Assembly (NCBI GenBank): GCA_027493935.1
Contig: JAOSJV010000011.1
Location: 838,589 to 902,588 of the forward strand
DNA from: Burkholderiales bacterium
GTDB lineage: Bacteria; Pseudomonadota; Gammaproteobacteria; Burkholderiales; SG8-39
DNA length: 64,000 bases
Direction of reading: 5' to 3'
Under the pieces are notes generated by a model. The model was not told where the DNA came from, did not search any database, and worked only from the letters and a program-made list of their open reading frames with translations. Shown here piece by piece: positions 1-64,000 of this stretch (positions within the stretch are counted from its first letter, which is position 1; the number at the start of each line of letters is the position of its first letter). Both the position numbers and the translations under genes were made by a program.

Positions 1-800
1 AGCATGCGCTCGTCGAGGACGCCGAGCGACTCGAGGCGCTCGATCTCCGGCTTGCCGTGCTGCGCGACGCTCGAGTCGTGGGTGCTGTAGGAGAAGCACG
101 CGTGCGTCTGCAGCGTGGCGCCGTGTTTCTCCGCGATGCGCTTCAGGCCGAAGATGAGCTCGTCGGAGGCGTTGTTCAGGCCGCGGAACGAGGCGCTGGC
201 CGCGAGCCGCCCGCCGTGCGCGCCGTGGTAGCGCGCGAAGAGCTCCTCGGTGCGCTCCAGGCAGTGCGCGGTGGTCTCGATCATGCTCTCCGGCAGCAGG
301 CCCATGACCGACTTGGTCTTGTCGAAGCTCGAGCGCGCGATCACCATGCGCATGCCGCTCGCGGCGATCGCCTTCACGGTCGCGTCGGGGTGATAGTTAC
401 CCGGATCGGTGAAGCAGGTGACGCCGTGGCGCAGCAGCTCGATCGCGGCGAGCGAGGCGCTGACGTAGACGTCCTCGCCGGTCATCGCGCCTTCGTAGGG
501 ATACATGTGGTCGAACAGGAACGACTGGGCGTTCGCCTCGTCGGCCAGCCCGCGCGACATCTGGAACGAGGAGTGCAGGTGGTTGTCGACCAGCCCCGGC
601 GTCGCCACCATGCCGCTGCCGTCCAGCGTCCGGTCGGCGCGCCAGGTGCGCCCCAGCTCGTCCGACTTGCCGACGGCGGCGAACTTCCCGTCCTTCACCG
701 CAATCGCGGCGTCGCGGATGACGCGGCGCTTCGCATCGACGGTGATCAGCCAGTCGATGCCATGCAACAGGAGGTCGGCCTGGCGCGCGACGCTGCTCAT
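1..800 (-). CDS. Amidohydrolase / chlorohydrolase-deaminase family protein (3' end outside window)
   Basis: The visible N-terminal 266 residues start at an ATG at 800 (MSSVARQADLLLHG). They show the layout of the metal-dependent amidohydrolases of the TrzN/AtzA/cytosine deaminase group: a short beta-sandwich (residues 8-60) followed by GLVDNHLHSSFQ, whose HxH pair would bind the metal. A later QTHACFSYSTHD segment would supply a third histidine. The enzyme would hydrolyse a C-N or C-halide bond on a ring in the cytoplasm. The C-terminal part lies beyond position 1, so the final metal aspartate cannot be checked. The cupin gene ends 31 bp upstream and reads the same way, so the two probably form an operon. 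The substrate is unknown. Confidence 0.85.
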   Translation of the reverse strand, partial: MSSVARQADLLLHGIDWLITVDAKRRVIRDAAIAVKDGKFAAVGKSDELGRTWRADRTLDGSGMVATPGLVDNHLHSSFQMSRGLADEANAQSFLFDHMYPYEGAMTGEDVYVSASLAAIELLRHGVTCFTDPGNYHPDATVKAIAASGMRMVIARSSFDKTKSVMGLLPESMIETTAHCLERTEELFARYHGAHGGRLAASASFRGLNNASDELIFGLKRIAEKHGATLQTHACFSYSTHDSSVAQHGKPEIERLESLGVLDERM

Positions 801-831
801 CGTCCGCCCCGCGCGGGCCGGCCGCGGCTGC

Positions 832-1308
832 TCACTTGTTGTCCCCGACGTAATTCAGCTTGTCGCGGCACTTGAGCTCGATCAGGACGTTCTCCTCTGC
901 GGACTCCTCGCACAGCATCGACCGGTGCGTGATCCCCTTCGGGATGACGATCATCTCACCCTCCCGCAGGACCACCGTGCCCATTTCGGTCTCCCACCGC
1001 AGCGCACCGCGCACGCAAATGATGACCTCGTGGTAGTCGACGTTGCGGTGCCAGAACCCCATGTCCTCCTTCGAGCGCTTGGAGACGTCGATCTTGATCG
1101 GCGCCGAGTCGAACAGCCGCAGCGGCGAGCCGTCCGCCTTGTTGTAGTTCGACGGCTGGAACTTCGGGTCGAAGATGCTCAGGTAGTGAAACAGCTCCTT
1201 CGCCTTCAGCACCCCCAGGTTCTCCACCGGATTGGCGTTCACCGCGAGCTCGACGTTAGTCCCGTCGATCGTGACGACTTCGCGCAGCGGGGCCTTCGGC
1301 AGCGACAT
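832..1308 (-). CDS. Cupin-domain protein
   Basis: A 158-residue protein. I chose the ATG at 1308 (MSLPKAPLREV) because a GAGGAGAG ribosome site lies just upstream. The upstream in-frame extension is Pro/Arg rich and unlikely to be translated. Residues 85-140 form one cupin fold: GFWHRNVDYHEVIICVRG carries the first metal motif (H, H, E) and the later IVIPKGITHRSML carries the PxG..H motif. Such proteins are small dioxygenases, isomerases or binding proteins. It probably shares an operon with the amidohydrolase that follows it, which suggests a role in the same catabolic route. The exact reaction is not evident. Confidence 0.8.
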   Translation of the reverse strand: MSLPKAPLREVVTIDGTNVELAVNANPVENLGVLKAKELFHYLSIFDPKFQPSNYNKADGSPLRLFDSAPIKIDVSKRSKEDMGFWHRNVDYHEVIICVRGALRWETEMGTVVLREGEMIVIPKGITHRSMLCEESAEENVLIELKCRDKLNYVGDNK

Positions 1309-1619
1309 GATCTCTCCTCGTGGAAATCGGACGGCCGGGAACGGGAAACCCGGGCGCGACCTGGTCCCGAGTCCACCGATTCTAGCCGGATCCGGCGCCG
1401 CCCCTGGCAATCCAGATCACGCGCGGGCGACGGCGGCGACTCCGGCGCCGAGGCGGCGTGCGCGGGGTTCTGGGGGGCGCCGCAAGGGTCGGCGCGGCGT
1501 GCGTGGCATGCACTCTCGCCAGCCGCGAATTTTTGGCGCAAGCTTGCGCCTTGCGACGCTCCGGCGCCGCCCGCGGGGCGGGCGGCGCGATCCACAAGCC
1601 CGTCACGATCGCCGACCAC

Positions 1620-2783
1620 ATGAGCTCGAGCGAGGAACGCGAAGTTGTTTCGGCGCCTGCGAAGACGCAGGCGCCCGCCGGACGCGACGCCGGCGCGGCG
1701 AGCGGGCCGCCGATCGGCGCGACGCCGGCCGCGCAGTCCACGCGGCGCCGGGCCGGGCTCGGCTTTGCAAAGCGGGCACGCGCGACGCGCATCTTGGGTC
1801 TCGCGTTCGGGTTCCTCGCAGTCGGCGCGGTGCTGTTTCAGGACGGTGCACACCCGCTCGTCTGGGCGGCCCTTGTCGCGAACGCGTTCGTCTGGCCGCA
1901 TGCGGCTTACGCGCTCGCGGCGCGCAGCGCGCAACCGTACCGCGCGGAGGTCCGCAACATGCTGGTGGATTCCGCGATGGGTGGAATCTGGATCGCGCTG
2001 ACGGGCTTCAACCTGCTGCCGAGCGCGCTGCTCGCGGCGATGCTCTCGATGGACAAACTGAGCGTCGGCGGCGTGCGGCTGCTCGCCCGCGGGACGGCGG
2101 TGCTCGGCGCGTCGTGCCTGGTCGCGGCGGCGTTTACCGGCTTCGCGTTCCGGCCGGCCGCCACGATGCTCACCATCGTCGCGTGCCTGCCGCTGCTCTT
2201 CGCCTACCCGCTTGCAGTGGGCGCGGCCACCTATCGCCTGTCGCGCAGCATCCGCGACCAGAACCGCGCCCTCGCCGAGCGCAGCCGTATCGACGGCCTG
2301 TCGGGGGTGCTGACCCGCGGCCACTGGGAGGATGTCGTCGCGAATGAGTTCCAGCGGTTCTGCCGTACGGGCCACCCGGTCTCGCTGCTGATGATCGACA
2401 TCGATCATTTCAGGCAGATCAACGACCGCCACGGCAATCCGGCCGGCGACCAGGTGATCCGCAACGTCGCGGCGCTGCTGCGCGAGACGCTGCGCAGCCC
2501 GGACACCGTCGGCCGCTACGGCGGCGGGGAATTCGGCATCGTACTGCCGGACACCGACGCGGAGGGCGCCTTCGTGATCGCCGAGCGCATCCGCGAGCGG
2601 GTCGCGGACACGCCACTCGCGCGCGAGGGCAACATCCGCGGCACCGTGAGCATCGGGATCGCCGAGGCCGACGTGGCGCTGTCGGACACCGGCGAGTGGA
2701 TCGTCCGCGCGGACCGCGCGCTGTATCGCGCCAAGGCGCTCGGCCGCAACCGCACCGTGCGCACCGACGCCCCGTCGTCGTGA
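1620..2783 (+). CDS. MASE2-GGDEF membrane protein, probably a degenerate diguanylate cyclase
   Basis: A 387-residue protein read from the ATG at 1620 (MSSSEEREVV). Residues about 50-170 match the MASE2 membrane sensor domain of AdrA-type cyclases, including RNMLVDSAMGGIW and NLLPSALLAAMLSMDKLSVG. Residues about 215-375 form a GGDEF domain. The signature reads GGGEF (residues 301-305, bases 2520-2534) where the third residue is normally Asp or Glu and binds the catalytic metal. The usual GHxxGD also reads GNPAGD. The inhibitory site RSPD (residues 292-295) is intact. I infer that it may bind c-di-GMP rather than make it, unless the A-to-G change is a sequencing error. Confidence 0.9.
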   Translation: MSSSEEREVVSAPAKTQAPAGRDAGAASGPPIGATPAAQSTRRRAGLGFAKRARATRILGLAFGFLAVGAVLFQDGAHPLVWAALVANAFVWPHAAYALAARSAQPYRAEVRNMLVDSAMGGIWIALTGFNLLPSALLAAMLSMDKLSVGGVRLLARGTAVLGASCLVAAAFTGFAFRPAATMLTIVACLPLLFAYPLAVGAATYRLSRSIRDQNRALAERSRIDGLSGVLTRGHWEDVVANEFQRFCRTGHPVSLLMIDIDHFRQINDRHGNPAGDQVIRNVAALLRETLRSPDTVGRYGGGEFGIVLPDTDAEGAFVIAERIRERVADTPLAREGNIRGTVSIGIAEADVALSDTGEWIVRADRALYRAKALGRNRTVRTDAPSS

Positions 2784-2825
2784 CGGGGCGGAGCCCGGAA
2801 GCGGACGCGCGGCGGACCGGACGCA

Positions 2826-2857
2826 GCGCGAGGGGCGGACCGGCCCGCCCCTCGCGC
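2826..2857. terminator. Bidirectional stem-loop between convergent genes
   Basis: A perfect 13-bp stem (GCGCGAGGGGCGG at 2826-2838, its complement at 2845-2857) with a 6-base loop. It lies in the 79-bp gap between the GGDEF gene, which ends at 2783, and the oppositely reading TctC gene, whose stop is at 2863. There is no T tract, but a hairpin of this strength at a convergent junction most likely ends transcription from both sides. Confidence 0.6.
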
Positions 2858-2862
2858 GAGCG

Positions 2863-3824
2863 TTACTGCGGCCTGATTCCGGCCGCCTTGATGACCTTGT
2901 GCATGTCCGCGATCTCGTCGCGGACGAACTTCCGGAAGTCGGCGGGCGTCATGTGCATCGTGTCGTAGCCGAGCTTCGCGAGCTGCGCTTTCACGTCCGG
3001 CGAGGCGAGCGCACGGTTTATGTCGGCGTTGATCTTCTCCACGATCGGGGCGGGCGTTCCGGCCGGGGCCCATACGCCGAACCAGAGCGCGAAGTCCGCT
3101 CCCGTGACGCCGGCCTCGGACACCGTCGGAACGTCGGGCAGCTGGCTCGAGCGCTTGCTGCTCGACACCGCGAGCGCCCGCAGCCGGCCGCCGCGCAGGG
3201 TGGACAGTGTCGGCCCGATCGGCGAAAAGTAGCAATCGCTGCGGCCGGCGATGAGGTCCTTCAGCACTTCAGGCGTGCCCTTGTAGGGGATCTGCACGAC
3301 CCGGATGCCGGTCGCCGTGATGAACTTCTCGGTGTTGAGGTGCGTCCCGCTGCCGATGCCGGCGTGGGCGAAGTTGATGCTGTCGGGCTTGGCTCTCGCC
3401 GCGGCGAGGAACTCGCCGAGCGTCTTGTAGGGCGAGTCCGTCGGCACGACGAACACGTTCGGCGCGCTCGAGAGCGGCGCGACGTCGGCGAAGTCCTTGT
3501 CGGTGTCGTACGGCAGCTTGGCGTACGTCGCCGGGTTGATGGCGTGCGCGTTGGAGTTGACGAGCAGCGTGTAGCCGTCCGGCGCCGCGCGCGCCACCGC
3601 TGCGCTCCCGATCGAGCCGCCGGCGCCCCCCGGTTCTCGACGACGACCTGCTGGCCCCAGAATTCGGTCAGCTTGGCGGCCGTCGCGCGAGCGACGATGT
3701 CGGTCGCGCTGCCGGCGGTAAACGCGACGATCATCTGCACGGGCTTGGTCGGATAGGCCTGCGCCAGCGCCTGTACCGAGTGCGCCGCCAGGATTGCGAC
3801 GACGAACTGCATCCAACGCTTCAT
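2863..3824 (-). CDS. Bug/TctC-family periplasmic substrate-binding receptor (frameshifted)
   Basis: A secreted solute receptor of the tripartite tricarboxylate transporter family. The start at 3824 (MKRWMQFVVAILAAHS) has a GAGGAG ribosome site and begins a signal peptide cleaved near ALAQA. YPTKPVQMIVAF follows, the usual mature start of Bug proteins. The frame breaks in a run of six G (3626-3631, C on the plus strand). One extra G restores VVENRGGAGGSIGS and gives 320 residues, normal for the family. APDGYTLL and AGIGSGTHLNTE are conserved ligand-pocket stretches. No membrane TctA/TctB genes are nearby, which is typical of the many orphan Bug receptors in Burkholderiales. The ligand is unknown, probably a carboxylate. 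Confidence 0.9.
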
Positions 3825-4250
3825 GGTTGCTCCTCTTCATGACGGGGGTTGGCGCCACCCGGTGGCGTGATGTCTAGAAGCCATCTCAGAATCGCGGCCG
3901 TGCTTCTTCGTCAACCGAGGTCGTACCAACAAGGGGCGATTCCTCGTAAATCCCCTCTATCGCGGTTGCATTCTCATCTTGAGATACGTTCTAGTTAGTG
4001 CTGCCGGCACGCAGACGCATCGTCGCTCGCGCGAAGAGCAACGGTCGTAGTGTAGCCCAGTGCGCGTCGGCTGCGGGCACGAGCAGCGTGCGCTGCATGC
4101 CGGAGACGGGGCGCCGCCGACGCGCCGATCGTCGCCGCCCGGGCGATCTTCCGGGGTGATGCCGTGGGCGCCGTGGCGCGGCGCCGCAGCCCTGGCGCGC
4201 GCTGGACGCCGCGTTGCATCGGCGGGCATCTGGACACCGCGCGCGCCGCG
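3825..4250. other. Intergenic region, 426 bp, no gene recognised
   Basis: The stretch separates two leftward genes. Positions 3880-4000 are clearly less GC-rich than the surroundings and probably carry the promoter and 5' leader of the TctC gene. A TTGACG element is readable on the minus strand at about 3909-3914, but I see no good -10 at the right distance. From 4020 to 4250 the sequence is again GC-rich; the open frames there are Arg/Pro rich and look non-coding. Confidence 0.5.
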
Positions 4251-6392
4251 CTACTGGAACGGCTCGGCGCGCCGGAGAAGCCCCTCCAGGCCAGGCTCGC
4301 CGGGGTTCCTCGGCTTGCCGGGATGGATGATCGCGACCTGGCAGCTCTCGGCAGCCTCGACCAGCTGGCGATACGTGCCCGCGTTCGGATCGACGATCCG
4401 CGCTTGCTTGTTCTCGTCGTAGGCAAACATCCGGTTGTTGACCTGGATGCACTCGTCGCAGCTCGAGCAGCGCGCCGTCTCGATGTAGGGATCCCCGGCC
4501 GGGCGCTCCGTCGCGGGCGCAGCGGTTTCGGGCGCGGCGGGCGGCGCCTCCATCGCGCTCGGTGCCTGCGCCGCAGCCGGCGGCTGCGCGTCGCGCACGC
4601 CGGCCCGAGCGGCGTCGCGCTCGCGCCGCGCGCCGAGCGCCCGCAGGCTGCGCCAGAAGTCGCGGCAGCGGCGCGTTTCGCGCACCAGCCGCTCGTCGAC
4701 CATCACCTTGTGCAGGCGGTTCGCGTCGTCGACCATCAGCAGGCAGGGCAGCTTCTCCGGCAGGTCCTTCGCCTGCCGGTCGAGGCATTGCGCGAGCGGC
4801 GCGAGCGGCGCGCCCCAGTGCGCGCGCGGCACGCGCTCAAAGTGGTTCGCGTAGCGCCGGTCGCAGGCGACGAAGTCGGCCAGCGTGAAGGCCACCTCCT
4901 CGCTCACGCCCTGGTGTTCGGCGTCCTCGTAGTCGAGGCGGTGGACCGGCCAATCGCGCGCCTCCTGCGGGTTGCCGGCGAGCGAGAACTGCGCCGCACG
5001 ATCCGGTCCCGCCACCGGCTCGAAGGCGAATGCCGGAAACGCGCGCGATTCCATCGCCGCGGCGGCGTAGAGGTACGGCGGCACGCCGTCGGCGTGCGCA
5101 CAGGCGCCCGAGAACACGCTCACCAGCGCCGGGCCCGAGTACTCCATCGCCAGCTGCAGACGCTCGCCGGCACGCACGAGGTGCGAGGCCGCCGCCTGCA
5201 GCACGAAGACCTCGTTCATGCCCATCGCCATGCTGGTGAGCTGGCGCGCGTGCGCGCCGAACGCGACCTGGCCGGTGCCGGCGAGCGTCTCCTCCAGGAT
5301 GTCGTCGGACTGCACCAGGACCTTCACCGGCAGCGCGCCGGCGAGGAGTTCCATCAGCGCGTCGTGGCCGCGTGCGCGTAGCGCGCGCGCGTCGACGCAC
5401 ACCAAGTAGTGTGGAAAGAGCTCGAGGGCACGCAGGTCGGGCGCGGCGCCGAGGATCCGCTCGAAAAGCGCGTCGTGCCGCGGCTCGCTGTACTCGCCCT
5501 CGATCTCGAGCCGCGCCACTGCGACGGCGCGCGCGAGCTTCGCCATCTCCGGCAGGCGCTCGCGGAACGCGGCGAGCGCGTCGGCGCAGTCAGCGAAGCG
5601 GAAGGCGTACGGCTCGACACCGCTCGCCGGGAAGAAGCGCTGCGCCGCCAGCACGGCGAGCGTCGCCTCGATCCGCTGGCGCCGGCTCGACGACAGCGCG
5701 CCCCGTTCGGGCAGGCGCGCGAGCAGTTGCGCCATCGCCTCGAAGTCGAACGCATCGCGGTCCACAGTGCCCATCGCGGCGCGCAGGGCCTCGGGTGTGC
5801 GCGCGGCCGCCGAGCGCGCACGATCGGCCTGCAGGATCTCGCCGAGCTTGAGCACGAGCCGGTCGATCACGTCGCGAAAGGCGGCCGCCTTGCGTTGCTG
5901 GACCGATTGCCACAGGTGGGTGACGAGCCGCGCCGGCAGCGCGGCGTCGCACTCGACGAGCTCCGCGTCGATCGCGAGCGCGCGCCGCAGCCGATCGAGC
6001 ATCTCGGCGGTCGGTGCGTCCGCGCCGCGCGCGAGCCGCCCGGCCGCCGCGTCGGCGAGCGTCGCGAGCGGCGCCGGCGTGCCGCGAGCGGCGAGCGTGC
6101 GCAGCTCGAGCTCGAGCGCGAGGGCGGGCGCTGCGTAGCGCGCCGGATCGTCCGCCGCCGCCGCGGCACGCTCCACCGCGCGCGCGACGAGTGCGCCGAG
6201 CGGCGCGAAGGCGGCCGGCGCGGCGGCTTCGCGCAGCAGCGCCACCGGGTAGTCGTAGCGCAGCCGGGCGAGGTCGCGGTAGCGCGCGAGCAGCGCCGGG
6301 CGCAGCCCGAGCGGTGGTGCGTCCGCTGCCTCCGCGAGGGCCTGCTTCTCGGTCAGGTAGAAGGCGATGTGCGAGCGGACTTCGGCGTGCAT
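4251..6392 (-). CDS. Large PFOR-like protein with C-terminal 4Fe-4S ferredoxin domain
   Basis: A 713-residue protein starting at the ATG at 6392 (MHAEVRSHIAFYLTEK). The first ~400 residues are Ala/Leu/Arg-rich helices that I do not recognise. Residues about 420-600 resemble the thiamine-diphosphate half of pyruvate:ferredoxin oxidoreductases: QLTSMAMGMNEVFVLQAAAS and a following EYSGPALVSVFSGACAH stretch. A Pro/Ala-rich linker leads to a ferredoxin-like end with CSSCDECIQVNN and a fourth cysteine in AAESCQVAIIHP. It is the last gene of a five-gene leftward operon, 16 bp after the beta subunit stop. I infer an electron-transfer or scaffold role with the KorAB pair. The function of the N-terminal region is unknown. 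Confidence 0.7.
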   Translation of the reverse strand: MHAEVRSHIAFYLTEKQALAEAADAPPLGLRPALLARYRDLARLRYDYPVALLREAAAPAAFAPLGALVARAVERAAAAADDPARYAAPALALELELRTLAARGTPAPLATLADAAAGRLARGADAPTAEMLDRLRRALAIDAELVECDAALPARLVTHLWQSVQQRKAAAFRDVIDRLVLKLGEILQADRARSAAARTPEALRAAMGTVDRDAFDFEAMAQLLARLPERGALSSSRRQRIEATLAVLAAQRFFPASGVEPYAFRFADCADALAAFRERLPEMAKLARAVAVARLEIEGEYSEPRHDALFERILGAAPDLRALELFPHYLVCVDARALRARGHDALMELLAGALPVKVLVQSDDILEETLAGTGQVAFGAHARQLTSMAMGMNEVFVLQAAASHLVRAGERLQLAMEYSGPALVSVFSGACAHADGVPPYLYAAAAMESRAFPAFAFEPVAGPDRAAQFSLAGNPQEARDWPVHRLDYEDAEHQGVSEEVAFTLADFVACDRRYANHFERVPRAHWGAPLAPLAQCLDRQAKDLPEKLPCLLMVDDANRLHKVMVDERLVRETRRCRDFWRSLRALGARRERDAARAGVRDAQPPAAAQAPSAMEAPPAAPETAAPATERPAGDPYIETARCSSCDECIQVNNRMFAYDENKQARIVDPNAGTYRQLVEAAESCQVAIIHPGKPRNPGEPGLEGLLRRAEPFQ

Positions 6393-6408
6393 CGTCGCTG
6401 GGCGCCGC

Positions 6409-7371
6409 CTATTGCGGCCACACCGTGAACTTGTCGAGCTCGGCCTCGAGCCCGGCGCGCACGTAATCGACGGTGCGCAGGCGCGTGCCCAGCTGCAGAT
6501 CCTCGTAGCAAGGCACGTCGGGGTTGCAGTACAGGATGCCGACCGGTATGAGGTCGGCGTCCGACGCGATCTCGCGCGCGCGGTCGAGGTTGGACGGATC
6601 GTGCTCGATCTGGTTCGGATAGGCGCGGGCGAGCTCCGGGCCGGGCCGCAGACCCTGCGCGTGCGCAAGCAGCAGGATGCGCTTCGGGTCGTGCAGCCAC
6701 GGGTCCCACTGCTTGGGCAGCCACTCCGGGCAGCGCTGCACGATGCGCACGAACGAAAAGCCGCGATGGCGGTAGGCGGCCTTGACGATCTCGTAGAGCG
6801 ACTCCGGGATCCAGTCGGCGGCCTGCGCGACGAACGACACGTTTTGCACGCCGAGCGTCACGGTGAGCGGCTGCAATGCCTCGAGGTAGGCGCCGCGCGG
6901 GGTGGTGTTGCTCTTCAGCCCGCGCGGCGAGGTGGGCGAGGCCTGCATCTTGGTGAGGCCGTAGATCTGGTTGTCGTGCAGGAACACGGTGATGTCCATG
7001 TTGTAGCGCACGGCGTGGATCCAGTGCGCGGCGCCGATGCTGCAGCAATCGCCGTCGCCGGTGTTCACGAATACGGTGAGGTCGGGCCGCGCCATGCGCA
7101 CGCCCTCGGCGATCGGCAGCGCGCGGCCGTGGATGCCGTGGAAGCCGTAGGTGCGCATGTAGTGCGGGAAGCGGCTCGAGCAGCCGATCCCGGAGACGAA
7201 CACCGTCTTCTCCGGGCGCAGGCCCTCGTCGCGGCACAGCCGCTGCACCGCGGCGAGGATCGCATGGTCGCCGCAGCCGGTGCACCAGCGCGGCACGCCG
7301 CTCTGGTACTCCTCGAGCGCGTGGCGCTCCTCGGCGAGCTGCAGCAGGCATTCGGTCGCGCTCAGTGTCAT
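6409..7371 (-). CDS. korB: 2-oxoacid:ferredoxin oxidoreductase, beta subunit
   Basis: A 320-residue subunit carrying thiamine diphosphate. RWCTGCGDHAILAAV near residue 30 is the CxxCG start of KorB-type subunits. VNTGDGDCCSIGAAHWIHA is the GDGD cofactor site, and NQIYGLTKMQASPTS is the conserved NxxYGLT stretch. The family oxidatively decarboxylates a 2-oxoacid with CoA and reduces ferredoxin. The ATG at 7371 overlaps the stop of the alpha subunit (ATGA), so translation is coupled. The sequence alone does not separate 2-oxoglutarate from pyruvate or branched-chain substrates; the symbol is by family only. Confidence 0.9.
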   Translation of the reverse strand: MTLSATECLLQLAEERHALEEYQSGVPRWCTGCGDHAILAAVQRLCRDEGLRPEKTVFVSGIGCSSRFPHYMRTYGFHGIHGRALPIAEGVRMARPDLTVFVNTGDGDCCSIGAAHWIHAVRYNMDITVFLHDNQIYGLTKMQASPTSPRGLKSNTTPRGAYLEALQPLTVTLGVQNVSFVAQAADWIPESLYEIVKAAYRHRGFSFVRIVQRCPEWLPKQWDPWLHDPKRILLLAHAQGLRPGPELARAYPNQIEHDPSNLDRAREIASDADLIPVGILYCNPDVPCYEDLQLGTRLRTVDYVRAGLEAELDKFTVWPQ

Positions 7372-9246
7372 TTCCGTCGCTCCCCGGCCCGGCCGGCGAG
7401 CCGCGCGGCGAGCGCACGGCGCACCGCGCCGGGCTTGATCGGCTGGCCGCGCACCTCGCTCCAGCAATCGACGTCGACGAGGTAGCGCGCGCGCAGCAGC
7501 AGCGCGAGCGCCGCGTAGCGCCGGTTCGACTCGTCGACGAGCGCGTCCTCGGCGCGGTCGCTCCAATTGCCCTCGACGGTCATCACCCTGCCGAAGCGCT
7601 GCATGATCTCCTTGATACCGCCGGGCAGCGGCTGCAGGAAGCGCAGGTGCATCGAGGACACTCTGTGGCCCTCGGCGCGCAGCGCGCCGACCGCTTCCTC
7701 GATCGCGCCCTTGGTGCTGCCCCAGCCGACCACCAGCAGGTCGCCCTCCGGGTCGCCGAACACCGGCGGCGGCTTGAGCGTCCTTTGCAGCGCGGCGAGC
7801 TTCAAGCTGCGGTAGTGGATCCCCTCCTCGTTCAGGTCCGGGTCGTAGGCGACGCGCCCCTCGCGGTCGTGTGCGAGGCCGGTGAGCGTGTGCATGCCGC
7901 GCGGCTGGCCGGGTACGAACCGGCGGGCGAGCCCGGAGGCAAGGTCCCAGTCGTAGGGCTTCATGCCCTCGGGCACCGCACTCTGGTCCACCGGCGGCGC
8001 GAGCCACGCCTCGCTGAACTGCGGCCGCGGGAACGGCTGCTGCGAGGTGGCGAGGCTCGCGTCCGAGAGCACCACCACCACCATGTTGAAGGTCTCGGCG
8101 ATCTTGCGCGCGGTGATGACCGAGTAGAAGCAGTCCTCGATCGTGCACGGCGCCATCACCACCTTCGGCGCGTCGCCGTGGCTGCCGAAGACCGCGGTCA
8201 GGAGGTCACCCTGCTCGACCTTGGTCGGCTGCCCGGTGCTCGGGCCGCCGCGCTGCACGTTGACCACCACCAGCGGGATCTCGCCCATCACCGCGAGCCC
8301 GATCGCCTCCTGCTTGAGCGAGTAGCCGGGTCCCGAGGTGATGGTGACCGCGCACTTGCCGGCGTAGGAGGCGCCGATCGCGAAGGCGCACGCCGCGATC
8401 TCGTCCTCGGCCTGGTGCACCACCCCGCCGACCTTGGCGAAGACATCGGACAGGTAGTGCGATGCCGAGGTCGCCGGCGTGATGGGATACATCGCGCAGA
8501 TTTCCATCCCGGAGGCGAGGATGCCGAGCGCGAGCGCGGTGTTGCCGTTGACCACCACCTGCGGTGCGGTCGCGCGCACCGCCGGGATGCGGTACTTGAA
8601 GTCGAGATGCGCCTCGGCCCACGCGTGCCCCGCCTCGAGCAGCCGCACGTTCTGCGCCACCACCGCCGCGTCCTTCTTGCCGAAGATGAAGGCGATCTGG
8701 TCGCGCGCGAGCGCGAGCTCGAGGCTGTACAGATTGCACAGCATACCGAGGACGAACATGTTCTTGCCGCGCCGCGCCTCGGCGGCCACGGCACGGCACT
8801 CGCGCTCCATCGGGATCTCGATCACGCGGTAGCCCGCCGCGGCGAGCCGCACCACGGTCTCGCGGTAGGCCTCGGCGATCTTCGGGTCCGGATGCCTGCG
8901 CCACAGTCCCTCGAGCAGGATGGTGCAGCCGGGCTTGAGCTCGTTCGAGCGCAGCCGCCCGAGCAGCACCTGCTCGTTGAACCCCACCACCAGGTCGGCC
9001 TCGTCGCCGCCGTTGTCGACCCGGCGCGCGCCGATGCGGATGCGGTTGCCGCTCGCCCCGGCGACGCTGCGCGCGGGCGGCCGGATCTCGGCCGGGATGA
9101 TCTCCACCGTCCAGACACCGTTGCCCATCCGCGCGGCGATCGCGCCGAACGCCTGGCCGCAGCGCTGCGCGCCCTCGCCCGAGTCAGCTCAGCACCTCGA
9201 CGATGTGCTCGTCGAGGGTGGTGACGGTCTTCTGCGCGGTCTCCAC
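7368..9246 (-). CDS. korA: 2-oxoacid:ferredoxin oxidoreductase, fused gamma-alpha subunit (frameshifted near N-terminus)
   Basis: Restored length is 625 residues, with gamma (about 1-200) and alpha (about 210-625) domains fused as in KorA. I place the start at a GTG at 9246 (ETAQKTVTTLDEHIVEVLS), 7 bp after the stop of the upstream gene. One extra base near 9186 breaks the frame. Removing it joins VEVLS to DSGEGAQRCGQAFGAIAARM, the expected gamma-domain nucleotide-binding start, and makes the length a multiple of three. Alpha-domain marks are ICAMYPITPATSASHYLSD and ITSGPGYSLKQEAIG. It pairs with the beta subunit to oxidise a 2-oxoacid and reduce ferredoxin. Confidence 0.88.
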
Positions 9247-9253
9247 GGCGTGC

Positions 9254-10747
9254 TCAGGCGAGGCGGATGCGCGCGAAGTTGCGCTCGCGCGCGTCGATGC
9301 CGAACAGGGTGCCGGCGGGCTCGCCGGCGAGGGCGGTCTCGTCGCGGAGGCCGAGCCAGGCCTTCATGCTGCGCGCGGCCTTGCGCCCGGCGCCCATCGC
9401 CTCGATCACGGTGGCCGCGCCGGTGACGATGTCGCCGCCGGCGAACACGCCCGCCATCGAGGTGGCGAGCCCGGCGTCGGTCTCGATGTAGCCGCGCTTA
9501 TCGAGCCGCAGCTTCGAGGTCTGGCCGATGATCGGGTTGGCGTTGGTGCCGATTGCGTAGACGATCAGATCGGCCTCGAAGTCGAACTCGCTGCCTTCCA
9601 CCGCGGCCGGGCGGCGCCGCCCCGAGTCGTCCGGCTCGCCGAGCGCCATGCGCGTGCAGCGCATGCCGCGCACGCCGCCCTTGCCGTCGTCGAGGATCGC
9701 CACCGGCGCAGTGAGCCAATGGAACTCGACTCCTTCCCCCTCGGCGTGATGCACCTCCTCGGCGCGCGCCGGGCATTCGGCGCGCGAGCGCCGGTAGACG
9801 CAGTACACCTTCTCGGCGCCGAGGCGCAGGCACACTCGCATCGCGTCCATGGCGGTGTTTCCGGCGCCGATCACCGCCACCCGGCGGCCGAGCGGCATCG
9901 GCGTGTCGTACTCGGGAAAGTCCTTCGCGCGCATCAGGTTGCAACGCGTGAGGAGCTCGTTCGCCGAGAGCACGCCGTTCAGCGAGTCGCCGGGAATGCC
10001 GAGCAGCGACGGAGTGCCCGCACCGGTGCCGATGAACACCGCGTGGAAGCCCATCTCGTCGATCATCTGCGGAATCGTGAACAGCCGCCCGACCAGCGTG
10101 TTGCACTCGAAGCGCACGCCGAGCCGGCGCAGGTTGTCGATCTCGGCGTCGATCACCTCGTTCGGCAGGCGGAAGTCCGGAATGCCGTAGCGCAGCACCC
10201 CGCCCGGTAGGTGGAACGCCTCGAACACCGTGACCTCGCAGCCCGCCTTCGCCATGTCCGCCGCGCAGGCCATCCCGGCCGGCCCGGAGCCGACGATGCC
10301 GATGCGAAAGCCGTTCGGCGCCACGCGCGGCGCGTTCAGCCAGCCCTCGGCGAGCGCGGCGTCGCCGACGAATCGCTCGAGCCGGCCGATGGCGACCGGC
10401 TCGAGCGATTCGCCGACCGTGCATACCGCTTCGCACTGGGTCTCCTGCGGACAGACGCGGCCGCAGATCGCCGGCAGGAAATTGGTCTCGGCGATGACGT
10501 CGTAGGCGCCGCGGTAGTCCTTGGCGCCGATGCGCGCGATGAAGGCGGGGATGTCGATGCCGACCGGGCAGCCGCGGATGCACGGCTCATCGGGGCAGAG
10601 CAGGCAGCGGTCGGCTTCGCGCAGCGCCTCGGCGACGCTGTAGCCGCAGGCGACCTCGGCGAAGTTGCGCGCGCGCTCGGCGCCCGGCTGCTCGCGCATC
10701 GGCGTGCGCGCCTGCGGGATGGTGCGGATGGTCTTCTTGCGCGCCAT
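9254..10747 (-). CDS. GltD-like NAD(P)H oxidoreductase, NfnB-type large subunit
   Basis: A 497-residue flavoprotein starting at the ATG at 10747 (MARKKTIRTIPQART). The N-terminal part has two cysteine clusters for 4Fe-4S centres (CLLCPDEPCIRGCPVGIDIP and ICGRVCPQETQCEAVC). Then comes an FAD site (GIVGSGPAGMACAADMAKAG) and an NADPH site (VIGAGNTAMDAMRVCLRLGA). This is the architecture of glutamate synthase small chain and of the large subunit of NADH-dependent ferredoxin:NADP oxidoreductase (Nfn). No GltB is nearby and an NfnA-like gene lies 4 bp upstream, so the Nfn-type assignment is better. It would move electrons between NADPH and the ferredoxin used by the adjacent KorAB. Confidence 0.85.
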   Translation of the reverse strand: MARKKTIRTIPQARTPMREQPGAERARNFAEVACGYSVAEALREADRCLLCPDEPCIRGCPVGIDIPAFIARIGAKDYRGAYDVIAETNFLPAICGRVCPQETQCEAVCTVGESLEPVAIGRLERFVGDAALAEGWLNAPRVAPNGFRIGIVGSGPAGMACAADMAKAGCEVTVFEAFHLPGGVLRYGIPDFRLPNEVIDAEIDNLRRLGVRFECNTLVGRLFTIPQMIDEMGFHAVFIGTGAGTPSLLGIPGDSLNGVLSANELLTRCNLMRAKDFPEYDTPMPLGRRVAVIGAGNTAMDAMRVCLRLGAEKVYCVYRRSRAECPARAEEVHHAEGEGVEFHWLTAPVAILDDGKGGVRGMRCTRMALGEPDDSGRRRPAAVEGSEFDFEADLIVYAIGTNANPIIGQTSKLRLDKRGYIETDAGLATSMAGVFAGGDIVTGAATVIEAMGAGRKAARSMKAWLGLRDETALAGEPAGTLFGIDARERNFARIRLA

Positions 10748-10751
10748 CGCC

Positions 10752-11687
10752 TCACCCGCCGCGCACTTCCTCGAACGGATCGGGCAGGGGCAGCGGCTCC
10801 TCGGCCGGGGGCTCCGGCGGGCGTTGCATGCGGCAGGTCTCGGACCAGCGCTCGGCCGCGGCGCGCTCCGCCACCGCGTGGCGCCGCAGCCGCGCCATGA
10901 GGTCGTCGAAATCGACCCGGTGGGCATCGAAGTCGGGCCCGTCGACGCAGGCGAAGCGCACCTCGCCGCCGATCTTGACGCGGCAGCCGCCGCACATCCC
11001 GGTGCCGTCGACCATGACCGGATTGAGGCTCACCACGGTCTTGATCCCGCGCGGGCGCGTCGCCTCGGCGCACGCGCGCATCATGACCGGCGGGCCGATC
11101 GCCACCACTTCGTCGACGTCGGCGTGCCGCTCGAGCGCGTGCCGGATGCCGTCGGTGACGAAGCCCTTGATGCCGGCCGAGCCGTCGTCGGTGCAGACGA
11201 TGAGCTCGTTGCAGCAGGCGCGGAAGCGCTCCTCCCAGAACATCAGGCTGCGCGAGCGGAAGCCGACCACGCCGATCACGTAGGCGCCGCTCGCGCGGTG
11301 CGCGCGCGCCTGCGGGAAGATCGGGGCGACGCCGAGGCCGCCGCCGACGCACACCACCTTCTTCGCGCTGCCGATCGCGCTCGGCACGCCGAGCGGGCCG
11401 ACCAGGCCGTAGAGCTCGGTGCCGACGTGGCAGTGCTGCTGCATCTGGCGGGTGGTCTTGCCCACCGCCTGCACCACCAGCGTGACGGTGCCCTTCGCGC
11501 GGTCGAAGTCGGCGAGCGTGAGCGGGATGCGCTCACCGCGCGCGTGCGCCATGACGATGACGAACTGGCCGGGCCGCGCGGCGCGCGCCATCATGGGATG
11601 GCGGATTTCGAGCAGATAAGTGACCTCCGAGAAATCCTCTCGGCTCACCACCTCGAAACGGGACCCGTCGTCGACGACCGCGCCCAT
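10752..11687 (-). CDS. Ferredoxin-NADP reductase-like subunit, NfnA / sulfide dehydrogenase beta type
   Basis: A 311-residue protein from the ATG at 11687 (MGAVVDDGSRFEVVSRED), preceded by a GAGGAG ribosome site. It has an FAD-binding ferredoxin-reductase fold (RAARPGQFVIVMAHARGERI), an NAD-binding fold (VCVGGGLGVAPIFPQARAH), and a C-terminal 2Fe-2S site with GTGMCGGCRVKIGGEVRFAC. It heads the redox operon, 4 bp before the GltD-like gene. Together the two resemble NfnAB, which can bifurcate electrons between NADH, NADPH and ferredoxin. A Pro/Glu-rich tail of about 40 residues follows the iron-sulfur domain. Whether this pair bifurcates or only transfers electrons cannot be told from sequence. 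Confidence 0.85.
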   Translation of the reverse strand: MGAVVDDGSRFEVVSREDFSEVTYLLEIRHPMMARAARPGQFVIVMAHARGERIPLTLADFDRAKGTVTLVVQAVGKTTRQMQQHCHVGTELYGLVGPLGVPSAIGSAKKVVCVGGGLGVAPIFPQARAHRASGAYVIGVVGFRSRSLMFWEERFRACCNELIVCTDDGSAGIKGFVTDGIRHALERHADVDEVVAIGPPVMMRACAEATRPRGIKTVVSLNPVMVDGTGMCGGCRVKIGGEVRFACVDGPDFDAHRVDFDDLMARLRRHAVAERAAAERWSETCRMQRPPEPPAEEPLPLPDPFEEVRGG

Positions 11688-12032
11688 CACCCAGCGCTCC
11701 TCGTGCCCGCGCAGCGCAACTCTAATACCCCGATCGGACGGCTTTATTGATCTGCGATAAAGGATTGCCGGCCGGCGCACCGCACGCCGCAGCACCGGCT
11801 CGCGAGCAATCCGGCGCCAATGTTTTTGCGTTGCAGCAACCGGTGCCGGTGACGGGGCGGCGCGGGGATGCACCCTGGGAGACGCACGCGATCCCGCGCC
11901 CGTCCCGGACCGCGTGGCGGCGTGCCGCGCCGCGATCCGGCCGAGGCCGGACGGCCATGCGGCATACAATGGGCCCGGCCCGATCCGGCCGCGCACCCGC
12001 GGCAGGATCGCCGCGCCCCCGACGCACCGACG
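11688..12032. promoter_or_regulatory. Divergent intergenic region, 345 bp, with weak promoter candidates
   Basis: The gap lies between the leftward redox operon and the rightward DinB gene. On the minus strand a TATTAG box at 11722-11727 sits 35 bases before the NfnA-like ATG in an AT-richer patch (11720-11765), with a poor -35 partner. On the plus strand TACAAT at 11965-11970 is a possible -10 for the DinB gene at 12033, also without a good -35. No gene seen. Confidence 0.3.
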
Positions 12033-12542
12033 ATGATGCGCACCCGCACCGCCCGCATGCTCATGCGCTACAACGCGTGGGCGAACCGCACGATCTTCGA
12101 CGGCGTCGCCGCCCTGCCTCCTGGGGAAGCGACCAAGGAACGGCCGAGCCTGTTCAAGTCGATGGTGAGGACGCTCAATCATCTCTACGTCGTCGACCTG
12201 ATCTGGCAGGCGCACATCGAGGGCCGGCCGCACCACGTCCCGGCGCTGAACCACGTGGTGCACCCGGAGCTCGCGCCGCTCGACCGGGCGCAGCGCGAGA
12301 TCGACCAGTGGTACATCGACTGGAGCGACCGGCTCGGCGACGCGGACCTCGACCGGCGCGTGCGCTTCGCGCTGCTGTCGGGCAACACCGGCGAGATGGC
12401 GGTGCGCGACATCGTCTTCCACCTGGTGAACCACACGAGCTATCACCGCGGTTTCGTCGCCGATCTCTTCTACCAGGTGCCGGCGGTGCCGCCGCTCACC
12501 GACCTGCCGATCTACCTGCGCGAGCACGGGGAGCCCGCATGA
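12033..12542 (+). CDS. DinB-family metal-binding protein
   Basis: A 169-residue four-helix protein starting at the ATG at 12033 (MMRTRTARMLMRYNAWANRT). The N-terminal YNAWANRTIFD and the three histidines typical of DinB/YfiT folds are present: LNHLYVVD near residue 50 and HLVNHTSYHRG near residue 130. The family includes thiol-dependent S-transferases and many proteins of unknown role, so only the fold and likely metal binding are supported. The next gene starts inside its stop codon (ATGA), so the two are translationally coupled. Confidence 0.85.
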   Translation: MMRTRTARMLMRYNAWANRTIFDGVAALPPGEATKERPSLFKSMVRTLNHLYVVDLIWQAHIEGRPHHVPALNHVVHPELAPLDRAQREIDQWYIDWSDRLGDADLDRRVRFALLSGNTGEMAVRDIVFHLVNHTSYHRGFVADLFYQVPAVPPLTDLPIYLREHGEPA

Positions 12543-13111
12543 AGACCATCCACCTGTCGCAGCAGGACATGCGCAGGCGCGTCGCGCGCTACACCGAGCT
12601 CGCGCCGCTCGCGACGCAGACCGACGCCGCGGTGCCGCTCGCGGCCAGGGACCTGATGTACGCGCGCAAGCTCCTCTCGGTGATCGGTCTCGAGGACGCG
12701 GCGACGCCGATCTCGTCCGACGCGCCGATCAAGGGCGCCGCGGGCATGACCATGACGCTCGCGGTGTGCCCGCCGGGGCAGGGGCCGGAGCTGCACGCGC
12801 ATCGGCGGACCTTCGAGACCTTCACGGTCCTGCGCGGACGCTTCGAGGTGCGCTGGAACGACGACGGCGCCGAGCGCCTCGAGCTCGGCGAGCTCGACAC
12901 GATCTCGGTGCCGCCGGGCGTGTGCCGGGCGTTCCGCAACGTCGGCGACGCCGCGGGCATCCTGCAGGTGATCATCACCGGCGGCGTGCACGACATGCAG
13001 GACATCGACTTCGCGCGCCGGATCGCCGGGCAGCTCGAGGCGATCAGCCCCGGCGCGCGGGCCTACTTCGAGCGGGCGGGGTTCACATTCACCGCCGGTT
13101 GCGACGACTGA
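12539..13111 (+). CDS. Cupin-domain protein coupled to DinB
   Basis: A 190-residue protein whose ATG at 12539 overlaps the DinB stop. Residues about 65-150 form a cupin: PGQGPELHAHRRTFETF carries the metal histidines and the acidic/aromatic residues of motif 1, and ISVPPGVCRAFRNVG is motif 2, with Cys where the third histidine often lies. The N-terminal 60 residues are a helical extension. A small-molecule dioxygenase or sensor role is possible; nothing defines a substrate. The coupling with DinB suggests a shared pathway or a common thiol- or metal-related function. Confidence 0.75.
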   Translation: MKTIHLSQQDMRRRVARYTELAPLATQTDAAVPLAARDLMYARKLLSVIGLEDAATPISSDAPIKGAAGMTMTLAVCPPGQGPELHAHRRTFETFTVLRGRFEVRWNDDGAERLELGELDTISVPPGVCRAFRNVGDAAGILQVIITGGVHDMQDIDFARRIAGQLEAISPGARAYFERAGFTFTAGCDD

Positions 13112-13205
13112 GGCGAGGCGCGCCGCGGACCTCCCGCGCCGGTGATCCGGACACGACGAGCGTGAGGCGCGAGGTCGCCGCGCGCGATGCGTCGGCGTGC
13201 GCCCG

Positions 13206-14119
13206 ATGACGCCTGCCGAGTGGTTGTGGATCCCGGTAACCGTCTGGGCCGCGTTTGCGCAGACGCTGCGCAACGCCGCGCAGCGGCACCTGACCGACAC
13301 GCTCGGCACGCTCGGTGCCACGCTCGTGCGTTTTCTGTACGGGCTGCCCTTCGCAGCGGCCTGGCTCGCCGCCGTGCAGGCCTTCGGCGGGTTGGCGCTG
13401 CCGGCCCCGAACGCCGGCTTTGTGGCGTGGGGGTGGTGGGCGCAACCGCACAGATCGTCGCCACGGCGCTGCTCCTGCGCGTCATGGCCGAGCGCAACTT
13501 CGCGCTCGGCGTCGCCTACTCGAAGACCGAGATCGTCCAGGTGGCGTTGTTCGGGGTCGCGTTCCTCGGCGACCCGGTGACCGGGGTGGCGGCGCTTGCC
13601 ATCGCGTGCGGCACGCTCGGTGTGCTGCTGCTCTCGCCGGCCGATCGCGCGCGTCCCTGGCGCACGCTGGTGCGCGGCTGGACGGCGCGCCCGGCACTGC
13701 TCGGGCTCGCCTCCGGCGCGTGCTTCGCGCTATCGGGGGTCGGCTACCGCGGCGCCACGCTCGCGCTCGAGGCCCCGTTCTTGATGGCCGCTGCCGGCAC
13801 GCTGCTCGTCGCGCAGGCGCTGCAGACGGCGCTGCTCGGCGGCTGGCTGCTCGTGCGCGATGCCGCGGTGGTGTGGCGCGTGCTCCGCGCGTGGCGCGCC
13901 TCGGTCTTCGCCGGGCTCATGGGCGCCGCCGCCTCGGCCGGCTGGCTCACCGCGATGGCGATCGAGCCGGTGGCGCACGTGCGCACGCTCGGGCTGATCG
14001 AGCTGCTGTTCAGCGCCGTCGTGTCGCGGCGCTTCTTCCGCGAGCGCATGAGCGCACTCGAGATCGCCGGCGTCGCGCTGCTCACGCTCGGCCTGGTGAT
14101 CGTGACGTTCACGCGCTGA
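13206..14119 (+). CDS. EamA/DMT-family transporter (frameshifted)
   Basis: A membrane protein of 304 residues after repair, with about ten hydrophobic segments in two EamA repeats, as usual for drug/metabolite transporters. The likely start is ATG 13206 (MTPAEWLWIPVTVWAAF); a GTG at 13197 is possible. The frame breaks in the run of five G at 13429-13433. One more G joins AGFVAWG to VVGATAQIVATALLLRVMAE and makes the length divisible by three. The second repeat ends with IAGVALLTLGLVIVTFTR. It would export or import a small metabolite across the inner membrane. The substrate is unknown. Confidence 0.82.
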
Positions 14120-14219
14120 GCGCTCCGCCCGGAAGGAGGCCGTGGAAGAAACCGGGCCGCGGCCACGGCGAGCGCCGGAGCCCGGAACGCGGTTCCCGCG
14201 ATCCGCAGTGACTTGCCGG

Positions 14220-14239
14220 ATCCCCGCGCTCGCGGGGAT
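14220..14239. repeat. Short palindrome (REP-like or terminator) between convergent genes
   Basis: ATCCCCGCG at 14220-14228 is followed after two bases by its exact complement at 14231-14239. It lies in the gap between the EamA gene (ends 14119) and the oppositely reading lipoprotein gene (stop at 14255). The form resembles dispersed GGATCCCCGC-type palindromes of GC-rich proteobacteria, and it could also end transcription. The repeat status needs other copies in the genome. Confidence 0.4.
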
Positions 14240-14254
14240 GGCAGCCCTTCGTCG

Positions 14255-14932
14255 TCAGCGCTGCGCGCACCAGTTCTGCATCGCGCCGAGCCGCGCGTAC
14301 TCCGCGGGCGAGTCGACGCGTCGCTGGCGCGCCTTGATCTCGTCGCGCACCGCCTCGAGGTACGGCGTGAGGGTCTGCTTGATCACCGAATCGATGTGCG
14401 CGTCGGCCTCGGTTGCCGAGCCGAAATAGAGGATGTTTTCGCCGAGCTCACGCGCGAGGTCGGCCTGCACCTGGATCGCGAACTCCTCCAGGTAGTCCTG
14501 ATACACGGCGATGTGCTTCAGCTCGTGGTCCATGGTCGCGCGGAACGCGCACGAGCCCTCGGCGTGCTCGCGCGCGATGTACAGGCGCATCGGCTCGAAA
14601 GCGAGCCGCACCTCGACCGACGGCCGCATGCAGTAGCGGTCGTGGAAGCTCTGCTTGATGCCGTTCAAGTCGAGCCGCGCCTCGCTGCGCATCTCGGTCT
14701 CGACCAGGCCGAGGACGATCGTTCCGGCCGCGTGCGCGCCGCGCGCGGTCAGCTCGTCGATCGAGCGGCTGAAGTCGGCCGTGTAGCTCACCGGCGTGGT
14801 GACGACGCGCACCATGGTCGAGCCAAGGCGACGCTCGCACTGCGATTCGAAGGAGCCGAAGGCATCGCAGCCGGCGAGGAGCGCGAGCGCGCCAAGGAGC
14901 GCGAGGCGGGGGAGGAGCGAGTCGCGGCGCAC
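14255..14932 (-). CDS. Lipoprotein with HExxH motif, unknown function
   Basis: A 225-residue protein. [22 protein letters not shown] is split here as a short basic start and hydrophobic stretch ending in a lipobox (LLAGC, Cys at about residue 22), so it should be lipid-anchored outside the inner membrane. Near residue 137 [18 protein letters not shown] holds HELKH, the HExxH zinc-protease motif, with Glu residues downstream that could be a third ligand. Six cysteines could form disulfides. I do not recognise the family. A periplasmic metallopeptidase-like role is an inference from the motif only. Confidence 0.75.
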
Positions 14933-15045
14933 GGCGCGGATTCTGGCACAGCGGACGGCGGGCTGGCGCGGCGCGGGTGCCGCGCGCGCGTCGCTGCGCT
15001 ACCATCGGTGTTCGCGCATCCGGCGCGGGTTGCGGAGGGCAGGCA

Positions 15046-15804
15046 ATGAGCACGCACGACAAGGTCGCCATCGTCACCGGGGCCGGCACCGGAATCGGGA
15101 AGGCGGCTGCCCTCGCGTTCCTGCAGGACGGGTATCGCGTCGCCCTCGCCGGGCGACGCAAGGCCCCCCTCGAGGCGGCGGTGCGCGAGGCGGGCACCGC
15201 CGCGAGCCGCGCGATCGTGGTGCCGACCGACGTCGGCAAGGCGTCCGAGGTGCGCGCACTGTTCGCGCGCACCGAAGAGACATTCGGGCGCCTGGACGTC
15301 CTCTTCAACAACGCTGGCGCCGGCGCGCCGCCGGTCCCGCTCGAGGACCTGACCGTCGAGCAGTGGCAGGCGGTCGTGGACGTGAACCTGACCGGCATGT
15401 TCCTGTGCATCCAGGAGGCCTTCAGGATCATGAAGCGCCAGTCGCCGCGCGGCGGGCGGATCATCAACAATGGCTCGATCTCGGCCCACGCCCCGCGGCC
15501 GAATTCGGCGCCCTACACCGCGACCAAGCATGCGGTCACCGGGCTCACCAAGTGCGCATCGCTCGATGGGCGCAAGCACGACATCGCCTGCGGGCAGATC
15601 GACATCGGCAACGCGGCGAGCGAGATGACCGCTCGCATGGCGGACGGCGTGCCGCAGGCCGACGGCTCGATGCGGCCCGAGCCGCGCATGGACCTCGCGC
15701 ACGTCGCCTCGGCGGTGCTGTACATGGCGGGCCTGCCGCTCGACGCGAACGTGCAGTTCATGACCATCATGGCCACCAAGATGCCGTTCGTCGGGCGCGG
15801 CTGA
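15046..15804 (+). CDS. Short-chain dehydrogenase/reductase (SDR)
   Basis: A 252-residue classical SDR from the ATG at 15046 ([18 protein letters not shown]). The cofactor motif TGAGTGIG, the structural LFNNAGAG, the catalytic Ser in INNGSISAH and the YTATK active-site Tyr/Lys pair are all in the expected order. It would oxidise a hydroxyl or reduce a carbonyl with NAD(P). The arginine in LAGRR after beta-2 hints at NADP. The C-terminal stretch ([15 protein letters not shown]) is typical of oxidoreductases in this subgroup. It is followed closely by the ROK-type kinase gene. Confidence 0.9.
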
Positions 15805-15838
15805 GAACGCGTCCGGCGGGAGGCCAAGCGAGGCTGCG

Positions 15839-16606
15839 ATCGAGATCCTCGGCATCGACGTCGGCGGCAGCGGGATCAAGGGCGCGCCGGTCGACACGCG
15901 TCGCGGGGCGCTGCTCGACGAGCGTTGCCGCATCGCGACGCCGCGGCCGGCGACGCCGGCGGCGGTCGCGCGCACCGTCGCGAAGATCGTGCAGCGCTTC
16001 GGCTGGCGCGGGCCGGTCGGATGCGCGGTGCCGGCGGTCGTGCAGAACGGGACGCTGCGTACCGCGGCGAACATCTCCGAACAATGGCTCGGCGTGGACG
16101 CGGCCGCGCTCCTCGGCGAGGCCACCGGTCGGCGGGTGGCGGTGCTGAACGACGCCGACGCCGCCGGCTACGCCGAGATGCACTTCGGCGCGGGCCGCGG
16201 GCAGACGGGGCTGGTGATCCTCGTGACGCTCGGCACCGGCATCGGCACCGCGCTCTTCATCAACGGCCACCTCGTTCCGAACACCGAGCTCGGGCACCTC
16301 GAGGTGCGAGGTCACGAGGCCGAGAAGTGGGCCGCCGAATGCGTGCGCAAGGCGCGCGACCTCTCGTGGAAGAAATGGGCGAAGCGGCTCGACGCCTACC
16401 TGCTGGAGCTGCACCGCTACTTCTGGCCCGACCTCTTCATCGTGGGCGGCGGCGTCAGCAAGAAGCACGCGAAGTTCCTGCCGCGTCTCACGCTGTCCGC
16501 GCGCATCGTGCCGGCGAAGCTGCGCAACGACGCCGGCATCCTCGGCGCGGCGCTCGCCTACGAGCACGCCGCGCGGCGCGCGCGACAGAAGCGCGCGCTC
16601 GGCTGA
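15839..16606 (+). CDS. ROK-family kinase, polyphosphate glucokinase-like; start codon unclear
   Basis: The reading frame gives about 255 residues beginning near [15 protein letters not shown], the phosphate-binding loop of ROK kinases. [18 protein letters not shown] and [17 protein letters not shown] are the conserved sugar- and phosphate-binding stretches. [15 protein letters not shown] matches the polyphosphate glucokinase branch, which phosphorylates glucose with polyphosphate or ATP. No ATG, GTG or TTG precedes the loop in frame after the last stop (inside the SDR gene). The first possible codon is an ATC at 15839 with GGGAGG 15 bases upstream. Either a rare start is used or a base is wrong here. 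Confidence 0.8.
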
Positions 16607-16687
16607 CGGGCCCGGTGGTCGAGGCGCAGCGGCCGGCAGGAACCCGACCGCGGCGCCGTTGCCGAAGCGTTTCAGGAGGTGCCCACG

Positions 16688-16870
16688 ATGACCGCAGCAG
16701 ACGTCTCGGCGCTCGCGCGCCACCTGTTCGAGACGCACGGGCCGAAGGCCCTGGCGCAGGCCGCGCAAGAGGCGTCGTCCTTCGAGAAAGCGGGCGACAG
16801 CGCGCAAGCGAGGACATGGCGACAGGTGGAAGCCGTGCTGCGGGAGATGCGGGGCGCGCGCGAAAGCTAG
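16688..16870 (+). CDS. Small helical protein, 60 residues, unknown
   Basis: Starts at the ATG at 16688 (MTAADVSALARHLFETHG) with a strong AGGAGG site at 16674-16679. The sequence is Ala/Glu/Arg rich and should form two helices (ARHLFETHGPKALAQAAQE and FEKAGDSAQARTWRQVEAV). Small proteins of this shape are common in proteobacteria without known function. It stands alone after the kinase gene and before a convergent amidase. Strong ribosome site and regular codon use support it as real. Confidence 0.65.
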   Translation: MTAADVSALARHLFETHGPKALAQAAQEASSFEKAGDSAQARTWRQVEAVLREMRGARES

Positions 16871-16884
16871 CGCGGGCTTTCCGC

Positions 16885-16918
16885 GGGGCCTTGCTCGGAC
16901 GGAGGGGTCGAAGGCCCC
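16885..16918. terminator. Stem-loop between convergent genes
   Basis: GGGGCCTT at 16885-16892 pairs with AAGGCCCC at 16911-16918 across an 18-base loop. It fills the 49-bp gap between the small protein gene (ends 16870) and the oppositely reading amidase (stop at 16920), so a bidirectional terminator is likely. Confidence 0.5.
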
Positions 16919-16919
16919 C

Positions 16920-18274
16920 TCAGCCCGCCCGCACCTCGCGCGCGAGCACCTTCTCGAGCGCCGCGGCCACCGCGAGCGTGCGACGGTCGGTGCCGCCGAG
17001 GCCGCACACCATCAGCCCGACCGGGGATCTCCGTGCGCGTGGCACGGCAGCGTCGCCGCGCAGCCGTCGAGGAAATTGACGAGGCCCGGGTTGCGCAGCA
17101 GCCGTAGGTTCCAGCGGAAGTAGTCGTCGTCGCTCGCGTCGGCCGCGGCGATGGTCGGCGCGACGCACGGCACGGTGGGCATGACGATCGCGTCGAAGGG
17201 CGCAGCCAGGGCGACGAGCTCGGCGACGAACGCCGTGCGCAGCCTGCCCAGCGCCACGAGCTCGGGCGCGGTCATCCGATCGCCCGCGCGGATGCGCTGG
17301 CCGACGCGCGGATCGTACTCGGCGATGCGGCCGAGCAACGGCCGGTGGATCTCGGCGGCCTCGACGCCGGCGAGGCCGCCGTAGCGGAAGTACTCGTCCT
17401 GGCGGTCGAATGCGGGCACAGCGAGCTCGCTCACGACCGCGCCCGCGCCCGAGAGCGCCGAGAGCGCCATGGCGAACGCGCGGCCGACGTGCCCGTCGAG
17501 CTCGTCGAGCGCGCTCGAGCGCGGCAGGAGCAGCCGCAGGCCGCGCGGCGGCAGCTCGGCGAGCCCGGCATCGGGCGCTGCGGCGAGCACGGCGTCGTAC
17601 GCGGCGCAGCACGCGACGCTCGACGCGATCGGGCCGATCGAATCCAGCGTGTAGGAGAGCGGGAACGCGCCCTCGCGCGGCACCCGCCGCGCGGTGGGCT
17701 TGAAGCCGGTGATGCCGCACAGCGCGGCCGGAATGCGCACCGAGCCGCGCGTGTCGCTGCCGAGCCCCATCACGCACATGCCGTCGGCTTGCGCGACCGC
17801 GGCGCCGCACGAAGATCCGCCCGGGATGCGTCCGGCCGCGCGGTCCCAGGGATTGCGCGGCGTGCCGTAGTGCGGATTGAGCCCGACGCCGCCGAACGCG
17901 AACTCGACCATGTTGGTGCGGCCGACGATGATCGCGCCGGCCGCGCGCAGCCGCGCGACGGCCGGCGCGTCTGCCGCGGCGGGGGGCGCGTCGGCAAGCA
18001 CGCGCGAGCCGGCGCGGGTCACGTCGCCGCCGACGTCGAACAGGTCCTTCACCGACACCGGCAGTCCGTCCACCGGCGAGCGCACGACGCCGGCGGCGCG
18101 CAGGCGATCGGCGAGGTCGGCCTCGGCGCGCGCCGTGTCCCCGTAGACCTTGAGGAAGGCGCGCGCGCCCTCGCCGGCCGGATCGGCGATGCGGGCGAGC
18201 GCGTCCTCGACCAGAGCGCGGCTGGTGGTGCGGCCGGCCGCGAGCTGCGTGGCGAGCGCGGCGACGGTCGTCAT
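16920..18274 (-). CDS. Amidase signature family hydrolase (frameshifted near C-terminus)
   Basis: Start at the ATG at 18274 (MTTVAALATQLAAGRTTS). About 451 residues after repair, normal for the family. The catalytic lysine lies in VDGLPVSVKDLFDVGG, the cis-serine in GRIPGGSSCGAAVAQADG and the nucleophile serine in GLGSDTRGSVRIPAALCG. In that last motif the usual DTGGS reads DTRGS. The frame breaks in a run of four G at 17023-17026; one more base joins CHAHGD to PVGLMVCGLGGTDRR and restores divisibility by three. These enzymes hydrolyse amides or transfer ammonia. No GatB or GatC is nearby, so a catabolic amidase is more likely than a tRNA amidotransferase. Confidence 0.87.
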
Positions 18275-18303
18275 GGGGCCGATTCTAGCAGCGCAGCCTG
18301 GCG

Positions 18304-19058
18304 CTACCGCAGCATCTCGCGCGCCGTCCGGCGCACGTCCATCTCGTAGTCGAGGCCCTCGACCGGCGGCCGGCACAGGTGCCACGTCAGGCCGCCCGCC
18401 GCAGCCCCGTGCCGGACGATTTCGTCGGCAACGAGCGCGCCGGAAGTCGTACACCGTGTAGGCCTGGGTGAAGGCGGTGTCGCGCCAGGCGCGGCCGAGC
18501 GCGGCGAGCCGCCCCCCATCAGGCCCATCACGAAGCGGACCTTCTCGCGCATGCCCTCGGGCGAGCGATCGCCGCGACGTACGATGTGGTCGCGGTAGTT
18601 CGGCTTGAACTCGGGGGCCTCGCCGCCGCCGGCGACCACGCAGGTGGCAGCGGCCGCGGCGCCCGCCGGCACCGTGTACGAGAACGCGAACAGCGCGGGC
18701 GCGGCGGGCGGCTCGATCTGCGGGCACACGTTCGTGCGCGCGACCGGGTTCTGCGCCGTCGCGGTAGATGCCCCAGCGCTCGAGCGTCTCGACGTACTCG
18801 CGATTGAACGCGACGAAACCCCTCCTCGGTGAACGGCGCCGGCGAGCGCAGCTCGCAGGCGCAGAACGCGGTCGGCGGCCGGCCGATCGACGCCAGGTGC
18901 GCCTCGACCGCGGCGAAGCCCTCGGCGAGCGGCGGCGGCCGCAGGAACCGGACGCGCTCGATCTCGAAGCCCGGTTCGGCGGCGACGCCGGCCGAGTACT
19001 GGAACGGGCCCTTGATGTACCGGTACCCGCCGGGCGGGAAACTGATCACTTCGGACAT
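18304..19058 (-). CDS. Uncharacterised 250-residue protein, broken by four one-base shifts
   Basis: Four single-base corrections give one continuous 250-residue protein: remove a G in 18819-18822, remove one at 18744-18745, add one in the six-base run 18512-18517, remove one near 18445. The total then becomes an exact multiple of three. The start at 19058 (MSEVISFPPGGYRYIKG) has a GGAGG site. Recognisable pieces are FEIERVRFLRPPPLAEGF, FNREYVETLERWGIYRDG, EFKPNYRDHIVRRGDRSP and GLTWHLCRPPVEGLDYEM. The N-terminus faintly recalls RidA/enamine-deaminase proteins, but I cannot assign a family. It lies upstream of the amidase on the same strand and may act with it. Confidence 0.6.
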
Positions 19059-19215
19059 CGATGCCTCCGCTTCGGTCCGCCTCGAATCGTGCCGGGGAGT
19101 CTAGCGCGCCTGCGCCCCCGCCGCGCTATGCTTGCGCACGGGAGCGGCAAGGAGGCCGCAAGACTGCGGGAGGCACGCCGCAACCACACGCGCAACCGGA
19201 GCAAGGGGGATGCAC

Positions 19216-19437
19216 ATGCGGGCCTTTATCGCGTTGATCGCGTTCTCGCTGGCGGCATCGCCGGCGCTGGGGCGCATGGACTGCGAGGAGCTCAAGGCCG
19301 AGATCGAGGCGAAGATCAAGGCGAACGGCGTGCAGGTGTTCACGCTGACGATCGTGCCGAACGCCGAGGCCTCCGGCGGCGAGATCGTCGGCAGCTGCGA
19401 CGGCGGCACCAAGAAGATCATCTACAAGCGCGGCTGA
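19216..19437 (+). CDS. DUF1161-type small secreted protein
   Basis: A 73-residue protein. I prefer the ATG at 19216 because AAGGGGG at 19203-19209 is well placed for it; an ATG at 19210 would sit against that site. The first 20 residues (MRAFIALIAFSLAASPALG) are a signal peptide. The mature part starts with MDCEELKAEIEAKIKANG and ends with VGSCDGGTKKIIYKRG, the pattern of the DUF1161 family, with two cysteines likely bonded. It should be periplasmic. The family has no established function. Confidence 0.8.
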   Translation: MRAFIALIAFSLAASPALGRMDCEELKAEIEAKIKANGVQVFTLTIVPNAEASGGEIVGSCDGGTKKIIYKRG

Positions 19438-19511
19438 CCGCCGCGTGCCGTAGGGCGCGGCCGGGCACCTGCTACAGTGCCCCGGTCGTCTGGCCGATTG
19501 GGGAGGGGCCA

Positions 19512-20925
19512 CTGTCCGCGAGCGTCGAGATTCCACTGTGGCTCGCGGCGATCGCCGGTGCGCTCGCGGCGTGGGCGGCACTCGATCGCCTCCTGATGCC
19601 GAGCGTGCGGTGGCTGATCCGCGCGCGCGCGAACCGCGTCCTGGAGGACGTCGGCAAGCGCCTGCGCATCCAGATCCGGCCGTTCCAGCAGTCGAGCCGC
19701 CGCACGCTGATCGACCGGCTGGTGTTCGACGACCGCGTGCAGCAGGCGGCGAAGGCGCACGCGGAGGCGCACGGCATGCCGCGCGAGGTGGCGCTCGACC
19801 AGGTGCGGCGCTATGCGCGCGAGATCGTGCCCGCGTTCAACGCCTACCTCTACTTCCGCGTCGGCTACTGGGCCGGCAAGACGCTATCGCGCGCGCTCTA
19901 CCGCGTGCGCATCGGCTACGCGGACGAGGCCGGCCTCGCGCGCGTGCCGGAGAACGCGACGGTGGTGTTCGTGATGAACCATCGCAGCAACATGGACTAC
20001 GTGCTCACCGCGTACCTCGCGGCCGACCAGGCGGCGCTCTCCTACGCGGTCGGCGAGTGGGCGCGGATCTGGCCGGTGCAGCAGATCATCCGCGCGATGG
20101 GCGCGTACTTCGTGCGGCGCGACTCGCGCGACGCGCTCTACCGGCGGGTGCTCGAACGCTACATCGCGATGGCGACCGAGGCCGGCGTGACGCAGGCGGT
20201 GTTCCCCGAGGGCGGACTCTCGCGCGACGGGCGGCTGCGCGAGCCCAGATTCGGCGTGATCGACTACATGCTGCGCGGCTTCCGCGCCGACGGCGAGCGC
20301 GATGTCGTGTTCGTGCCGATCGCGCTCAACTACGACCGCACGCTCGAGGACCGCACGCTCCTGCGCGGCGCCGATCCCGACGCGCCGCCCGCGGGCCGCC
20401 TCGCTGCGGCGCTCACCACGCTGCGGTTCGTGGCGCGCCAGCTCGGCCTCGCGCTGCGCAGCCGCTGGTACCGTTTCGGCTACGCGTGCGTCAACTTCGG
20501 GACGCCGATCTCGGTGCGCGAGTACGCCGCCGCGCGCGGCGTCGAGTTTGCGCGGCTCGAGCGTGACGAGCGGCAGCGCGAGGTCGCCGCTCTCGGCCGG
20601 CGGTTGATGGACGAGGTCGGCAGCCTGGTGCCCGTCCTGCCGGTGCCGCTGGTCGCGACGGCGCTGCTCGAGCGCGTCGGCGAGCCGCTGAGCGAGCTCG
20701 AGCTCAAGGGCCGCGTCGCCGAGCTCGTGGTGCGGCTCGAGCGTGCCGGCGCCCGCATCTACGTCCCGCGCCGCGATTGGGACTACGCGGTCGGCGCGGG
20801 ACTGCGCATGCTCACGCTGCGTCGCGTCGTCGAGGCGCGCGACGGGCTCTACACCGCGCGGCGCGAGGAGGGCGCGGCTGCTCGCCTATTACGCGAACTC
20901 GATCGCGCATCTCGCCGCGGACTGA
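19512..20925 (+). CDS. Glycerol-3-phosphate / lysophospholipid acyltransferase-like protein (PlsB type, frameshifted)
   Basis: Restored length 470 residues. Residues about 155-300 carry the acyltransferase block: VVFVMNHRSNMDYVLTAYL (HxxxxD-like motif), an arginine-rich GAYFVRRDSRD and VFPEGGLSRDGRLREPRFG. It would move an acyl group from acyl-CoA or acyl-ACP to glycerol-3-phosphate or a related lipid at the membrane. No ATG begins the gene. A CTG at 19512 follows GGGGAGGGG at 19500-19508 and gives a hydrophobic N-terminus (SASVEIPLWLAAIAGA). One extra G at 20876-20877 breaks the frame; removing it yields the end LLAYYANSIAHLAAD, typical of PlsB-like C-termini. Confidence 0.8.
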
Positions 20926-21037
20926 CACCGAGCGCCGATGCCGCGCAAGCGCTGCGAGGCTCCCTGCGCGCGCCGCGAGGTTATCCTCGGCATAGGCGCG
21001 CCATCCGGGCGCGCGTCCGCCGTCGAGGAGTGAGCGC

Positions 21038-22404
21038 ATGAACAACCGAACCGGGGGAGAGCGCGCCGACCTGCTCGAGCGGCTGCGCGAGGCGATCGCT
21101 TCCGGCGCCGACGCACGCGCGGCGGCCGAGCTGAACGAGCTTCATGCCTCCGAGATCGCCGACCTGCTCGAGTCCTGTCCGCCCGAGGAGCGCGCCGCGC
21201 TGTGGCGGCTGGCGGACCCGCAGGTCAAGGGCGACATCCTGATCGAGACGCACGGCGAGGTGCGCCGGCAGCTGATCGACGAGAGCACCCCGGACGAGCT
21301 GGTGGCCCCCGTGCAGCGGCTCGACCTCGACGCGCTTTCGGACATCTACGACGAGCTGCCGCCCGGCGTCGTGGAAGCGGTGCTCGCCGCGATGGACGCG
21401 CAGCGCCGCGAGCGGTTCACGCTGGTGCGAACCTATCCGCCGGACACCGCCGGCGGCCTGATGGACGTCGACGCGCTGGCGGCGCGTCCGGACGTCACGC
21501 TGCGCATGGTGCTGAGCTATCTCGCGCGCTACCGCGCCGAGCACGGCCGGCTGCCGGCGCACACTGACGCCGTGATGGTGACCGATCTCGCCGGCGACTA
21601 TCTCGGCCGGCTCGCCGTCACCGATCTGGTGTCGCTCGATCTGGAAAGGCGCGTGCACGAGGTCATGGACCGCGATACCGAGGCGATCGCCGCGGACACG
21701 CCGGCGGCGCGGGTGGCGCGGCGCTTCGAGGACGAGGACCTCGTGTCCGCGGCGGTCGTCGACGGTCGCGGCCGGCTGATCGGGCGCATCACGGTCGATG
21801 ACGTGATGGACGTGATCCGCGAGCAGGCGGAGAACGCGGTGCTGGCAGGTGCCGGCCTGACGCGACGGCCGACACCTTCGCGCCGGCGCTCGCCAGCGCC
21901 TGGCGCCGCGCAGCCTGGCTCGGCCTTCACCTGGCCGGCGTGTTCGCGTCCGCGTGGGTGATCGGCCTCTTCGAGCGCTCGATCGACGAGCTGGTAGCCC
22001 TCGCGGTGCTGATGCCTGTGGTGGCGAGCATGGGCGGGGTGGCGGGCACGCAGAGCCTCGCGGTGGTGATCCGAGGCATCGCGCTGGAGCAGGTGAAGGA
22101 GGGCAACCGCCTGCGCCTGTTCAACCGGGAGCTCGCGGTCGGGCTTCTGAACGGCGGCCTGTGGGCGCTCACGGTCGCGTTCGTCGCCGCGCTGTGGTTC
22201 GGGCAGCCGGGGTTGAGCCTGGTGTTCGGCGTCGCGCTGGTGCTCAATCTCGTCTGGGGCGTCGCCACGGGCACGCTCGTGCCGATGGCGCTCGCGCGCC
22301 TGCGCATCGATCCTGCGCTCGCCGGCGGTGTGGTGCTGGTTGCGCTCACCGACGCCTTCGGCTTCTTCGTGTTCCTCGGCCTGGCGACGCTGTTCCTGCT
22401 CTGA
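21038..22404 (+). CDS. mgtE: Magnesium transporter MgtE (frameshifted)
   Basis: Restored length 455 residues. The order is as in MgtE: an N-terminal helical superhelix (ELNELHASEIADLLESC), a CBS pair (PDTAGGLMDVDALAAR and GRLIGRITVDDVMDVI), a plug helix, then five membrane helices ending VALTDAFGFFVFLGLATLF. The pore sequence PVVASMGGVAGTQSLAVV is intact. A missing base near 21857-21859 breaks the frame just after AENAVLAGAGL; one insertion restores LASAWRRAAWLGLHLAGVF and makes the length a multiple of three. It imports Mg2+ and is gated by cytosolic Mg2+ at the CBS/N domains in known members. Confidence 0.9.
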
Positions 22405-22414
22405 TCGGCCGCCC

Positions 22415-22690
22415 TCACTCGCCGAAGCGGGATCGTGCGCGCTGGAATGCGGCGCCGAGCGCCTCGAACTCCTTTTCGGCGGTGCCCGCGAGCGTTTCCC
22501 ACTCGGACTCGCCGGCGCGCTCGATGGCGCGTGTTTGCGCGGCGGCATCGTCGCGCAAGCGGCGCAGCTCCGCGAGCGCCTGCTCGAGGTCGGCGCGTGC
22601 ACGCGCTCGCGACGCGAGCTCCGCGAGCTCGGCGTTCCACAGCGCGAGCCGCGCGCCGAGCGTCTCGAGATACTCGCTCTTGCTCGTCAT
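22415..22690 (-). CDS. Small coiled-coil protein, 91 residues, unknown
   Basis: Begins at the ATG at 22690 (MTSKSEYLETLGARLALW) with GGAGG just upstream. The whole chain is helical and rich in Ala, Glu, Arg and Leu with heptad spacing (LEQALAELRRLRDDAAAQT), so it should form a coiled coil. There is no signal peptide or membrane segment. It reads opposite to mgtE, ending 10 bp from the end of that gene. Function unknown. Confidence 0.65.
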   Translation of the reverse strand: MTSKSEYLETLGARLALWNAELAELASRARARADLEQALAELRRLRDDAAAQTRAIERAGESEWETLAGTAEKEFEALGAAFQRARSRFGE

Positions 22691-22865
22691 GCCGGACCTC
22701 CTCGCCGGGGCGCCCCGGAGCCCCGGACCGCTTGACCGTCAGTATGCCGCCGTGGCGCACGAGATCAAGAGATGCCCGCCAAACTCGCCGGCGTGCGGCC
22801 GCGGCGGTTGCCATGCGGCCGGCGTCGGACTTACCCTGCCGGCCTGCGTCTGCCAGCGAGGCCCG

Positions 22866-23577
22866 ATGAAGCTCGTGGAGATCGCGCGCGCGCTCGGCCG
22901 CGAGGTCGATGCGCTGGCGTTCGCGCCGCCGGTCGCCTACGTCTACAACCCGCTCGACTACGCGTGGGCGCCGCATCGCGCCTATCTCGAGCGTTACGGC
23001 GCCGGCCGGCCCGAAGTGGTCCTGGTCGGGATGAACCCGGGGCCGTTCGGAATGGCGCAGACCGGCGTGCCGTTCGGCGACGTCGGCGTGGTGCGCGACT
23101 GGCTGCGCATCGAGGGGCCGGTCGGCCGCCCGGCACGCGAGCATCCGAAGCGGCGCATCGCCGGCTTCGGGTGCCTACGCGGCGAGGTGAGCGGCCAGCG
23201 CTTGTGGGGCTGGGCACGCGCGACGTTCGGCACGCCCGAGCGCTTCTTCGCGCGCTTCTTCGTTCTGAACTACTGCCCGCTCGTGTTCATGGAGGCGAGC
23301 GGACGCAACCGCACCCCCGACAAGCTGCCGCGCGAAGAGCGCGCACCGCTCTTCGCCGCGTGCGACCGCGCGTTGCGCGCGAGCGTGGCCGCGCTCGCGC
23401 CGCGCTACGTGGTCGGGGTCGGCGCGTTCGCTGCGGCGCGCGCGGCCGACGCGCTGGCGGGGCTGGACCTCACGCTCGGTCGGGCGCCGCACCCGGAGCC
23501 CGGCGAACCCGAGCGCGAATCGCGGCTGGGCGGCCGGGATGCAGTGTGCGCTGGAGGGAATCGGCGTCCGGCTCTGA
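22866..23577 (+). CDS. SMUG1-like uracil-DNA glycosylase (frameshifted near C-terminus)
   Basis: Restored length 236 residues, starting at the ATG at 22866 (MKLVEIARALGREVDALA). VVLVGMNPGPFGMAQTGVPF is the catalytic motif of the SMUG1 branch (GMNPGPFGMAQTGVPFG). VLNYCPLVFMEASGRNRTP and the C-terminal HPSPASPRANRGW-like element complete the fold. The latter becomes readable only after removing one G at 23495-23496; without it the reading runs on in another frame to a meaningless tail. It would excise uracil or oxidised pyrimidines from DNA. I rate the family assignment as firm and the exact substrate range as open. Confidence 0.87.
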
Positions 23578-23578
23578 T

Positions 23579-23604
23579 GCGGCCGTCGCCGGCGGACCGG
23601 CCGC
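23579..23604. terminator. Stem-loop between convergent genes
   Basis: GCGGCCG at 23579-23585 pairs with CGGCCGC at 23598-23604 across a 12-base loop. It occupies the 30-bp gap between the glycosylase stop (23577) and the stop of the leftward 105-residue gene (23608). Its position supports a shared terminator; there is no T tract. Confidence 0.45.
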
Positions 23605-23607
23605 GCG

Positions 23608-23925
23608 CTACGCGGGCCGGAGCTCGAGCAGGCGGGCGAAACGGATGCGCGCGGCCGGCTGCTTGCGCAGGCCGCCGTAGCTGCGGTCGCTGATCACTTC
23701 GGCGCACTTCGTGATCTGCGCGGCGCCGTGGGTGCCGCGCGTCGCGCCGCGCACCGCCTGCAGCGCCCGCAGCGTCGCGGGCCAGAGTTCGACCTGGATG
23801 CGGTCGACCTTCGCGAGCACAACCGGAATGCCGCCTGCGGCCTCGGTCACGGCGAGGACCGTGATCTCGATCTCGGCCTCCTCGCCGTCGGCGAGCCGGT
23901 CGTAGCCCGAGGTGTCTGCGGTCAT
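23608..23925 (-). CDS. Uncharacterised 105-residue protein
   Basis: The start is set at the ATG at 23925 (MTADTSGYDRLADGEEAE), preceded by AGGAG. The chain has an acidic N-terminus, a beta-rich middle (IEITVLAVTEAAGGIPVVLA) and a basic C-terminus (RKQPAARIRFARLLELRPA). No signal peptide or membrane segment is seen and I do not recognise the family. It reads leftward, downstream of the DUF72 gene, with a 173-bp gap between. Composition and codon use fit a real gene. Confidence 0.55.
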   Translation of the reverse strand: MTADTSGYDRLADGEEAEIEITVLAVTEAAGGIPVVLAKVDRIQVELWPATLRALQAVRGATRGTHGAAQITKCAEVISDRSYGGLRKQPAARIRFARLLELRPA

Positions 23926-24098
23926 GTCAGGGTACGCTCCTGTGCCATCCTGCACATCGGTCGGCCGCGCTTCCGCCGCCTTACGCCCATTCTTCGAGCA
24001 AGCCGCGTACCAGACACCCCGCGCCGCCGGCAGGTCGTTCCTTCGGACGCTGCAAACCGCACCGACCGGCGAGACCGAACGATACGCCGCGCGACGTC

Positions 24099-24996
24099 TC
24101 ACCGGGGCGGCGTGCACGCTGCAGGCGGCCCGGCCCCAAGGAGCCGGGCGAGCCGGAGCGCGTTCGCCGGCGCGTGGGCATCCCGGTCGTTGTCGAAATA
24201 CACGTAGACGTCGCGCTGCGCGCGGCGAGGGTGGCGTGCGGCCGGTGATGCGCCGCGCGTCGCCGGGCTCTCCGCCGGCGCGCCAGCGGCCGATGCGGTC
24301 GGCCCAGCCGCGCAGCGCGCGCTCGCCGTAGCCGCTGCCATAGGTGCTTTGGTGGCCGTGCAGGCGCAGATACACGAAGCCCGCGGTGAGCTCTTCGACG
24401 CGCGGCCAGTCTGCGCTGTCGGAGACGACGATCGCGATGCCGAAGCGGCCGGCGAGGTCCACGAACGCAGGATCGAGGAAGCTCTCGTCGCGCACCTCCA
24501 GCGCGTGCCGCAGGCGGCGCGTGCGATCGATGCGAGTCCAGCTGCGGCCCGCGACGCGTGCGTCGTGGCGACGCGCGAGCCGCGCCGCCTCGCGCGTGTC
24601 GCGCGGCAGCAGCGCGAGAAAGCGCTCGATGCGCGCGGCGTCGAACCGCGCGCTCGCCGGGAGCTGCCAGACGAGCGGGCCGAGCCTGTCGCCGAGCAGC
24701 AGCACTCCGGAGGCGAAGAAGTTGGCGAGCGGCGTCTCCACGTCCCGCAGGCGCTTGACGTGGGTGATGAACCGGCTGCCCTTGACCGCGAAGCGAAAGT
24801 CGGGCGGCGCGGCCGCCCGCCACGCGCGGAAGTCGTCCGGCCGCCTCAGCGAATAGAAGGTGCCGTTCAGCTCGAGCGAGTTGAAGCAGCGGCTGGCGTA
24901 CGCCAGCTCGCGCGCGCGCGCGAGACCTGCCGGGTAGAACCTGCCACGCCAGTCTGCGTAGTCCCAGCCCGAGGTGCCGACCCAGACGCGCGCCAT
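24099..24996 (-). CDS. DUF72 (YecE-like) protein (frameshifted)
   Basis: Restored length about 298 residues from the ATG at 24996 (MARVWVGTSGWDYADWRG). The family marks are present: GTSGWDY at the start, FNSLELNGTFYSLRR, FRFAVKGSRFITHVKRL, a WQLPASARFD strand and YLRLHGHQSTYGSGYG. The end, DVYVYFDNDRDAHAPANA, reads in a different frame, so one extra base lies between about 24225 and 24260; its removal makes the gene divisible by three. DUF72 proteins fold as TIM barrels. Their biochemical role is not established. Confidence 0.85.
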
Positions 24997-25024
24997 CGGA
25001 TCCCGGCGGGCGCCCGGCGCACGA

Positions 25025-25881
25025 TCAGGCCGCGCGCGTCAGCGCGCCGCTCTGGTAGTCGCGGATCGCCTGGATGATCTCGTCGCGCGTGTTCATCACG
25101 AACGGTCCGTGCTGCACGATCGGCTCGCCGAGCGGCCGCCCGGCGAGCAGCAGCACGCGCGCGCCGTCGGCGCCGGCGACGAGCTCGACCCGGTCGCCGT
25201 CGCGCGCGAGCACGCCTGCGGCGTGGGTCGGCACCTCGCGCCCGGCCACGCGTGCCGTGCCCTCGGTGGCGTAGAGGAATGCGTTGTCGTGCGCGCGCAG
25301 CGCATGGGCGAACGCCGCGCCGGGCGGCAGCTCGAGGTCGACGTAGAGCGGTTCGGTCGTCAGCCCCTGGATCGGCCCCGGCGTCGCCTTGCCGCCCGTC
25401 TGCAGCACGCCGGCGATCACCTTGGCGCGCCCGCCGCCGGCGAGCGCCACCGCCGGGATCTCGCCCGGTGCGATGTCGCGGTACTCCGGATCCTTCATCT
25501 TCTCGCGCGCCGGCAGGTTGATCCAGAGCTGGAAGCCGCGCATGCGCCCTTGCGTCTGCTGCGGCATTTCCGAATGGATGATCCCCGGCCCGCGCTCATC
25601 CACTGCACGCTGCCCGGCGTGAGGTCGCCGCGGTTGCCGAGATGGTCCTCGTGCAGCATGTGGCCGTCGAGCATGTAGGTCACCGTCTCGAACCCGCGGT
25701 GCGGATGGTTCGGGAAGCCGGCGAGGTAATCGTTCGGATCGTCCGACCAGAACTCGTCGAGCATGAGGAAGGGATCGAGCCGGGCCGCCTCGCTCTGCCC
25801 GAGGCTGCGGCGCAGCTTCACGCCCGCGCCGTCGGAGGTCGAGACCGCCTGGACGATGCGCTCCACCGTGCGTGTGGTCAT
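25025..25881 (-). CDS. Pirin family protein (frameshifted)
   Basis: Restored length 285 residues, start ATG 25881 (MTTRTVERIVQAVSTSDG). The first cupin has the metal residues in FPNHPHRGFETVTYMLDG and GDLTPGSVQWMSAGRG. The frame breaks in the four-base run at 25583-25586, and one more G joins this to IIHSEMPQQTQGRMRGFQ, the usual pirin continuation (HSE). A second, degraded cupin follows (LPPGAAFAHALRAHDNAFL). Bacterial pirins bind iron and some act on quercetin. The azoreductase gene ends 29 bp upstream on the same strand, so both are probably one operon under the LysR regulator. Confidence 0.9.
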
Positions 25882-25910
25882 GTCGGTTCTCCTGGTGCCC
25901 GCGGAAGGGA

Positions 25911-26531
25911 TTATGCGGCGAGCCGGTCGGGCGCGACGAGCTGCCGTATCGCCCGCTCCGCCTGCGCGAGGCCGGCCGCCTTCGCGGCAGCGTCGATCGC
26001 GAGGCCTTCGGCGTACACGAACGTCACCTCGTCGATGCCGAGAAAGCCGAGGAACTGCCGCACGAACGCGCTCTGATGATCGCCCGCGGTCTGTGCATAG
26101 CGGCCGCCGCGTGTGGCGATCACGTACGCCTGCTTGCCGGTGAGCAACCCTACCGGGCCCTTCTCAGTGTAGCGGAAGGTGACGCCCGCGCGCGCGACGT
26201 GGTCGAAGTAGGCCTTGAGCGCCGAGGGCACGCCGAAGTTGTACATCGGCAAGCCGAGCACGACGACATCGGCGCGGCGCAGCTCGTCGATCAGGGCGTC
26301 GGAGCAGGCCACCACCGCCGCCTGCTCGGGGGTGCGCTCGGCGGGTTCGGCGAGGAATGCGCCGAAGCGCGCGGCGTCCAGGTGCGGTACGGGTGCTTGC
26401 GCCAGATCGCGCACGATGACCGTGCCGCCGGGGTTGGCCTCGCGCCACGCGGTGACCAGTTTGCCGGCGAGCCGGCTCGACTGGCCGTCCGCCGAGAAGA
26501 TGCTCGCGTTCAGTTGCAGGAGGGTGCTCAT
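25911..26531 (-). CDS. azoR: FMN-dependent NADH-azoreductase (quinone reductase)
   Basis: A 206-residue flavodoxin-like enzyme, start ATG 26531 (MSTLLQLNASIFSADGQS). It has the FMN phosphate loop (SIFSADGQSSRLAG), the ring-binding LGLPMYNFGVPSALKAYFDH and the second loop ATRGGRY. The family reduces azo bonds and quinones by two-electron transfer from NADH. It is the first gene of a leftward unit with pirin and is divergent from a LysR gene with a shared 110-bp control region, a common layout for quinone- or aromatic-responsive regulation. Confidence 0.92.
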   Translation of the reverse strand: MSTLLQLNASIFSADGQSSRLAGKLVTAWREANPGGTVIVRDLAQAPVPHLDAARFGAFLAEPAERTPEQAAVVACSDALIDELRRADVVVLGLPMYNFGVPSALKAYFDHVARAGVTFRYTEKGPVGLLTGKQAYVIATRGGRYAQTAGDHQSAFVRQFLGFLGIDEVTFVYAEGLAIDAAAKAAGLAQAERAIRQLVAPDRLAA

Positions 26532-26574
26532 GTCGGGACTCCTCGTTGGTTCGCCACTGCCCCGATGATCAGGT

Positions 26575-26640
26575 CAACGAAATCGATAGAAAAGTGCAAA
26601 ATATAGGGTAGAATCATCAAGGAAATCGATAGATTTGGCT
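26575..26640. promoter_or_regulatory. Divergent azoR / lysR control region with paired GAAATCGATAG repeats
   Basis: This is the most AT-rich stretch in the area. The 11-mer GAAATCGATAG occurs twice in direct orientation, at 26579-26589 and 26622-26632. The 43-bp spacing is close to four helical turns, and each copy has a palindromic ATCGAT core. TAGAAT at 26609-26614, 28 bases before the LysR ATG, is a fair -10. Two same-face sites between a LysR gene and its divergent target are what a LysR tetramer would use, so these are probably its operators. Confidence 0.5.
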
Positions 26641-26641
26641 C

Positions 26642-27607
26642 ATGGTAGCCCCGCGGATCTCGCTCGACCAGTGGCGCGCCTTGGTGGCCGTCGTCGAGGC
26701 GGGCGGCTATGCGCAAGCGGCCGCTCGGCTGCATCGCAGCCAGTCGAGCGTGACCTACGCGGTGCAGAAGATCGAGCGCCTGCTCGGCCTGAAGGTGTTC
26801 GAGCTTCGCGGCCGCCGCGCGGCGCTGACCGAAGCCGGGCAGGTGCTCTACCGGCGCGCGAAGACGCTGATCGAGGATGCCGAGGCGCTCGAGCGCGGCG
26901 CGGCAGGCATGGCGGCCGACTGGTCGCCCGAGATCCGGCTCGCCGTCGAGGTGATCTTCCCGACCTGGCTCCTGCTCGAGTGCTTCGCGCGCTTCGCCGA
27001 GACGCGGCCGCAGACGCGCATCCAGCTCCACGAGACGGTGCTCGGAGGCACCGACGAGGCGCTCGCCGGCGGGGCGATGGATCTTGCCATCACCTCGCAC
27101 GTGCCGGCCGGTCTTCTCGGCGACCCGCTGATCCGGCTGCGGGTGGTGCCGGCCGCGCATCCTGACCATCCGCTCCACCGGTTGGGCCGCACGCTCACGC
27201 AGCGCGACCTGCGCCGCCACCGGCAGCTCGTGGTGCGCGACAGCGGCGTGAGCCGGGCGCGCGAGGTCGCGTGGCTCGGCGCCGAGCAGCGCTGGACCGT
27301 CACGAGCAAGGCGACCTCGATCCGCGCCGCCTGCATGGGGCTCGGGTTTGCGTGGTATCCGGAGGACGGCATTCGCGAGGAGCTGGCCGCCGGCCGGTTG
27401 AAGCCGCTGCCGCTGCGCGAGGGCGGCGAGCGCTTCGAGCAACTGTACATGGTGTACACCGATCGCGACTATCCGGGCCGCGACACCGTGCACCTCGCCG
27501 AGATCATCCGCGAGCGCGTGCACGTGGAGTGCGCGCGGCGCGAGCGCGACGAATCCGGGCAGCCAGCCGCCTCGGGTTCGGCCGCAGGCCCCTTCTCCTC
27601 ACGCTGA
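26642..27607 (+). CDS. LysR-type transcriptional regulator
   Basis: A 321-residue protein from the ATG at 26642 (MVAPRISLDQWRALVAVVE). Residues about 8-65 are the winged helix-turn-helix (GYAQAAARLHRSQSSVTYAV, then KVFELRGRRAALTEAG). Residues about 95-300 are the periplasmic-binding-like effector domain. It is divergent from azoR-pirin and probably controls them in response to a quinone or aromatic ligand (inference from layout). The C-terminal 25 residues are a low-complexity tail. The MFS gene starts 20 bp downstream and may be co-transcribed. Confidence 0.92.
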   Translation: MVAPRISLDQWRALVAVVEAGGYAQAAARLHRSQSSVTYAVQKIERLLGLKVFELRGRRAALTEAGQVLYRRAKTLIEDAEALERGAAGMAADWSPEIRLAVEVIFPTWLLLECFARFAETRPQTRIQLHETVLGGTDEALAGGAMDLAITSHVPAGLLGDPLIRLRVVPAAHPDHPLHRLGRTLTQRDLRRHRQLVVRDSGVSRAREVAWLGAEQRWTVTSKATSIRAACMGLGFAWYPEDGIREELAAGRLKPLPLREGGERFEQLYMVYTDRDYPGRDTVHLAEIIRERVHVECARRERDESGQPAASGSAAGPFSSR

Positions 27608-27626
27608 TACGAGCGTCAGCGTGCCG

Positions 27627-28875
27627 ATGATGGCCCGCGCCGCCGGCGCCCTCGCCTACCGCGACTACCGCTGGCTCTGGAGCGGCGGGCTTTTCTCGTA
27701 CTCGGCGCAGTGGATCAACCAGGTTGCGCTCGGGTGGCTCGCCTACGAGCTCACCGGCTCGGGCACCGTGCTCGGCGCGGTGCTCGGGGCGCGTGCCGTA
27801 CCGATCGTCCTGCTTGCGCCCTTAGCGGGCGTCGCCGCCGATCGCGTGCACCGGCGCACCTTGCTGATCGCCAGCCAAGCGCTGTTCTGTGCCGCCACAG
27901 CGGCCCTCGCGCTGCTGATCGCGAGCGGATCGGTGCGTGTCTGGCATCTCTTCGCGTTCACCTTCGTTCAGGGTACCGCACACGTCTTCGACCGCACCTC
28001 GCGCCAGTCGGCGATCCTCGATCTGGTGCCGCGCGAGGTCGCGTTCAACGCCGTGGCGCTGAACAATGTCGCGTTCGGCTTCACGCGCGTGCTATCGCCG
28101 GCAGTGGCGGGCTACCTGATCGCGTGGCTCTCCGCGGCGGCGAACTTCTTCGTGCAGGCGGGGCTCTACCTGCTGGCGATCGGTACGCTGCTGCGGCTGC
28201 CCACGCGCGAACGGCCGCGCTCCCCTGCCGCGGGCACGCTGTGGCACGGCCCTCACCGAGGGCTTTCGCTTCGCCGCCGGCGATGCGGCAGCCCGCGCGG
28301 TGTTGCTGGCGACCGCGGTGCCATACCTCTTTCTGATTCCGACCTGGGGTACGCTGCTGCCGGTGTACGCGAAGGACGTGCTTCATGCCGGCCCCGAGGG
28401 GCTCGGCTGGCTGATGACGGCGGTCGGCGTCGGCGCGCTGCTCGGCGGCGTCGCCTCGACCGCGCTCGGCCGCGTGGAGCGCTCGGGCTGGCTGCTGGTG
28501 GGCGCGAGCCTGGTGTTCTGTGCCGCGCTTCTCGGCGTCGCGGCGTCGCCGTCGATCCTGATCGCGGTGCCGTTCGTGATGCTTGCCGGCATCGGCGAGA
28601 TGGTGAGCGTCACGCTCGGCCAGTCGCTGCTTCAGGTGGCCGCACCCGACGCGAGCCGCGGGCGCGTGCTCAGCCTGCTGCAGTTCAATCCCGCACTGAT
28701 CTCGCTCGGCTCGGTAGCGGTTGGCATCGGTGTCGATCTTATCGGCGCGCCTGCGGTCACCGTCGTCGCGAGCCTTGCCGCGGCCGTGGCGACCGGCGCG
28801 CTCGCGTGGCGCTCGCGCGCGCTGCGCGAGCTCAGGCTCTCGCGCCTGGTCGCGCGCGGGCAGCGACGTCATTAA
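27627..28875 (+). CDS. MFS transporter (frameshifted)
   Basis: Restored length 415 residues with about eleven or twelve hydrophobic helices. It belongs to the enterobactin exporter (EntS-like) group: WLWSGGLFSYSAQWINQVAL at the start, LAPLAGVAADRVHRRTLL between helices 2 and 3, and GTAHVFDRTSRQSAILDLVP. One extra G at 28248-28249 breaks the frame in the central loop; its removal joins AGTLWH to ALTEGFRFAAGDAAARAV and makes the length a multiple of three. The start is an ATG at 27627 or 27630. It would export a small molecule. The nearness to the LysR gene suggests shared control. Confidence 0.85.
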
Positions 28876-28959
28876 CGTGCGGGCGGGAGTCTATCGACGG
28901 GCAACCGCAGCGCGACAGGATCCACGCTTGCGCGGGGCCGACGCGGCGCGCCGGCTGCG

Positions 28960-30132
28960 TCAGCCGAGCGCGATCGCGACCGCGGTGACGGTCGCGAGCG
29001 CGAGGGCGATCGGCAGCAACCGCGCGCGTGTCCTGCGCCGAGCGCGTTGTCGCACGTCCGCGGCTCGCGTGCCCGCGCACACTTGCCCGGCGACTGCGCT
29101 CCCCGTCCCGGTCGCCTCGGCGAGCGCGCGCAGCGCCGCATGCGAGTCGAACCGCCGCGCAAGCGCCAGGCGCGGGCCAGTTTCCGCACCGGCGTCGCGG
29201 CGGGCAGCGGCATGGTTTGGGTGAACGCGGACCGGTCCACGCCTGCGGCGGGTACGGGTGCGGGCGTGGGCGCCGCTGCGCCCGCCGGCTTCACGGCGGC
29301 GCTCAGCGACGCGCGCACATCCGCGGCGAGCTCCTCGGCGCCCGGGTAGCGGCGCGCCGGATCCTTCGCCAGCGCGCGTGCTACGACGAGGTCGAGCATC
29401 GTCGGCACCGCGGGATTCAGGCGGCTCGGCGCCGGCGGCTCGAACGTCGTCACCCGGTACATGATCGCCTGCACGTCGTCGCCGCCAAACGGCGGTACGC
29501 CGGCGAGCATCTCGTAGAGCACGACCCCGAGCGCGAAGATGTCTGCGCGCGCGTCGACCGGCTGGCCGAGCACCTGCTCGGGCGACATGTAGCGCGGCGA
29601 GCCGAGCCGCAGGCCGGTCTGCGTCTTGACCTCGGAGGTGCGCACGCGGGCGATGCCGAAGTCCGTGATCTTCGCGCGGTTGCCGCGCATCACCATGATG
29701 TTCGACGGCTTGACGTCGCGGTGCACGATGCCGCGCTCGTGGGCGAAGGCGAGCCCCTCGGCGATTTGCGCGGCGATCTCGACCGCCGTGGCGAGCGGCA
29801 GGCGCCCGCGTCCGAGGAGATCGCGCAGCTCCTCGCCGTCGAGCAGCTCCATCGCCATGTACAGGACGTTCTGCTCGCGGCCGACGTCGTAGACGGTGAT
29901 GACGTTCGGGTGGCTCAGGCCGCCGGCCGCGCGCGCCTCCTGCATGAAGCGCGCCTCGTGGTCGGCGCGCTCGGCGAGGTCGCCCGACATGTTGATGGTC
30001 TTGATCGCGACCGGCCGGTCGAGCACGTCGTCGACCGCCTCGTAGACGATGCCCATGGCGCCGCGGCCGAGCTCGCCGAGAATACGGTAGCGCCCGATGC
30101 GCTCCCTGCGCGGCGGCGGCGTTCTCGCTCAC
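28960..30132 (-). CDS. Serine/threonine protein kinase with C-terminal membrane helix (two frameshifts)
   Basis: A Hanks-type kinase of 390 residues after repair. The GTG start at 30132 overlaps the upstream stop (GTGA). One base missing in the three-G run at 30104-30106 separates the first residues (SENAAAAQG) from ERIGRYRILGELGRGAMG. A second shift near 29176-29200 restores a tail ending LLPIALALATVTAVAIAL, a membrane helix. Kinase motifs are intact: PVAIKTINM, GIVHRDVKPSNIMV, AKITDFGIAR and RYMSPEQVLG. The region between kinase and helix is Pro/Ala rich. No PASTA or other sensor is visible. It follows the PEGA/cyclase-like gene in one operon. Confidence 0.85.
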   Translation of the reverse strand: MSENAAAAQGAHRALPYSRRARPRRHGHRLRGGRRRARPAGRDQDHQHVGRPRRARRPRGALHAGGARGRRPEPPERHHRLRRRPRAERPVHGDGAARRRGAARSPRTRAPAARHGGRDRRANRRGARLRPRARHRAPRRQAVEHHGDARQPREDHGLRHRPRAHLRGQDADRPAARLAALHVARAGARPAGRRARRHLRARGRALRDARRRTAVWRRRRAGDHVPGDDVRAAGAEPPESRGADDARPRRSTRAGEGSGAPLPGRRGARRGCARVAERRREAGGRSGAHARTRTRRRRGPVRVHPNHAAARRDAGAETGPRLALARRFDSHAALRALAEATGTGSAVAGQVCAGTRAADVRQRARRRTRARLLPIALALATVTAVAIALG

Positions 30133-31189
30133 GGCTTCAGCCCGCGGAAGAAGTCGCGCACGCCGCGCGCAGCCTGGCGCACGTCGCGCTTGAAGCCGTC
30201 GACGCTCGAGCCGTCCTGCGCCGGCGCGTGCCGCGGCGGCGCCTTCGCGGTCTGGCCCTTCGCCGTGGCGTTGCGGGCGGGCGGCGCTTTCGGTGACGGC
30301 GTTGCGACCGGCGCCGGCGGCTCGGGTTCCGGCGTCGCCACGGGCGAAGGCGGCGGCGGAACGCGTGCCGCACCGTCATGCTCTGGCCCGGCTGCAGGTC
30401 CACCTGCAGCGTCAGCGGCGCGTTGTCGCCGTTACGCACCTCGATCGTGTGGCGTCCCGCAGGCACTTCGAGTTGCTCGAGCGGCGGCGTGCGGCCGCGC
30501 CGCTCTCGGTCGACGTACACGTCGCCCCACGGACGGACCGCGAGGGCGAGCAGGGCAGGTTGCCGGGACCGTTCGGCCCGCGCGTGGCGCGTGCGGCGCA
30601 CGGCGACGCCCGCCGCGAGGATGCCGAAGACGCCAAGCGTGCCGAGCACGAACGCGCGGCGGCGGCGCGACCCCGCTTGCGCGCCGCCGGGTGCAAAGAG
30701 CTCGTGCGCGCGCACGGTGGCATCGGTGTAGGTGCCCGAGGGACGCAGCGCCTCGGCGCGTTCCGGGGCGCTCTCGGCGAGCGCATCGCGGAAGCTGCGC
30801 GACACGAGCATCGCGCCGGGCTGCGCGAACTCGGCCACCGCGGCGCTCGCTGCGAGCGCGTCGCCCACCAGGGCGGGGCCGTGCGCACCAGGCGCGGCGA
30901 GCCTCACCGGGCCGTGGTTGATGCCGACCGCGAGCGGCAGGCCGGTAGCCGTCGCGCCCAGCCGCTCGCCGAGCGCGAGCGCCGTCTCGGCGCCGTCGAG
31001 GACCACGACCGCTGCGCCTTCCGGCGCGTCGAGCACGATGCGGCGGGCCGCGTCCAGCGGCGCAATCGCGGCTTCGAGCGCGTCCTCGAGGCCCTCCTTC
31101 AGTCTCGCCTGCTCGGCGACCGGCTTCGCGCCGAAGTCCGCGAGCCGGAGGAAGACCACGGAAGCGGGCAGGGCGTTCGCTTCAGCCAT
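30129..31189 (-). CDS. Nucleotide cyclase-homology / PEGA membrane protein (frameshifted)
   Basis: Restored length 353 residues from an ATG at 31189 (MAEANALPASVVFLRLAD); one at 31207 is also possible. Residues about 8-170 resemble a class III nucleotide cyclase homology domain (VGINHGPVRLAAPG, LVGDALAASAAVAEFAQPGA), but the second metal aspartate is not obvious, so catalysis is doubtful. A membrane helix (AFVLGTLGVFGILAAGVAV) precedes a PEGA domain (WGDVYVDRERRGRTPPLEQL and VPAGRHTIEVRNGD). One base missing near 30359 breaks the frame before a Pro-rich linker and a basic end (DVRQAARGVRDFFRGLKP). It is coupled to the kinase gene, so it may be its partner or substrate. Confidence 0.75.
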
Positions 31190-31311
31190 GATGGCGCATC
31201 GTGCCATCGGCGCGCCCTGCGGCCGAGGAAAGTCTGCACACCGGGCGCCAACCCGGGCGGCGGGGTGACGTCGCGCGGCGCATTGTGCCCCGGCGCGGCG
31301 AGCGGATCCGG

Positions 31312-31692
31312 TCACTTGCGGCGCCCGAGCCGCGCCTTGAGATCCGCAAAGGGCTGGTGCGTGGCCGGCGTCGGGCGCGTCTCCGGCGCCTCGGGGTCGC
31401 GGCCGTGCTCGGTGAGGAAGCGCTGGTGCTCGTTCTCGTGGCAGTAGGTGCAGAGCAGCTCCCAGTTGCTGCCGTCGGGCGGGTTGTTGTCGTGGTTTTG
31501 GTCCTTGTGGTGGACCTCGAGGAGCTGCAGGTTCGCGTGCGTGAACTCGCGGCCGCAGCGCCCGCACACCCACGGAAAGAGCTTGAGCGCCTGCTCGCGG
31601 TAGCCCTTCGCGCGCGCCTCGCGCGCGCGGCGCGCCTCGGCGACGATGCGGTCGAGGCGCGCGCTGTCGGGGCGTCCGTCCCTCGTCGGCAT
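31312..31692 (-). CDS. yajD: HNH endonuclease-like protein YajD
   Basis: A 126-residue protein. GGAGG sits well for the ATG at 31692 (MPTRDGRPDSARLDRIVA); an ATG at 31698 would lie right against it. The HNH fold is clear: WVCGRCGREFTHANLQ with a CxxC pair, LLEVHHKDQNHDNNPPDG with the HH and N residues, and LLCTYCHENEHQRF with the second CxxC and final H. The basic helical N-terminus may bind DNA. YajD homologues are short HNH nucleases of unknown physiological substrate. Confidence 0.87.
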   Translation of the reverse strand: MPTRDGRPDSARLDRIVAEARRAREARAKGYREQALKLFPWVCGRCGREFTHANLQLLEVHHKDQNHDNNPPDGSNWELLCTYCHENEHQRFLTEHGRDPEAPETRPTPATHQPFADLKARLGRRK

Positions 31693-31699
31693 GGCCATC

Positions 31700-32029
31700 C
31701 TCCGTAGTGTTGCCGTCACTGCGCAAGTTTGCCGCGTTCGCGCGGCCGCTGCAGTCGTGGCGTTGGTACCACGCCATTCCCGTCCGCGCCCTCCCCGAGA
31801 GGTTCCCGCTGGCCCGGTCGATCCCGGCGCGATGGACGCCCTCGCGCACTGCTGCGCCGGCGCGGACGTGGCGGTGCACGCTTCGCTCGCCGCCGATGCC
31901 CTGCGCGTCTGCGAGAGCGCGTGCGACGCGATCGCGTTCTTCGTCGGACAGGGCGTGCGCGCCTACTGCCACCTTCTGCGCCCGCAGACCGGCACCGCGT
32001 TCCCTGTCGCGGTCGTCGCCGCCGTGTCG
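31700..32029 (+). other. Gap of about 330 bp with a coding-like but unassigned segment
   Basis: The gap between the yajD start and the ettA stop has no recognisable gene. From about 31831 to 32030 one plus-strand frame (beginning MDALAHCCAGADVAVHAS) shows the codon pattern of real genes here: G/C in nearly every third position and a balanced second position. Upstream, 31707-31825 looks similar in another plus frame (LRKFAAFARPLQSWRWYH). A short gene broken by shifts is possible. There is no ribosome site and no family match I can name. Confidence 0.25.
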
Positions 32030-33703
32030 CTACGCGACCAGCGGGTTGTACCTGATCCGGTGCGGGTTGTCGGCCTCCTCGCCGAGCCGCTTGCGCCGGT
32101 CGGCGAGGTAGTCGGCGAAGTTGCCCTCGAACCACACGGCCTGGCTGTCGCCCTCGAACGAGAGGATGTGCGTCGCAATGCGGTCGAGGAACCAGCGGTC
32201 GTGCGAGATCACCACCGCGCAGCCGGGGAAGTCGAGCAGCGCCTGCTCGAGCGCGCGCAGCGTCTCGACGTCGAGGTCGTTGGTCGGCTCGTCGAGCAGC
32301 AGCACGTTGCCCCCGCTCCGCAGGAGCTTCGCGAGGTGCACGCGGTTGCGCTCGCCGCCGGAGAGCTCGCCTACGCGCTTCTGCTGGTCCGGGCCCTTGA
32401 AGTTGAAGCGCGCGACGTAGCCGCGGCTCTGCGTCTCGTAGGCGCCGACGCGGATGATGTCCTGCCCGTCGGAGATCTCCTCCCACACGGTCTTCTTCGG
32501 ATCGAGCGTGTCGCGGCTCTGGTCGACGTAGGCGAGCTTGACCGTGTCGCCCACGCGGATCGTCCCGGCGTCGGGCTCCTCCTGCCCGACCAGGATGCGG
32601 AAGAGTGTCGTCTTGCCGGCGCCGTTCGCGCCGATCACGCCGACGATGCCGCCGGGCGGGAGGCGGAACGAGAGGCCGTCGAAGAGCAGCCGCTCGCCGT
32701 AGACCTTGCGCAGGCTCTCGGCCTCGATCACGAGGTCGCCGAGGCGCGGGCCGGGCGGGATGTAGATCTCGTTCGTCTCGTTGCGCGCCTGGTACTCCTG
32801 CGAGGCGAGCTCGTCGAAGCGCGCGAGGCGCGCCTTGCTCTTCGCCTGGCGCGCCTTCGGGTTCTGCCGCACCCATTCCAGCTCGGCCTTCATCGTCTTG
32901 ATGCGCGCGGCCTCCTGCTTCGCCTCGACCTCGAGGCGCTTCTCCTTCTGCTCGAGCCAGGAGGAGTAGTTGCCCTCCCACGGGATGCCGTAGCCGCGGT
33001 CGAGCTCGAGGATCCACCCCGCCACGTTGTCGAGGAAGTAGCGGTCGTGGGTCACCGCGATGACCGTCCCCGGGAAGCGCTCGAGATAGCGCTCGAGCCA
33101 CTGCACCGAGAGCGCGTCGAGGTGGTTGGTCGGCTCGTCGAGGAGCAGCATGTCCGGCTCGGACAGCAGCAGCCGGCAGAGCGCGACGCGGCGCTGCTCG
33201 CCGCCGGAAAGCTTGGTGACGTCCGCGTCCCACGGCGGCAGCCGCAGCGCGTCGGCGGCGACCTCGAGCTTGCGCTCCACCTCCCAGCCGCCGGCGGCGT
33301 CGATCTTCGCCTGCAGCTCACCCTGCTCCTCGAGCAGCCTCGCCATCTCGTCGTCGTCCATCGGCTCGGCGAACCGTTCGGCTATCGCGTTGAAGCGGTG
33401 CACGAGCGCGACCGTTGCTGCGAGCCCCTCCTCGACGTTGCCGCGCACGTCCTTGGCCGGATCGAGGTGCGGCTCCTGGTGCAGGAAGCCGATGCGCAGA
33501 TTCGGCATCGGGATCGCCTCGCCCTCGAAGTTCGTGTCCTCGCCCGCCATGATCCTCAGCAGGCTCGACTTGCCCGAGCCGTTCAGCCCGAGCACGCCGA
33601 TCTTGGCGCCGGGGAAGAACGAGAGCGAGATGTTCTTCAGGATGACGCGTTGCGGCGGGACGATCTTCCCGACGCGGCGCATGGTGTAGACGTATTGGGC
33701 CAT
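32030..33703 (-). CDS. ettA: Energy-dependent translational throttle protein EttA (ABC-F)
   Basis: A 557-residue soluble protein with two ABC domains, the usual EttA length. Start at ATG 33703 ([18 protein letters not shown]), the family's typical beginning. Walker A sites are [14 protein letters not shown] and [14 protein letters not shown]. Both signatures read LSGGE, and the Walker B sites continue as DEPTNHLD and DEPTNDLD. The linker between domains holds the P-site tRNA interaction motif region (KMKAEL-like, [20 protein letters not shown]). EttA binds the ribosomal E site and couples translation initiation to the ATP/ADP ratio. This gene is intact despite its length. Confidence 0.95.
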
Positions 33704-33896
33704 GAAGCAAAGTGGGTAGTGGGCGGTGAGCGGTGGGCAGCACGCACCGGCGCGCGGGCGCTTCGGCGCGGCGGCGCTCGGGCGCGCACGCGCGGCGACG
33801 AGGGCGCTATTATCGCGCCTCCCGGCCGCGGGCGCGAGGGGCAGCCCGCGGCGGCCGAACAGGAGGCCGGGCAGGAGGTCAAGCGGACGACCACGC

Positions 33897-34601
33897 ATGC
33901 TCATCTCGTACTTCATCGTCTATCAGCGCGGCGCGCGCCTCGACCTGGTCGCGAGCGATGCCGACCGGGAGCGCTTCGCCGGGATCCTGCGCGCGACGCC
34001 GGGGCTCGCCAAGGCGCTCGTCTACACGCCCGACTCAGCGGCCGACCCTTACCTGAACGATGGCCTTCCGCCGCCGCTCGCGGCGCAGCTCTACTTCGGC
34101 GACGTCGCCGATCTGGAGGCGGCGCTCGCGCGCGACGGCCACCTGCAGGCGCTCGCGGCGCCCGGCGCGCTGCCGAGCCTCGCGGGCGCCGAGGTCGTGC
34201 AGCAGGCGATGCTCACGCGCACGTTCGCGGTGCCCGACCCGGTCTTTCGCACCGCGCCCGGCAGGCTCCCGTGCAGCTACCTCGTCGCCTATCCCGGACC
34301 GGCCGCGGACCTGAACGAGTGGCTCGCGTTCTACGTCACCCATCACCCGGTGCCGATGGCGAAGCTGCCCGGCATCCGCGAGATCGAGATCCTGACCCGC
34401 ATCGACTGGTGCGGCTTCCTGCCATGGCCGCGCGCGAACGACATGCTCCGGAACAAGGTGGTGTTCGACGCCGCCGCCGCGCTCGCCGCCGCGCTCGCCT
34501 CGCCGGTGCGCCACGAGATGCGGGCCGACTACAAGCGCTTTCCGCCGTTTGCAGGCGGCGTCAGCCACTTCCCGATGGCAACGCTCGCGGTGGTGCCGTA
34601 A
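33897..34601 (+). CDS. EthD-like / dimeric alpha-beta barrel protein
   Basis: A 234-residue protein starting at the ATG at 33897 ([18 protein letters not shown]). It seems to contain two ferredoxin-like repeats. The second has [20 protein letters not shown] followed by [18 protein letters not shown], the EthD/YCII-like arrangement in which a substrate lies near a conserved HxPxxxKLPG. The end reads [20 protein letters not shown]. Such proteins occur beside degradation pathways, but no such partner is adjacent, and the nearest downstream genes read the other way. Function not defined. Confidence 0.7.
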
Positions 34602-34620
34602 CGGCGTCTGCGTCGCCTAT

Positions 34621-34745
34621 CCCCTCCTTTCCAAGGAGGGGTGCCGCGCAGGACGCGCGGCGGGGTGGTTGCTGCGCTTGCAGTATTGCCCGACCCCCGC
34701 ACCACCCCGGCCGCTTCGCGGCCACCCTCCTCGGAGAGGAGGGGA
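34621..34745. repeat. Compound inverted repeat, probable dispersed intergenic element
   Basis: About 125 bp with three hairpins: CCCCTCCTTTCCAAGGAGGGG (21 bases, split here as the two arms CCCCTCCTT and AAGGAGGGG at 34621-34641), GGCCGC-TTC-GCGGCC at 34709-34723, and CCCTCCT..AGGAGGG at 34725-34743. The two ends are also rough complements of one another, with GGCGGGGTGGTT facing ACCACCCCGGCCGC. It lies in the 200-bp gap between the EthD-like gene and the convergent polyene cluster. The shape is that of a repeated intergenic element, which may also stop transcription from both sides. Confidence 0.55.
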
Positions 34746-34801
34746 CCGGAACACGCGGCGCGTCGCAGCGCGCCGAAGGACGGCCGGCCGCGGATGCCTC
34801 T

Positions 34802-35257
34802 TCAGCCGCCGGCTTGCGGCTTGTCGGCCGCCCGCAGCGCGACCGTCGCCCGCCCCTCGGCCACCTTGCGGGTTCCGGCGCTGACCTCGAACGCGTAGAC
34901 GAGGCCGCCGGCGCCCGCGGCGAGGCGCGTGGCGCGCACGAGCAGATCGTCCCCGAGCGCGTCGAGGGTGTCGACGTGCAGCCGCACGTCGCGCACGGCG
35001 ACCAGAAAGCCCGGCGCAGCGTCCGCGCCGTCGCGCGCGGCCGCCAGCCCGCCGTGCGCCGCCATCGCCTGCGCCGCGTACTCGATCGCGACGAGCGCCG
35101 GCAGCCGGCCGTTCACGCGCAGCGGGTGGTCCGCCGCGCGGTGGCTCGACGCGCGGCACGCGATCCTCTCGGGACTCGCAGACTCGATCGTATCGAGCAG
35201 GCACATCGTGCCACGGTGCGGCAGCAGGCGCGCGAGCGCCGGATCAGCGGGCGGCAT
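34802..35257 (-). CDS. Hotdog-fold 3-hydroxyacyl-ACP dehydratase-like protein of the polyene cluster
   Basis: A 151-residue protein, start ATG 35257 (MPPADPALARLLPHRGTM). It has the FabZ-like opening (LLPHRGTMCLLDTIESAS), then NGRLPALVAIEYAAQAMAAHGG, where the helix carries the catalytic Glu, and a beta sheet ending EGRATVALRAADK. In aryl polyene clusters a protein of this type dehydrates the growing chain together with a second dehydratase. It is the last gene of the leftward cluster and overlaps the preceding ketosynthase-like gene by 14 bp, which indicates translational coupling. Confidence 0.82.
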   Translation of the reverse strand: MPPADPALARLLPHRGTMCLLDTIESASPERIACRASSHRAADHPLRVNGRLPALVAIEYAAQAMAAHGGLAAARDGADAAPGFLVAVRDVRLHVDTLDALGDDLLVRATRLAAGAGGLVYAFEVSAGTRKVAEGRATVALRAADKPQAGG

Positions 35258-36053
35258 CGACCCGCACCCGCAGCGCGTCCCCGCCGTCGAGGGGTAGCAG
35301 TACCGTCGCGTCCTCGCGCCGCGCGATCGGCGCGAGCAGCGCGAGCGCGCGCAGCGTCGGGTTCGCGCACCTCAGCGCCTCGAGCTCCGGCGCGCGCATG
35401 GCGGTGACTGCGGTGGTCTCGTCGGCGCCGGGCGCGAGCCCGAGCGTGAGCCGGGCGAGCGAAGCGCCGCGGGGCTGCGGGCGCAGCACGAGCGCGAGGC
35501 CGGCACCGCAGTCGATCGGGTGCAGCGCGTACAGCGGCGCGGGCATCGGCAGGTCGTAGGCGACGAGCAGCATGTCGCGCTGCTCGATCGCCGCCTGCGT
35601 CGCCGCCTCCAGCAACCCGGCCGCGAACGCGCCGTCCAGCCCGATCACCGCGTTGCTCGGCGCTTGGCTCCGCACCGCGATGCTCCAGTAGCCGCCGGTC
35701 GCGTTCTGCACCGAGTTGTGGAACCGGGTGGGCGAGACCTCGGGCGCAGCGCCGGCGAGCGAAGAGCAGATGTGGTGCAAGTTCTCGCCGTCGCCGTCGG
35801 CCGAGGCGAAGACGCTCGCGAGCGCGCCGGCGTCGACGCCGGCGTGCGCGGCGGCCTCCTGCGCGACCGCGATCGCGAGGCGCACGACCTGGCCGGCGCG
35901 CCGCCGCTCGGCGGGCGGCAGGGCGTCGGGCATGGCATGCTCGAGCGGTCTCGGGTTGTAGCGCACGCCGCCGGCGAGCAGCGCGCGCAGCGCGTCCCAG
36001 CCCGCGAGCCCCGGGGCGGCGACGCCGATGCCGCAGAGGTGAACGCCGATCAC
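35244..36053 (-). CDS. Ketosynthase-like protein (chain-length-factor type, PF13723-like)
   Basis: A 269-residue, N-terminally ketosynthase-like protein from the ATG at 36053 (MIGVHLCGIGVAAPGLAG). It has FASADGDGENLHHICSSLAG, RFHNSVQNATGGYWSIAV and LVAYDLPMPAPLYALHP. The usual active-site Cys motif (TACSS) is absent, as in the short ketosynthase-like partners of aryl polyene systems that form heterodimers with a full ketosynthase. It overlaps the full ketosynthase gene by 4 bp at its start and the dehydratase gene at its end. It would help set chain length or stabilise the complex. Confidence 0.87.
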   Translation of the reverse strand: MIGVHLCGIGVAAPGLAGWDALRALLAGGVRYNPRPLEHAMPDALPPAERRRAGQVVRLAIAVAQEAAAHAGVDAGALASVFASADGDGENLHHICSSLAGAAPEVSPTRFHNSVQNATGGYWSIAVRSQAPSNAVIGLDGAFAAGLLEAATQAAIEQRDMLLVAYDLPMPAPLYALHPIDCGAGLALVLRPQPRGASLARLTLGLAPGADETTAVTAMRAPELEALRCANPTLRALALLAPIARREDATVLLPLDGGDALRVRVDAAR

Positions 36054-37237
36054 GGCATGCGCGCGAACACGAGGCTCGCGTTGTTACCGCCGAAACCGAG
36101 CGCGTTCACCAGCACTGCCGCGACCGGACGCTCGCGGGTCGCGAGCTGGACGGCGCGTCCGCACGCGGGATCGACGCTTGTCGTGTTGGCGGTGCCCGGG
36201 ACGAAGCCGTGCTCGATCGAGAGCGCCGCGGCGACGGCACCGAGGATGCCCGCGGCGCCCAGGGTGTGGCCGAGGTGGCCCTTGATCGAGGTCACCGGCA
36301 CGTCCGCCCCGATCACCCGCGCGATCGCACGCGCCTCGACCGCGTCGTTGTTGCGGGTCGCCGTGCCGTGGGCCTGCACGCAGTCGATGTCGCTTCCGCG
36401 CCGTCCGCAGCGTCCGAGCGCGGCGGCCATCGCGAGCGCGGCGCCGCGACCCTCGGGGTGCGGCGCCGACATGTGGTACGCATCGACGCTCTCGCCGTAG
36501 CCGACGAGCGCGACGCGGTGCGCGCGGCCCGGCGTGCGCTCGAGCAGCGCAAGACCCGCAGCCTCGCCGAGCGAGAGGCCGTCGCGCGCGGCGTCGAAAG
36601 GGCGGCACGGCGCGCTCGAGACGAGCTGCAGCGCACCGAACCCGTGCAGCGTCGTGCCACAGAGGCTGTCCACGCCGGCGACCACCGCGGCGTCGCACAG
36701 TCCGGCGGCGAGCCAGCGCGCGGCGGTCGCGAACACCTTCGCGCTCGACGAGCATGCGGTCGAGATCGCGAGCATCGGCCCGCGCAGCGCGCACGCCTGA
36801 CGCACGAACCCGGCGAGCGCCGCGAAGTTGTGCGCCGTCGCATAGCGCACTGTGGCGGGCAGCGCACCGGTCGCGGGATCGCGCGCGCGGTAGGCGAGCT
36901 CGGTCTCGAGGATGCCCGAGGTGCTGGTGCCGACGATCGTCGCGACGCGCGCGGCGCCGTGCCGCGTCCGCGCTGCCGCGACCGCGTCGGCGAAGCCGTC
37001 CTGCCCGAGCGCGAGCCACGCGAGCCGGTGGTTGCGGCAATCGTACTCGGCGAGATCGGCCGGCAGCCGCACCGCCTCGAGGCCGGCGACGCGGCCGATG
37101 AAGCCGCCGCTCGGCGCGTGCGCAAAATCGTTCGGCGCGAGCCCCGGGCGCATCTCGCGCAGGGCGTCGCAAGTGTCTGCCCGCCCGGCGCCGACGGCGC
37201 TCACTGCGGTGTACGCATTGACGAAGAGCGGCTGCAC
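36050..37237 (-). CDS. Beta-ketoacyl-ACP synthase (FabF type) of the polyene cluster
   Basis: About 395 residues if read from a GTG at 37237 (QPLFVNAYTAVSAVGAG). The Cys-His-His triad is complete: LAISTACSSSAKVFATA, VQAHGTATRNNDAVEA and IKGHLGHTLGAAG. The end NALGFGGNNASLVFARMP is standard. It would carry out decarboxylative extension of the ACP-bound chain with malonyl-ACP. No ATG is available. A TATACT box lies at 37263-37268 on the minus strand about 26 bases upstream, so an internal promoter is possible but has no clear -35. The downstream short ketosynthase-like gene overlaps by 4 bp, suggesting a heterodimer. Confidence 0.9.
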   Translation of the reverse strand: MQPLFVNAYTAVSAVGAGRADTCDALREMRPGLAPNDFAHAPSGGFIGRVAGLEAVRLPADLAEYDCRNHRLAWLALGQDGFADAVAAARTRHGAARVATIVGTSTSGILETELAYRARDPATGALPATVRYATAHNFAALAGFVRQACALRGPMLAISTACSSSAKVFATAARWLAAGLCDAAVVAGVDSLCGTTLHGFGALQLVSSAPCRPFDAARDGLSLGEAAGLALLERTPGRAHRVALVGYGESVDAYHMSAPHPEGRGAALAMAAALGRCGRRGSDIDCVQAHGTATRNNDAVEARAIARVIGADVPVTSIKGHLGHTLGAAGILGAVAAALSIEHGFVPGTANTTSVDPACGRAVQLATRERPVAAVLVNALGFGGNNASLVFARMP

Positions 37238-37305
37238 GGTGCGATGCGGAATGCTCGCTGCCAGTATAGCAGCGCGCCTCGCACCCGCGCGCCGCTGGCG
37301 GCGCG

Positions 37306-39663
37306 CTACCGCGGCGGCCGCGCCCAGGCCGCGGCGAACGCGAGCGGAGAGCGCTGCGCCGAGCGCGACAGTGCGCCCGATCGCCTGCAGGATCGCCGTG
37401 TCGGAGAGCGCGAGCGCACCGAACGCCGTCAGCGTGGTCGCCGCGGCGACGAGCACGGCGAAGGTGCTGCGCAGCTCTTCTGCGCTGCGGCCGCGGACGC
37501 CGGTCGTCGGAGGAGCGTCGAAGAGGCGGTTGAAGAACAGCGCGTAGTTCGTTCCGATTCCGATCACGAGCAGGAACGACACCAGGTGCAGCAGCGAGAG
37601 TCTCGTGCCGGCCGCGAGCAGCAGCGCCGCGGTCGCCGCGGTCGCCGCGAGCACCGGGAGCATCACATTCGCGGCGGCGCGGATGCCGCCGAGCCCGAGC
37701 CAGAGCACGGCGCCGATCACCGCGACGCCGGCCGCGGCGAGCGCGAGCGCCTGGTCGCGGAAGCCACCGATCATGCGCTCGGACTCGTGCTTGAGATCGA
37801 CCGCCTCCACCGCCCGATCGTCGAGCGCGGAAATCGCTCGCCCCAGCGCGTGCGGATCGGACACGCCGGAGAGCGGCGCGAGCCCGACCCAGCGGCCGCT
37901 TTGCTCGCGCAGGAGGGCGCGCAGCGCCGCACCCCACGCGGTGCCGGCGAGATCGTCCGGGGTGACGGGTGGCGCGGTGCGCGCCGCTGCGGCGTCGGCG
38001 AGGAATGGCGCGAACAGCCCGTCGCGGAACGGCAGTCCGGCGGACGCGCGCCCAAGCCGTGCGGCGAGGGTTTCCGGGTCGGGCAGCGCCGCGCGGCGCG
38101 CGCGCTGCGTCGCTTCGCTTGGCAGATACCGTGCCGGAGTATCGAAGCCGCGGATGACGCCCCGCGCGGCAAGGGCGGCGAGCGGGGCCTCGAGCGCCTC
38201 GAAGCGCGCAAGCACAGCGTCGCGCGTCGGTGCCCGCACCACCACGAGGTGGCGCACGTCCGGCGCGCCGAGCGCATCGCGCAGCGCCTGGTCGCGCGCC
38301 TTCGCCGCCTCCGGCACCGGGCTCAGGGCGGCGATGTCGTCCTCCCAGAGCGCCGCGTGCCGCAGGCCGATGAACGCGAGGGCAGCGGCGAGCGCGAGCG
38401 GCACGAGCGGCGCTGCGCGTCGGGCGAGGTGCGCGGCGGCGGCGAGCGCGCCGGCGAAAGGCACCCCGGCGGCGCGTCGGCCGCCCAGCGCTGCGGCGCG
38501 AGCGCCGGGAGCACGTGGCGCGTGACGAGCCCCGCGGCGAGCGCGCCGACGAACAGCAGCAGCCCGAGTTGCGCGAGGCCCGCGAAGCTCGAGGCGAGCA
38601 TGGCGAGGGAGCCGAACACGGTGGTGAGCACGGCCAGCCGCAGCGTCGGCCAGACGCGCTGCGCGGTTGCCGCCAGCGTCTCGCTCCTCGCACGGCTCGC
38701 GAGCAGATAGGTCGAGTAGTCGGCCGCCTCGCCGATCAGCGTCGCGCCGAACCCGAGCGTGATGCCGTGCACGATGTCGAAGCCCAGGCTCACCGCGCTG
38801 ATGCCTGCGAGCATGCCGGTCGCGACCGGCAGCACCCCGAAGCCGACCAGCGCCACGCGCCGGTAGGCGAGGAGCAGGATCAGGGCGACGCCGCCGCCGG
38901 CGAGCGCCGCGAGGCGCCAGGCGTCGGCCTCGATCGCGGCGCGCGCGGCAACCGCGAACACCGGCGGCCCGGACGTGACGATGCGCACCTGCGGTCCGGC
39001 GCGCGCTGCCGTGAACGCCGACTCGATCGCCGCGAGCGCCGCCGCCTGCGCGTCCAGATCGTAGCCTGGCGTACGGGTCTCGGCGGCGAGGAGCGCGCGG
39101 CCCCCGGCGGCGTCGAACCACACGCCCTCGCGCAGCCGGGGCGGGTGACGCTCGAGATGGCGCGCGAGCGCGGCGGTCGTCTCGCCGGTGGGATCGGCAG
39201 CGAGCGTCGAGCGCGCCAGCGGGCCGAGCGGCGAGGCGAGGCGTTCCAGCGTGCGCTCGAGCGCGGCGCGCAGCCCCTGCTCGGTGAAGCGCTCCGGCGT
39301 CACCGCCGGGCTGAGGACGTAGCGATGCGCGAAGAGCACGTCGCGGTCCTTGCGCGCGGCGGTGCTCTCGCCGTTCGCGACGTAGCCGAACGCGCCCGAG
39401 TCGCGCAGGCGCCGGGCGAGCGTGCGGCTGGAGGCCGCCAGCGCCGGCGCATCCGCTCCCTCCAGCGCGATCAGCACCAGGCGCGAGGCGACGCCGTCGC
39501 GCAGCTGTCCCATCAGCAGCTCCTGGGCGGGCGTCGCCGCGCGCGGCAGGAAGGCCGTGAGATCGGCGGTGACGCTCGTGCGGGCGAGCAGGATCCACAG
39601 GCAGGCCGCCACCGCCGCGAGCCAGATTGCGAGCGGCGCCACGCGAGCCGCCCGCGGGTGCAT
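37306..39663 (-). CDS. MMPL/RND-type exporter of the polyene cluster (two frameshifts)
   Basis: Restored length 785 residues, start ATG 39663 (MHPRAARVAPLAIWLAAV) overlapping the stop of the LolA-like gene (ATGA). Two MMPL halves each have a helix, a large periplasmic loop and five more helices. Marks are VSLGFDIVHGITLGFGATL, EAADYSTYLLASRARSET, FLLVIGIGTNYALFFNRLF and STFAVLVAAATTLTAFGAL. One base missing near 38465 and one extra near 37352 break the frame; repair gives the end LAFAAAWARPPR and a stop at 37306. It would move the finished lipid-like polyene out of the inner membrane using the proton gradient. Confidence 0.87.
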
Positions 39664-40316
39664 CAGCCGGACCTCCCGGTCGCGGATGCGGGAGCAGGCC
39701 CAGGTGCGGGCGGCGAAACGGGAACGAAGCGGGTCACGACCCGGTCCCCGCTCGTCTCCAGCGTCTCCATGCGCTCGATCCGGTCGCCGCTGCCCGAGAT
39801 GCGCACGCTCGTGACGTACTCCGCCAGCGCCGCATCGGCGGGCAGGAGCGCGATCGTCCAAGCCTCGCGTTGGCCCGCGAAGAGCACCTGGTAGTGCCGC
39901 CGCAATGCCGCCAGGTCGCCGGCGAGCGTCGCGCGGATGCTCTCGACGAACACGCGCAGCACCGGCAGACCATCGAGCGCGAACGTGCGCTCGTTGCCGT
40001 CGCGCTCGATGGTCACCGCGCCGCCGTCGATCGTGTAGCGCTCGGCGCGCGGTGTCAGCATGCGCCGCTCGAGGCGCGCCGGACGCCGGTAGCGCAGCTC
40101 GCCGGTCGCGACGAGCGGCTCGCGCAGCGCGTCCGAATGGCGCGTCTCCTCGAAGCGGACCGTCGCCGCCTCGCGCGCCGCAAGCTCGCGCATCAGCCGC
40201 TCGAGGTCGAACGCGGCCGCCGCGCGCGGCGCGCCGGGCGCGGCGAGGAGGGCGAGGCAGAGCGCGGCCGCCGCGCCGCCGCTCAGCGGCGCCCGCCGGC
40301 CTCGGGCGCCGCCCAT
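39663..40316 (-). CDS. LolA-like outer membrane lipid carrier protein
   Basis: A 217-residue protein from the ATG at 40316. Its basic start and hydrophobic stretch (AAALCLALLAAPGAPRAAAA) are a signal peptide, so it is periplasmic. The rest is a LolA/LolB-type fold: LMRELAAREAATVRFEETRH, ELRYRRPARLERRMLTPRAE, then FALDGLPVLRVFVESIRATL. In aryl polyene clusters a LolA-like protein is thought to carry the product across the periplasm. It overlaps the acyltransferase gene at its start by 34 bp and the exporter gene at its end by 3 bp, so all three are coupled. Confidence 0.85.
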   Translation of the reverse strand: MGGARGRRAPLSGGAAAALCLALLAAPGAPRAAAAFDLERLMRELAAREAATVRFEETRHSDALREPLVATGELRYRRPARLERRMLTPRAERYTIDGGAVTIERDGNERTFALDGLPVLRVFVESIRATLAGDLAALRRHYQVLFAGQREAWTIALLPADAALAEYVTSVRISGSGDRIERMETLETSGDRVVTRFVPVSPPAPGPAPASATGRSG

Positions 40317-41221
40317 ACGTCGAAGAAGTTGAACCAGTTGTACGGCGCGAGCCGCGCGTAGTGCTCCAGGCGCGCGGCATATGCGCGGGCGAGCGCAGCG
40401 ATCGCCGCGTCGCGTCCGGCACGCGGCAGCGCGCCCGGCGCGCGAAACAGCTCGAAGTGGATGTCGTAGCGGCGTCCACCGCGGTAGAGCCCGAAGCCGA
40501 GCACGACCGGCGCGCCGAGCACCGCCACGAGCGCGAACGGGCCTTCGGGCAGCCACATCGTGCCGCCGAGGAACGGACACGCGATCGGCCGGTCGCCCGG
40601 GCGCAGCCGGTCGGCGAGCAATCCGACGAGCGCGCCGCCGTCGAGGCGCGCCTTCGCGCGCAGCAGCGACTCGGGCTCGCCGAGGTTGATGACGTCGGCG
40701 GCGAGCGCCGGATTGACCGCGGCGAACACCTGCGTCATCTTCCGCGCGTTGGCGTTGTCCATCAGCATCGCGACCGGCCAGCGCGGACCCGCGAGCGCCG
40801 CCGCGCGCAGCACCTCGAAGCTTCCCAGGTGCGCGCCGATGAGCAGGCATCCGGCGCCACCCGCCATCGCGCGCTCCACCGCCTCCGCGCCGTGCAGCCG
40901 CACATCGAAGTGCCCATAGCGGCCACCGAGGAAATAGACGCGGTCGAGCAGGGTCGCGGCAAACGTGGAGTAATGGCGGTAGACGTCGGCGAAGCCTGCG
41001 CGCCGGCCGAGCACGCGCGCGAGGTAGGCGCGCGAGGCGCGCCGCGGCGCGACCGAGAAGGCGACGAAGTAGGCGACGATGGCCGGCAGCAGCGCCCGAC
41101 CGGCGCCGCGGCCGAGCCGTCGCGTGATCCACACGATGAGACGGATGAGCGCCGGGCTGCCGCGCTCGCGCGCCGCAAGCCACTGCGGCCGGCTGGCGGG
41201 CTCAATCCCGGTGGTGGTCAT
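40283..41221 (-). CDS. LpxL/HtrB-like acyltransferase of the polyene cluster
   Basis: A 312-residue protein, start ATG 41221 (MTTTGIEPASRPQWLAAR). A membrane-interacting helix (RALLPAIVAYFVAFSV) precedes the lysophospholipid/lauroyl acyltransferase domain: GCLLIGAHLGSFEVLRAA contains a histidine in the HxxxxE-like motif, VGLLADRLRPGDRPIACPFL and MWLPEGPFALVAVLGAPVVL follow. In this setting it probably joins the ACP-bound polyene to a membrane anchor. It overlaps the downstream LolA-like gene and the upstream dehydratase gene. WFNFFDVW near the end is typical of this group. Confidence 0.87.
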   Translation of the reverse strand: MTTTGIEPASRPQWLAARERGSPALIRLIVWITRRLGRGAGRALLPAIVAYFVAFSVAPRRASRAYLARVLGRRAGFADVYRHYSTFAATLLDRVYFLGGRYGHFDVRLHGAEAVERAMAGGAGCLLIGAHLGSFEVLRAAALAGPRWPVAMLMDNANARKMTQVFAAVNPALAADVINLGEPESLLRAKARLDGGALVGLLADRLRPGDRPIACPFLGGTMWLPEGPFALVAVLGAPVVLGFGLYRGGRRYDIHFELFRAPGALPRAGRDAAIAALARAYAARLEHYARLAPYNWFNFFDVWAAPEAGGRR

Positions 41222-41546
41222 CGGCCGCGAAGCGAAGCACGCCGCGCGCGACGGACCGCGCGCCGCTCGTGCACTCGAAGCGCGTCTCGCCGGCACTCGT
41301 ATGCGCGAAAACGATCGTGCACGGCTCGCCGGGGACGAGCGGCGCGAGAAACTTCGCCTGGGGCACGCCCGTCAGCCGCAACGGGCCGCGGCGCGCCGCG
41401 AGCGCCGCCTGGACGTGGGCGAGGACGAGCACGCCGGGCACCACCGGATCCCCGGGGAAATGGCCGGGCAGCGCTGGATGGTCGGGTGCGATCGAGAACG
41501 TGATGCGGTCCGCGCGCATCGTCGGCTCCCTGTCGTGTGCCGCCAT
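41202..41546 (-). CDS. Hotdog dehydratase (FabA/FabZ-like) of the polyene cluster
   Basis: A 114-residue protein if it starts at ATG 41546 (MAAHDREPTMRADRITFS); the ATG at 41519 (MRADRITF) would give 105. The key stretch HPALPGHFPGDPVVPGVLVL is the FabZ-like active site with a catalytic His in GHFPG. LTGVPQAKFLAPLVPGEPCT is the second conserved part. It would dehydrate 3-hydroxyacyl-ACP during polyene growth. It begins 9 bp after the stop of the ligase gene and overlaps the acyltransferase start. Confidence 0.85.
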   Translation of the reverse strand: MAAHDREPTMRADRITFSIAPDHPALPGHFPGDPVVPGVLVLAHVQAALAARRGPLRLTGVPQAKFLAPLVPGEPCTIVFAHTSAGETRFECTSGARSVARGVLRFAADDHHRD

Positions 41547-41555
41547 CGCGCGCCC

Positions 41556-42893
41556 TCAGCGCGCCGCCTCGGCCTCGAGCAGGCGCAGCGCCTCGAGCGG
41601 CAGCTTGCCGGTCGAGGCGCGCGGCAGCGCGGCGACCTTCACGAGCGGGCGCGGCAGGAACGCCGGGTCGATCGCCCGGCGCAGCGCATCGATGATCTCG
41701 CCCTCGGTCAGGGCCGGTGCGACCACGAACGCCATCAGCCGCGCGACCTGGCCGTCAGAGGCGCCCTGCGGCACGTGGAACACGCCATCCTGCACGCCGG
41801 GGATCTCGAGCAGCTTGTGGTTGAGGTCGCCGAGCGAGGCGCGCTTGCCGGCGATGTTCAGCATGTCGCGCGCGCGCCCTCGAGCAGGAACTCCGTGTCG
41901 TTCGCCGGATGCAGCAGGTCGGAGGTGCGGACGCGGCCGTGCACGTGGCCGCCGGTGAACGCCCAGCCGTGCCCGTCGGGCGCGAGGCGGATGCCCGACA
42001 TCGTGCGCCACGTCGGCGTCGCCGTGGTGCGGCGGGTGGCGACCATTCCAGCCTCGCTGCAGCCGTAGATCTCGATCACGCGGGTCGCGAAGCGGCGCTC
42101 GGCCGCGGCCGCAAGCGCCGGCGCGAGCGGTGCCGCGGCCGACACGATCAACGCAAAGCGCGGGCAGCGCGGTCTCGCCCTCGACGCAGGCGCGCACGTG
42201 GATCGGCGTCGTCACCAGCACGCGCGGCGCGGGCAGCGCCGCGAGCCCCGCGCGCACGTCGGCGGCGAGCAGCGGCCGGGCCGGATGCATGGCGCCGCCG
42301 AGCAGCAGCGGCAGCAGCACGGTGGACTCGAGGCCGTACATGTGCTGCGGAGGCACGGTGCCGAGGAGGTTGAACGCGCTCGGCGCGAGCCCGAGCGCCT
42401 CGCCCTCGGCGCGCGCGCCGGCGGCGAGCTTGCCCCAGCGCTTGAGGTTCGGCCGCGGCTCGCCCGTGCTGCCCGAGGTGAACACGACCGCCGCCGGGTG
42501 ATCTGCGGCGATGGCCGGGACGTGCGCGGGGCCGCGTGCATGCGGCGGGACGTCCGGATAATCCACGACCGGCGCGTCGAGCGGCGGGAGCGGGGCGTCG
42601 GTGACCGCGCCGCACCCTGCGTACGCGGCGCCGACCTGCACCAGCGCCCGCTCGGTGCGGTTCGGCGGCAGCAGGGTCGTCTTTCCCGCGAGGAGCGTCG
42701 CGGCGAGCACCACCGCGAACCGGTAGCGGTCCTCGCAGAGGTTCATCACGTGCGCGCCGGCCGGCAGCGCCGCCGCCAAGTGCTCGACCTCTGCGAGGAA
42801 CCGCGCGACGCTCACCGGTGCGCCGTCGCGCCAGGCGACCGGCCGGCCCAGCGCGTCGTGCCCGACCAGGGGAAGCGTCTGCACGGTCGCCAT
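41556..42893 (-). CDS. AMP-dependent acyl-ACP/CoA synthetase of the polyene cluster (two compensating frameshifts)
   Basis: A 445-residue adenylating enzyme, start ATG 42893 (MATVQTLPLVGHDALGRP). The P-loop-like A3 core is VVFTSGSTGEPRPNLKRWGK. The central part reads in another frame between about 42162 and 41878: IVSAAAPLAPALAAAAERRF and VIEIYGCSEAGMVATRR (A5). The C-terminal domain returns to the first frame with MLNIAGKRASLGDLNHKLLE and ASTGKLPLEALRL (A10 lysine). A one-base excess in 42162-42164 and a missing base near 41878 cancel out. It would activate the aryl starter acid and load it on the ACP. Confidence 0.85.
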   Translation of the reverse strand: MATVQTLPLVGHDALGRPVAWRDGAPVSVARFLAEVEHLAAALPAGAHVMNLCEDRYRFAVVLAATLLAGKTTLLPPNRTERALVQVGAAYAGCGAVTDAPLPPLDAPVVDYPDVPPHARGPAHVPAIAADHPAAVVFTSGSTGEPRPNLKRWGKLAAGARAEGEALGLAPSAFNLLGTVPPQHMYGLESTVLLPLLLGGAMHPARPLLAADVRAGLAALPAPRVLVTTPIHVRACVEGETALPALCVDRVGRGTARAGACGRGRAPLRDPRDRDLRLQRGWNGRHPPHHGDADVAHDVGHPPRARRARLGVHRRPRARPRPHLRPAASGERHGVPARGRARDMLNIAGKRASLGDLNHKLLEIPGVQDGVFHVPQGASDGQVARLMAFVVAPALTEGEIIDALRRAIDPAFLPRPLVKVAALPRASTGKLPLEALRLLEAEAAR

Positions 42894-42901
42894 GGCGTGG
42901 T

Positions 42902-43516
42902 TCAGCGAAAGAGCTCGGGGGCGCGCCGCGCGAGGCAGGCCGCGACTGCGAGCGGATGGGTGTGCGCGTACTGCGGGAAGCGGCGCACCCGATAAGGGTA
43001 CTCCGCGAAGAACAATGCGGCCAGCACCGCGTAGCTCAGCACGTTGCTGAAGAACGACCAGGCGACCGTCGAGGCGAAGCGCGCGAGCAGCACCGACGCT
43101 ACGGCCATGGCGAGCGGCAGCAGCGTCCAGACCCAGGTGAGCACGCGGGTGTAGCGCACGAGCTCGTGCGGCAAGTGTTCGCCGTGATCGATCATGCGCG
43201 CCATGCGCTCGACGAGCGGCACGCGCCCGCGGCGCAGGGTGCGGCCGAACACCCATGCGACCGCGAGATAGGCTGCGGCCGGCCAGACGAACGCGAGCGG
43301 CACGACCGCGCGCGCGTCGAGCAGGGCGAGCCCCGCGATGCCGAGCGCGGCGAGCGCGAGCGCGCCGGGCGGAAACCGGTGCGCGCCGCCGTCGAGCGCG
43401 GCGGCGGCTGCCGCGATCGCTGCGAACCCCGCGAGCAGCGCCCAGCTCTCCCAGACGATCGCGAGGTGCAGCACGAGCGGACCCGCCCCGAGCACCGCGG
43501 CGAGCGGCAGCTTCAT
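42902..43516 (-). CDS. Polytopic membrane protein (COG4648-like) of the polyene cluster
   Basis: A 204-residue protein from the ATG at 43516 (MKLPLAAVLGAGPLVLHL) with about five or six hydrophobic helices, including LALAALGIAGLALLDARAVV, VWTLLPLAMAVASVLLARFA and SFFSNVLSYAVLAALFFAEY. The last part, EYPYRVRRFPQYAHTHPL, is typical of the COG4648-type membrane proteins that accompany aryl polyene clusters. The role is not established; assistance to product handling at the membrane is an inference. It follows the ACP gene by 28 bp and the ligase gene starts 8 bp later. Confidence 0.8.
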   Translation of the reverse strand: MKLPLAAVLGAGPLVLHLAIVWESWALLAGFAAIAAAAAALDGGAHRFPPGALALAALGIAGLALLDARAVVPLAFVWPAAAYLAVAWVFGRTLRRGRVPLVERMARMIDHGEHLPHELVRYTRVLTWVWTLLPLAMAVASVLLARFASTVAWSFFSNVLSYAVLAALFFAEYPYRVRRFPQYAHTHPLAVAACLARRAPELFR

Positions 43517-43544
43517 GACCGGCGCGTCCCGGGCGCGCGCGCGC

Positions 43545-43814
43545 TCATCGGGCGCGCTGGCGCTCCACGTGCGCGGCGAGGCTGCGCAGCGACGCGAAGA
43601 CGCGCACGTTCGCCTCGTCGTCGGCGCGCAGCTCGACGCCGTAGCGCTTCGCGATCGCGAGCGAGATCTCGAGCATGTCGATCGAATCGAGCCCGAGCCC
43701 CTCGCCGTAGAGCGGCGACTCGGGGTCGACGTTCCCGGCTGCGACGTCGAGGTTCAGCACCTCGACCATCAGCGCGGAGAGCTCGGCTTCGAACGTCGTC
43801 TGCTGCGTGGTCAT
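43545..43814 (-). CDS. Acyl carrier protein of the polyene cluster
   Basis: An 89-residue ACP, start ATG 43814 (MTTQQTTFEAELSALMVE). The phosphopantetheine site is GLGLDSIDMLEISLAIAK, with Ser in DSIDM. The acidic helix before it (DVAAGNVDPESPLYGEG) and the C-terminal HVERQR complete a four-helix ACP. It would carry the growing chain for the ketosynthases and dehydratases around it. Most aryl polyene clusters have two ACP genes; only one is seen here. Confidence 0.92.
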   Translation of the reverse strand: MTTQQTTFEAELSALMVEVLNLDVAAGNVDPESPLYGEGLGLDSIDMLEISLAIAKRYGVELRADDEANVRVFASLRSLAAHVERQRAR

Positions 43815-43846
43815 GCGTGTATCGTTCGGTCTCGCGGCGCAGGTCG

Positions 43847-43862
43847 GGATATTAGTGTATCC
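43847..43862. promoter_or_regulatory. Small palindrome upstream of the ACP gene
   Basis: GGATA at 43847-43851 and its complement TATCC at 43858-43862 flank six bases in the 82-bp gap between the halogenase-like gene and the ACP gene. The surrounding bases are less GC-rich than the genes, as expected for a promoter or operator of the ACP-to-dehydratase part of the cluster. No -35/-10 pair is convincing. Confidence 0.25.
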
Positions 43863-43896
43863 GCGGTGCTGCGCGGCAGCGAGCGGCGCTGCGTCA

Positions 43897-45204
43897 CTAG
43901 GCGGTGGGGTGCACGTTCTCGCGCCGCCTGAGCGCCGCGCGCGCGCTGCGCCGTGGCTCGCTCAGGCTCTTCGCATAGTAGATCAGCTGGAACAGGCGGA
44001 TGCGCCAGCGAACGCCGTTCGCGCGGTAAATGTCACCGGCGAGGAACGAGACGATGCCGTCGACCACCCGCAGCACGTTGCGCGGGTGCATCAGGAGGTC
44101 GCGCATCGCCGGCGCGCTCATGCGGTAGATGAACCAGGTGAACATGCGCAGGCCGCGGCGCATGCGGCGCTCGTAGGCGCGGGCAAAGCGCGCCGCCGCT
44201 GCCGGAGCGCGCAGGCTGCGGTCCACCGTCCGTGCCGCCTCGAACGCGCCCGTCATGGCGAGATAGACGCCCGACGAGAACACCGGATCGACGAATGCGA
44301 ACGCGTCGCCGACCATCAGGTAGCCCGGTCCGTGGGCGCGCCGCGTCTGGTAGCTGTAGTTGCCCGTCGCGGTGGCCGGGGCGATCCGGCGCGCCTGCGC
44401 GAGGCGCGCGGCGAGCGGCGGGCACAGCGCGATCGTCGCGTCGAGAAACGCGTCGAGCGAGTCGCGCCGGGTCTTCAGGTAGGCCGGCCAGCAGACCGCG
44501 CCGACGCTGGTGATGCCGCGGCTGAGCGGAATGAACCAGAACCAGCCATGCTCGAACCAGTAGATCGCGATGTTGCCGGCGTCGCGGCCGGCGGTGCGGT
44601 CGGCGTTCTCGTAGTGGCCGAAGATCGCAGCGCTCGCGTGGCGGCGGTTGGCCTCGCGCATGCCGAGCCGGGTCGCGAGCAGCGCGTCGCGGCCGGTGGC
44701 GTCCACCAGGAACCGGGCGCGCCATGCGAGGTCCCCTTCCGGCCCCGTGCTGTGCACGGTGACCGTGCCGCCGGGCGCGCTCGGCAGGTCGACCTGCACG
44801 GCGCGCGTCTCCTCGAATACTGCAACGCCTCTGCGCTCGGCGTTGCGGAGAAGGACTTGGTCGAGCTCGGCGCGGTGCACCTGGAAGGCCGTCGGCTCGG
44901 CGGCGTCGAGCGCGCCGGCGAAGTAGAACGTCTGCGCGGTGCCGTGCTCGCGCGAGTGGAACTCGGCGCCGGCCTTCACTACGCCGATCGCACGGACCTC
45001 GTCGAGCACGCCGAGGCGCGCGAACAGCGGATTGTTGCGCGGCAGCAGCGACTCGCCGATGTGGAAGCGCGGGTGGCGGTCCTTGTCGAGCAACGCCACC
45101 CGCCACCCTTTCTCGGCAAGCAGCACGCCCGTCGTCGTGCCAGCGGGACCGCCGCCGATCACGATCACGTCGTAGGCGCGTGCGGAGTTCGCGGGGCCGG
45201 TCAT
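43897..45204 (-). CDS. Flavin-dependent halogenase-like FAD oxidoreductase
   Basis: A 435-residue flavoprotein from the ATG at 45204 (MTGPANSARAYDVIVIGG). The FAD loop is IVIGGGPAGTTTGVLLAEKG, followed by FHIGESLLPRNNPLFARLG. Two halogenase signatures are present: GWFWFIPLSRG fits the WxWxIP motif, and FAFVDPVFSSGVYLAM fits the Fx.Px.Sx.G motif described for flavin-dependent halogenases. Homologues in aryl polyene and xanthomonadin-type clusters are thought to halogenate the aryl head group. An epoxidase or dehydrogenase role is the alternative. It lies between the glycosyltransferase and ACP genes, same strand, 22 bp after the former. Confidence 0.82.
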   Translation of the reverse strand: MTGPANSARAYDVIVIGGGPAGTTTGVLLAEKGWRVALLDKDRHPRFHIGESLLPRNNPLFARLGVLDEVRAIGVVKAGAEFHSREHGTAQTFYFAGALDAAEPTAFQVHRAELDQVLLRNAERRGVAVFEETRAVQVDLPSAPGGTVTVHSTGPEGDLAWRARFLVDATGRDALLATRLGMREANRRHASAAIFGHYENADRTAGRDAGNIAIYWFEHGWFWFIPLSRGITSVGAVCWPAYLKTRRDSLDAFLDATIALCPPLAARLAQARRIAPATATGNYSYQTRRAHGPGYLMVGDAFAFVDPVFSSGVYLAMTGAFEAARTVDRSLRAPAAAARFARAYERRMRRGLRMFTWFIYRMSAPAMRDLLMHPRNVLRVVDGIVSFLAGDIYRANGVRWRIRLFQLIYYAKSLSEPRRSARAALRRRENVHPTA

Positions 45205-45226
45205 CGCGCTGCGTCTCGGTGCGCAA

Positions 45227-45994
45227 TTATAGCCGCGGCCGGGCGCGCAACCGCCGGGCCGCGAGCTGCGGCAGCCGCGCGAGCGCGCCCACGAGGAGCC
45301 GGCTGTGCATCCAGACCAGCAGCGCGTTGTCGCGCAGGTAGTCGAAGTGCGACACGCCGCCCTCCTCGGGCCGGAAGTAGCGCACGGCGGTCGCGATCCG
45401 CACCGGCCTCACCCCGGTCCACGCGAGCCGCACCGCCGCCTCGGGATCGAAATCGAAGCCGCGCATCCACCGGCCGCGCTCCATCACGCGCAGAAGCGGG
45501 ACGATCGGATAGAGCCGGAAGCCGAACAGCGAGTCGCCGATGCCGGCCCAGAGCGTCGCCAGATCGGCGAAGAAATTCGAGATGCGGCGGCCGTGCACGC
45601 GCGCCCTCGGCGCGCTGGCGTCGAAGACCGGCTGGCCGAGGATCATCGCATCCGGCGCGGCGCGCGAGGCGGCCATCAGGTCCGCGATGCGCTCGGCCGG
45701 GTGCTGGCCGTCGGCGTCCATGGTGAGCGCGTGCGTGAACCCGGCCGCGGCCGCGGCCCGCAGCCCGTGCAGCACCGCCGCACCCTTGCCGCCGTTGCGC
45801 TCGAGGCGCAGCACGCGCAGGCCCGGATCGTCCGCGGCGAGCGCCGCGACCGGCGCGTCGCTGCCGTCGGTGCTGCCGTCGATCACGACCCACACGGGGG
45901 ACCACCGCGCGCGCGCGGCGCGCACCGTCTCGACGAGCTTCGCGCCGGTGTTGTAGCTCGGGATGAGGACGAGGTGGGTCGCCGAGGTGTGCAT
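45227..45994 (-). CDS. Family 2 glycosyltransferase
   Basis: A 255-residue GT-A enzyme from the ATG at 45994 (MHTSATHLVLIPSYNTGA). LIPSYNTGAKLVETVRAARA starts the nucleotide-sugar fold, NGGKGAAVLHGLRAAAA follows and HALTMDADGQHPAERIADLM holds the DxD-like DADG metal motif. It belongs to the dolichol-phosphate mannosyltransferase-like group. No membrane helix is visible. In the polyene cluster it could glycosylate the head group or the lipid anchor. Confidence 0.88.
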   Translation of the reverse strand: MHTSATHLVLIPSYNTGAKLVETVRAARARWSPVWVVIDGSTDGSDAPVAALAADDPGLRVLRLERNGGKGAAVLHGLRAAAAAGFTHALTMDADGQHPAERIADLMAASRAAPDAMILGQPVFDASAPRARVHGRRISNFFADLATLWAGIGDSLFGFRLYPIVPLLRVMERGRWMRGFDFDPEAAVRLAWTGVRPVRIATAVRYFRPEEGGVSHFDYLRDNALLVWMHSRLLVGALARLPQLAARRLRARPRL

Positions 45995-46022
45995 CCGGCC
46001 GGCCGCTGCGCGTACCTGCGCC

Positions 46023-46789
46023 TCAGCCGGCGCCCGGCTTGACCGCGCGGTACTCGGAGAGAAAGCCGAGCTCGGCCGACCGGCGGACGTCGCCGAAGCC
46101 GGCGTGCTCGAGCGTGCCGAGCACGCGCTCCGGGGGCACGCACGCCTCGATCGTGTCCCAGTAGTAGCGCATCAGCATCGGCATGTCCGGCGAGCGCGCC
46201 ACCAGCCGCGCGAGCAGCGGAACGACGCCGCGCAGGTAGCCTTTGAGCAGCGCGCGGCCGATCCGCCCGCGCGGCGGCGTGATCTCCAGGATCAGCACGA
46301 TACCGCCCGGCCGCAGCACGCGCAGGAACTCGCCCGAGGCCGCCGCGAGATCCGTCACGTGCCGCAGCGCGTAGCCCATGCTCAGGAAATCGGCGGAGGC
46401 GTCGGGCAGCGGGATGCGCTCGGCGCTGCCCTCGAGCCGGCGCACGCCGGCGGGCAGCACCGCGTTCGCGAGCATCGCGGAGCTCGGGTCGACGGCGACG
46501 ACTGCTGCGGGCGCGCCGACGAGCGCCGCCGCCTCGCGCGCGACGAGCCCGGTGCCCGCGCCGACGTCGACGACGCGCATGCCCGGGACGAGCCCGGCGC
46601 GCACGAGCGCTGCGCGCCGGTAGTACGCACCGGTGCCGAACGCCATGCAGCGCTCCACGCGCGTGTAGTCGCCGGCGGTGCGGTCGAAGAGGGCGCGCAC
46701 CCACGGACGGCGCTCGGCCTCGCTCGCGAAATAGCGCACGAGCGGGGGTGCGGCGCATGAACGATGTCGGACGGCGGCTCGCGGGTCAT
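46023..46789 (-). CDS. Class I SAM-dependent methyltransferase, UbiE-like (frameshifted near start)
   Basis: With one extra C in the five-C run (46746-46750) the protein is 255 residues starting at ATG 46789 (MTREPPSDIVHAPHP then PLVRYFASEAERRPW). Unrepaired, the open frame starts at a GTG at 46739. The SAM fold is clear: GMRVVDVGAGTGLVAREAAA, VVAVDPSSAMLANAVLP and DFLSMGYALRHVTDLAAA. The ending EACVPPERVLGTLEHAGFGD is UbiE-like. It would methylate the polyene head group. It is the first gene of the leftward cluster. Confidence 0.83.
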
Positions 46790-46866
46790 GTCATGCACGC
46801 AGCGATCGAGCCTGCAAGCCTAGCATAGCGGTGCGGCGCAGGCCGCGATCGGCATCACTGGGCGCC

Positions 46867-47703
46867 TCAATCCTCGCTTTCGACGCGCGTCTTCGACTCG
46901 GCGAACACGTAGGCGACGCCGATGCCCGCGAGCAGCGCGCCGCGCCGGCGCACGAGCGGACTCGCCTCGAAGGTTGCGCCGTTCAGCGCGTGCGCGCGCA
47001 CGAAGCCGCCGACCCACACCGACGCGAACCGCTTGCTCAGGCTGACCGTGAACTGCACGCCGCCGTAGCCGCCCTCGGCGGCGTACGCCGGCCGCGTCGC
47101 CGTCGCGAACGCCGGATCCACCTGGTAGTAGTAGCGGTGGTAGCGCGCGTCGGCGAACACCGGTCCGGCCTGCAGCCCGAGCCGCCAGCCGCCGCCCGGG
47201 CCGGTGTCGCGCGCAAACCAGTCGAGCACCGGGTTGAACACGACGCCGGTGTAGCGGGCGCTGGGGAAGTCGATCGCGTACGCCGCGCGCAGCGGCAACT
47301 GGAGCGAGAGCTCGCGCGAGCGTGCGTCGTCTTGCCACAGCGTAAGCTTCAGCACCGGGCCCAGCTCGAGGGTCGGGTCGAGGTCCGGCATGCCCTGGCG
47401 CGCTTCGTTGCGGCTGCTCGGCGCCGGCTGCGAAGCGTTCAGCGACACGTCGAGCTCGGCGCGGCCGCGCTGCAGGAGCAGCAGCGCGGCGAGCCCGCGC
47501 CGGTCGTCCACCCGCAAGAGCTCGCCGCGGTAGCGTACGTAGGGCAGCGGATAGAGATAGCCGCGCGACTGATCCGACCCGCGATAGTCGGGCAGGCGCA
47601 GCGCGGCTGCTCCCGCACCGAGCTCCCAGAGCGGGCGCTCGGCCGCCACCGCGCCGCTCGCGGCGAGGCACGCCGCGCCGATCGCAGCCGCGGCGATCGC
47701 CAT
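46867..47703 (-). CDS. MipA/OmpV-family outer membrane protein
   Basis: A 278-residue protein from the ATG at 47703 with a signal peptide (MAIAAAAIGAACLAASGAVA). The mature part begins ERPLWELGAGAAALRLPDYR and SDQSRGYLYPLPYVRYRGEL, the diagnostic start of MipA/OmpV beta-barrels. Repeated aromatic strands follow (YTGVVFNPVLDWFARD, GGVQFTVSLSKRFASVW). It ends AYVFAESKTRVESED. The family forms outer-membrane barrels, some interacting with murein enzymes. It reads leftward, just upstream of the polyene cluster, and is divergent from the deacetylase gene. Confidence 0.88.
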   Translation of the reverse strand: MAIAAAAIGAACLAASGAVAAERPLWELGAGAAALRLPDYRGSDQSRGYLYPLPYVRYRGELLRVDDRRGLAALLLLQRGRAELDVSLNASQPAPSSRNEARQGMPDLDPTLELGPVLKLTLWQDDARSRELSLQLPLRAAYAIDFPSARYTGVVFNPVLDWFARDTGPGGGWRLGLQAGPVFADARYHRYYYQVDPAFATATRPAYAAEGGYGGVQFTVSLSKRFASVWVGGFVRAHALNGATFEASPLVRRRGALLAGIGVAYVFAESKTRVESED

Positions 47704-47857
47704 GCTCCGGATGCACCGCACTGCGCTCCTCCCGCGACGTGCCCGAGCACGCAAGTCCACCCGCTCGCTCGCCGTCGCTCGCGCGCGGCCGCGGTGCGCG
47801 TCGCCGCCGGCTGGAAGTAGAATCCGGCGCAACCGATCGACCTCGAAATCCTGCGCG

Positions 47858-48709
47858 ATGGCCCTCACCGAGCCCAGCATCGCCGCGCGCGCGCATCCGG
47901 CGCTGCGCGTCTGGTGGCCGACGCCGGCGCTCGGCATCACGGCGCTCGCGCACGCCGGCGGCGTGATCGCGCTCGCGCACTCGCCGCACGCTTGGCCGTG
48001 GGTTGCCGGCGCGCTCGTGCTCAACCACGCGGCCCTGGCCGCAGCGGCGTTCGCGCCGAGGAGCCGGCTGCTCGGGCCGAACCTGGTCCGGCTGCCCGCT
48101 GCCGCAGCCGCGCGCCGCGAGATCGCGCTCACGTTCGACGACGGGCCGCACCCGGAGTTCACGCCGCGCGTGCTCGACCTGCTCGATCGCGTGGCGGCGA
48201 AGGCGAGCTTCTTTCTGGTGGGCGAGCGCGCGCGCCGGCACGCACGGCTCGCGCGCGAGATCGTCGCACGCGGTCACGCGGTGGAGAACCACAGTCATCG
48301 GCACTCGCCGTGCTTCGCCTGCGGCGGCGTCGCGCGCATGCGGCGCGAGATCGCCGCCGCCCAGGCCGCGATCGCCGATGCGGCCGGCGTCGCGCCGGCG
48401 TACTTCCGTGCGCCGTTCGGCATCCGCAGCCCCCTGCTCGAGCCTGCGCTCGCCGCATGCGGCTTGCGCCACGTCGCCTGGACGCGGCGCGGCTACGACA
48501 CGGTCGGGCGCGATGCCGCGGCGGTGCTGGCGCGGCTGACGCGCCGCCTCGAAGCGGGCGACGTGCTGTTGCTGCACGATGCCCCCGGCGCGCGCGCGGG
48601 AAGCCCGCATGCGCTCGCCGTGCTGCCCGCGGTCCTCGAGCGCATCGCCGCCGAAGGGCTGCGGCCGGTGACGCTGCGCGCGGCGTGCGCCGACGCACGC
48701 AGCGCCTGA
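47858..48709 (+). CDS. Polysaccharide deacetylase (NodB domain) with N-terminal membrane helices
   Basis: A 283-residue protein from the ATG at 47858 (MALTEPSIAARAHPALRV). Residues about 25-75 form two hydrophobic helices (PALGITALAHAGGVIALA, WPWVAGALVLNHAALAAAAF). The NodB domain follows: IALTFDDGPHPEFTPRVLD with the DD pair, VENHSHRHSPCFAC with the HxxxH metal motif, AYFRAPFGIRSPLLEP and VLLLHDAPG. It would remove N-acetyl or other acyl groups, probably from a membrane-linked glycan. It starts a rightward pair with a methyltransferase beside the polyene cluster; a role in its glycolipid is a guess. Confidence 0.87.
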   Translation: MALTEPSIAARAHPALRVWWPTPALGITALAHAGGVIALAHSPHAWPWVAGALVLNHAALAAAAFAPRSRLLGPNLVRLPAAAAARREIALTFDDGPHPEFTPRVLDLLDRVAAKASFFLVGERARRHARLAREIVARGHAVENHSHRHSPCFACGGVARMRREIAAAQAAIADAAGVAPAYFRAPFGIRSPLLEPALAACGLRHVAWTRRGYDTVGRDAAAVLARLTRRLEAGDVLLLHDAPGARAGSPHALAVLPAVLERIAAEGLRPVTLRAACADARSA

Positions 48710-48750
48710 GCGCGGCGGCGTCGGCCGGGTTCGGGGCCGCGCGGGGACGC

Positions 48751-49471
48751 GTGCGAGCCGACGCAGCAGAGCACGCCGCCTGGCACGCGATCGTCGCTGC
48801 GGCGGCGCGCGACTACCGCCCCGCCGGCCGTTACGCCGCGGGATACGCGCGCGGCAAACTCGCGCACGACCCGGTCTTCGCGGCGATCCTCGCGCGGGGC
48901 CTGATTCCCGACGGGGGCGCGCCTGGCCGACCTTGGCTGCGGCCAGGGGCTTCTCGGCGCGCTCCTGTTCGCCGCGCGCGACTGCCACGCGCGCGGTGTG
49001 TGGCCGTCCGCTTGGCCGGCGCCGGCGCAGCTCGCGTCGGTCTGGGGCGTCGATCTCGATCCGCGGCGGGTGCGCGCCGGGCGCCTCGCGCTCGGCGCAC
49101 GGGCCGCGCTCGAAATCGGCGACCTGCGCACCGCGGCGATCCCGCCGAGCGACGCGATCGTCCTGCTCGACGTGCTCCACTACGTGCCGCCGGAGGCGCA
49201 GCGCGCGGTGCTCGCGCGGAGCCGCCGGGCGCTCTCCGATGGCGGCGTCCTGCTGTTGCGGGTCGCCGACGCCGGTGCCGGCATGCGCTTCCGGCTCACC
49301 TCGCTTGCCGATCGGATCGCGACCGTCGCGCGCGGCGGCCCGCCGCGGCTGTACTCGCGGGCACTGCCGGCGTGGATCGCGCTCCTTACCGAGCTCGGCT
49401 TTGGCGACGTGCGCAGCGCACCGATGAGCGCGTGCACGCCCTTCGCGAACGTGCTGCTCGTCGCCCGCTGA
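48751..49471 (+). CDS. Class I SAM-dependent methyltransferase (frameshifted)
   Basis: Restored length 239 residues from a GTG at 48751 (RADAAEHAAWHAIVAAAA). One extra base near 48915 breaks the frame in the first SAM motif; removing it gives GLIPDGG then RLADLGCGQGLLGALLFAA and a length divisible by three. The rest is normal: VWGVDLDPRRVRAGRLALGA, AIVLLDVLHYVPPEAQRAVL and GGVLLLRVADAG. It lies 41 bp after the deacetylase gene. In polyene clusters of this type an extra small methyltransferase is common. The substrate is unknown. Confidence 0.8.
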
Positions 49472-49476
49472 CGGCG

Positions 49477-51333
49477 CTACTCGCCCGCGACCCTGAGGGC
49501 GTTTTGCACGCGCACGACGCCCGACACGCCCGAGGCGATCCGCTCGGCGAGCGCGCGGTTCTCGTGCGAGGCGACGGAACCGGAGAGCGTGACCACCCCG
49601 CCGACCGTGCGCACGTCGATCTGCTCGCGCATCAGGGCGCGGCTGAACTGCAGCTTGGTCGCGACCTTCATCGTGGTCGCTTCGTCGCGGAAGAAGTTCG
49701 GCGCGCGTGCAGGCGCGGGCGGGCTCGTCGCCGCGGCGGACGCCGCGCGGCTGCGCTCGCTCTCGGCCGGCGCGCGCGCCGCGGCGGCGCGCTGTGCCTC
49801 CTCCCGCGCGCGCCGCTCTTCGGTCGCCCTTGCCGCCGCGGCCTTGGCTTGCGCCCGCGCCTCGGCCGCGCGCCGCGCCTCGGCCGCGTCGCGCTCGGCG
49901 CGCGCGCTCGCCTCTGCGGCACGCTTCGCCTCCCGGGCCTCACGCTCGGCACGCGCGCTCGCCTCGGCCGCGCGCTTCGCTTCCTGTGCCTCGCGCTCGG
50001 CGTGCGCGCGGGCCGCAGCGGCCGCCCGCTCGGCCTCGCGCGCCTGCGCTGCCGCGCGCTGCTGCGCGGCCGGATCGGCCGTCGGCGGCGCCGCGATCGC
50101 CGCGGGCTGCGGGGCGGCGTCGGAGCCGCCGCCCCGCGCAAGCCAGCCGACGATCGCGGCGGCGATCAGCACCAGCACGACAGCAGCGCCGCCGAAGGCC
50201 CACTTCAGGCCGCTGCGCGTCTCCGGCGGCAGCGTCGCGGCGAGTCCGCCGAGGGTCGGCGCGCGCGTTCCGGAGCGGCTTGTGGTGCGATCGGGATCGG
50301 TCGCGGCGTCGCCCGGCGGCGTGGTCGGCGGCCGGCTCGGTGGGCTGGAGCGGCTCGCGGCGGCCGGCGCCCCGGGCACGCTCTGCGGCAGAGGCGTCGC
50401 CCCGCTGCCGGTGCGGTCGGTCTGCCAGGAAGGCTGGCTCGGATCGTAGACGCCGGCGCGCGCCGGCTCGAGGATGATGGTCTCCTCCGAGATGGTCGGG
50501 CTCACCGGCTCGGCGTACGCGTGCAGGATCGCGTCCTTGAATGCGGCCGCGCTCGGGTGGCGGTCCTCGGGCCGCTTGGCGATCGCGCGCGCGACCACGG
50601 GGTCGTAGCGCTCCCAGTCGCGTCCGGGCGCGGCCGCCGAGGGCGGCGGCGGGTCGTCGTAGCACACGCGGTACATGAGCTGCTCGGGGCTGCCGGTGAA
50701 CGGCCGCACGCCGGTGAGCAGCTGGTAGAGCACGACGCCGGCCGCGAAGATGTCCGCCCGCCAGTCGACCGCCTCGCCCTTGTACTGCTCGGGCGCCATG
50801 TACCCCGGCGAGCCCATCACCGCCCCGGTGTGCGTGAGCGCCGAGGTGTCGATGCGCGCGATGCCGAAATCGGCGACCTTGAGGCGGCCGTTGGTCATGA
50901 TGATGATGTTCGCCGGCTTGATGTCGCGGTGCCAGACGCCGGCCTCGTGCGCGTGCTGCAGCGCGTCGAGGAGCTGCACCATCAGGCTGACGATGTCGCG
51001 CTCCTCCATGCGCGCCTCGCGGGTGAAGTACGCGCGCAGGCTCGCGCCCTGCACGAACTCCATGGCGATGTAGGCGAGCTCGTCGGCCTCGCCGTAGTCG
51101 TACACCGCCACGATGCCGGGATGCGCGAGCCGGCCGGCGGCGCGCGCTTCGTTCTTGAAGCGCGCCATCATCATGCCGGCGCGCTCGTCGTCGTCGATCA
51201 GCTCCTTGCGGATCGTCTTGATCGCGACCGTGCGCTGGATGTCCGGGTCGAACGCTTTGTACACGATCCCCATCGCGCCCTTGCCGAGCGTTTCGGTGAT
51301 CCGGTACTTGCCCAGGCGCTCGGGATGGCTCAT
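49477..51333 (-). CDS. Serine/threonine protein kinase fused to a coiled-coil and BON domain
   Basis: An intact 618-residue protein from the ATG at 51333 (MSHPERLGKYRITETLGK). Residues 9-270 are a Hanks-type kinase (GKGAMGIVYKAFDP, TVAIKTIRKE, GVWHRDIKPANIIIM, KVADFGIARID, GYMAPEQYKG). A Pro/Ser linker leads to one membrane helix (AFGGAAVVLVLIAAAIVGWL). Then comes about 130 residues of Ala/Glu/Arg repeats (AERE-, EAKRAAEASARA-type), a likely coiled coil outside the cytoplasm, and finally a BON domain (QIDVRTVGGVVTLSGSVAS, ASGVSGVVRVQNALRV). BON domains bind phospholipid or envelope components. A kinase carrying one as its outer sensor is unusual. Confidence 0.9.
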   Translation of the reverse strand: MSHPERLGKYRITETLGKGAMGIVYKAFDPDIQRTVAIKTIRKELIDDDERAGMMMARFKNEARAAGRLAHPGIVAVYDYGEADELAYIAMEFVQGASLRAYFTREARMEERDIVSLMVQLLDALQHAHEAGVWHRDIKPANIIIMTNGRLKVADFGIARIDTSALTHTGAVMGSPGYMAPEQYKGEAVDWRADIFAAGVVLYQLLTGVRPFTGSPEQLMYRVCYDDPPPPSAAAPGRDWERYDPVVARAIAKRPEDRHPSAAAFKDAILHAYAEPVSPTISEETIILEPARAGVYDPSQPSWQTDRTGSGATPLPQSVPGAPAAASRSSPPSRPPTTPPGDAATDPDRTTSRSGTRAPTLGGLAATLPPETRSGLKWAFGGAAVVLVLIAAAIVGWLARGGGSDAAPQPAAIAAPPTADPAAQQRAAAQAREAERAAAAARAHAEREAQEAKRAAEASARAEREAREAKRAAEASARAERDAAEARRAAEARAQAKAAAARATEERRAREEAQRAAAARAPAESERSRAASAAATSPPAPARAPNFFRDEATTMKVATKLQFSRALMREQIDVRTVGGVVTLSGSVASHENRALAERIASGVSGVVRVQNALRVAGE

Positions 51334-51475
51334 CGGGAAGCTCGAGGCGCGGCGGAGGCTGCCGTCGCCCTGCCGGGATTATGGCCGCCGCCTGCGGCCG
51401 GGAGCAAGTGCGGCCGGCCGGTGCACGCGCCGCCGCGGTGCGCGAGAATGGCGGCCTGGACGACGGGAGCTCGAC

Positions 51476-52327
51476 ATGACCATCCAGCACATCGGCGTCG
51501 TCGGCGCCGGAACCATGGGCAACGGCATCGCACAGGCGTTCGCGGGGAAGGGCTTTGCGGTGACGATGACCGACGTCGCCGAGGCCGCGCTCGCGCGCGG
51601 GCTGGCGACGATCGAGGCGAGCCTCGAGCGCTTGGTAAAGAAGGACAAGCTCGCGGCGAACGACAAGGCCGCGACGCTCGCCCGCATCAAGACCTCGATG
51701 CGGCTCGCCGACCTCGCGGACGCCGACCTCGTCATCGAGGCGGCGACCGAGAACCTCGAGCTCAAGCTCGGTCTTTTCGCCGAGCTCGATCGCGGCGTCC
51801 CGCCCGGCACGATCATCGCGAGCAACACCTCCTCGATCTCGATCACGCGCCTCGCGGCGGCGACCAAGCGGTCCGACCGGGTGATCGGCATGCACTTCTT
51901 CAACCCGGTGCCGGTGATGCAGCTGGTGGAGCTCATCCGCGGGCTGCAGACCTCCGACGAGACCTATGCCCAGGTCGAGGCGGCGTCGAAGGCGCTCGGC
52001 AAGGCACCTGTGCGGGTGCGGAACAGCCCCGGCTTCGTCGTGAACCGGATGCTCTGCCCGATGATCAACGAGGCCGTGTTGGCGCTCGCCGAGGGGCTCG
52101 CGACCGCCGAGGAGATCGACCACGCCATGAAGCTCGGCGCGAACCATCCGATCGGGCCGCTCGCACTCTGCGACCTGATCGGCCTGGACGTCGAGCTCGC
52201 GGTGATGAACGTGCTCTACGAGGGATTTAAGGACCCGAAGTACCGCCCGGCGCCGCTCCTGGTCGAGATGGTCGAGGCGGGCCGCCTCGGGCGCAAGACC
52301 GGGCGCGGGTTTTTCACCTACGGTTGA
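51476..52327 (+). CDS. 3-hydroxyacyl-CoA (3-hydroxybutyryl-CoA) dehydrogenase
   Basis: A 283-residue enzyme from the ATG at 51476 (MTIQHIGVVGAGTMGNGI) with GGGAG upstream. GVVGAGTMGNGIAQAFAGKG is the NAD-binding loop, IASNTSSISITRLAAATKR and VIGMHFFNPVPVMQLVELIR carry the catalytic His, and NSPGFVVNRMLCPMINEAV and GANHPIGPLALCDLIGLD follow. It oxidises 3-hydroxyacyl-CoA in beta-oxidation or acts in PHB/butyrate metabolism. It stands before the acyl-CoA synthetase and Liv genes, so it fits a fatty or aromatic acid pathway. Length (283) is typical of the single-domain form. Confidence 0.92.
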   Translation: MTIQHIGVVGAGTMGNGIAQAFAGKGFAVTMTDVAEAALARGLATIEASLERLVKKDKLAANDKAATLARIKTSMRLADLADADLVIEAATENLELKLGLFAELDRGVPPGTIIASNTSSISITRLAAATKRSDRVIGMHFFNPVPVMQLVELIRGLQTSDETYAQVEAASKALGKAPVRVRNSPGFVVNRMLCPMINEAVLALAEGLATAEEIDHAMKLGANHPIGPLALCDLIGLDVELAVMNVLYEGFKDPKYRPAPLLVEMVEAGRLGRKTGRGFFTYG

Positions 52328-52333
52328 CGACCG

Positions 52334-52357
52334 GCCGGCCCGCCGGCGGGGGCCGGC
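52334..52357. terminator. GC-rich palindrome after the dehydrogenase gene
   Basis: GCCGGCCCGCC and its near complement (two-base bulge) form a short hairpin just 6 bp after the dehydrogenase stop. It could terminate that gene. There is no T tract, and the rest of the 217-bp gap to the next gene is plain GC-rich sequence. Confidence 0.3.
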
Positions 52358-52491
52358 GCGTACTGCTCGCCCGCGCGGCGGCGACGCGCGCCGGTGGGGG
52401 CGGCGGCGGTTTCTAGGCAAAGCGGCGCATCCTCGGGCACAATTCCGCTCCCAGCCGCCCGCGAGAGGCGGCGGAGCGCAGGACCTTAGCC

Positions 52492-52511
52492 CCGGCGGGG
52501 CGTCCCGCCGG
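52492..52511 (+). promoter_or_regulatory. Hairpin in the leader of the acyl-CoA synthetase operon
   Basis: CCGGCGGG at 52492-52499 and its exact complement at 52504-52511 form an 8-bp stem with a 4-base loop (GCGT), followed by TTT, 33 bp before the ATG at 52545. It could be a weak attenuator or a stability stem for the long operon mRNA. No regulator site is recognised. Confidence 0.3.
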
Positions 52512-52544
52512 TTTCGTCGGGGATCCACAGGAATTGGAGGGCGT

Positions 52545-54495
52545 ATGGCAGAGGCGCTCGACACGTTTCCGCGCCTGCTGATGCACCATGCCAAGGCGCG
52601 TCCGAACCGGCCGGCGATGCGCGAGAAGGCGCTCGGCATCTGGCAGACGTGGACCTGGCGCGAGATCGCCGAGGAGGTGCGGCTCATCGCCTGCGGTCTC
52701 GCCGCCGAGGGGGCTCGTCCGCGGCCAGCACCTCGCGCTCGTCGGCGAGAACCGGCCGCGTCTCTACTTCGCGATGGTCGCCGCGCAGTCGCTCGGGGCG
52801 ATCCCGGTGCCGCTCTACCAGGACGCGGTCGCGCAGGAGATGGTCTACGTGCTGCGCGACGCCGAAGTCACGCACGTGATCGCCGAGGACCAGGAGCAGG
52901 TCGACAAGCTGCTCGAGATCCTGCCCGAGTGCCCGCAGCTCGCGCACATCTACTACGACGATCCGCGCGGCCTGCGCGGCTATGCCCAGCCGCAGATCGC
53001 GAGCTACGAGCGCTTGCTCGAGCGCGGGCGCGCCCATGACGCCGCGCATCCGGGGTTCTTCGAGGCCGAGCTCGCCAGAGGCGCCGCCGAAGACACCGCG
53101 GCGATGCACTACACCTCGGGCACCACCGCGCACCCGAAGGGCGTGGTGCTGAGCTATCGCAACCTGATCGAGAGCGGGCGCAGCGCGGCCGAAATGGAGG
53201 GGCTCACCGACCGCGAGGACGTGCTCGCCTATCTGCCGCTCGCCTGGATCGGGCAGAACATCTTCTCCTACACGCAGTGGCTGGCGACCGGGTTCTGCGT
53301 GAACTGCCCGGAGTCGCCCGAGACGGTGATGACCGACCTGCGCGAGATTGCGCCGACCTACTACTTCGCCCCGCCGCGGGTGCTCGAGGCGCTGCTCACC
53401 CAGGTCACGATCCGCATGGAGGACGCCGCCCGCGTCAAGCGCTGGATGTACGACTACTTCATGGGGGTCGCGCGGCGGGTGGGCGGGCGCATCCTCGACG
53501 GCCAGCCGGTGGGCCTGGGCGAACGCCTCCTCTACGGGCTCGGCGATCTGCTCGTCTACGGGCCGCTGCGCAACGTGCTCGGCATGAGCCGCGTGCGCGT
53601 CGCCTACACCGCCGGCGAGGCGATCGGGCCGGACCTGTTCGCGTTCTACCGCTCGATCGGCATCAACATGAAGCAGCTGTACGGCTCGACCGAGACTTCG
53701 GTCTTCGTGTGCATCCAGCCGAACGGCCAGATCAAGCCCGACACCGTCGGGCCGCCCGCCCCCGGGGTGGAGGTCAAGCTGACCGACTCGGGCGAGATCC
53801 TGATCCGCAGCCCCGGCCTCTTCCGCGAGTATTACAAGAACGCGGAAGCGACTGCCGAGGCGAAAACCGCCGACGGCTGGTTCCGCACCGGCGATGCGGG
53901 CTACTTCGACCAGGACGGGCATCTGAAGATCCTCGACCGCGCCAAGGACGTCGGCAAGCTCGCAGACGGCACGCTCTTCGCGCCGAAGTATCTCGAGAAC
54001 AAGCTCAAGTTCTTCCCGTACATCAAGGAGGCGGTTGCGATCGGTAACGGCCGCGACAAGGTCTGCTGCCTGCTCAACATCGATTTCGAGGCGGTGGGCA
54101 ACTGGGCCGAGCGGCGCAACCTCGCCTACTCGGGCTACACCGATCTCGCTTCGCGGCCCGAGACGTACGAGCTCGTACGCGGCTGCGTCGAGCAGGTGAA
54201 CGCCGACCTCGCCGCGGACCCGAAGCTCGCCACCTCGCAGATCCACCGCTTCCTGATCCTGCACAAGGAGCTCGACGCGGACGACGAGGAGCTCACCCGC
54301 ACGCGCAAGGTGCGCCGCGGCTTCATCGCCGAGAAGTACGGGGCGCTCATCGACGCGCTCTACTCAGGACGCAAGGAGCAGTTCATCGAGACCCGGGTGC
54401 GCTTCGAGGACGGTCGCACCGGATCGATCAGCGCCACGCTGCGCATCGCCGACGCGAAGATCTTCTCGCCGGCGGCCGCGAAGCGGGCCGCATGA
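52545..54495 (+). CDS. Long-chain acyl-CoA synthetase (AMP-forming, frameshifted near N-terminus)
   Basis: Restored length 649 residues, start ATG 52545 (MAEALDTFPRLLMHHAKA) after TTGGAGGG. An extra G in 52709-52713 splits AAEG from LVRGQHLALVGENRPRLY. The adenylation marks are AMHYTSGTTAHPKGVVLSYR (P-loop), YGSTETSVFVCIQPN (A5), DGWFRTGDAGYFDQDGHL (A7/A8) and an end with RKVRRGFIAEKYG. It would activate a carboxylic acid to its CoA ester. In Burkholderiales this gene commonly heads a Liv-type ABC operon, and here the LivG gene starts 64 bp after its stop. The natural acid (fatty, aryl or branched) is not known. Confidence 0.9.
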
Positions 54496-54559
54496 AGCGC
54501 CCCGCGCGATGCGCGTCGATCCAGGGACGCGAAGCGCTGCCGGCGGCGAGGCGCCCGCG

Positions 54560-55351
54560 ATGAGCGCGACGGCCCGCACGGTCGGCCTGCCGATCCTCGT
54601 CGTCGAGGGCGTGTCGCTCGCCTTCGGCGGGGTGAAGGCGCTGCAGGGTGTCTCGTTCGACGTGCGCGAGCACGAGATCCGCGCGATCATCGGTCCGAAC
54701 GGCGCCGGCAAGAGCTCGATGCTGAACGTGATCAACGGCGTGTACCACCCCCAGGAGGGCACGATCACGTTCAGGGGAGTGTCGCGCCGTGGCATGGTCG
54801 TGCACGAGGCGGCCGCGCAGGGCATCGGCCGCACGTTCCAGAACATCGCGCTCTTCCGCGGCATGACGGTGCTCGACAACATCATGACCGGGCGCAACCT
54901 GAAGATCCGCTCGACCTTCCTCGAGCAGGCGGTCTGGCTCGGGCGCGCCAGGCGCGAGGAGCTCGCGCACCGGCGCAAGGTCGAGGAGATCATCGATTTC
55001 CTCGAGATCCAGCACATCCGCAAGACGCCGGTCGGGCGGCTGCCCTACGGGCTGCAGAAGCGCGTCGAGCTCGCCCGCGCGCTCGCGATGGAGCCCGAGC
55101 TGCTCCTGCTCGACGAGCCGATGGCGGGCATGAACCTCGAGGAGAAGCAGGACATGTGCCGCTTCGTCCTCGACGTGAACGAGCAGTTTGGCACCACGAT
55201 CGTGCTGATCGAGCACGACATGGGCGTGGTGATGGACATCTCGGACCGCGTGGTGGTGCTCGACTACGGCCGAAAGATCGCCGACGGCACGCCCGAGGAG
55301 GTGCGCGCGAACCAGGCCGTGATCGACGCCTACCTCGGCGTCGCCCACTGA
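54560..55351 (+). CDS. livG: Branched-chain amino acid-type ABC transporter ATP-binding protein LivG
   Basis: A 263-residue ATPase from the ATG at 54560 (MSATARTVGLPILVVEGV). Walker A is GPNGAGKSSMLNVINGVY; RTFQNIALFRGMTVLDNI is the Q-loop part. The usual LSGG signature reads RLPYGLQKRVELARALA, a variation often seen in LivG of this operon type. Walker B is LLLLDEPMAGMN and the switch His is in IEHDMG. It powers import with LivF through LivHM. It is second in the operon. Confidence 0.9.
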   Translation: MSATARTVGLPILVVEGVSLAFGGVKALQGVSFDVREHEIRAIIGPNGAGKSSMLNVINGVYHPQEGTITFRGVSRRGMVVHEAAAQGIGRTFQNIALFRGMTVLDNIMTGRNLKIRSTFLEQAVWLGRARREELAHRRKVEEIIDFLEIQHIRKTPVGRLPYGLQKRVELARALAMEPELLLLDEPMAGMNLEEKQDMCRFVLDVNEQFGTTIVLIEHDMGVVMDISDRVVVLDYGRKIADGTPEEVRANQAVIDAYLGVAH

Positions 55352-55379
55352 GGCGGAGCACGACGACGGAGAGCGCGCG

Positions 55380-56285
55380 ATGGGAGGCCCGGTCAGCTTC
55401 TTCTTCGAGGTCCTGTTCAGCGGCCTGCTCGCCGGGGTGATGTACTCGCTGGTCGCGCTCGGGTTCGTGCTGATCTACAAGGCCTCCGGCGTGTTCAACT
55501 TCGCGCAGGGCGCGATGGTGTTCTTCGCCGCGCTCACCTTCGTGTCGCTGGTCGAGCGCGGGGTGAACTTCTGGCTCGCCATGGCGATCACGCTCGCGGT
55601 GATGATCGTGCTCGGCGTCCTCACCGAGCGCGTGGTGCTGCGCCCGCTCATCAACCAGCCGCAGATCACGCTCTTCATGGCTACGATCGGGCTCGCGTTC
55701 TTCCTCGAGGGCCTCTCGCAGGGGATCTGGGGCTCGCAGCCGCACGGCTTGGACATCGGCATCCGCGACGAGCCGATGGAGTGGCTTGCAGAACGTACCG
55801 GAATGTTCCTGAGCCAGTTCGACCTGTTCGCCGCGGCGATCGCCGCGGTGCTGGTGACCGTGCTCGCGCTCTTCTTCCAGCGCACGCGCATCGGGCGCGC
55901 GCTGCGGGCGGTCGCGGACGACCACCAGGCCGCGCTCGCGGTCGGCATCCCGCTCAAGCAGATCTGGGCCATCGTGTGGGCAGTCGCCGGCTTCGTCGCG
56001 CTGGTGGCCGGACTGCTGTGGGGCGCCCGCACCGGCGTCCAGTTCGCCCTCACCTTCGTCGCGCTCAAGGCGCTGCCGGTGCTGATCCTCGGCGGCTTCG
56101 AGTCGATCGCGGGCGCGATCGTCGGCGGCCTGATCATCGGCGCGAGCGAGAAGCTCGCCGAGGTCTATCTCGGTCCGTACGTGGGCGGCGGCATCGAGTC
56201 GTGGTTCCCGTACGTGCTCGCTCTCGCATTCCTGCTGATCCGGCCGGAAGGACTGTTCGGCGAGAAGCACATCGACCGTGTCTAG
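55380..56285 (+). CDS. livH: ABC transporter permease LivH
   Basis: A 301-residue permease from the ATG at 55380 (MGGPVSFFFEVLFSGLLA), with GGAG upstream. About eight hydrophobic helices include YSLVALGFVLIYKASGVFNF and FAQGAMVFFAALTFVSLV, the diagnostic LivH start. The EAA-like loop is VADDHQAALAVGIPLKQIWA, and LPVLILGGFESIAGAIVGGL precedes the last helices. It would form the inner-membrane channel with LivM. It follows livG by 28 bp. Confidence 0.93.
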   Translation: MGGPVSFFFEVLFSGLLAGVMYSLVALGFVLIYKASGVFNFAQGAMVFFAALTFVSLVERGVNFWLAMAITLAVMIVLGVLTERVVLRPLINQPQITLFMATIGLAFFLEGLSQGIWGSQPHGLDIGIRDEPMEWLAERTGMFLSQFDLFAAAIAAVLVTVLALFFQRTRIGRALRAVADDHQAALAVGIPLKQIWAIVWAVAGFVALVAGLLWGARTGVQFALTFVALKALPVLILGGFESIAGAIVGGLIIGASEKLAEVYLGPYVGGGIESWFPYVLALAFLLIRPEGLFGEKHIDRV

Positions 56286-56319
56286 ATGAAGTGACCCGAC
56301 AGGCGCCGCAAAGGAAGCC

Positions 56320-57396
56320 ATGCTCTACCGCGAAGCCGGCCAGTTCCGCGCCACCTACGCCGAGGACCAGCAGATCTTCCCGCTCCGGCAGGACCGGATC
56401 GGCATCGCCGCCGTCCTCGTCCTCGCCTTCGTCGTCATCCCGCTCGCGGGCAACCAGTACTGGCTGAGCGCGATCCTCACGCCGTTCCTGATCTTCGCGC
56501 TCGCCGCGCTGGGGCTGAACATCCTCACCGGCTACGCCGGTCAGCTCTCGCTCGGCACCGCCGCGTTCATGGCGGTCGGCGCCTTCGCCACCTACAACTT
56601 CGTGCTGCGCGTGCCGGGCATCCCGATCCTGGCGGCGTTCGCGCTCGCCGGGATCTGCGCCGCGCTGGTGGGCATCGCGTTCGGCCTGCCGAGCTTGCGG
56701 ATCAAGGGGTTCTACCTCGCGGTGGCGACCCTCGCCGCGCAGTTCTTCGTGCTGTGGGCGATCCAGCGCATCGGTTGGATCACCAACTACAGCGCGTCGG
56801 GCGTGATCACCGCGCAGAACTACTCGATCCTCGGCATCCCGATCGAAACGCCGGTTTCAAAGTACGTGCTCACACTCTCGATCGTGACGGTGCTCGCGCT
56901 GCTGGCGAAGAACCTGGCGCGAAGCGAGACCGGACGTGCGTTCATGGCGGTGCGCGACATGGACGTGGCGGCCTCGGTGATCGGCATCCCGCTGATGAGG
57001 ACGAAGCTGCTCGCGTTCGCGATCAGCTCGTTCTACTGCGGGGTGGCGGGCGCGCTGTACGCCTACACCTACCTCGGCACGGTGGAGCCCGAGGCGTTCA
57101 ACCTCGACCTCTCGTTCCGCATCCTGTTCATGATCATCATCGGCGGGGTCGGCTCGGTGCTCGGCTCGTTCCTGGGCGCGGCGTTCATCGTGCTGCTGCC
57201 GATCGTGCTGAACTACGTGGTTCCGCCGATCTCGGAGGCAACCGGCATCGAGATCTCGCACGCAATCATCTCCAACCTGGAGCTGATGGTCTTCGGCGGC
57301 CTGATCATCTTCTTCCTGATCGTGGAGCCGCACGGCCTCGCCCGGCTGTGGCAGATCGGCAAGGAGAAGCTGCGCCTCTGGCCCTTCCCGCACTAG
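56320..57396 (+). CDS. livM: ABC transporter permease LivM
   Basis: A 358-residue permease from the ATG at 56320 (MLYREAGQFRATYAEDQQ). The first hydrophilic ~30 residues are followed by about nine helices. ALAALGLNILTGYAGQLSLG is the LivM hallmark, VRDMDVAASVIGIPLMRTKL the ATPase-contact loop and MIIIGGVGSVLGSFLGAAFI the late helix. It would pair with LivH. It lies 34 bp after livH. The gap to the next gene (105 bp) holds a promoter candidate. Confidence 0.93.
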   Translation: MLYREAGQFRATYAEDQQIFPLRQDRIGIAAVLVLAFVVIPLAGNQYWLSAILTPFLIFALAALGLNILTGYAGQLSLGTAAFMAVGAFATYNFVLRVPGIPILAAFALAGICAALVGIAFGLPSLRIKGFYLAVATLAAQFFVLWAIQRIGWITNYSASGVITAQNYSILGIPIETPVSKYVLTLSIVTVLALLAKNLARSETGRAFMAVRDMDVAASVIGIPLMRTKLLAFAISSFYCGVAGALYAYTYLGTVEPEAFNLDLSFRILFMIIIGGVGSVLGSFLGAAFIVLLPIVLNYVVPPISEATGIEISHAIISNLELMVFGGLIIFFLIVEPHGLARLWQIGKEKLRLWPFPH

Positions 57397-57416
57397 GCGC
57401 GGTGGGGTCGGCCGGA

Positions 57417-57445
57417 TTGGACATCTTACGGAATTCGTCTAACAT
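57417..57445 (+). promoter_or_regulatory. Sigma-70-like promoter for the substrate-binding protein gene
   Basis: TTGGAC at 57417-57422 and TAACAT at 57440-57445 are separated by exactly 17 bases. The patch is clearly AT-richer than the flanking genes. Transcription would start about 50 bases before the ATG at 57501. A separate promoter here would give the highly needed periplasmic receptor its own expression level inside the Liv operon. Confidence 0.45.
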
Positions 57446-57500
57446 GACCCGTTCACATTTCTGGCGTTTCCAGGGAATGGCCACCACGAGGAGAGAAATC

Positions 57501-58820
57501 ATGAAACCAAGCAAGTACCTAGCTGCCGGCGTGGCGCTTGCCGCCGCCGTGCTGGCCGGCGGTGCGCTCGCCCAGGCGAAGGAGCAGTTCATTCCGGCCA
57601 ACGGCTACTGGGTCGGACCGTACGCGCCGGGCGGATCGGGCTTCTTCGGCGGCATGCTCGACTACTTCCAGCTTCTGAACGAGCGCGACGGCGGCATCAA
57701 CGGGGTGAAACTCACCTGGGAGAAGTGCGAGACCGAGTACAACAACGCGCGCGGGGTCGAGTGCTACGAGCGCCTGAAGGCCAAGGGTTCGACCGGAGCC
57801 ACGGTCATCCACCCGCTCTCGACCGGCATCACCTACTCGCTGCTCGAGAAGGCGCCGGCCGACAAGATCCCGCTCATCTCGATGGGCTACGGCCGCACCG
57901 ACGCCGCGGACGGGCGCGTCTTCCCGTACGTCTTCCCGCTGATCACCACCTACTGGTCGCAGAACACCGCCAAGATCAAGTTCATCGGGATGCGCGAAGG
58001 CGGGATGGACAAGCTGAAGGGCAAGAAGATCGTGAACCTCTATCACGACTCGGCCTACGGCAAGGAGACCATCCCGGTCCTCGACGCGCAGGCGAAGAAG
58101 TACGGCTTCACGGTGACCCACATCCCGGTACCGCACCCGGGCAACGAGCAGCAGTCGCAGTGGCTGCAGATCCGCCAGATCCGGCCCGACTGGGTGATCC
58201 TGCGCGGCTGGGGCGTGATGAACCCGACCGCGATCAAGGCGGCGCAGCGGGTCGGTTTCCCGCGCAACAAGATGCTCGGCGTGTGGTGGTCCGGCGCCGA
58301 GGAGGACGTCATCCCGGCCGGCGACGCCGCCAAGGGCTACATCGCCGCCGGCTTCAACCTGCCCGGCACGAGCTTCCCGGTGGTGCAGGCGATCATGAAG
58401 AACGTGTACGGCAAGGGCAAAGGCGAAATGGAGGACCGCTCGCGCATCGGCTCGATCTACTACACCCGCGGGCTTGTCGCCGGCATCGTCACCGCCGAGG
58501 CGATCCGCACGGCGCAGGAGAAGTACGGCAAGGGCAAGCCGATCACCGGCGAGCAGATGCGCTGGGGTATCGAGAACCTCAACATCGACGAGAAGCGGCT
58601 GAAGGAGCTCGGCGCGGTCGGGCTGATGCAGCCGCTCAAGGTCACGTGCATGGACCACGAGGGCGGCGGCGCGGTGAAGTTCCTGCAGTGGGACGGCGCC
58701 AAGTGGAACGTCATCACCGACTGGATCGCTTCCGACCAGTCGATCGTCCGGCCGATGATCGAGGAATCCGCGGCGAAGTACGCCAAGGAAAAGGGCATCA
58801 CCCCGCGCGACTGCAAGTAG
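57501..58820 (+). CDS. Periplasmic substrate-binding protein of the Liv-type transporter
   Basis: A 439-residue receptor from the ATG at 57501 (MKPSKYLAAGVALAAAVLAG) with GAGGAGAG upstream. The signal peptide ends near GGALAQA. The two-lobed fold of Liv-type receptors follows: FFGGMLDYFQLLNERDGGIN, KCETEYNNARGVECYERLKA, VIHPLSTGITYSLLEKAPAD and WVILRGWGVMNPTAIKAAQR. It binds the transported solute and delivers it to LivHM. The large size and close FadD-like partner suggest a carboxylate or aromatic solute rather than an amino acid. This is inference from context. Confidence 0.92.
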   Translation: MKPSKYLAAGVALAAAVLAGGALAQAKEQFIPANGYWVGPYAPGGSGFFGGMLDYFQLLNERDGGINGVKLTWEKCETEYNNARGVECYERLKAKGSTGATVIHPLSTGITYSLLEKAPADKIPLISMGYGRTDAADGRVFPYVFPLITTYWSQNTAKIKFIGMREGGMDKLKGKKIVNLYHDSAYGKETIPVLDAQAKKYGFTVTHIPVPHPGNEQQSQWLQIRQIRPDWVILRGWGVMNPTAIKAAQRVGFPRNKMLGVWWSGAEEDVIPAGDAAKGYIAAGFNLPGTSFPVVQAIMKNVYGKGKGEMEDRSRIGSIYYTRGLVAGIVTAEAIRTAQEKYGKGKPITGEQMRWGIENLNIDEKRLKELGAVGLMQPLKVTCMDHEGGGAVKFLQWDGAKWNVITDWIASDQSIVRPMIEESAAKYAKEKGITPRDCK

Positions 58821-58998
58821 CCTGAAGCGCGGCCGCCGGGTGCGTTCGGCGCACCCGGCGCCGCGAGAGTCCTGTGCAGGCCGGCTCGAGCGAGCCGGCC
58901 TGCGCGGCCGCTCTCGCCGCCGCGGGCGCTGTGCGCGCCGCGGCGCCAGCCCGCGATACGCGCCACCCACCGCCCATTTCACTTTCGCGCACCCGCCC

Positions 58999-59832
58999 AT
59001 GTCGGCAGTGATCAACCCCCAGCCAGCGGCCCAGACGTACCTGACGGTCAACAACGTCGAGGTGATCTACGACCACGTGATCCTGGTTCTGAAGGGCGTC
59101 TCGCTCCAGGTCCAGAAGGGCCAGATCGTGGCGCTGCTCGGCGCGAACGGCGCCGGCAAGACCACCACGCTGAAGGCCATCTCCAACCTGCTGCGCGCCG
59201 AGCGCGGCGAGGTGACCAAGGGCTCGATCGAGTTCGACGGCCGGCGCGTCGACCAGCTCACCCCGAACGAGCTGGTGCGCATGGGCGTGTGCCAGGTGAT
59301 GGAGGGGCGCCACTGCTTTCAGCACCTGACCGTCGAGGAGAACCTGCTCACCGGCGCGTTCACCCGCAGCGTCGGCCGCGCCGAGCTGCGGCGGGATCTC
59401 GAGCTCGTCTACGACTACTTCCCGCGGCTGAAGGAGCGGCGCGGGTCGCTCGCCGGCTACACCTCCGGCGGCGAGCAGCAGATGACCGCGATCGGCCGCG
59501 CGCTGATGGCCCGCCCGAAGATGATCCTGCTCGACGAGCCTTCGATGGGCCTCGCGCCGCAGCTGGTCGAGGAGATCTTCGGCATCGTGAAGAGTCTGAA
59601 CGAGAAGGAGGGTGTCTCGATCCTGCTCGCCGAGCAGAACACCAACATCGCGCTGCGCTTCGCCGACTACGGCTACATCCTCGAGAACGGGCGCGTGGTG
59701 ATGGACGGCGCTGCCGCGAGTCTCGCGCAGAACGAGGACGTGAAGGAGTTCTACCTCGGGCTCTCGGCGGGCGGGCGCAAGAGCTTCCGCGACACCAAGT
59801 TCTACCGGCGGCGCAAGCGCTGGCTTTCGTGA
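58999..59832 (+). CDS. livF: ABC transporter ATP-binding protein LivF
   Basis: A 277-residue ATPase from the ATG at 58999 (MSAVINPQPAAQTYLTVN). Walker A is [18 protein letters not shown], the signature is YTSGGEQQMTAIGRALMA, Walker B is MILLDEPSMGLAPQ and the His switch reads AEQNT (Q-N in place of His, as in LivF). VCQVMEGRHCFQHLTVEENL contains the Q-loop. The C-terminus (LSAGGRKSFRDTKFYRRRKR) is a longer basic tail, common in this operon type. It pairs with LivG. The 178-bp gap before it contains no gene. Confidence 0.92.
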   Translation: MSAVINPQPAAQTYLTVNNVEVIYDHVILVLKGVSLQVQKGQIVALLGANGAGKTTTLKAISNLLRAERGEVTKGSIEFDGRRVDQLTPNELVRMGVCQVMEGRHCFQHLTVEENLLTGAFTRSVGRAELRRDLELVYDYFPRLKERRGSLAGYTSGGEQQMTAIGRALMARPKMILLDEPSMGLAPQLVEEIFGIVKSLNEKEGVSILLAEQNTNIALRFADYGYILENGRVVMDGAAASLAQNEDVKEFYLGLSAGGRKSFRDTKFYRRRKRWLS

Positions 59833-59834
59833 AG

Positions 59835-59870
59835 GTGAGTGCGTGAGCGCGTGAATGCGTGAATGCGTGA
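59835..59870. repeat. Short tandem repeat, 8-bp unit GTGAATGC-like
   Basis: Four and a half copies of an 8-base unit (GTGAGTGC, GTGAGCGC, GTGAATGC, GTGAATGC, GTGA) lie directly after the livF stop and before the PaaK-like gene. The unit varies at two positions. It could change length by slippage, but nothing shows that it controls expression. Confidence 0.6.
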
Positions 59871-59915
59871 CCCGAGACGAGCCGACCACACTTCCTCACG
59901 CCTTCGCATCTTCAC

Positions 59916-61164
59916 ATGGAACACTTCGACCCGCTCGAGACGCGCGATCCGGAGGCACGCGAGCACGCGCTTTTTTGCGGCGTTGCCGGCGCAGCTCGAG
60001 CACGCGATCGGCAACGCGCCCGGTTTCGCGCGCATCCTCGCCGGCGTCGATCCGCGCGAGGTCGCGAGTCGCGCTGCGCTCGCGCATCTGCCGGTCACGC
60101 GCAAGGCGGACCTGAAGGAGCTGCAGCGCGCCGATCCGCCGCTCGGCGGCCTGAACGCCACTCCGGTGCCGAAGCTCGCGAAGCTCTTCGTCTCGCCGGG
60201 ACCGATCTACGAGCCGGAGGGGCACGCGAAGGACTGGTGGCGACTCGCCCGCGGGCTCTTCGCCGCTGGATTCCGCGCCGGCGATCTGGTCGTCGACACC
60301 TTCGCCTACCATTTCACGCCGGCCGGCTCGATGCTCGAGACCGGCGCGCTCGCGCTCGGCTGCACCGTGGTGCCGACCGGCGTCGGCCAGACCGAGATGC
60401 AGGTGGCGACGCTCGCCGACCTCGGTGTCAACGGCTACATGGGCACGCCTTCGTTCCTGAAGGTCATCGTCGACAAGGCCGACGAGATCGGGGCCGACAT
60501 CTCCCGCATGAGAAAGGCCATGGTCGGCGCCGAGTACCTGCCGCCGGCGCTGCGCGAGGCGATGCGCGCGCGCGGCATGCATGTCGCGCAGATGTACGCC
60601 ACCGCCGACCTCGGCCTGATCGCCTACGAGTCGATCACGCCCGACGGCGCCGTCAACCCCGGCCTGATCGCTGACGAGTCGATCATCCTCGAGATCGTGC
60701 GGCCAGGGACCGGCGACCCGGTGCCCGAGGGCGAGGTCGGCGAGGTGGTGGTCACGACCTTCAATCCTGACTATCCGCTGATCCGCTTCGGCACCGGCGA
60801 TCTTTCGGCCGTGCTGCCCGGGTACAGCCCGTGCGGCCGCACCAACGTGCGGATCAAGGGCTGGATGGGGCGCGCGGACCAGGCCACCAAGGTGAAGGGC
60901 ATGTTCGTGCAGCCCTCCCAGGTCGCCGAGGTGCTCCGGCGCCACGGCGAGGTGGCAAGAGCGCGGCTCGTGGTCGACAACGCGGGCGGCCAGGACCGCA
61001 TGACGCTGCGCTGCGAGGTGGCGAGCGGTGGCGACGCGCTCGCCCGGGCGATCGTCGAGACGATCCGCGACGTCACCAAGCTGCGCGGCGAGGTTGCATT
61101 CTTCGCGCCCGGCACCCTGCCGAACGACGGCAAGGTGATCGAGGACGCGCGCAAGTACGATTGA
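59916..61164 (+). CDS. Phenylacetate-CoA ligase-like adenylating enzyme (frameshifted near start)
   Basis: Restored length 415 residues, start ATG 59916 (MEHFDPLETRDPEAREHA). An extra T in the six-T run 59969-59974 shifts the frame; removing it gives EHALFAALPAQLEHAIGNAP and makes the length a multiple of three. PaaK-like marks are VPKLAKLFVSPGPIYEPEGH, GCTVVPTGVGQTEMQVATLA, VAQMYATADLGLIAYES, LIRFGTGDLSAVLPGYSPCG and KVKGMFVQPSQVAEVLRRHG. It would activate an aryl or alkyl carboxylate to a CoA ester. It follows livF by 83 bp and likely acts on the imported solute or a product of it. Confidence 0.87.
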
Positions 61165-61202
61165 GAGTTGAGAGTTCATCGCGCGCCGGGGGAGCTCGTG
61201 CC

Positions 61203-61358
61203 ATGATGGTCTTGCCGTTCGTGCTGCTGATCGTGGCCGCGCTGCTCGCGACGCTCGGTCTGCGCCGCGTCTCGGTCGGCGCGTGGTTCCTCGCGATGGC
61301 TGGACTTCTCTACATGCTCAGCCTGCGCGTGGGCGATTTCGCCAGCCTGACGCTCTAG
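61203..61358 (+). CDS. DUF5993-type small membrane protein
   Basis: A 51-residue protein from the ATG at 61203 (MMVLPFVLLIVAALLATL). Two hydrophobic helices (VLPFVLLIVAALLATLG and VGAWFLAMAGLLYMLSL) are joined by a basic turn (LRRVS). The end (RVGDFASLTL) and size match the DUF5993 proteins that lie next to a DsbB-like gene. The DsbB-like gene begins 4 bp after its stop here, which supports the call. Function unknown. Confidence 0.65.
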   Translation: MMVLPFVLLIVAALLATLGLRRVSVGAWFLAMAGLLYMLSLRVGDFASLTL

Positions 61359-61362
61359 CCCC

Positions 61363-61905
61363 GTGGCCGCGATCGCCCGCGTCATCAGCTTCCTCGCGTT
61401 GTTCGCGACCTGCGCGGTCCTGCTGTTCGTCCTGTACTGGCAGCTCGTCGGCGGCGAGGTTCCCGGGTCGCTCGCGCTGATGCAGCGCATCGCGCTGGTC
61501 GGCGTCGGGTTCGGCTTCCTGCTCAACGTGCGCTTCGGCGCATCCGAGTCGCACTTCGGCGTCGTGATCGTGAGCGCCGCGCTAGGACTTGCGATCGCAG
61601 CGCGCCAGATGCTCGTCTATGCTGCAGCGAATGGCGGCGCGGTCGGCCCGCAGGTGTTCGAGTGGCACTTTTACACCTGGACGCTCGTCGGCTTCTTCGC
61701 GGCGATCGTGCTCGCCGGGGTGATGCTCTTCATCGAGGGCCAGTTCGTCGAGGGCGTGCGCGACACCCGGCCGAGCGGCGCCGCCCAGGCGGCCGGCTGG
61801 CTGTTCGTGCTGGTGGCCCTCGCGCACGCGGTCTCCGCGCTCTTGCAGTGCGGCTTCGAGGCATGCTTCGACGGCGCTCCGGGCTACGGGCTGTTGCGCG
61901 GGTGA
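61363..61905 (+). CDS. DsbB-like membrane protein lacking the CPLC motif
   Basis: A 180-residue protein from a GTG at 61363 (AAIARVISFLALFATCAV). Four to five hydrophobic helices match the DsbB-like partners of DUF5993. Where those proteins have PCPLCLLQR, this one has PGSLALMQRIALVGVGFG, so both redox cysteines of the first loop are gone. The family's LLNVRFGASESHFG and RQMLVYAAANGG stretches are kept. The remaining cysteines are one in the first helix and a pair near the C-terminus (LLQCGFEACFDG). It cannot run the normal DsbB quinone relay. A role with the next gene, whose GTG overlaps its stop, is possible. Confidence 0.75.
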   Translation: MAAIARVISFLALFATCAVLLFVLYWQLVGGEVPGSLALMQRIALVGVGFGFLLNVRFGASESHFGVVIVSAALGLAIAARQMLVYAAANGGAVGPQVFEWHFYTWTLVGFFAAIVLAGVMLFIEGQFVEGVRDTRPSGAAQAAGWLFVLVALAHAVSALLQCGFEACFDGAPGYGLLRG

Positions 61906-62777
61906 GGCGGGTCGGGCTGCTCGTCCTGGCGCTGTGCGCGGCCGGCAGCGCGGCTGCGCAGGCGCCCGTGCAGCAGCCGACACAGGCGCCCGGCGAGGAA
62001 GTCCCGTTCGTGCCGACGCCGCAGAACGTGGTGGAGGCGATGCTCAAGCTCGCCGAGGTGCGGCCCGGGGACTTCGTCATCGACCTCGGCTCGGGCGACG
62101 GGCGCATCGTGATCACCGCGGTGCGCCAGTTCGGCGCCGAGGGGCTCGGCATCGACTACGACGCGAGCCTGGTGCGCGAGGCGACCGAGGCGGCGGCCCG
62201 TGCCGGCGTCTCGGAGCGCGCGAGCTTCCGCAAGCAGGACTTCTTCGAGACCGACCTCTCGCAGGCGACCGTGCTCGCGCTCTACCTGCTGCCCGAGTAC
62301 AACCGTGCGCTACGCCCGCGCATCCTCGAGCAGCTGCGCCCCGGCGCGCGCGTCGTGTCGCACGACTGGGACATGGGCGACTGGGAGCCCGACGAGAAGA
62401 TCACGGTGCCTGCGCCGGAGAAGACGCTCGGCGGCACCCAGACGAGCACCATCTACCTGTGGCGCGTGCCGGCGCAGGTCGCCGGCAACTGGCGCGCGCG
62501 GCTCGGCGCGGGCGGCGAGCTCGAGCTCGATCTCGAGCAGCGGTTCCAGCGCGTCGGCGGCAAGGTGCGCTACCGCCAGGTCGAGTGCCCGATCGAGGCG
62601 GCGACGCTCTCCGGCGACCAGCTCGCGCTGCGCGCCTGCGAGGGGCGAAATCGCCTGCAGCTCGCGGGCAGGGTGCACCGCGACCGCATCGTCGGCACAG
62701 TCTCGCGCGGCGGCGCGCCGCCCACCCAGTTCCGCGCCGTGCGCCCGCGCGCGAGCCCGTTCCCGGCGCTGCGGTGA
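61902..62777 (+). CDS. Exported class I SAM-dependent methyltransferase-like protein
   Basis: A 291-residue protein. The GTG at 61902 overlaps the DsbB-like stop (GTGA) and begins a signal peptide (RRVGLLVLALCAAGSAAAQA). The mature protein starts with a Pro/Gln linker, then the SAM fold: FVPTPQNVVEAMLKLAEVR, DFVIDLGSGDGRIVITAVRQ, GLGIDYDASLVREATEAAAR and FRKQDFFETDLSQATVLALY. A beta-rich C-terminal domain follows (GELELDLEQRFQRVGGKVRY). SAM is not expected in the periplasm, so either the helix is a membrane anchor or the protein has another use. Confidence 0.8.
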   Translation: MRRVGLLVLALCAAGSAAAQAPVQQPTQAPGEEVPFVPTPQNVVEAMLKLAEVRPGDFVIDLGSGDGRIVITAVRQFGAEGLGIDYDASLVREATEAAARAGVSERASFRKQDFFETDLSQATVLALYLLPEYNRALRPRILEQLRPGARVVSHDWDMGDWEPDEKITVPAPEKTLGGTQTSTIYLWRVPAQVAGNWRARLGAGGELELDLEQRFQRVGGKVRYRQVECPIEAATLSGDQLALRACEGRNRLQLAGRVHRDRIVGTVSRGGAPPTQFRAVRPRASPFPALR

Positions 62778-62853
62778 CGCGCCCCGGTCCCGCGAGCCCA
62801 CCCGTTCTCGCTGTCCGCGCCGCCGCAGCGATGCTCATCCCCGGGAGAAGCGA

Positions 62854-63774
62854 GTGAAGGCCACGACCCTCGAGTACGCGGTGGACGGACGCGTCTGCCG
62901 CGTCACGCTGGAACCGCCCGCGGCGGCTCAACGCGATCAACGCCGCGATGCCGGGCGAGATCCGCCGCGCGATCGAGGCGGCGAACGCCGACGAGCGCGT
63001 GCACGTGATCGTGCTCGCCGGCGCCGGGCGCGCCTTCTGCGCCGGCTACGACCTCAAGGCGTTCGCGGAAGCGGGGGCGCAGGAAAGGCGGCGCGAATCC
63101 GGTCACCCAGGACATGCCCTGGGATCCGATGCGCGACTACCGCACCATGAAGGGCTGGACCGAGGACTTCTTCTCGATCTGGCGCAGCTACAAGCCGGTC
63201 GTCTGCAAGGTGCACGGCTATGCGGTCGCCGGCGGCTCGGACATCGCGCTGTGCGCAGACCTCGTCTTGATGGCGGAGGATGCGCGCATCGGCTACATGC
63301 CTGCCCGCGTGTGGGGCTGCCCGACGACCGCGATGTGGGTATACCGCCTCGGCGCCGAGCGTGCCAAGCGCATGCTGCTCACCGGCGACACCATCGACGG
63401 GCGCACCGCCAAGGCCTGGGGCCTGGTGTACGACGCGGTCCCCGCAGGCGAGCTCGATCGGGCGGTCGAGGCGCTCGCTGCGCGCATGGCGGGCGTGCCG
63501 AAGAATCAGCTCATGATGCAGAAGCTGATGATCAACCAGGCCTACGAGAACATGGGGCTCGCGAACACGCAGATGATCGCGACGCTGTTCGACGGGGATC
63601 ACGCGCCACTCGCCCGAGGGCCTCTGGTTCAAGCGCCGTGCCGAGACGCACGGCTTTCACGACGCGGTCGCGTGGCGCGACAGTGGGCGCCCGATTCCCG
63701 AGGGCGCCGCCGCGAAGCGTGCGGTACGGCCGGCGACGCGGCGACGCAAGACGACGCAACGGAGGAAAGCATGA
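62854..63774 (+). CDS. Enoyl-CoA hydratase/isomerase family protein (three frameshifts)
   Basis: Restored length about 305 residues from a GTG at 62854 (KATTLEYAVDGRVCRVTL) after GGGAGAAG. Three extra bases (near 62922, 63080 and 63596) break the frame; removal of all three gives one chain and a length divisible by three. Crotonase marks are RLNAINAAMPGEIRRAIEAA, VHVIVLAGAGRAFCAGYDLK (oxyanion hole), VCKVHGYAVAGGSDIALCAD (second oxyanion Gly) and RIGYMPARVWGCPTTAMWVY. It would hydrate or isomerise an enoyl-CoA. The next gene's ATG overlaps its stop, and both probably act on the CoA ester made by the upstream ligases. Confidence 0.85.
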
Positions 63775-64000
63775 CGGTACGGATCGAGCGAAGCGGTAAG
63801 GTCTGGACGGTGATCCACAGCCGGCCGGAGGCGCGCAACGCCATGGACCCGGAGAGCGCCGACGCGCTGGTTGACGCCTTCGTCGCGTTCAACCGCGATC
63901 CGGAGGCCGCCGTGGCGGTCCTCTGGGGCGAGGGCGGCGCGTTCTGCGCCGGATGGGACCTAAAGTACGGCGCTTCGCTGCTCGACGATCCGCGCCCGCT
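63771..64000 (+). CDS. Enoyl-CoA hydratase/isomerase family protein (3' end outside window)
   Basis: The first 76 residues start at the ATG at 63771 (MTVRIERSGKVWTVIHSR), with GGAGG just upstream and an ATGA overlap with the preceding gene. PEARNAMDPESADALVDAFV and AVLWGEGGAFCAGWDLKYGA are the crotonase start and the first oxyanion loop. It is a second, distinct crotonase, only partly similar to the one before it. The catalytic glutamates lie beyond the window. It may continue the same beta-oxidation-like route. Confidence 0.88.
   Translation, partial: MTVRIERSGKVWTVIHSRPEARNAMDPESADALVDAFVAFNRDPEAAVAVLWGEGGAFCAGWDLKYGASLLDDPRP

Follow-up and report, generated by a model that had tools for sequence, protein, structure and literature searches.

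A predicted aryl polyene cluster of the xanthomonadin/arcuflavin type without a dedicated ketoreductase in Burkholderiales

Aryl polyenes, yellow and membrane-located, are among the most widespread pigments of bacteria. Disruption of the ketosynthase or the ligase removes the pigment in characterised clusters (PMC3949708, PMC3691225), and the published view of the reductive step is that a dedicated ketoreductase is essential, its deletion abolishing the pigment in Lysobacter (PMC3691225), and not replaceable by FabG, AbFabG having been unable to stand in for ApeQ of Acinetobacter in vitro (PMC8041823). In gene content, compared by kind of gene and not by sequence, the locus described here appears nearest to the arcuflavin (arc) genes of Azoarcus sp. 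BH72: the published arc list likewise holds a ketosynthase, an N-terminal ketosynthase, two dehydratases, an ACP, an AMP ligase, an acyltransferase, a LolA protein and an exporter, together with a glycosyltransferase, MipA, a deacetylase, a methyltransferase and a gene annotated as a halogenase (PMC3949708). However, the arc pathway occupies two loci and the present cluster one, no arcH-family ketoreductase and no XanB2 (arcB) was found in the present genome, and some accessory arc genes have no counterpart in kind in the cluster. The xanthomonadin and Lysobacter yellow pigment clusters have the same KS/ORF16 pair, ACP, dehydratase pair, acyltransferase and LolA-type genes, but the Lysobacter cluster, as described, differs in its essential ketoreductase (ORF13), its XanB2-type gene (ORF5) and the lack of a halogenase (PMC3691225). 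The ApeQ-containing clusters of E. coli and Acinetobacter follow the same general logic, with several parts alike in kind, but their published lists include a second ACP, a thioesterase, a third ketosynthase, a DUF3261 protein and ApeQ, none of which is seen here (PMC8253772, PMC8041823).

The window, a 64,000-nucleotide stretch of one Burkholderiales genome (G000), carries the cluster on its minus strand at 34802-46739, where ORF reading and profile searches find all 13 genes; MipA, polysaccharide deacetylase and second methyltransferase genes adjoin the cluster. An earlier note, made from the sequence alone, had described these leftward genes as an aryl polyene core, and so they appear: all 13 stand in identical order in the loci of two congeners (L017, L018), and the portion of a third (L019) left by a contig end agrees, so the cluster is not a product of chance. 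It is retained in all four genus members examined, L019 being partial. The note's aryl polyene-type call was right as well, the proper comparison being the xanthomonadin/arcuflavin type, an already known kind to which the gene content would assign the cluster. It departs from that type in the dedicated reductase, which the window's genus and several other genera lack.

The putative ketosynthase (ArcK type; 36050-37237; PRK09185, 468 bits, cut-off 407) has the Cys-His-Lys/His residues and adjoins a ketosynthase-N-terminal protein, a chain-length-factor-like partner of the ArcJ/Lysobacter ORF16 type (35244-36053; Ketoacyl-synt_2, 89 bits); this pair recurs in 19 of 20 relative loci, and the remaining one (L033) ends at a contig end. 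A conserved Gln is reported for all Lysobacter ORF16 homologues (PMC3691225); it was not confirmed in a 55-row alignment, which holds no Gln column at or above 93%. The dedicated ACP (43545-43814) matches PRK09184 (123 bits, cut-off 70), and a FabZ/ApeI-like dehydratase (41202-41546) matches the FabA domain (26 bits, cut-off 23). The other dehydratase, an ApeP-like hotdog protein (34802-35257), stays below the Pfam ApeP-like cut-off (E 0.001, 19 bits, cut-off 27), and the putative aryl-starter AMP ligase (ArcT type; 41556-42893) is matched as three pieces, none of which passes a curated cut-off. The positions of both genes are conserved, and this dehydratase has 65-84% identity in three congeners. 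An MMPL exporter (37306-39663), frame-broken here and matched by Pfam MMPL in pieces of 25.5 bits (over the cut-off of 20.5) and 20.0 (just below), overlaps a LolA-like carrier (39663-40316; LolA_3, 87 bits). The LpxL-like acyltransferase (ArcR type; 40283-41221) has a Lip_A_acyltrans match below the cut-off (E 7e-4) and 64-77% identity in two congeners; a membrane protein at the ApeG/ArcU position (42902-43516), which found no match in Pfam and NCBIfam searches, is conserved in position with 57-66% identity in two congeners. A GT2 glycosyltransferase (ArcE type; 45227-45994; Glycos_transf_2, 76 bits) and a UbiE-like methyltransferase (46023-46739; Ubie_methyltran, 82 bits) follow. Beside the cluster and on the same strand lies a MipA/OmpV-family outer membrane protein gene (ArcC type; 46867-47700; MipA, 142 bits) with no counterpart in the loci of three congeners and homologues in those of several other relatives. 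Divergently transcribed, on the plus strand, are a polysaccharide deacetylase (ArcN type; 47858-48709; NodB/PdaB-type matches below curated cut-offs, 70-76% identity in two congeners) and the second methyltransferase (48710-49471, start approximate; Methyltransf_12, 30.2 bits, cut-off 30). The N-terminal part of the latter seems to lie in another frame; the L018 homologue, judged by eye, is unbroken. A plasmid search, set aside, gave ketosynthase matches only, all below 60% identity.

The ligase and MMPL genes each contain two frame changes, all single-base differences, near 42150 and 41870 in the former and near 38460 and 37345 in the latter. The four breaks are absent from the congeners covering those places, with both genes unbroken in L017 and L018, and are probably sequencing errors. 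Compared with up to three congeners, 11 cluster genes have pN/pS values of 0.26-0.66, against 0.13-0.37 for three neighbouring genes and 0.30-0.38 for the deacetylase by the same measure; the cluster is thus under somewhat weaker constraint than the three neighbours.

The flavin-dependent halogenase-like protein (ArcA type; 43897-45204) is closest, among PDB entries, to 3e1t ('Halogenase', E 1e-58), with ChlB4, CmlS, PltA and others next. Aligned with the PDB halogenases, it shows GxGxxG, W-x-W-x-I-P and the catalytic Lys, the motifs of flavin-dependent halogenases, and the Lys and W-x-W-x-I-P are kept in all 16 cluster homologues, the window's included. With curated NCBIfam models the protein stays below the cut-offs, at 190 bits of the required 900 for the halogenase CmlS and 161 of 240 for the monooxygenase QhpG; both models are narrow. 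Motifs and PDB matches support the halogenase-like identity predicted by the note, but the halogenated product that it drew from this gene is not established: arcA of Azoarcus is likewise annotated as a halogenase, yet the arcuflavin pigment is described as non-brominated (PMC3949708), which makes the step from gene to product unsafe.

Neither a ketoreductase nor a thioesterase, a second ACP or a third ketosynthase is seen among the ORFs read in and beside the interval, and the earlier note had therefore considered a reduced variant, or genes placed elsewhere in the genome. The reduced variant fails for the last three, whose absence is ordinary for the type because the arc gene list lacks them too: its Table 1 has no thioesterase entry and a single ACP, and its ketosynthases are one full protein and the N-terminal-domain one (PMC3949708). 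The second ACP is stated to be absent from xanthomonadin clusters (PMC8253772), although a contrary statement places two tandem ACPs in every APE cluster (PMC8041823). The window's genome has 12 ketosynthase-domain matches, several of them partial. The absence of the ketoreductase is real. Genome-wide searches, two for G000, G001 and G002 and one for G003, found no dedicated ketoreductase in any of the four genus genomes. Because neither this gene nor XanB2 turned up in the rest of the window's genome, their absence is not just a matter of where the window ends. The slot after the ApeP gene, which holds the dedicated ketoreductase in 10 of 20 relative loci, is filled by other genes in all four, and this, with the negative genome-wide search, rules out a ketoreductase just beyond the window.

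Across the order, 64 of the 75 genomes with a xanthomonadin-type ketosynthase have the dedicated ketoreductase, with ketosynthases counted at 507 bits or more and not at 377 or less, ketoreductases counted at 315 or more and not at 268 or less, both thresholds chosen after the bimodal scores were visible, and with G425 and G432 (partial ketosynthase, ketoreductase present) left out of the 75 and G407 (a 292-bit ketoreductase fragment with stops, no such ketosynthase) left out of the ketoreductase list. Among 58 loci, a reductase scores at least 250 bits in 36 and 202-207 bits in two and is not found in 20, a count that covers locus stretches, several of the 20 ending at contig ends. Reductase-less clusters occur in several species of each of two genera and in single species of others; in genus g47, three genomes, each a single contig, also lack the enzyme. 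On a tree of 27 loci, presence versus absence needs at least 4 to 6 changes. No member of the window's genus falls inside the dedicated-reductase clade. A small lipoprotein gene adjoins 7 of 11 reductase-less loci, but it was dropped as a substitute because it is absent in G000 and present in some genomes with the reductase.

If the cluster encodes no ketoreductase, how would a polyene be made? The cluster likely works with a reductase supplied in trans: the ligase would load a hydroxybenzoyl-type starter onto the ACP; the ketosynthase and its partner would add malonyl units to it; a reductase from outside the cluster would reduce every beta-keto group; and dehydration by the two hotdog proteins would yield a conjugated polyene. 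Decoration of the ring, perhaps on the ACP, may be the work of the halogenase-like protein and a methyltransferase. The chain would be joined to a lipid or glycolipid by the acyltransferase and GT2 and transported to the outer membrane by MMPL and LolA. Dehydratases require beta-hydroxy substrates, and the retention of both in the cluster counts in favour of this explanation. Natural reductase-less clusters offer a direct test of carrier-protein recognition as a limit on cross-talk between fatty acid synthesis and this pathway, and they suggest that annotation as an 'incomplete' cluster need not mean an inactive one.

Three other readings compete with this one. An incomplete or error-ridden assembly might simply hide an ordinary dedicated gene located elsewhere: G000 is rated 86.6% complete, two cluster genes have frame breaks, and a pathway divided between loci has its precedent in Azoarcus (PMC3949708); but three further genus genomes, 95, 100 and 100% complete, lack the gene as well, the slot after ApeP is occupied in all four, and the three single-contig g47 genomes have no dedicated ketoreductase, all of which makes this very unlikely. 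Decay of the cluster into a relic without a product, which would fit the missing ketoreductase and known starter-forming genes, the pN/pS values above those of the three neighbours and a reductase-less cluster in G270 with a short MMPL match only, is improbable given the 13 genes in order in both congeners with complete loci, the intact ketosynthase catalytic residues and halogenase motifs, and frame breaks not common to the congeners. Finally, the chain could differ when ketoreduction is not cluster-encoded, but synthesis of an unrelated lipid is hardly credible: in kind, the ketosynthase pair, the ACP and ligase, both dehydratases and the LolA and MMPL proteins correspond to those of characterised pigment clusters.

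Which reductase, then, would serve a working cluster? The substitute is not obvious, because deletion abolishes the pigment in Lysobacter and AbFabG fails to replace ApeQ; from the latter, another reductase, different or adapted, has probably been recruited in place of the dedicated one. The lid segment comprises 43-44 residues in all nine pigment-type reductases (seven of the dedicated family, two divergent ApeQ-like) and at least 46 in all 12 SDR sequences examined in G000, which has 17 SDR matches; the short lid of ApeQ type, 2-3 residues shorter than that of FabG, occurs in none of the 12. The two best SDR matches of the reductase-less genomes G081 and G095 group with acetoacetyl-CoA reductases or FabG. 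Tentatively, aryl polyene synthesis may have switched repeatedly to an extra-cluster reductase, an enzyme with a lid of FabG length having become the ketoreductase in the window's genus, contrary to the Acinetobacter FabG result; an acetoacetyl-CoA-reductase paralogue or the FabG-like protein of another locus, one that resembles a fatty acid synthase (L001; on contig C1 of G000, near 1303452), are examples. L001 contains a FabL-type enoyl reductase (over the cut-off), the FabG-like SDR, an LpxL-like acyltransferase and ketosynthase domains; by eye, ACP-, hotdog- and AcpS-like genes are also seen, the first two without an NCBIfam match. That its reductase acts on the beta-keto groups, one particular version of the trans-acting explanation, is unlikely. 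The FabL-type gene occurs in all four genus members and only two other genomes of 98 in the family, and the FabG-like protein sits beside the dedicated ketoreductase clade (support 89/79); but a xanthomonadin-type ketosynthase is not seen in those two genomes (G019 and G040, of genus g17), the protein has a lid of FabG length, and the best SDR matches of G081 and G095 do not group with it. L001 was also considered as the pathway's second half; because its FabL-type gene occurs without the xanthomonadin-type ketosynthase, it remains no more than a candidate for supplying a reductase.

For the aryl starter, none of XanB2, UbiC and tyrosine ammonia-lyase was found. UbiC is absent in all eight family members tested. 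An aromatic ammonia-lyase, a kind of gene that the earlier note suggested looking for, was rejected as the source: the PF00221 match in G000 is a histidine ammonia-lyase, and G001 has none. Genome-wide, the XanB2 chorismatase is found in none of the four genus members and in none of five further genomes of the family, and is present in four of five members of the order outside the family.

The thirteen minus-strand genes at window positions 34802-46739 form a real, conserved aryl polyene (APE) cluster of the xanthomonadin type. It stands out in one respect: the dedicated ketoreductase (KR) is repeatedly absent. Reading the open reading frames of the window places the genes where the earlier note had put them. 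The family matches of the ketosynthase (KS) and the ACP exceed curated cut-offs, and the partner KS, LolA, FabZ-like dehydratase (DH), glycosyltransferase, methyltransferase and halogenase-like protein are above cut-off in Pfam; the ApeP-like DH and the acyltransferase match their families under cut-off, and the membrane protein has no match in Pfam and NCBIfam searches, so these three owe their identity mainly to conserved position in relatives. The best named relative, locus L071 (86% KS identity), belongs to the MAG “Burkholderiales bacterium isolate PRO12”.

The window (G000:C11:838589-902588) comes from a genome, G000, that is assembled into 17 contigs totaling 5.19 Mb and is rated 86.6% complete. 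The ligase and MMPL genes have two frame changes each in the window and are uninterrupted in the congener loci L017 and L018; each break is a single-base difference absent from the congeners covering the site. A fifth break, judged by eye, probably lies near 48900 in a second methyltransferase gene (48710-49471), whose L018 homolog is whole by eye. The breaks look like assembly errors; relatives carry intact copies. Against congeners, the eleven intact cluster genes give pN/pS ratios of 0.26-0.66, as compared to 0.13-0.37 for three neighboring genes and 0.30-0.38 for the deacetylase; the cluster is constrained, somewhat less than its neighbors, and such constraint favors, but falls short of proving, a function.

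The closest published gene set found is the arc cluster of Azoarcus BH72, which is reported to comprise a halogenase, XanB2, MipA, a glycosyltransferase, a KR, a DH, an N-terminal KS and a KS, together with a methyltransferase, a deacetylase, an exporter, LolA, acyltransferases, a DH, a ligase and one ACP (PMC3949708). Matched by gene kind, not by sequence, the window has all of these but KR and XanB2; MipA and the deacetylase are encoded immediately outside the interval drawn in the earlier note. The arc loci are listed without a thioesterase, a second ACP or a third full KS (PMC3949708), so the lack of these genes in the window is ordinary for the type. The proposal that the cluster is a reduced variant is right in part, for the dedicated KR, which a genome-wide profile search did not find. 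On the ACP, published statements disagree: a second copy is absent from xanthomonadin clusters according to one (PMC8253772), but two tandem ACPs occur in every APE cluster according to another (PMC8041823).

The dedicated KR is an SDR of one distinctive family, which follows ApeP in 10 of 20 relative loci. In the PDB it is closest to 4iiu, 7czc and 7caw, entries titled simply as 3-oxoacyl-ACP reductases; 4iiu is an enzyme from an E. coli APE cluster, and 7czc and 7caw are Acinetobacter ApeQ. An eight-row profile scores 387-444 bits in genomes G016, G005, G092 and G082, 315 bits in contig-cut G085, and 256 bits in G034 and G049, which carry a divergent KR type; in G000 and three congeners it tops out at 213-222 bits, with genes that cluster with acetoacetyl-CoA reductases in the SDR tree. 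Of the 399 order genomes surveyed, 75 encode a xanthomonadin-type KS (at least 507 bits), and the dedicated KR is found in 64 of them. The remaining 11 are G000-G002; G081, G208 and G303 (genus g47); G095, G245 and G270; G365, with an ApeQ-like gene outside the cluster (249 bits); and G436, with one inside it (254-256 bits). Searched with the same profile, 20-kb stretches at seven KR-less loci (L020, L030 and L151-L155) yielded no SDR. In a phylogeny of the KS, its partner and ApeP covering 27 loci, KR presence and absence require at least six changes, five if the G365 gene elsewhere is scored as present and four when G365 and G270 are excluded. The number of changes does not by itself separate loss from gain. 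The g47 clade joins a KR-bearing locus with full support.

With the dedicated KR missing, can FabG stand in? Acinetobacter FabG, substituted for ApeQ, is reported to yield hardly any aryl polyene and to show no binding to the ACP; the lid of ApeQ is shorter by three residues (PMC8041823). In our alignment, the lid-spanning segment has 43-44 residues in all nine pigment-type reductases (seven dedicated, two divergent ApeQ-like) and at least 46 in all 12 G000 SDR sequences examined (17 SDR matches were counted in this genome). A tree of 40 SDRs has no genus member in the dedicated-KR clade and places an SDR from locus L001 next to it (support 89/79). From these comparisons, we infer that the cluster probably uses a reductase recruited in trans.

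L001 (G000:C1:1298000-1316000) is a second fatty-acid-synthase-like locus, with genes for a FabL-type enoyl reductase, a FabG-like SDR, ketosynthases and an LpxL-like acyltransferase; inspection by eye adds ACP-, hotdog- and AcpS-like genes. Six of 98 family genomes, belonging to only two genera, carry the FabL-type gene of this locus.

The halogenase-like protein has its best PDB match in 3e1t, titled “Halogenase” (E 1e-58), followed by 8zop, 5buk, ChlB4, CmlS and PltA; 3e1t is presumably CndH, and 5buk Bmp2. A lysine and a W-x-W-x-I-P motif are retained in 16/16 cluster homologs, window included, that were recovered from 64 loci with minima of 40% identity and 85% coverage. The protein attains none of the NCBIfam cut-offs, scoring 190 of 900 bits with the CmlS model and 161 of 240 with the monooxygenase model QhpG. 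Several of the matched halogenases act on carrier-protein-bound substrates, which fits the position of the gene beside the ACP. The halogenated product suggested in the earlier note is nonetheless counted against by arcuflavin, described as non-brominated despite arcA being annotated as a halogenase (PMC3949708).

XanB2 is absent from all four genus members and all five other family members tested and present in 4/5 order members outside the family; UbiC is absent from all eight family members tested. 4-Hydroxybenzoate, the putative starter, is also needed for ubiquinone. The aromatic-lyase match in G000, considered as a starter source, is a histidine ammonia-lyase and was set aside. Two genes for aroG-like DAHP synthases, recognized by eye from translations, lie at L030:4352-6542, upstream of the KR-less cluster in a g47 genome that consists of a single contig.

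Among the titles and abstract openings listed, none concerned KR-less clusters, most subscription papers being outside the scope of the search, and two passages of PMC12144888 do not deal with them; this silence is a weak sign of novelty. A small lipoprotein gene adjoins 7 of 11 KR-less clusters (L019:8946-9338, L017, L018, L020, L030, L154 and L155); it is absent from G000 and present in some KR-bearing loci or genomes. Compared with congener locus L019 (7092-9407), window positions 34601-34802 are missing the lipoprotein gene and a flavin monooxygenase gene, which in congeners G002 and G003 sit between an EthD-like gene and ApeP.
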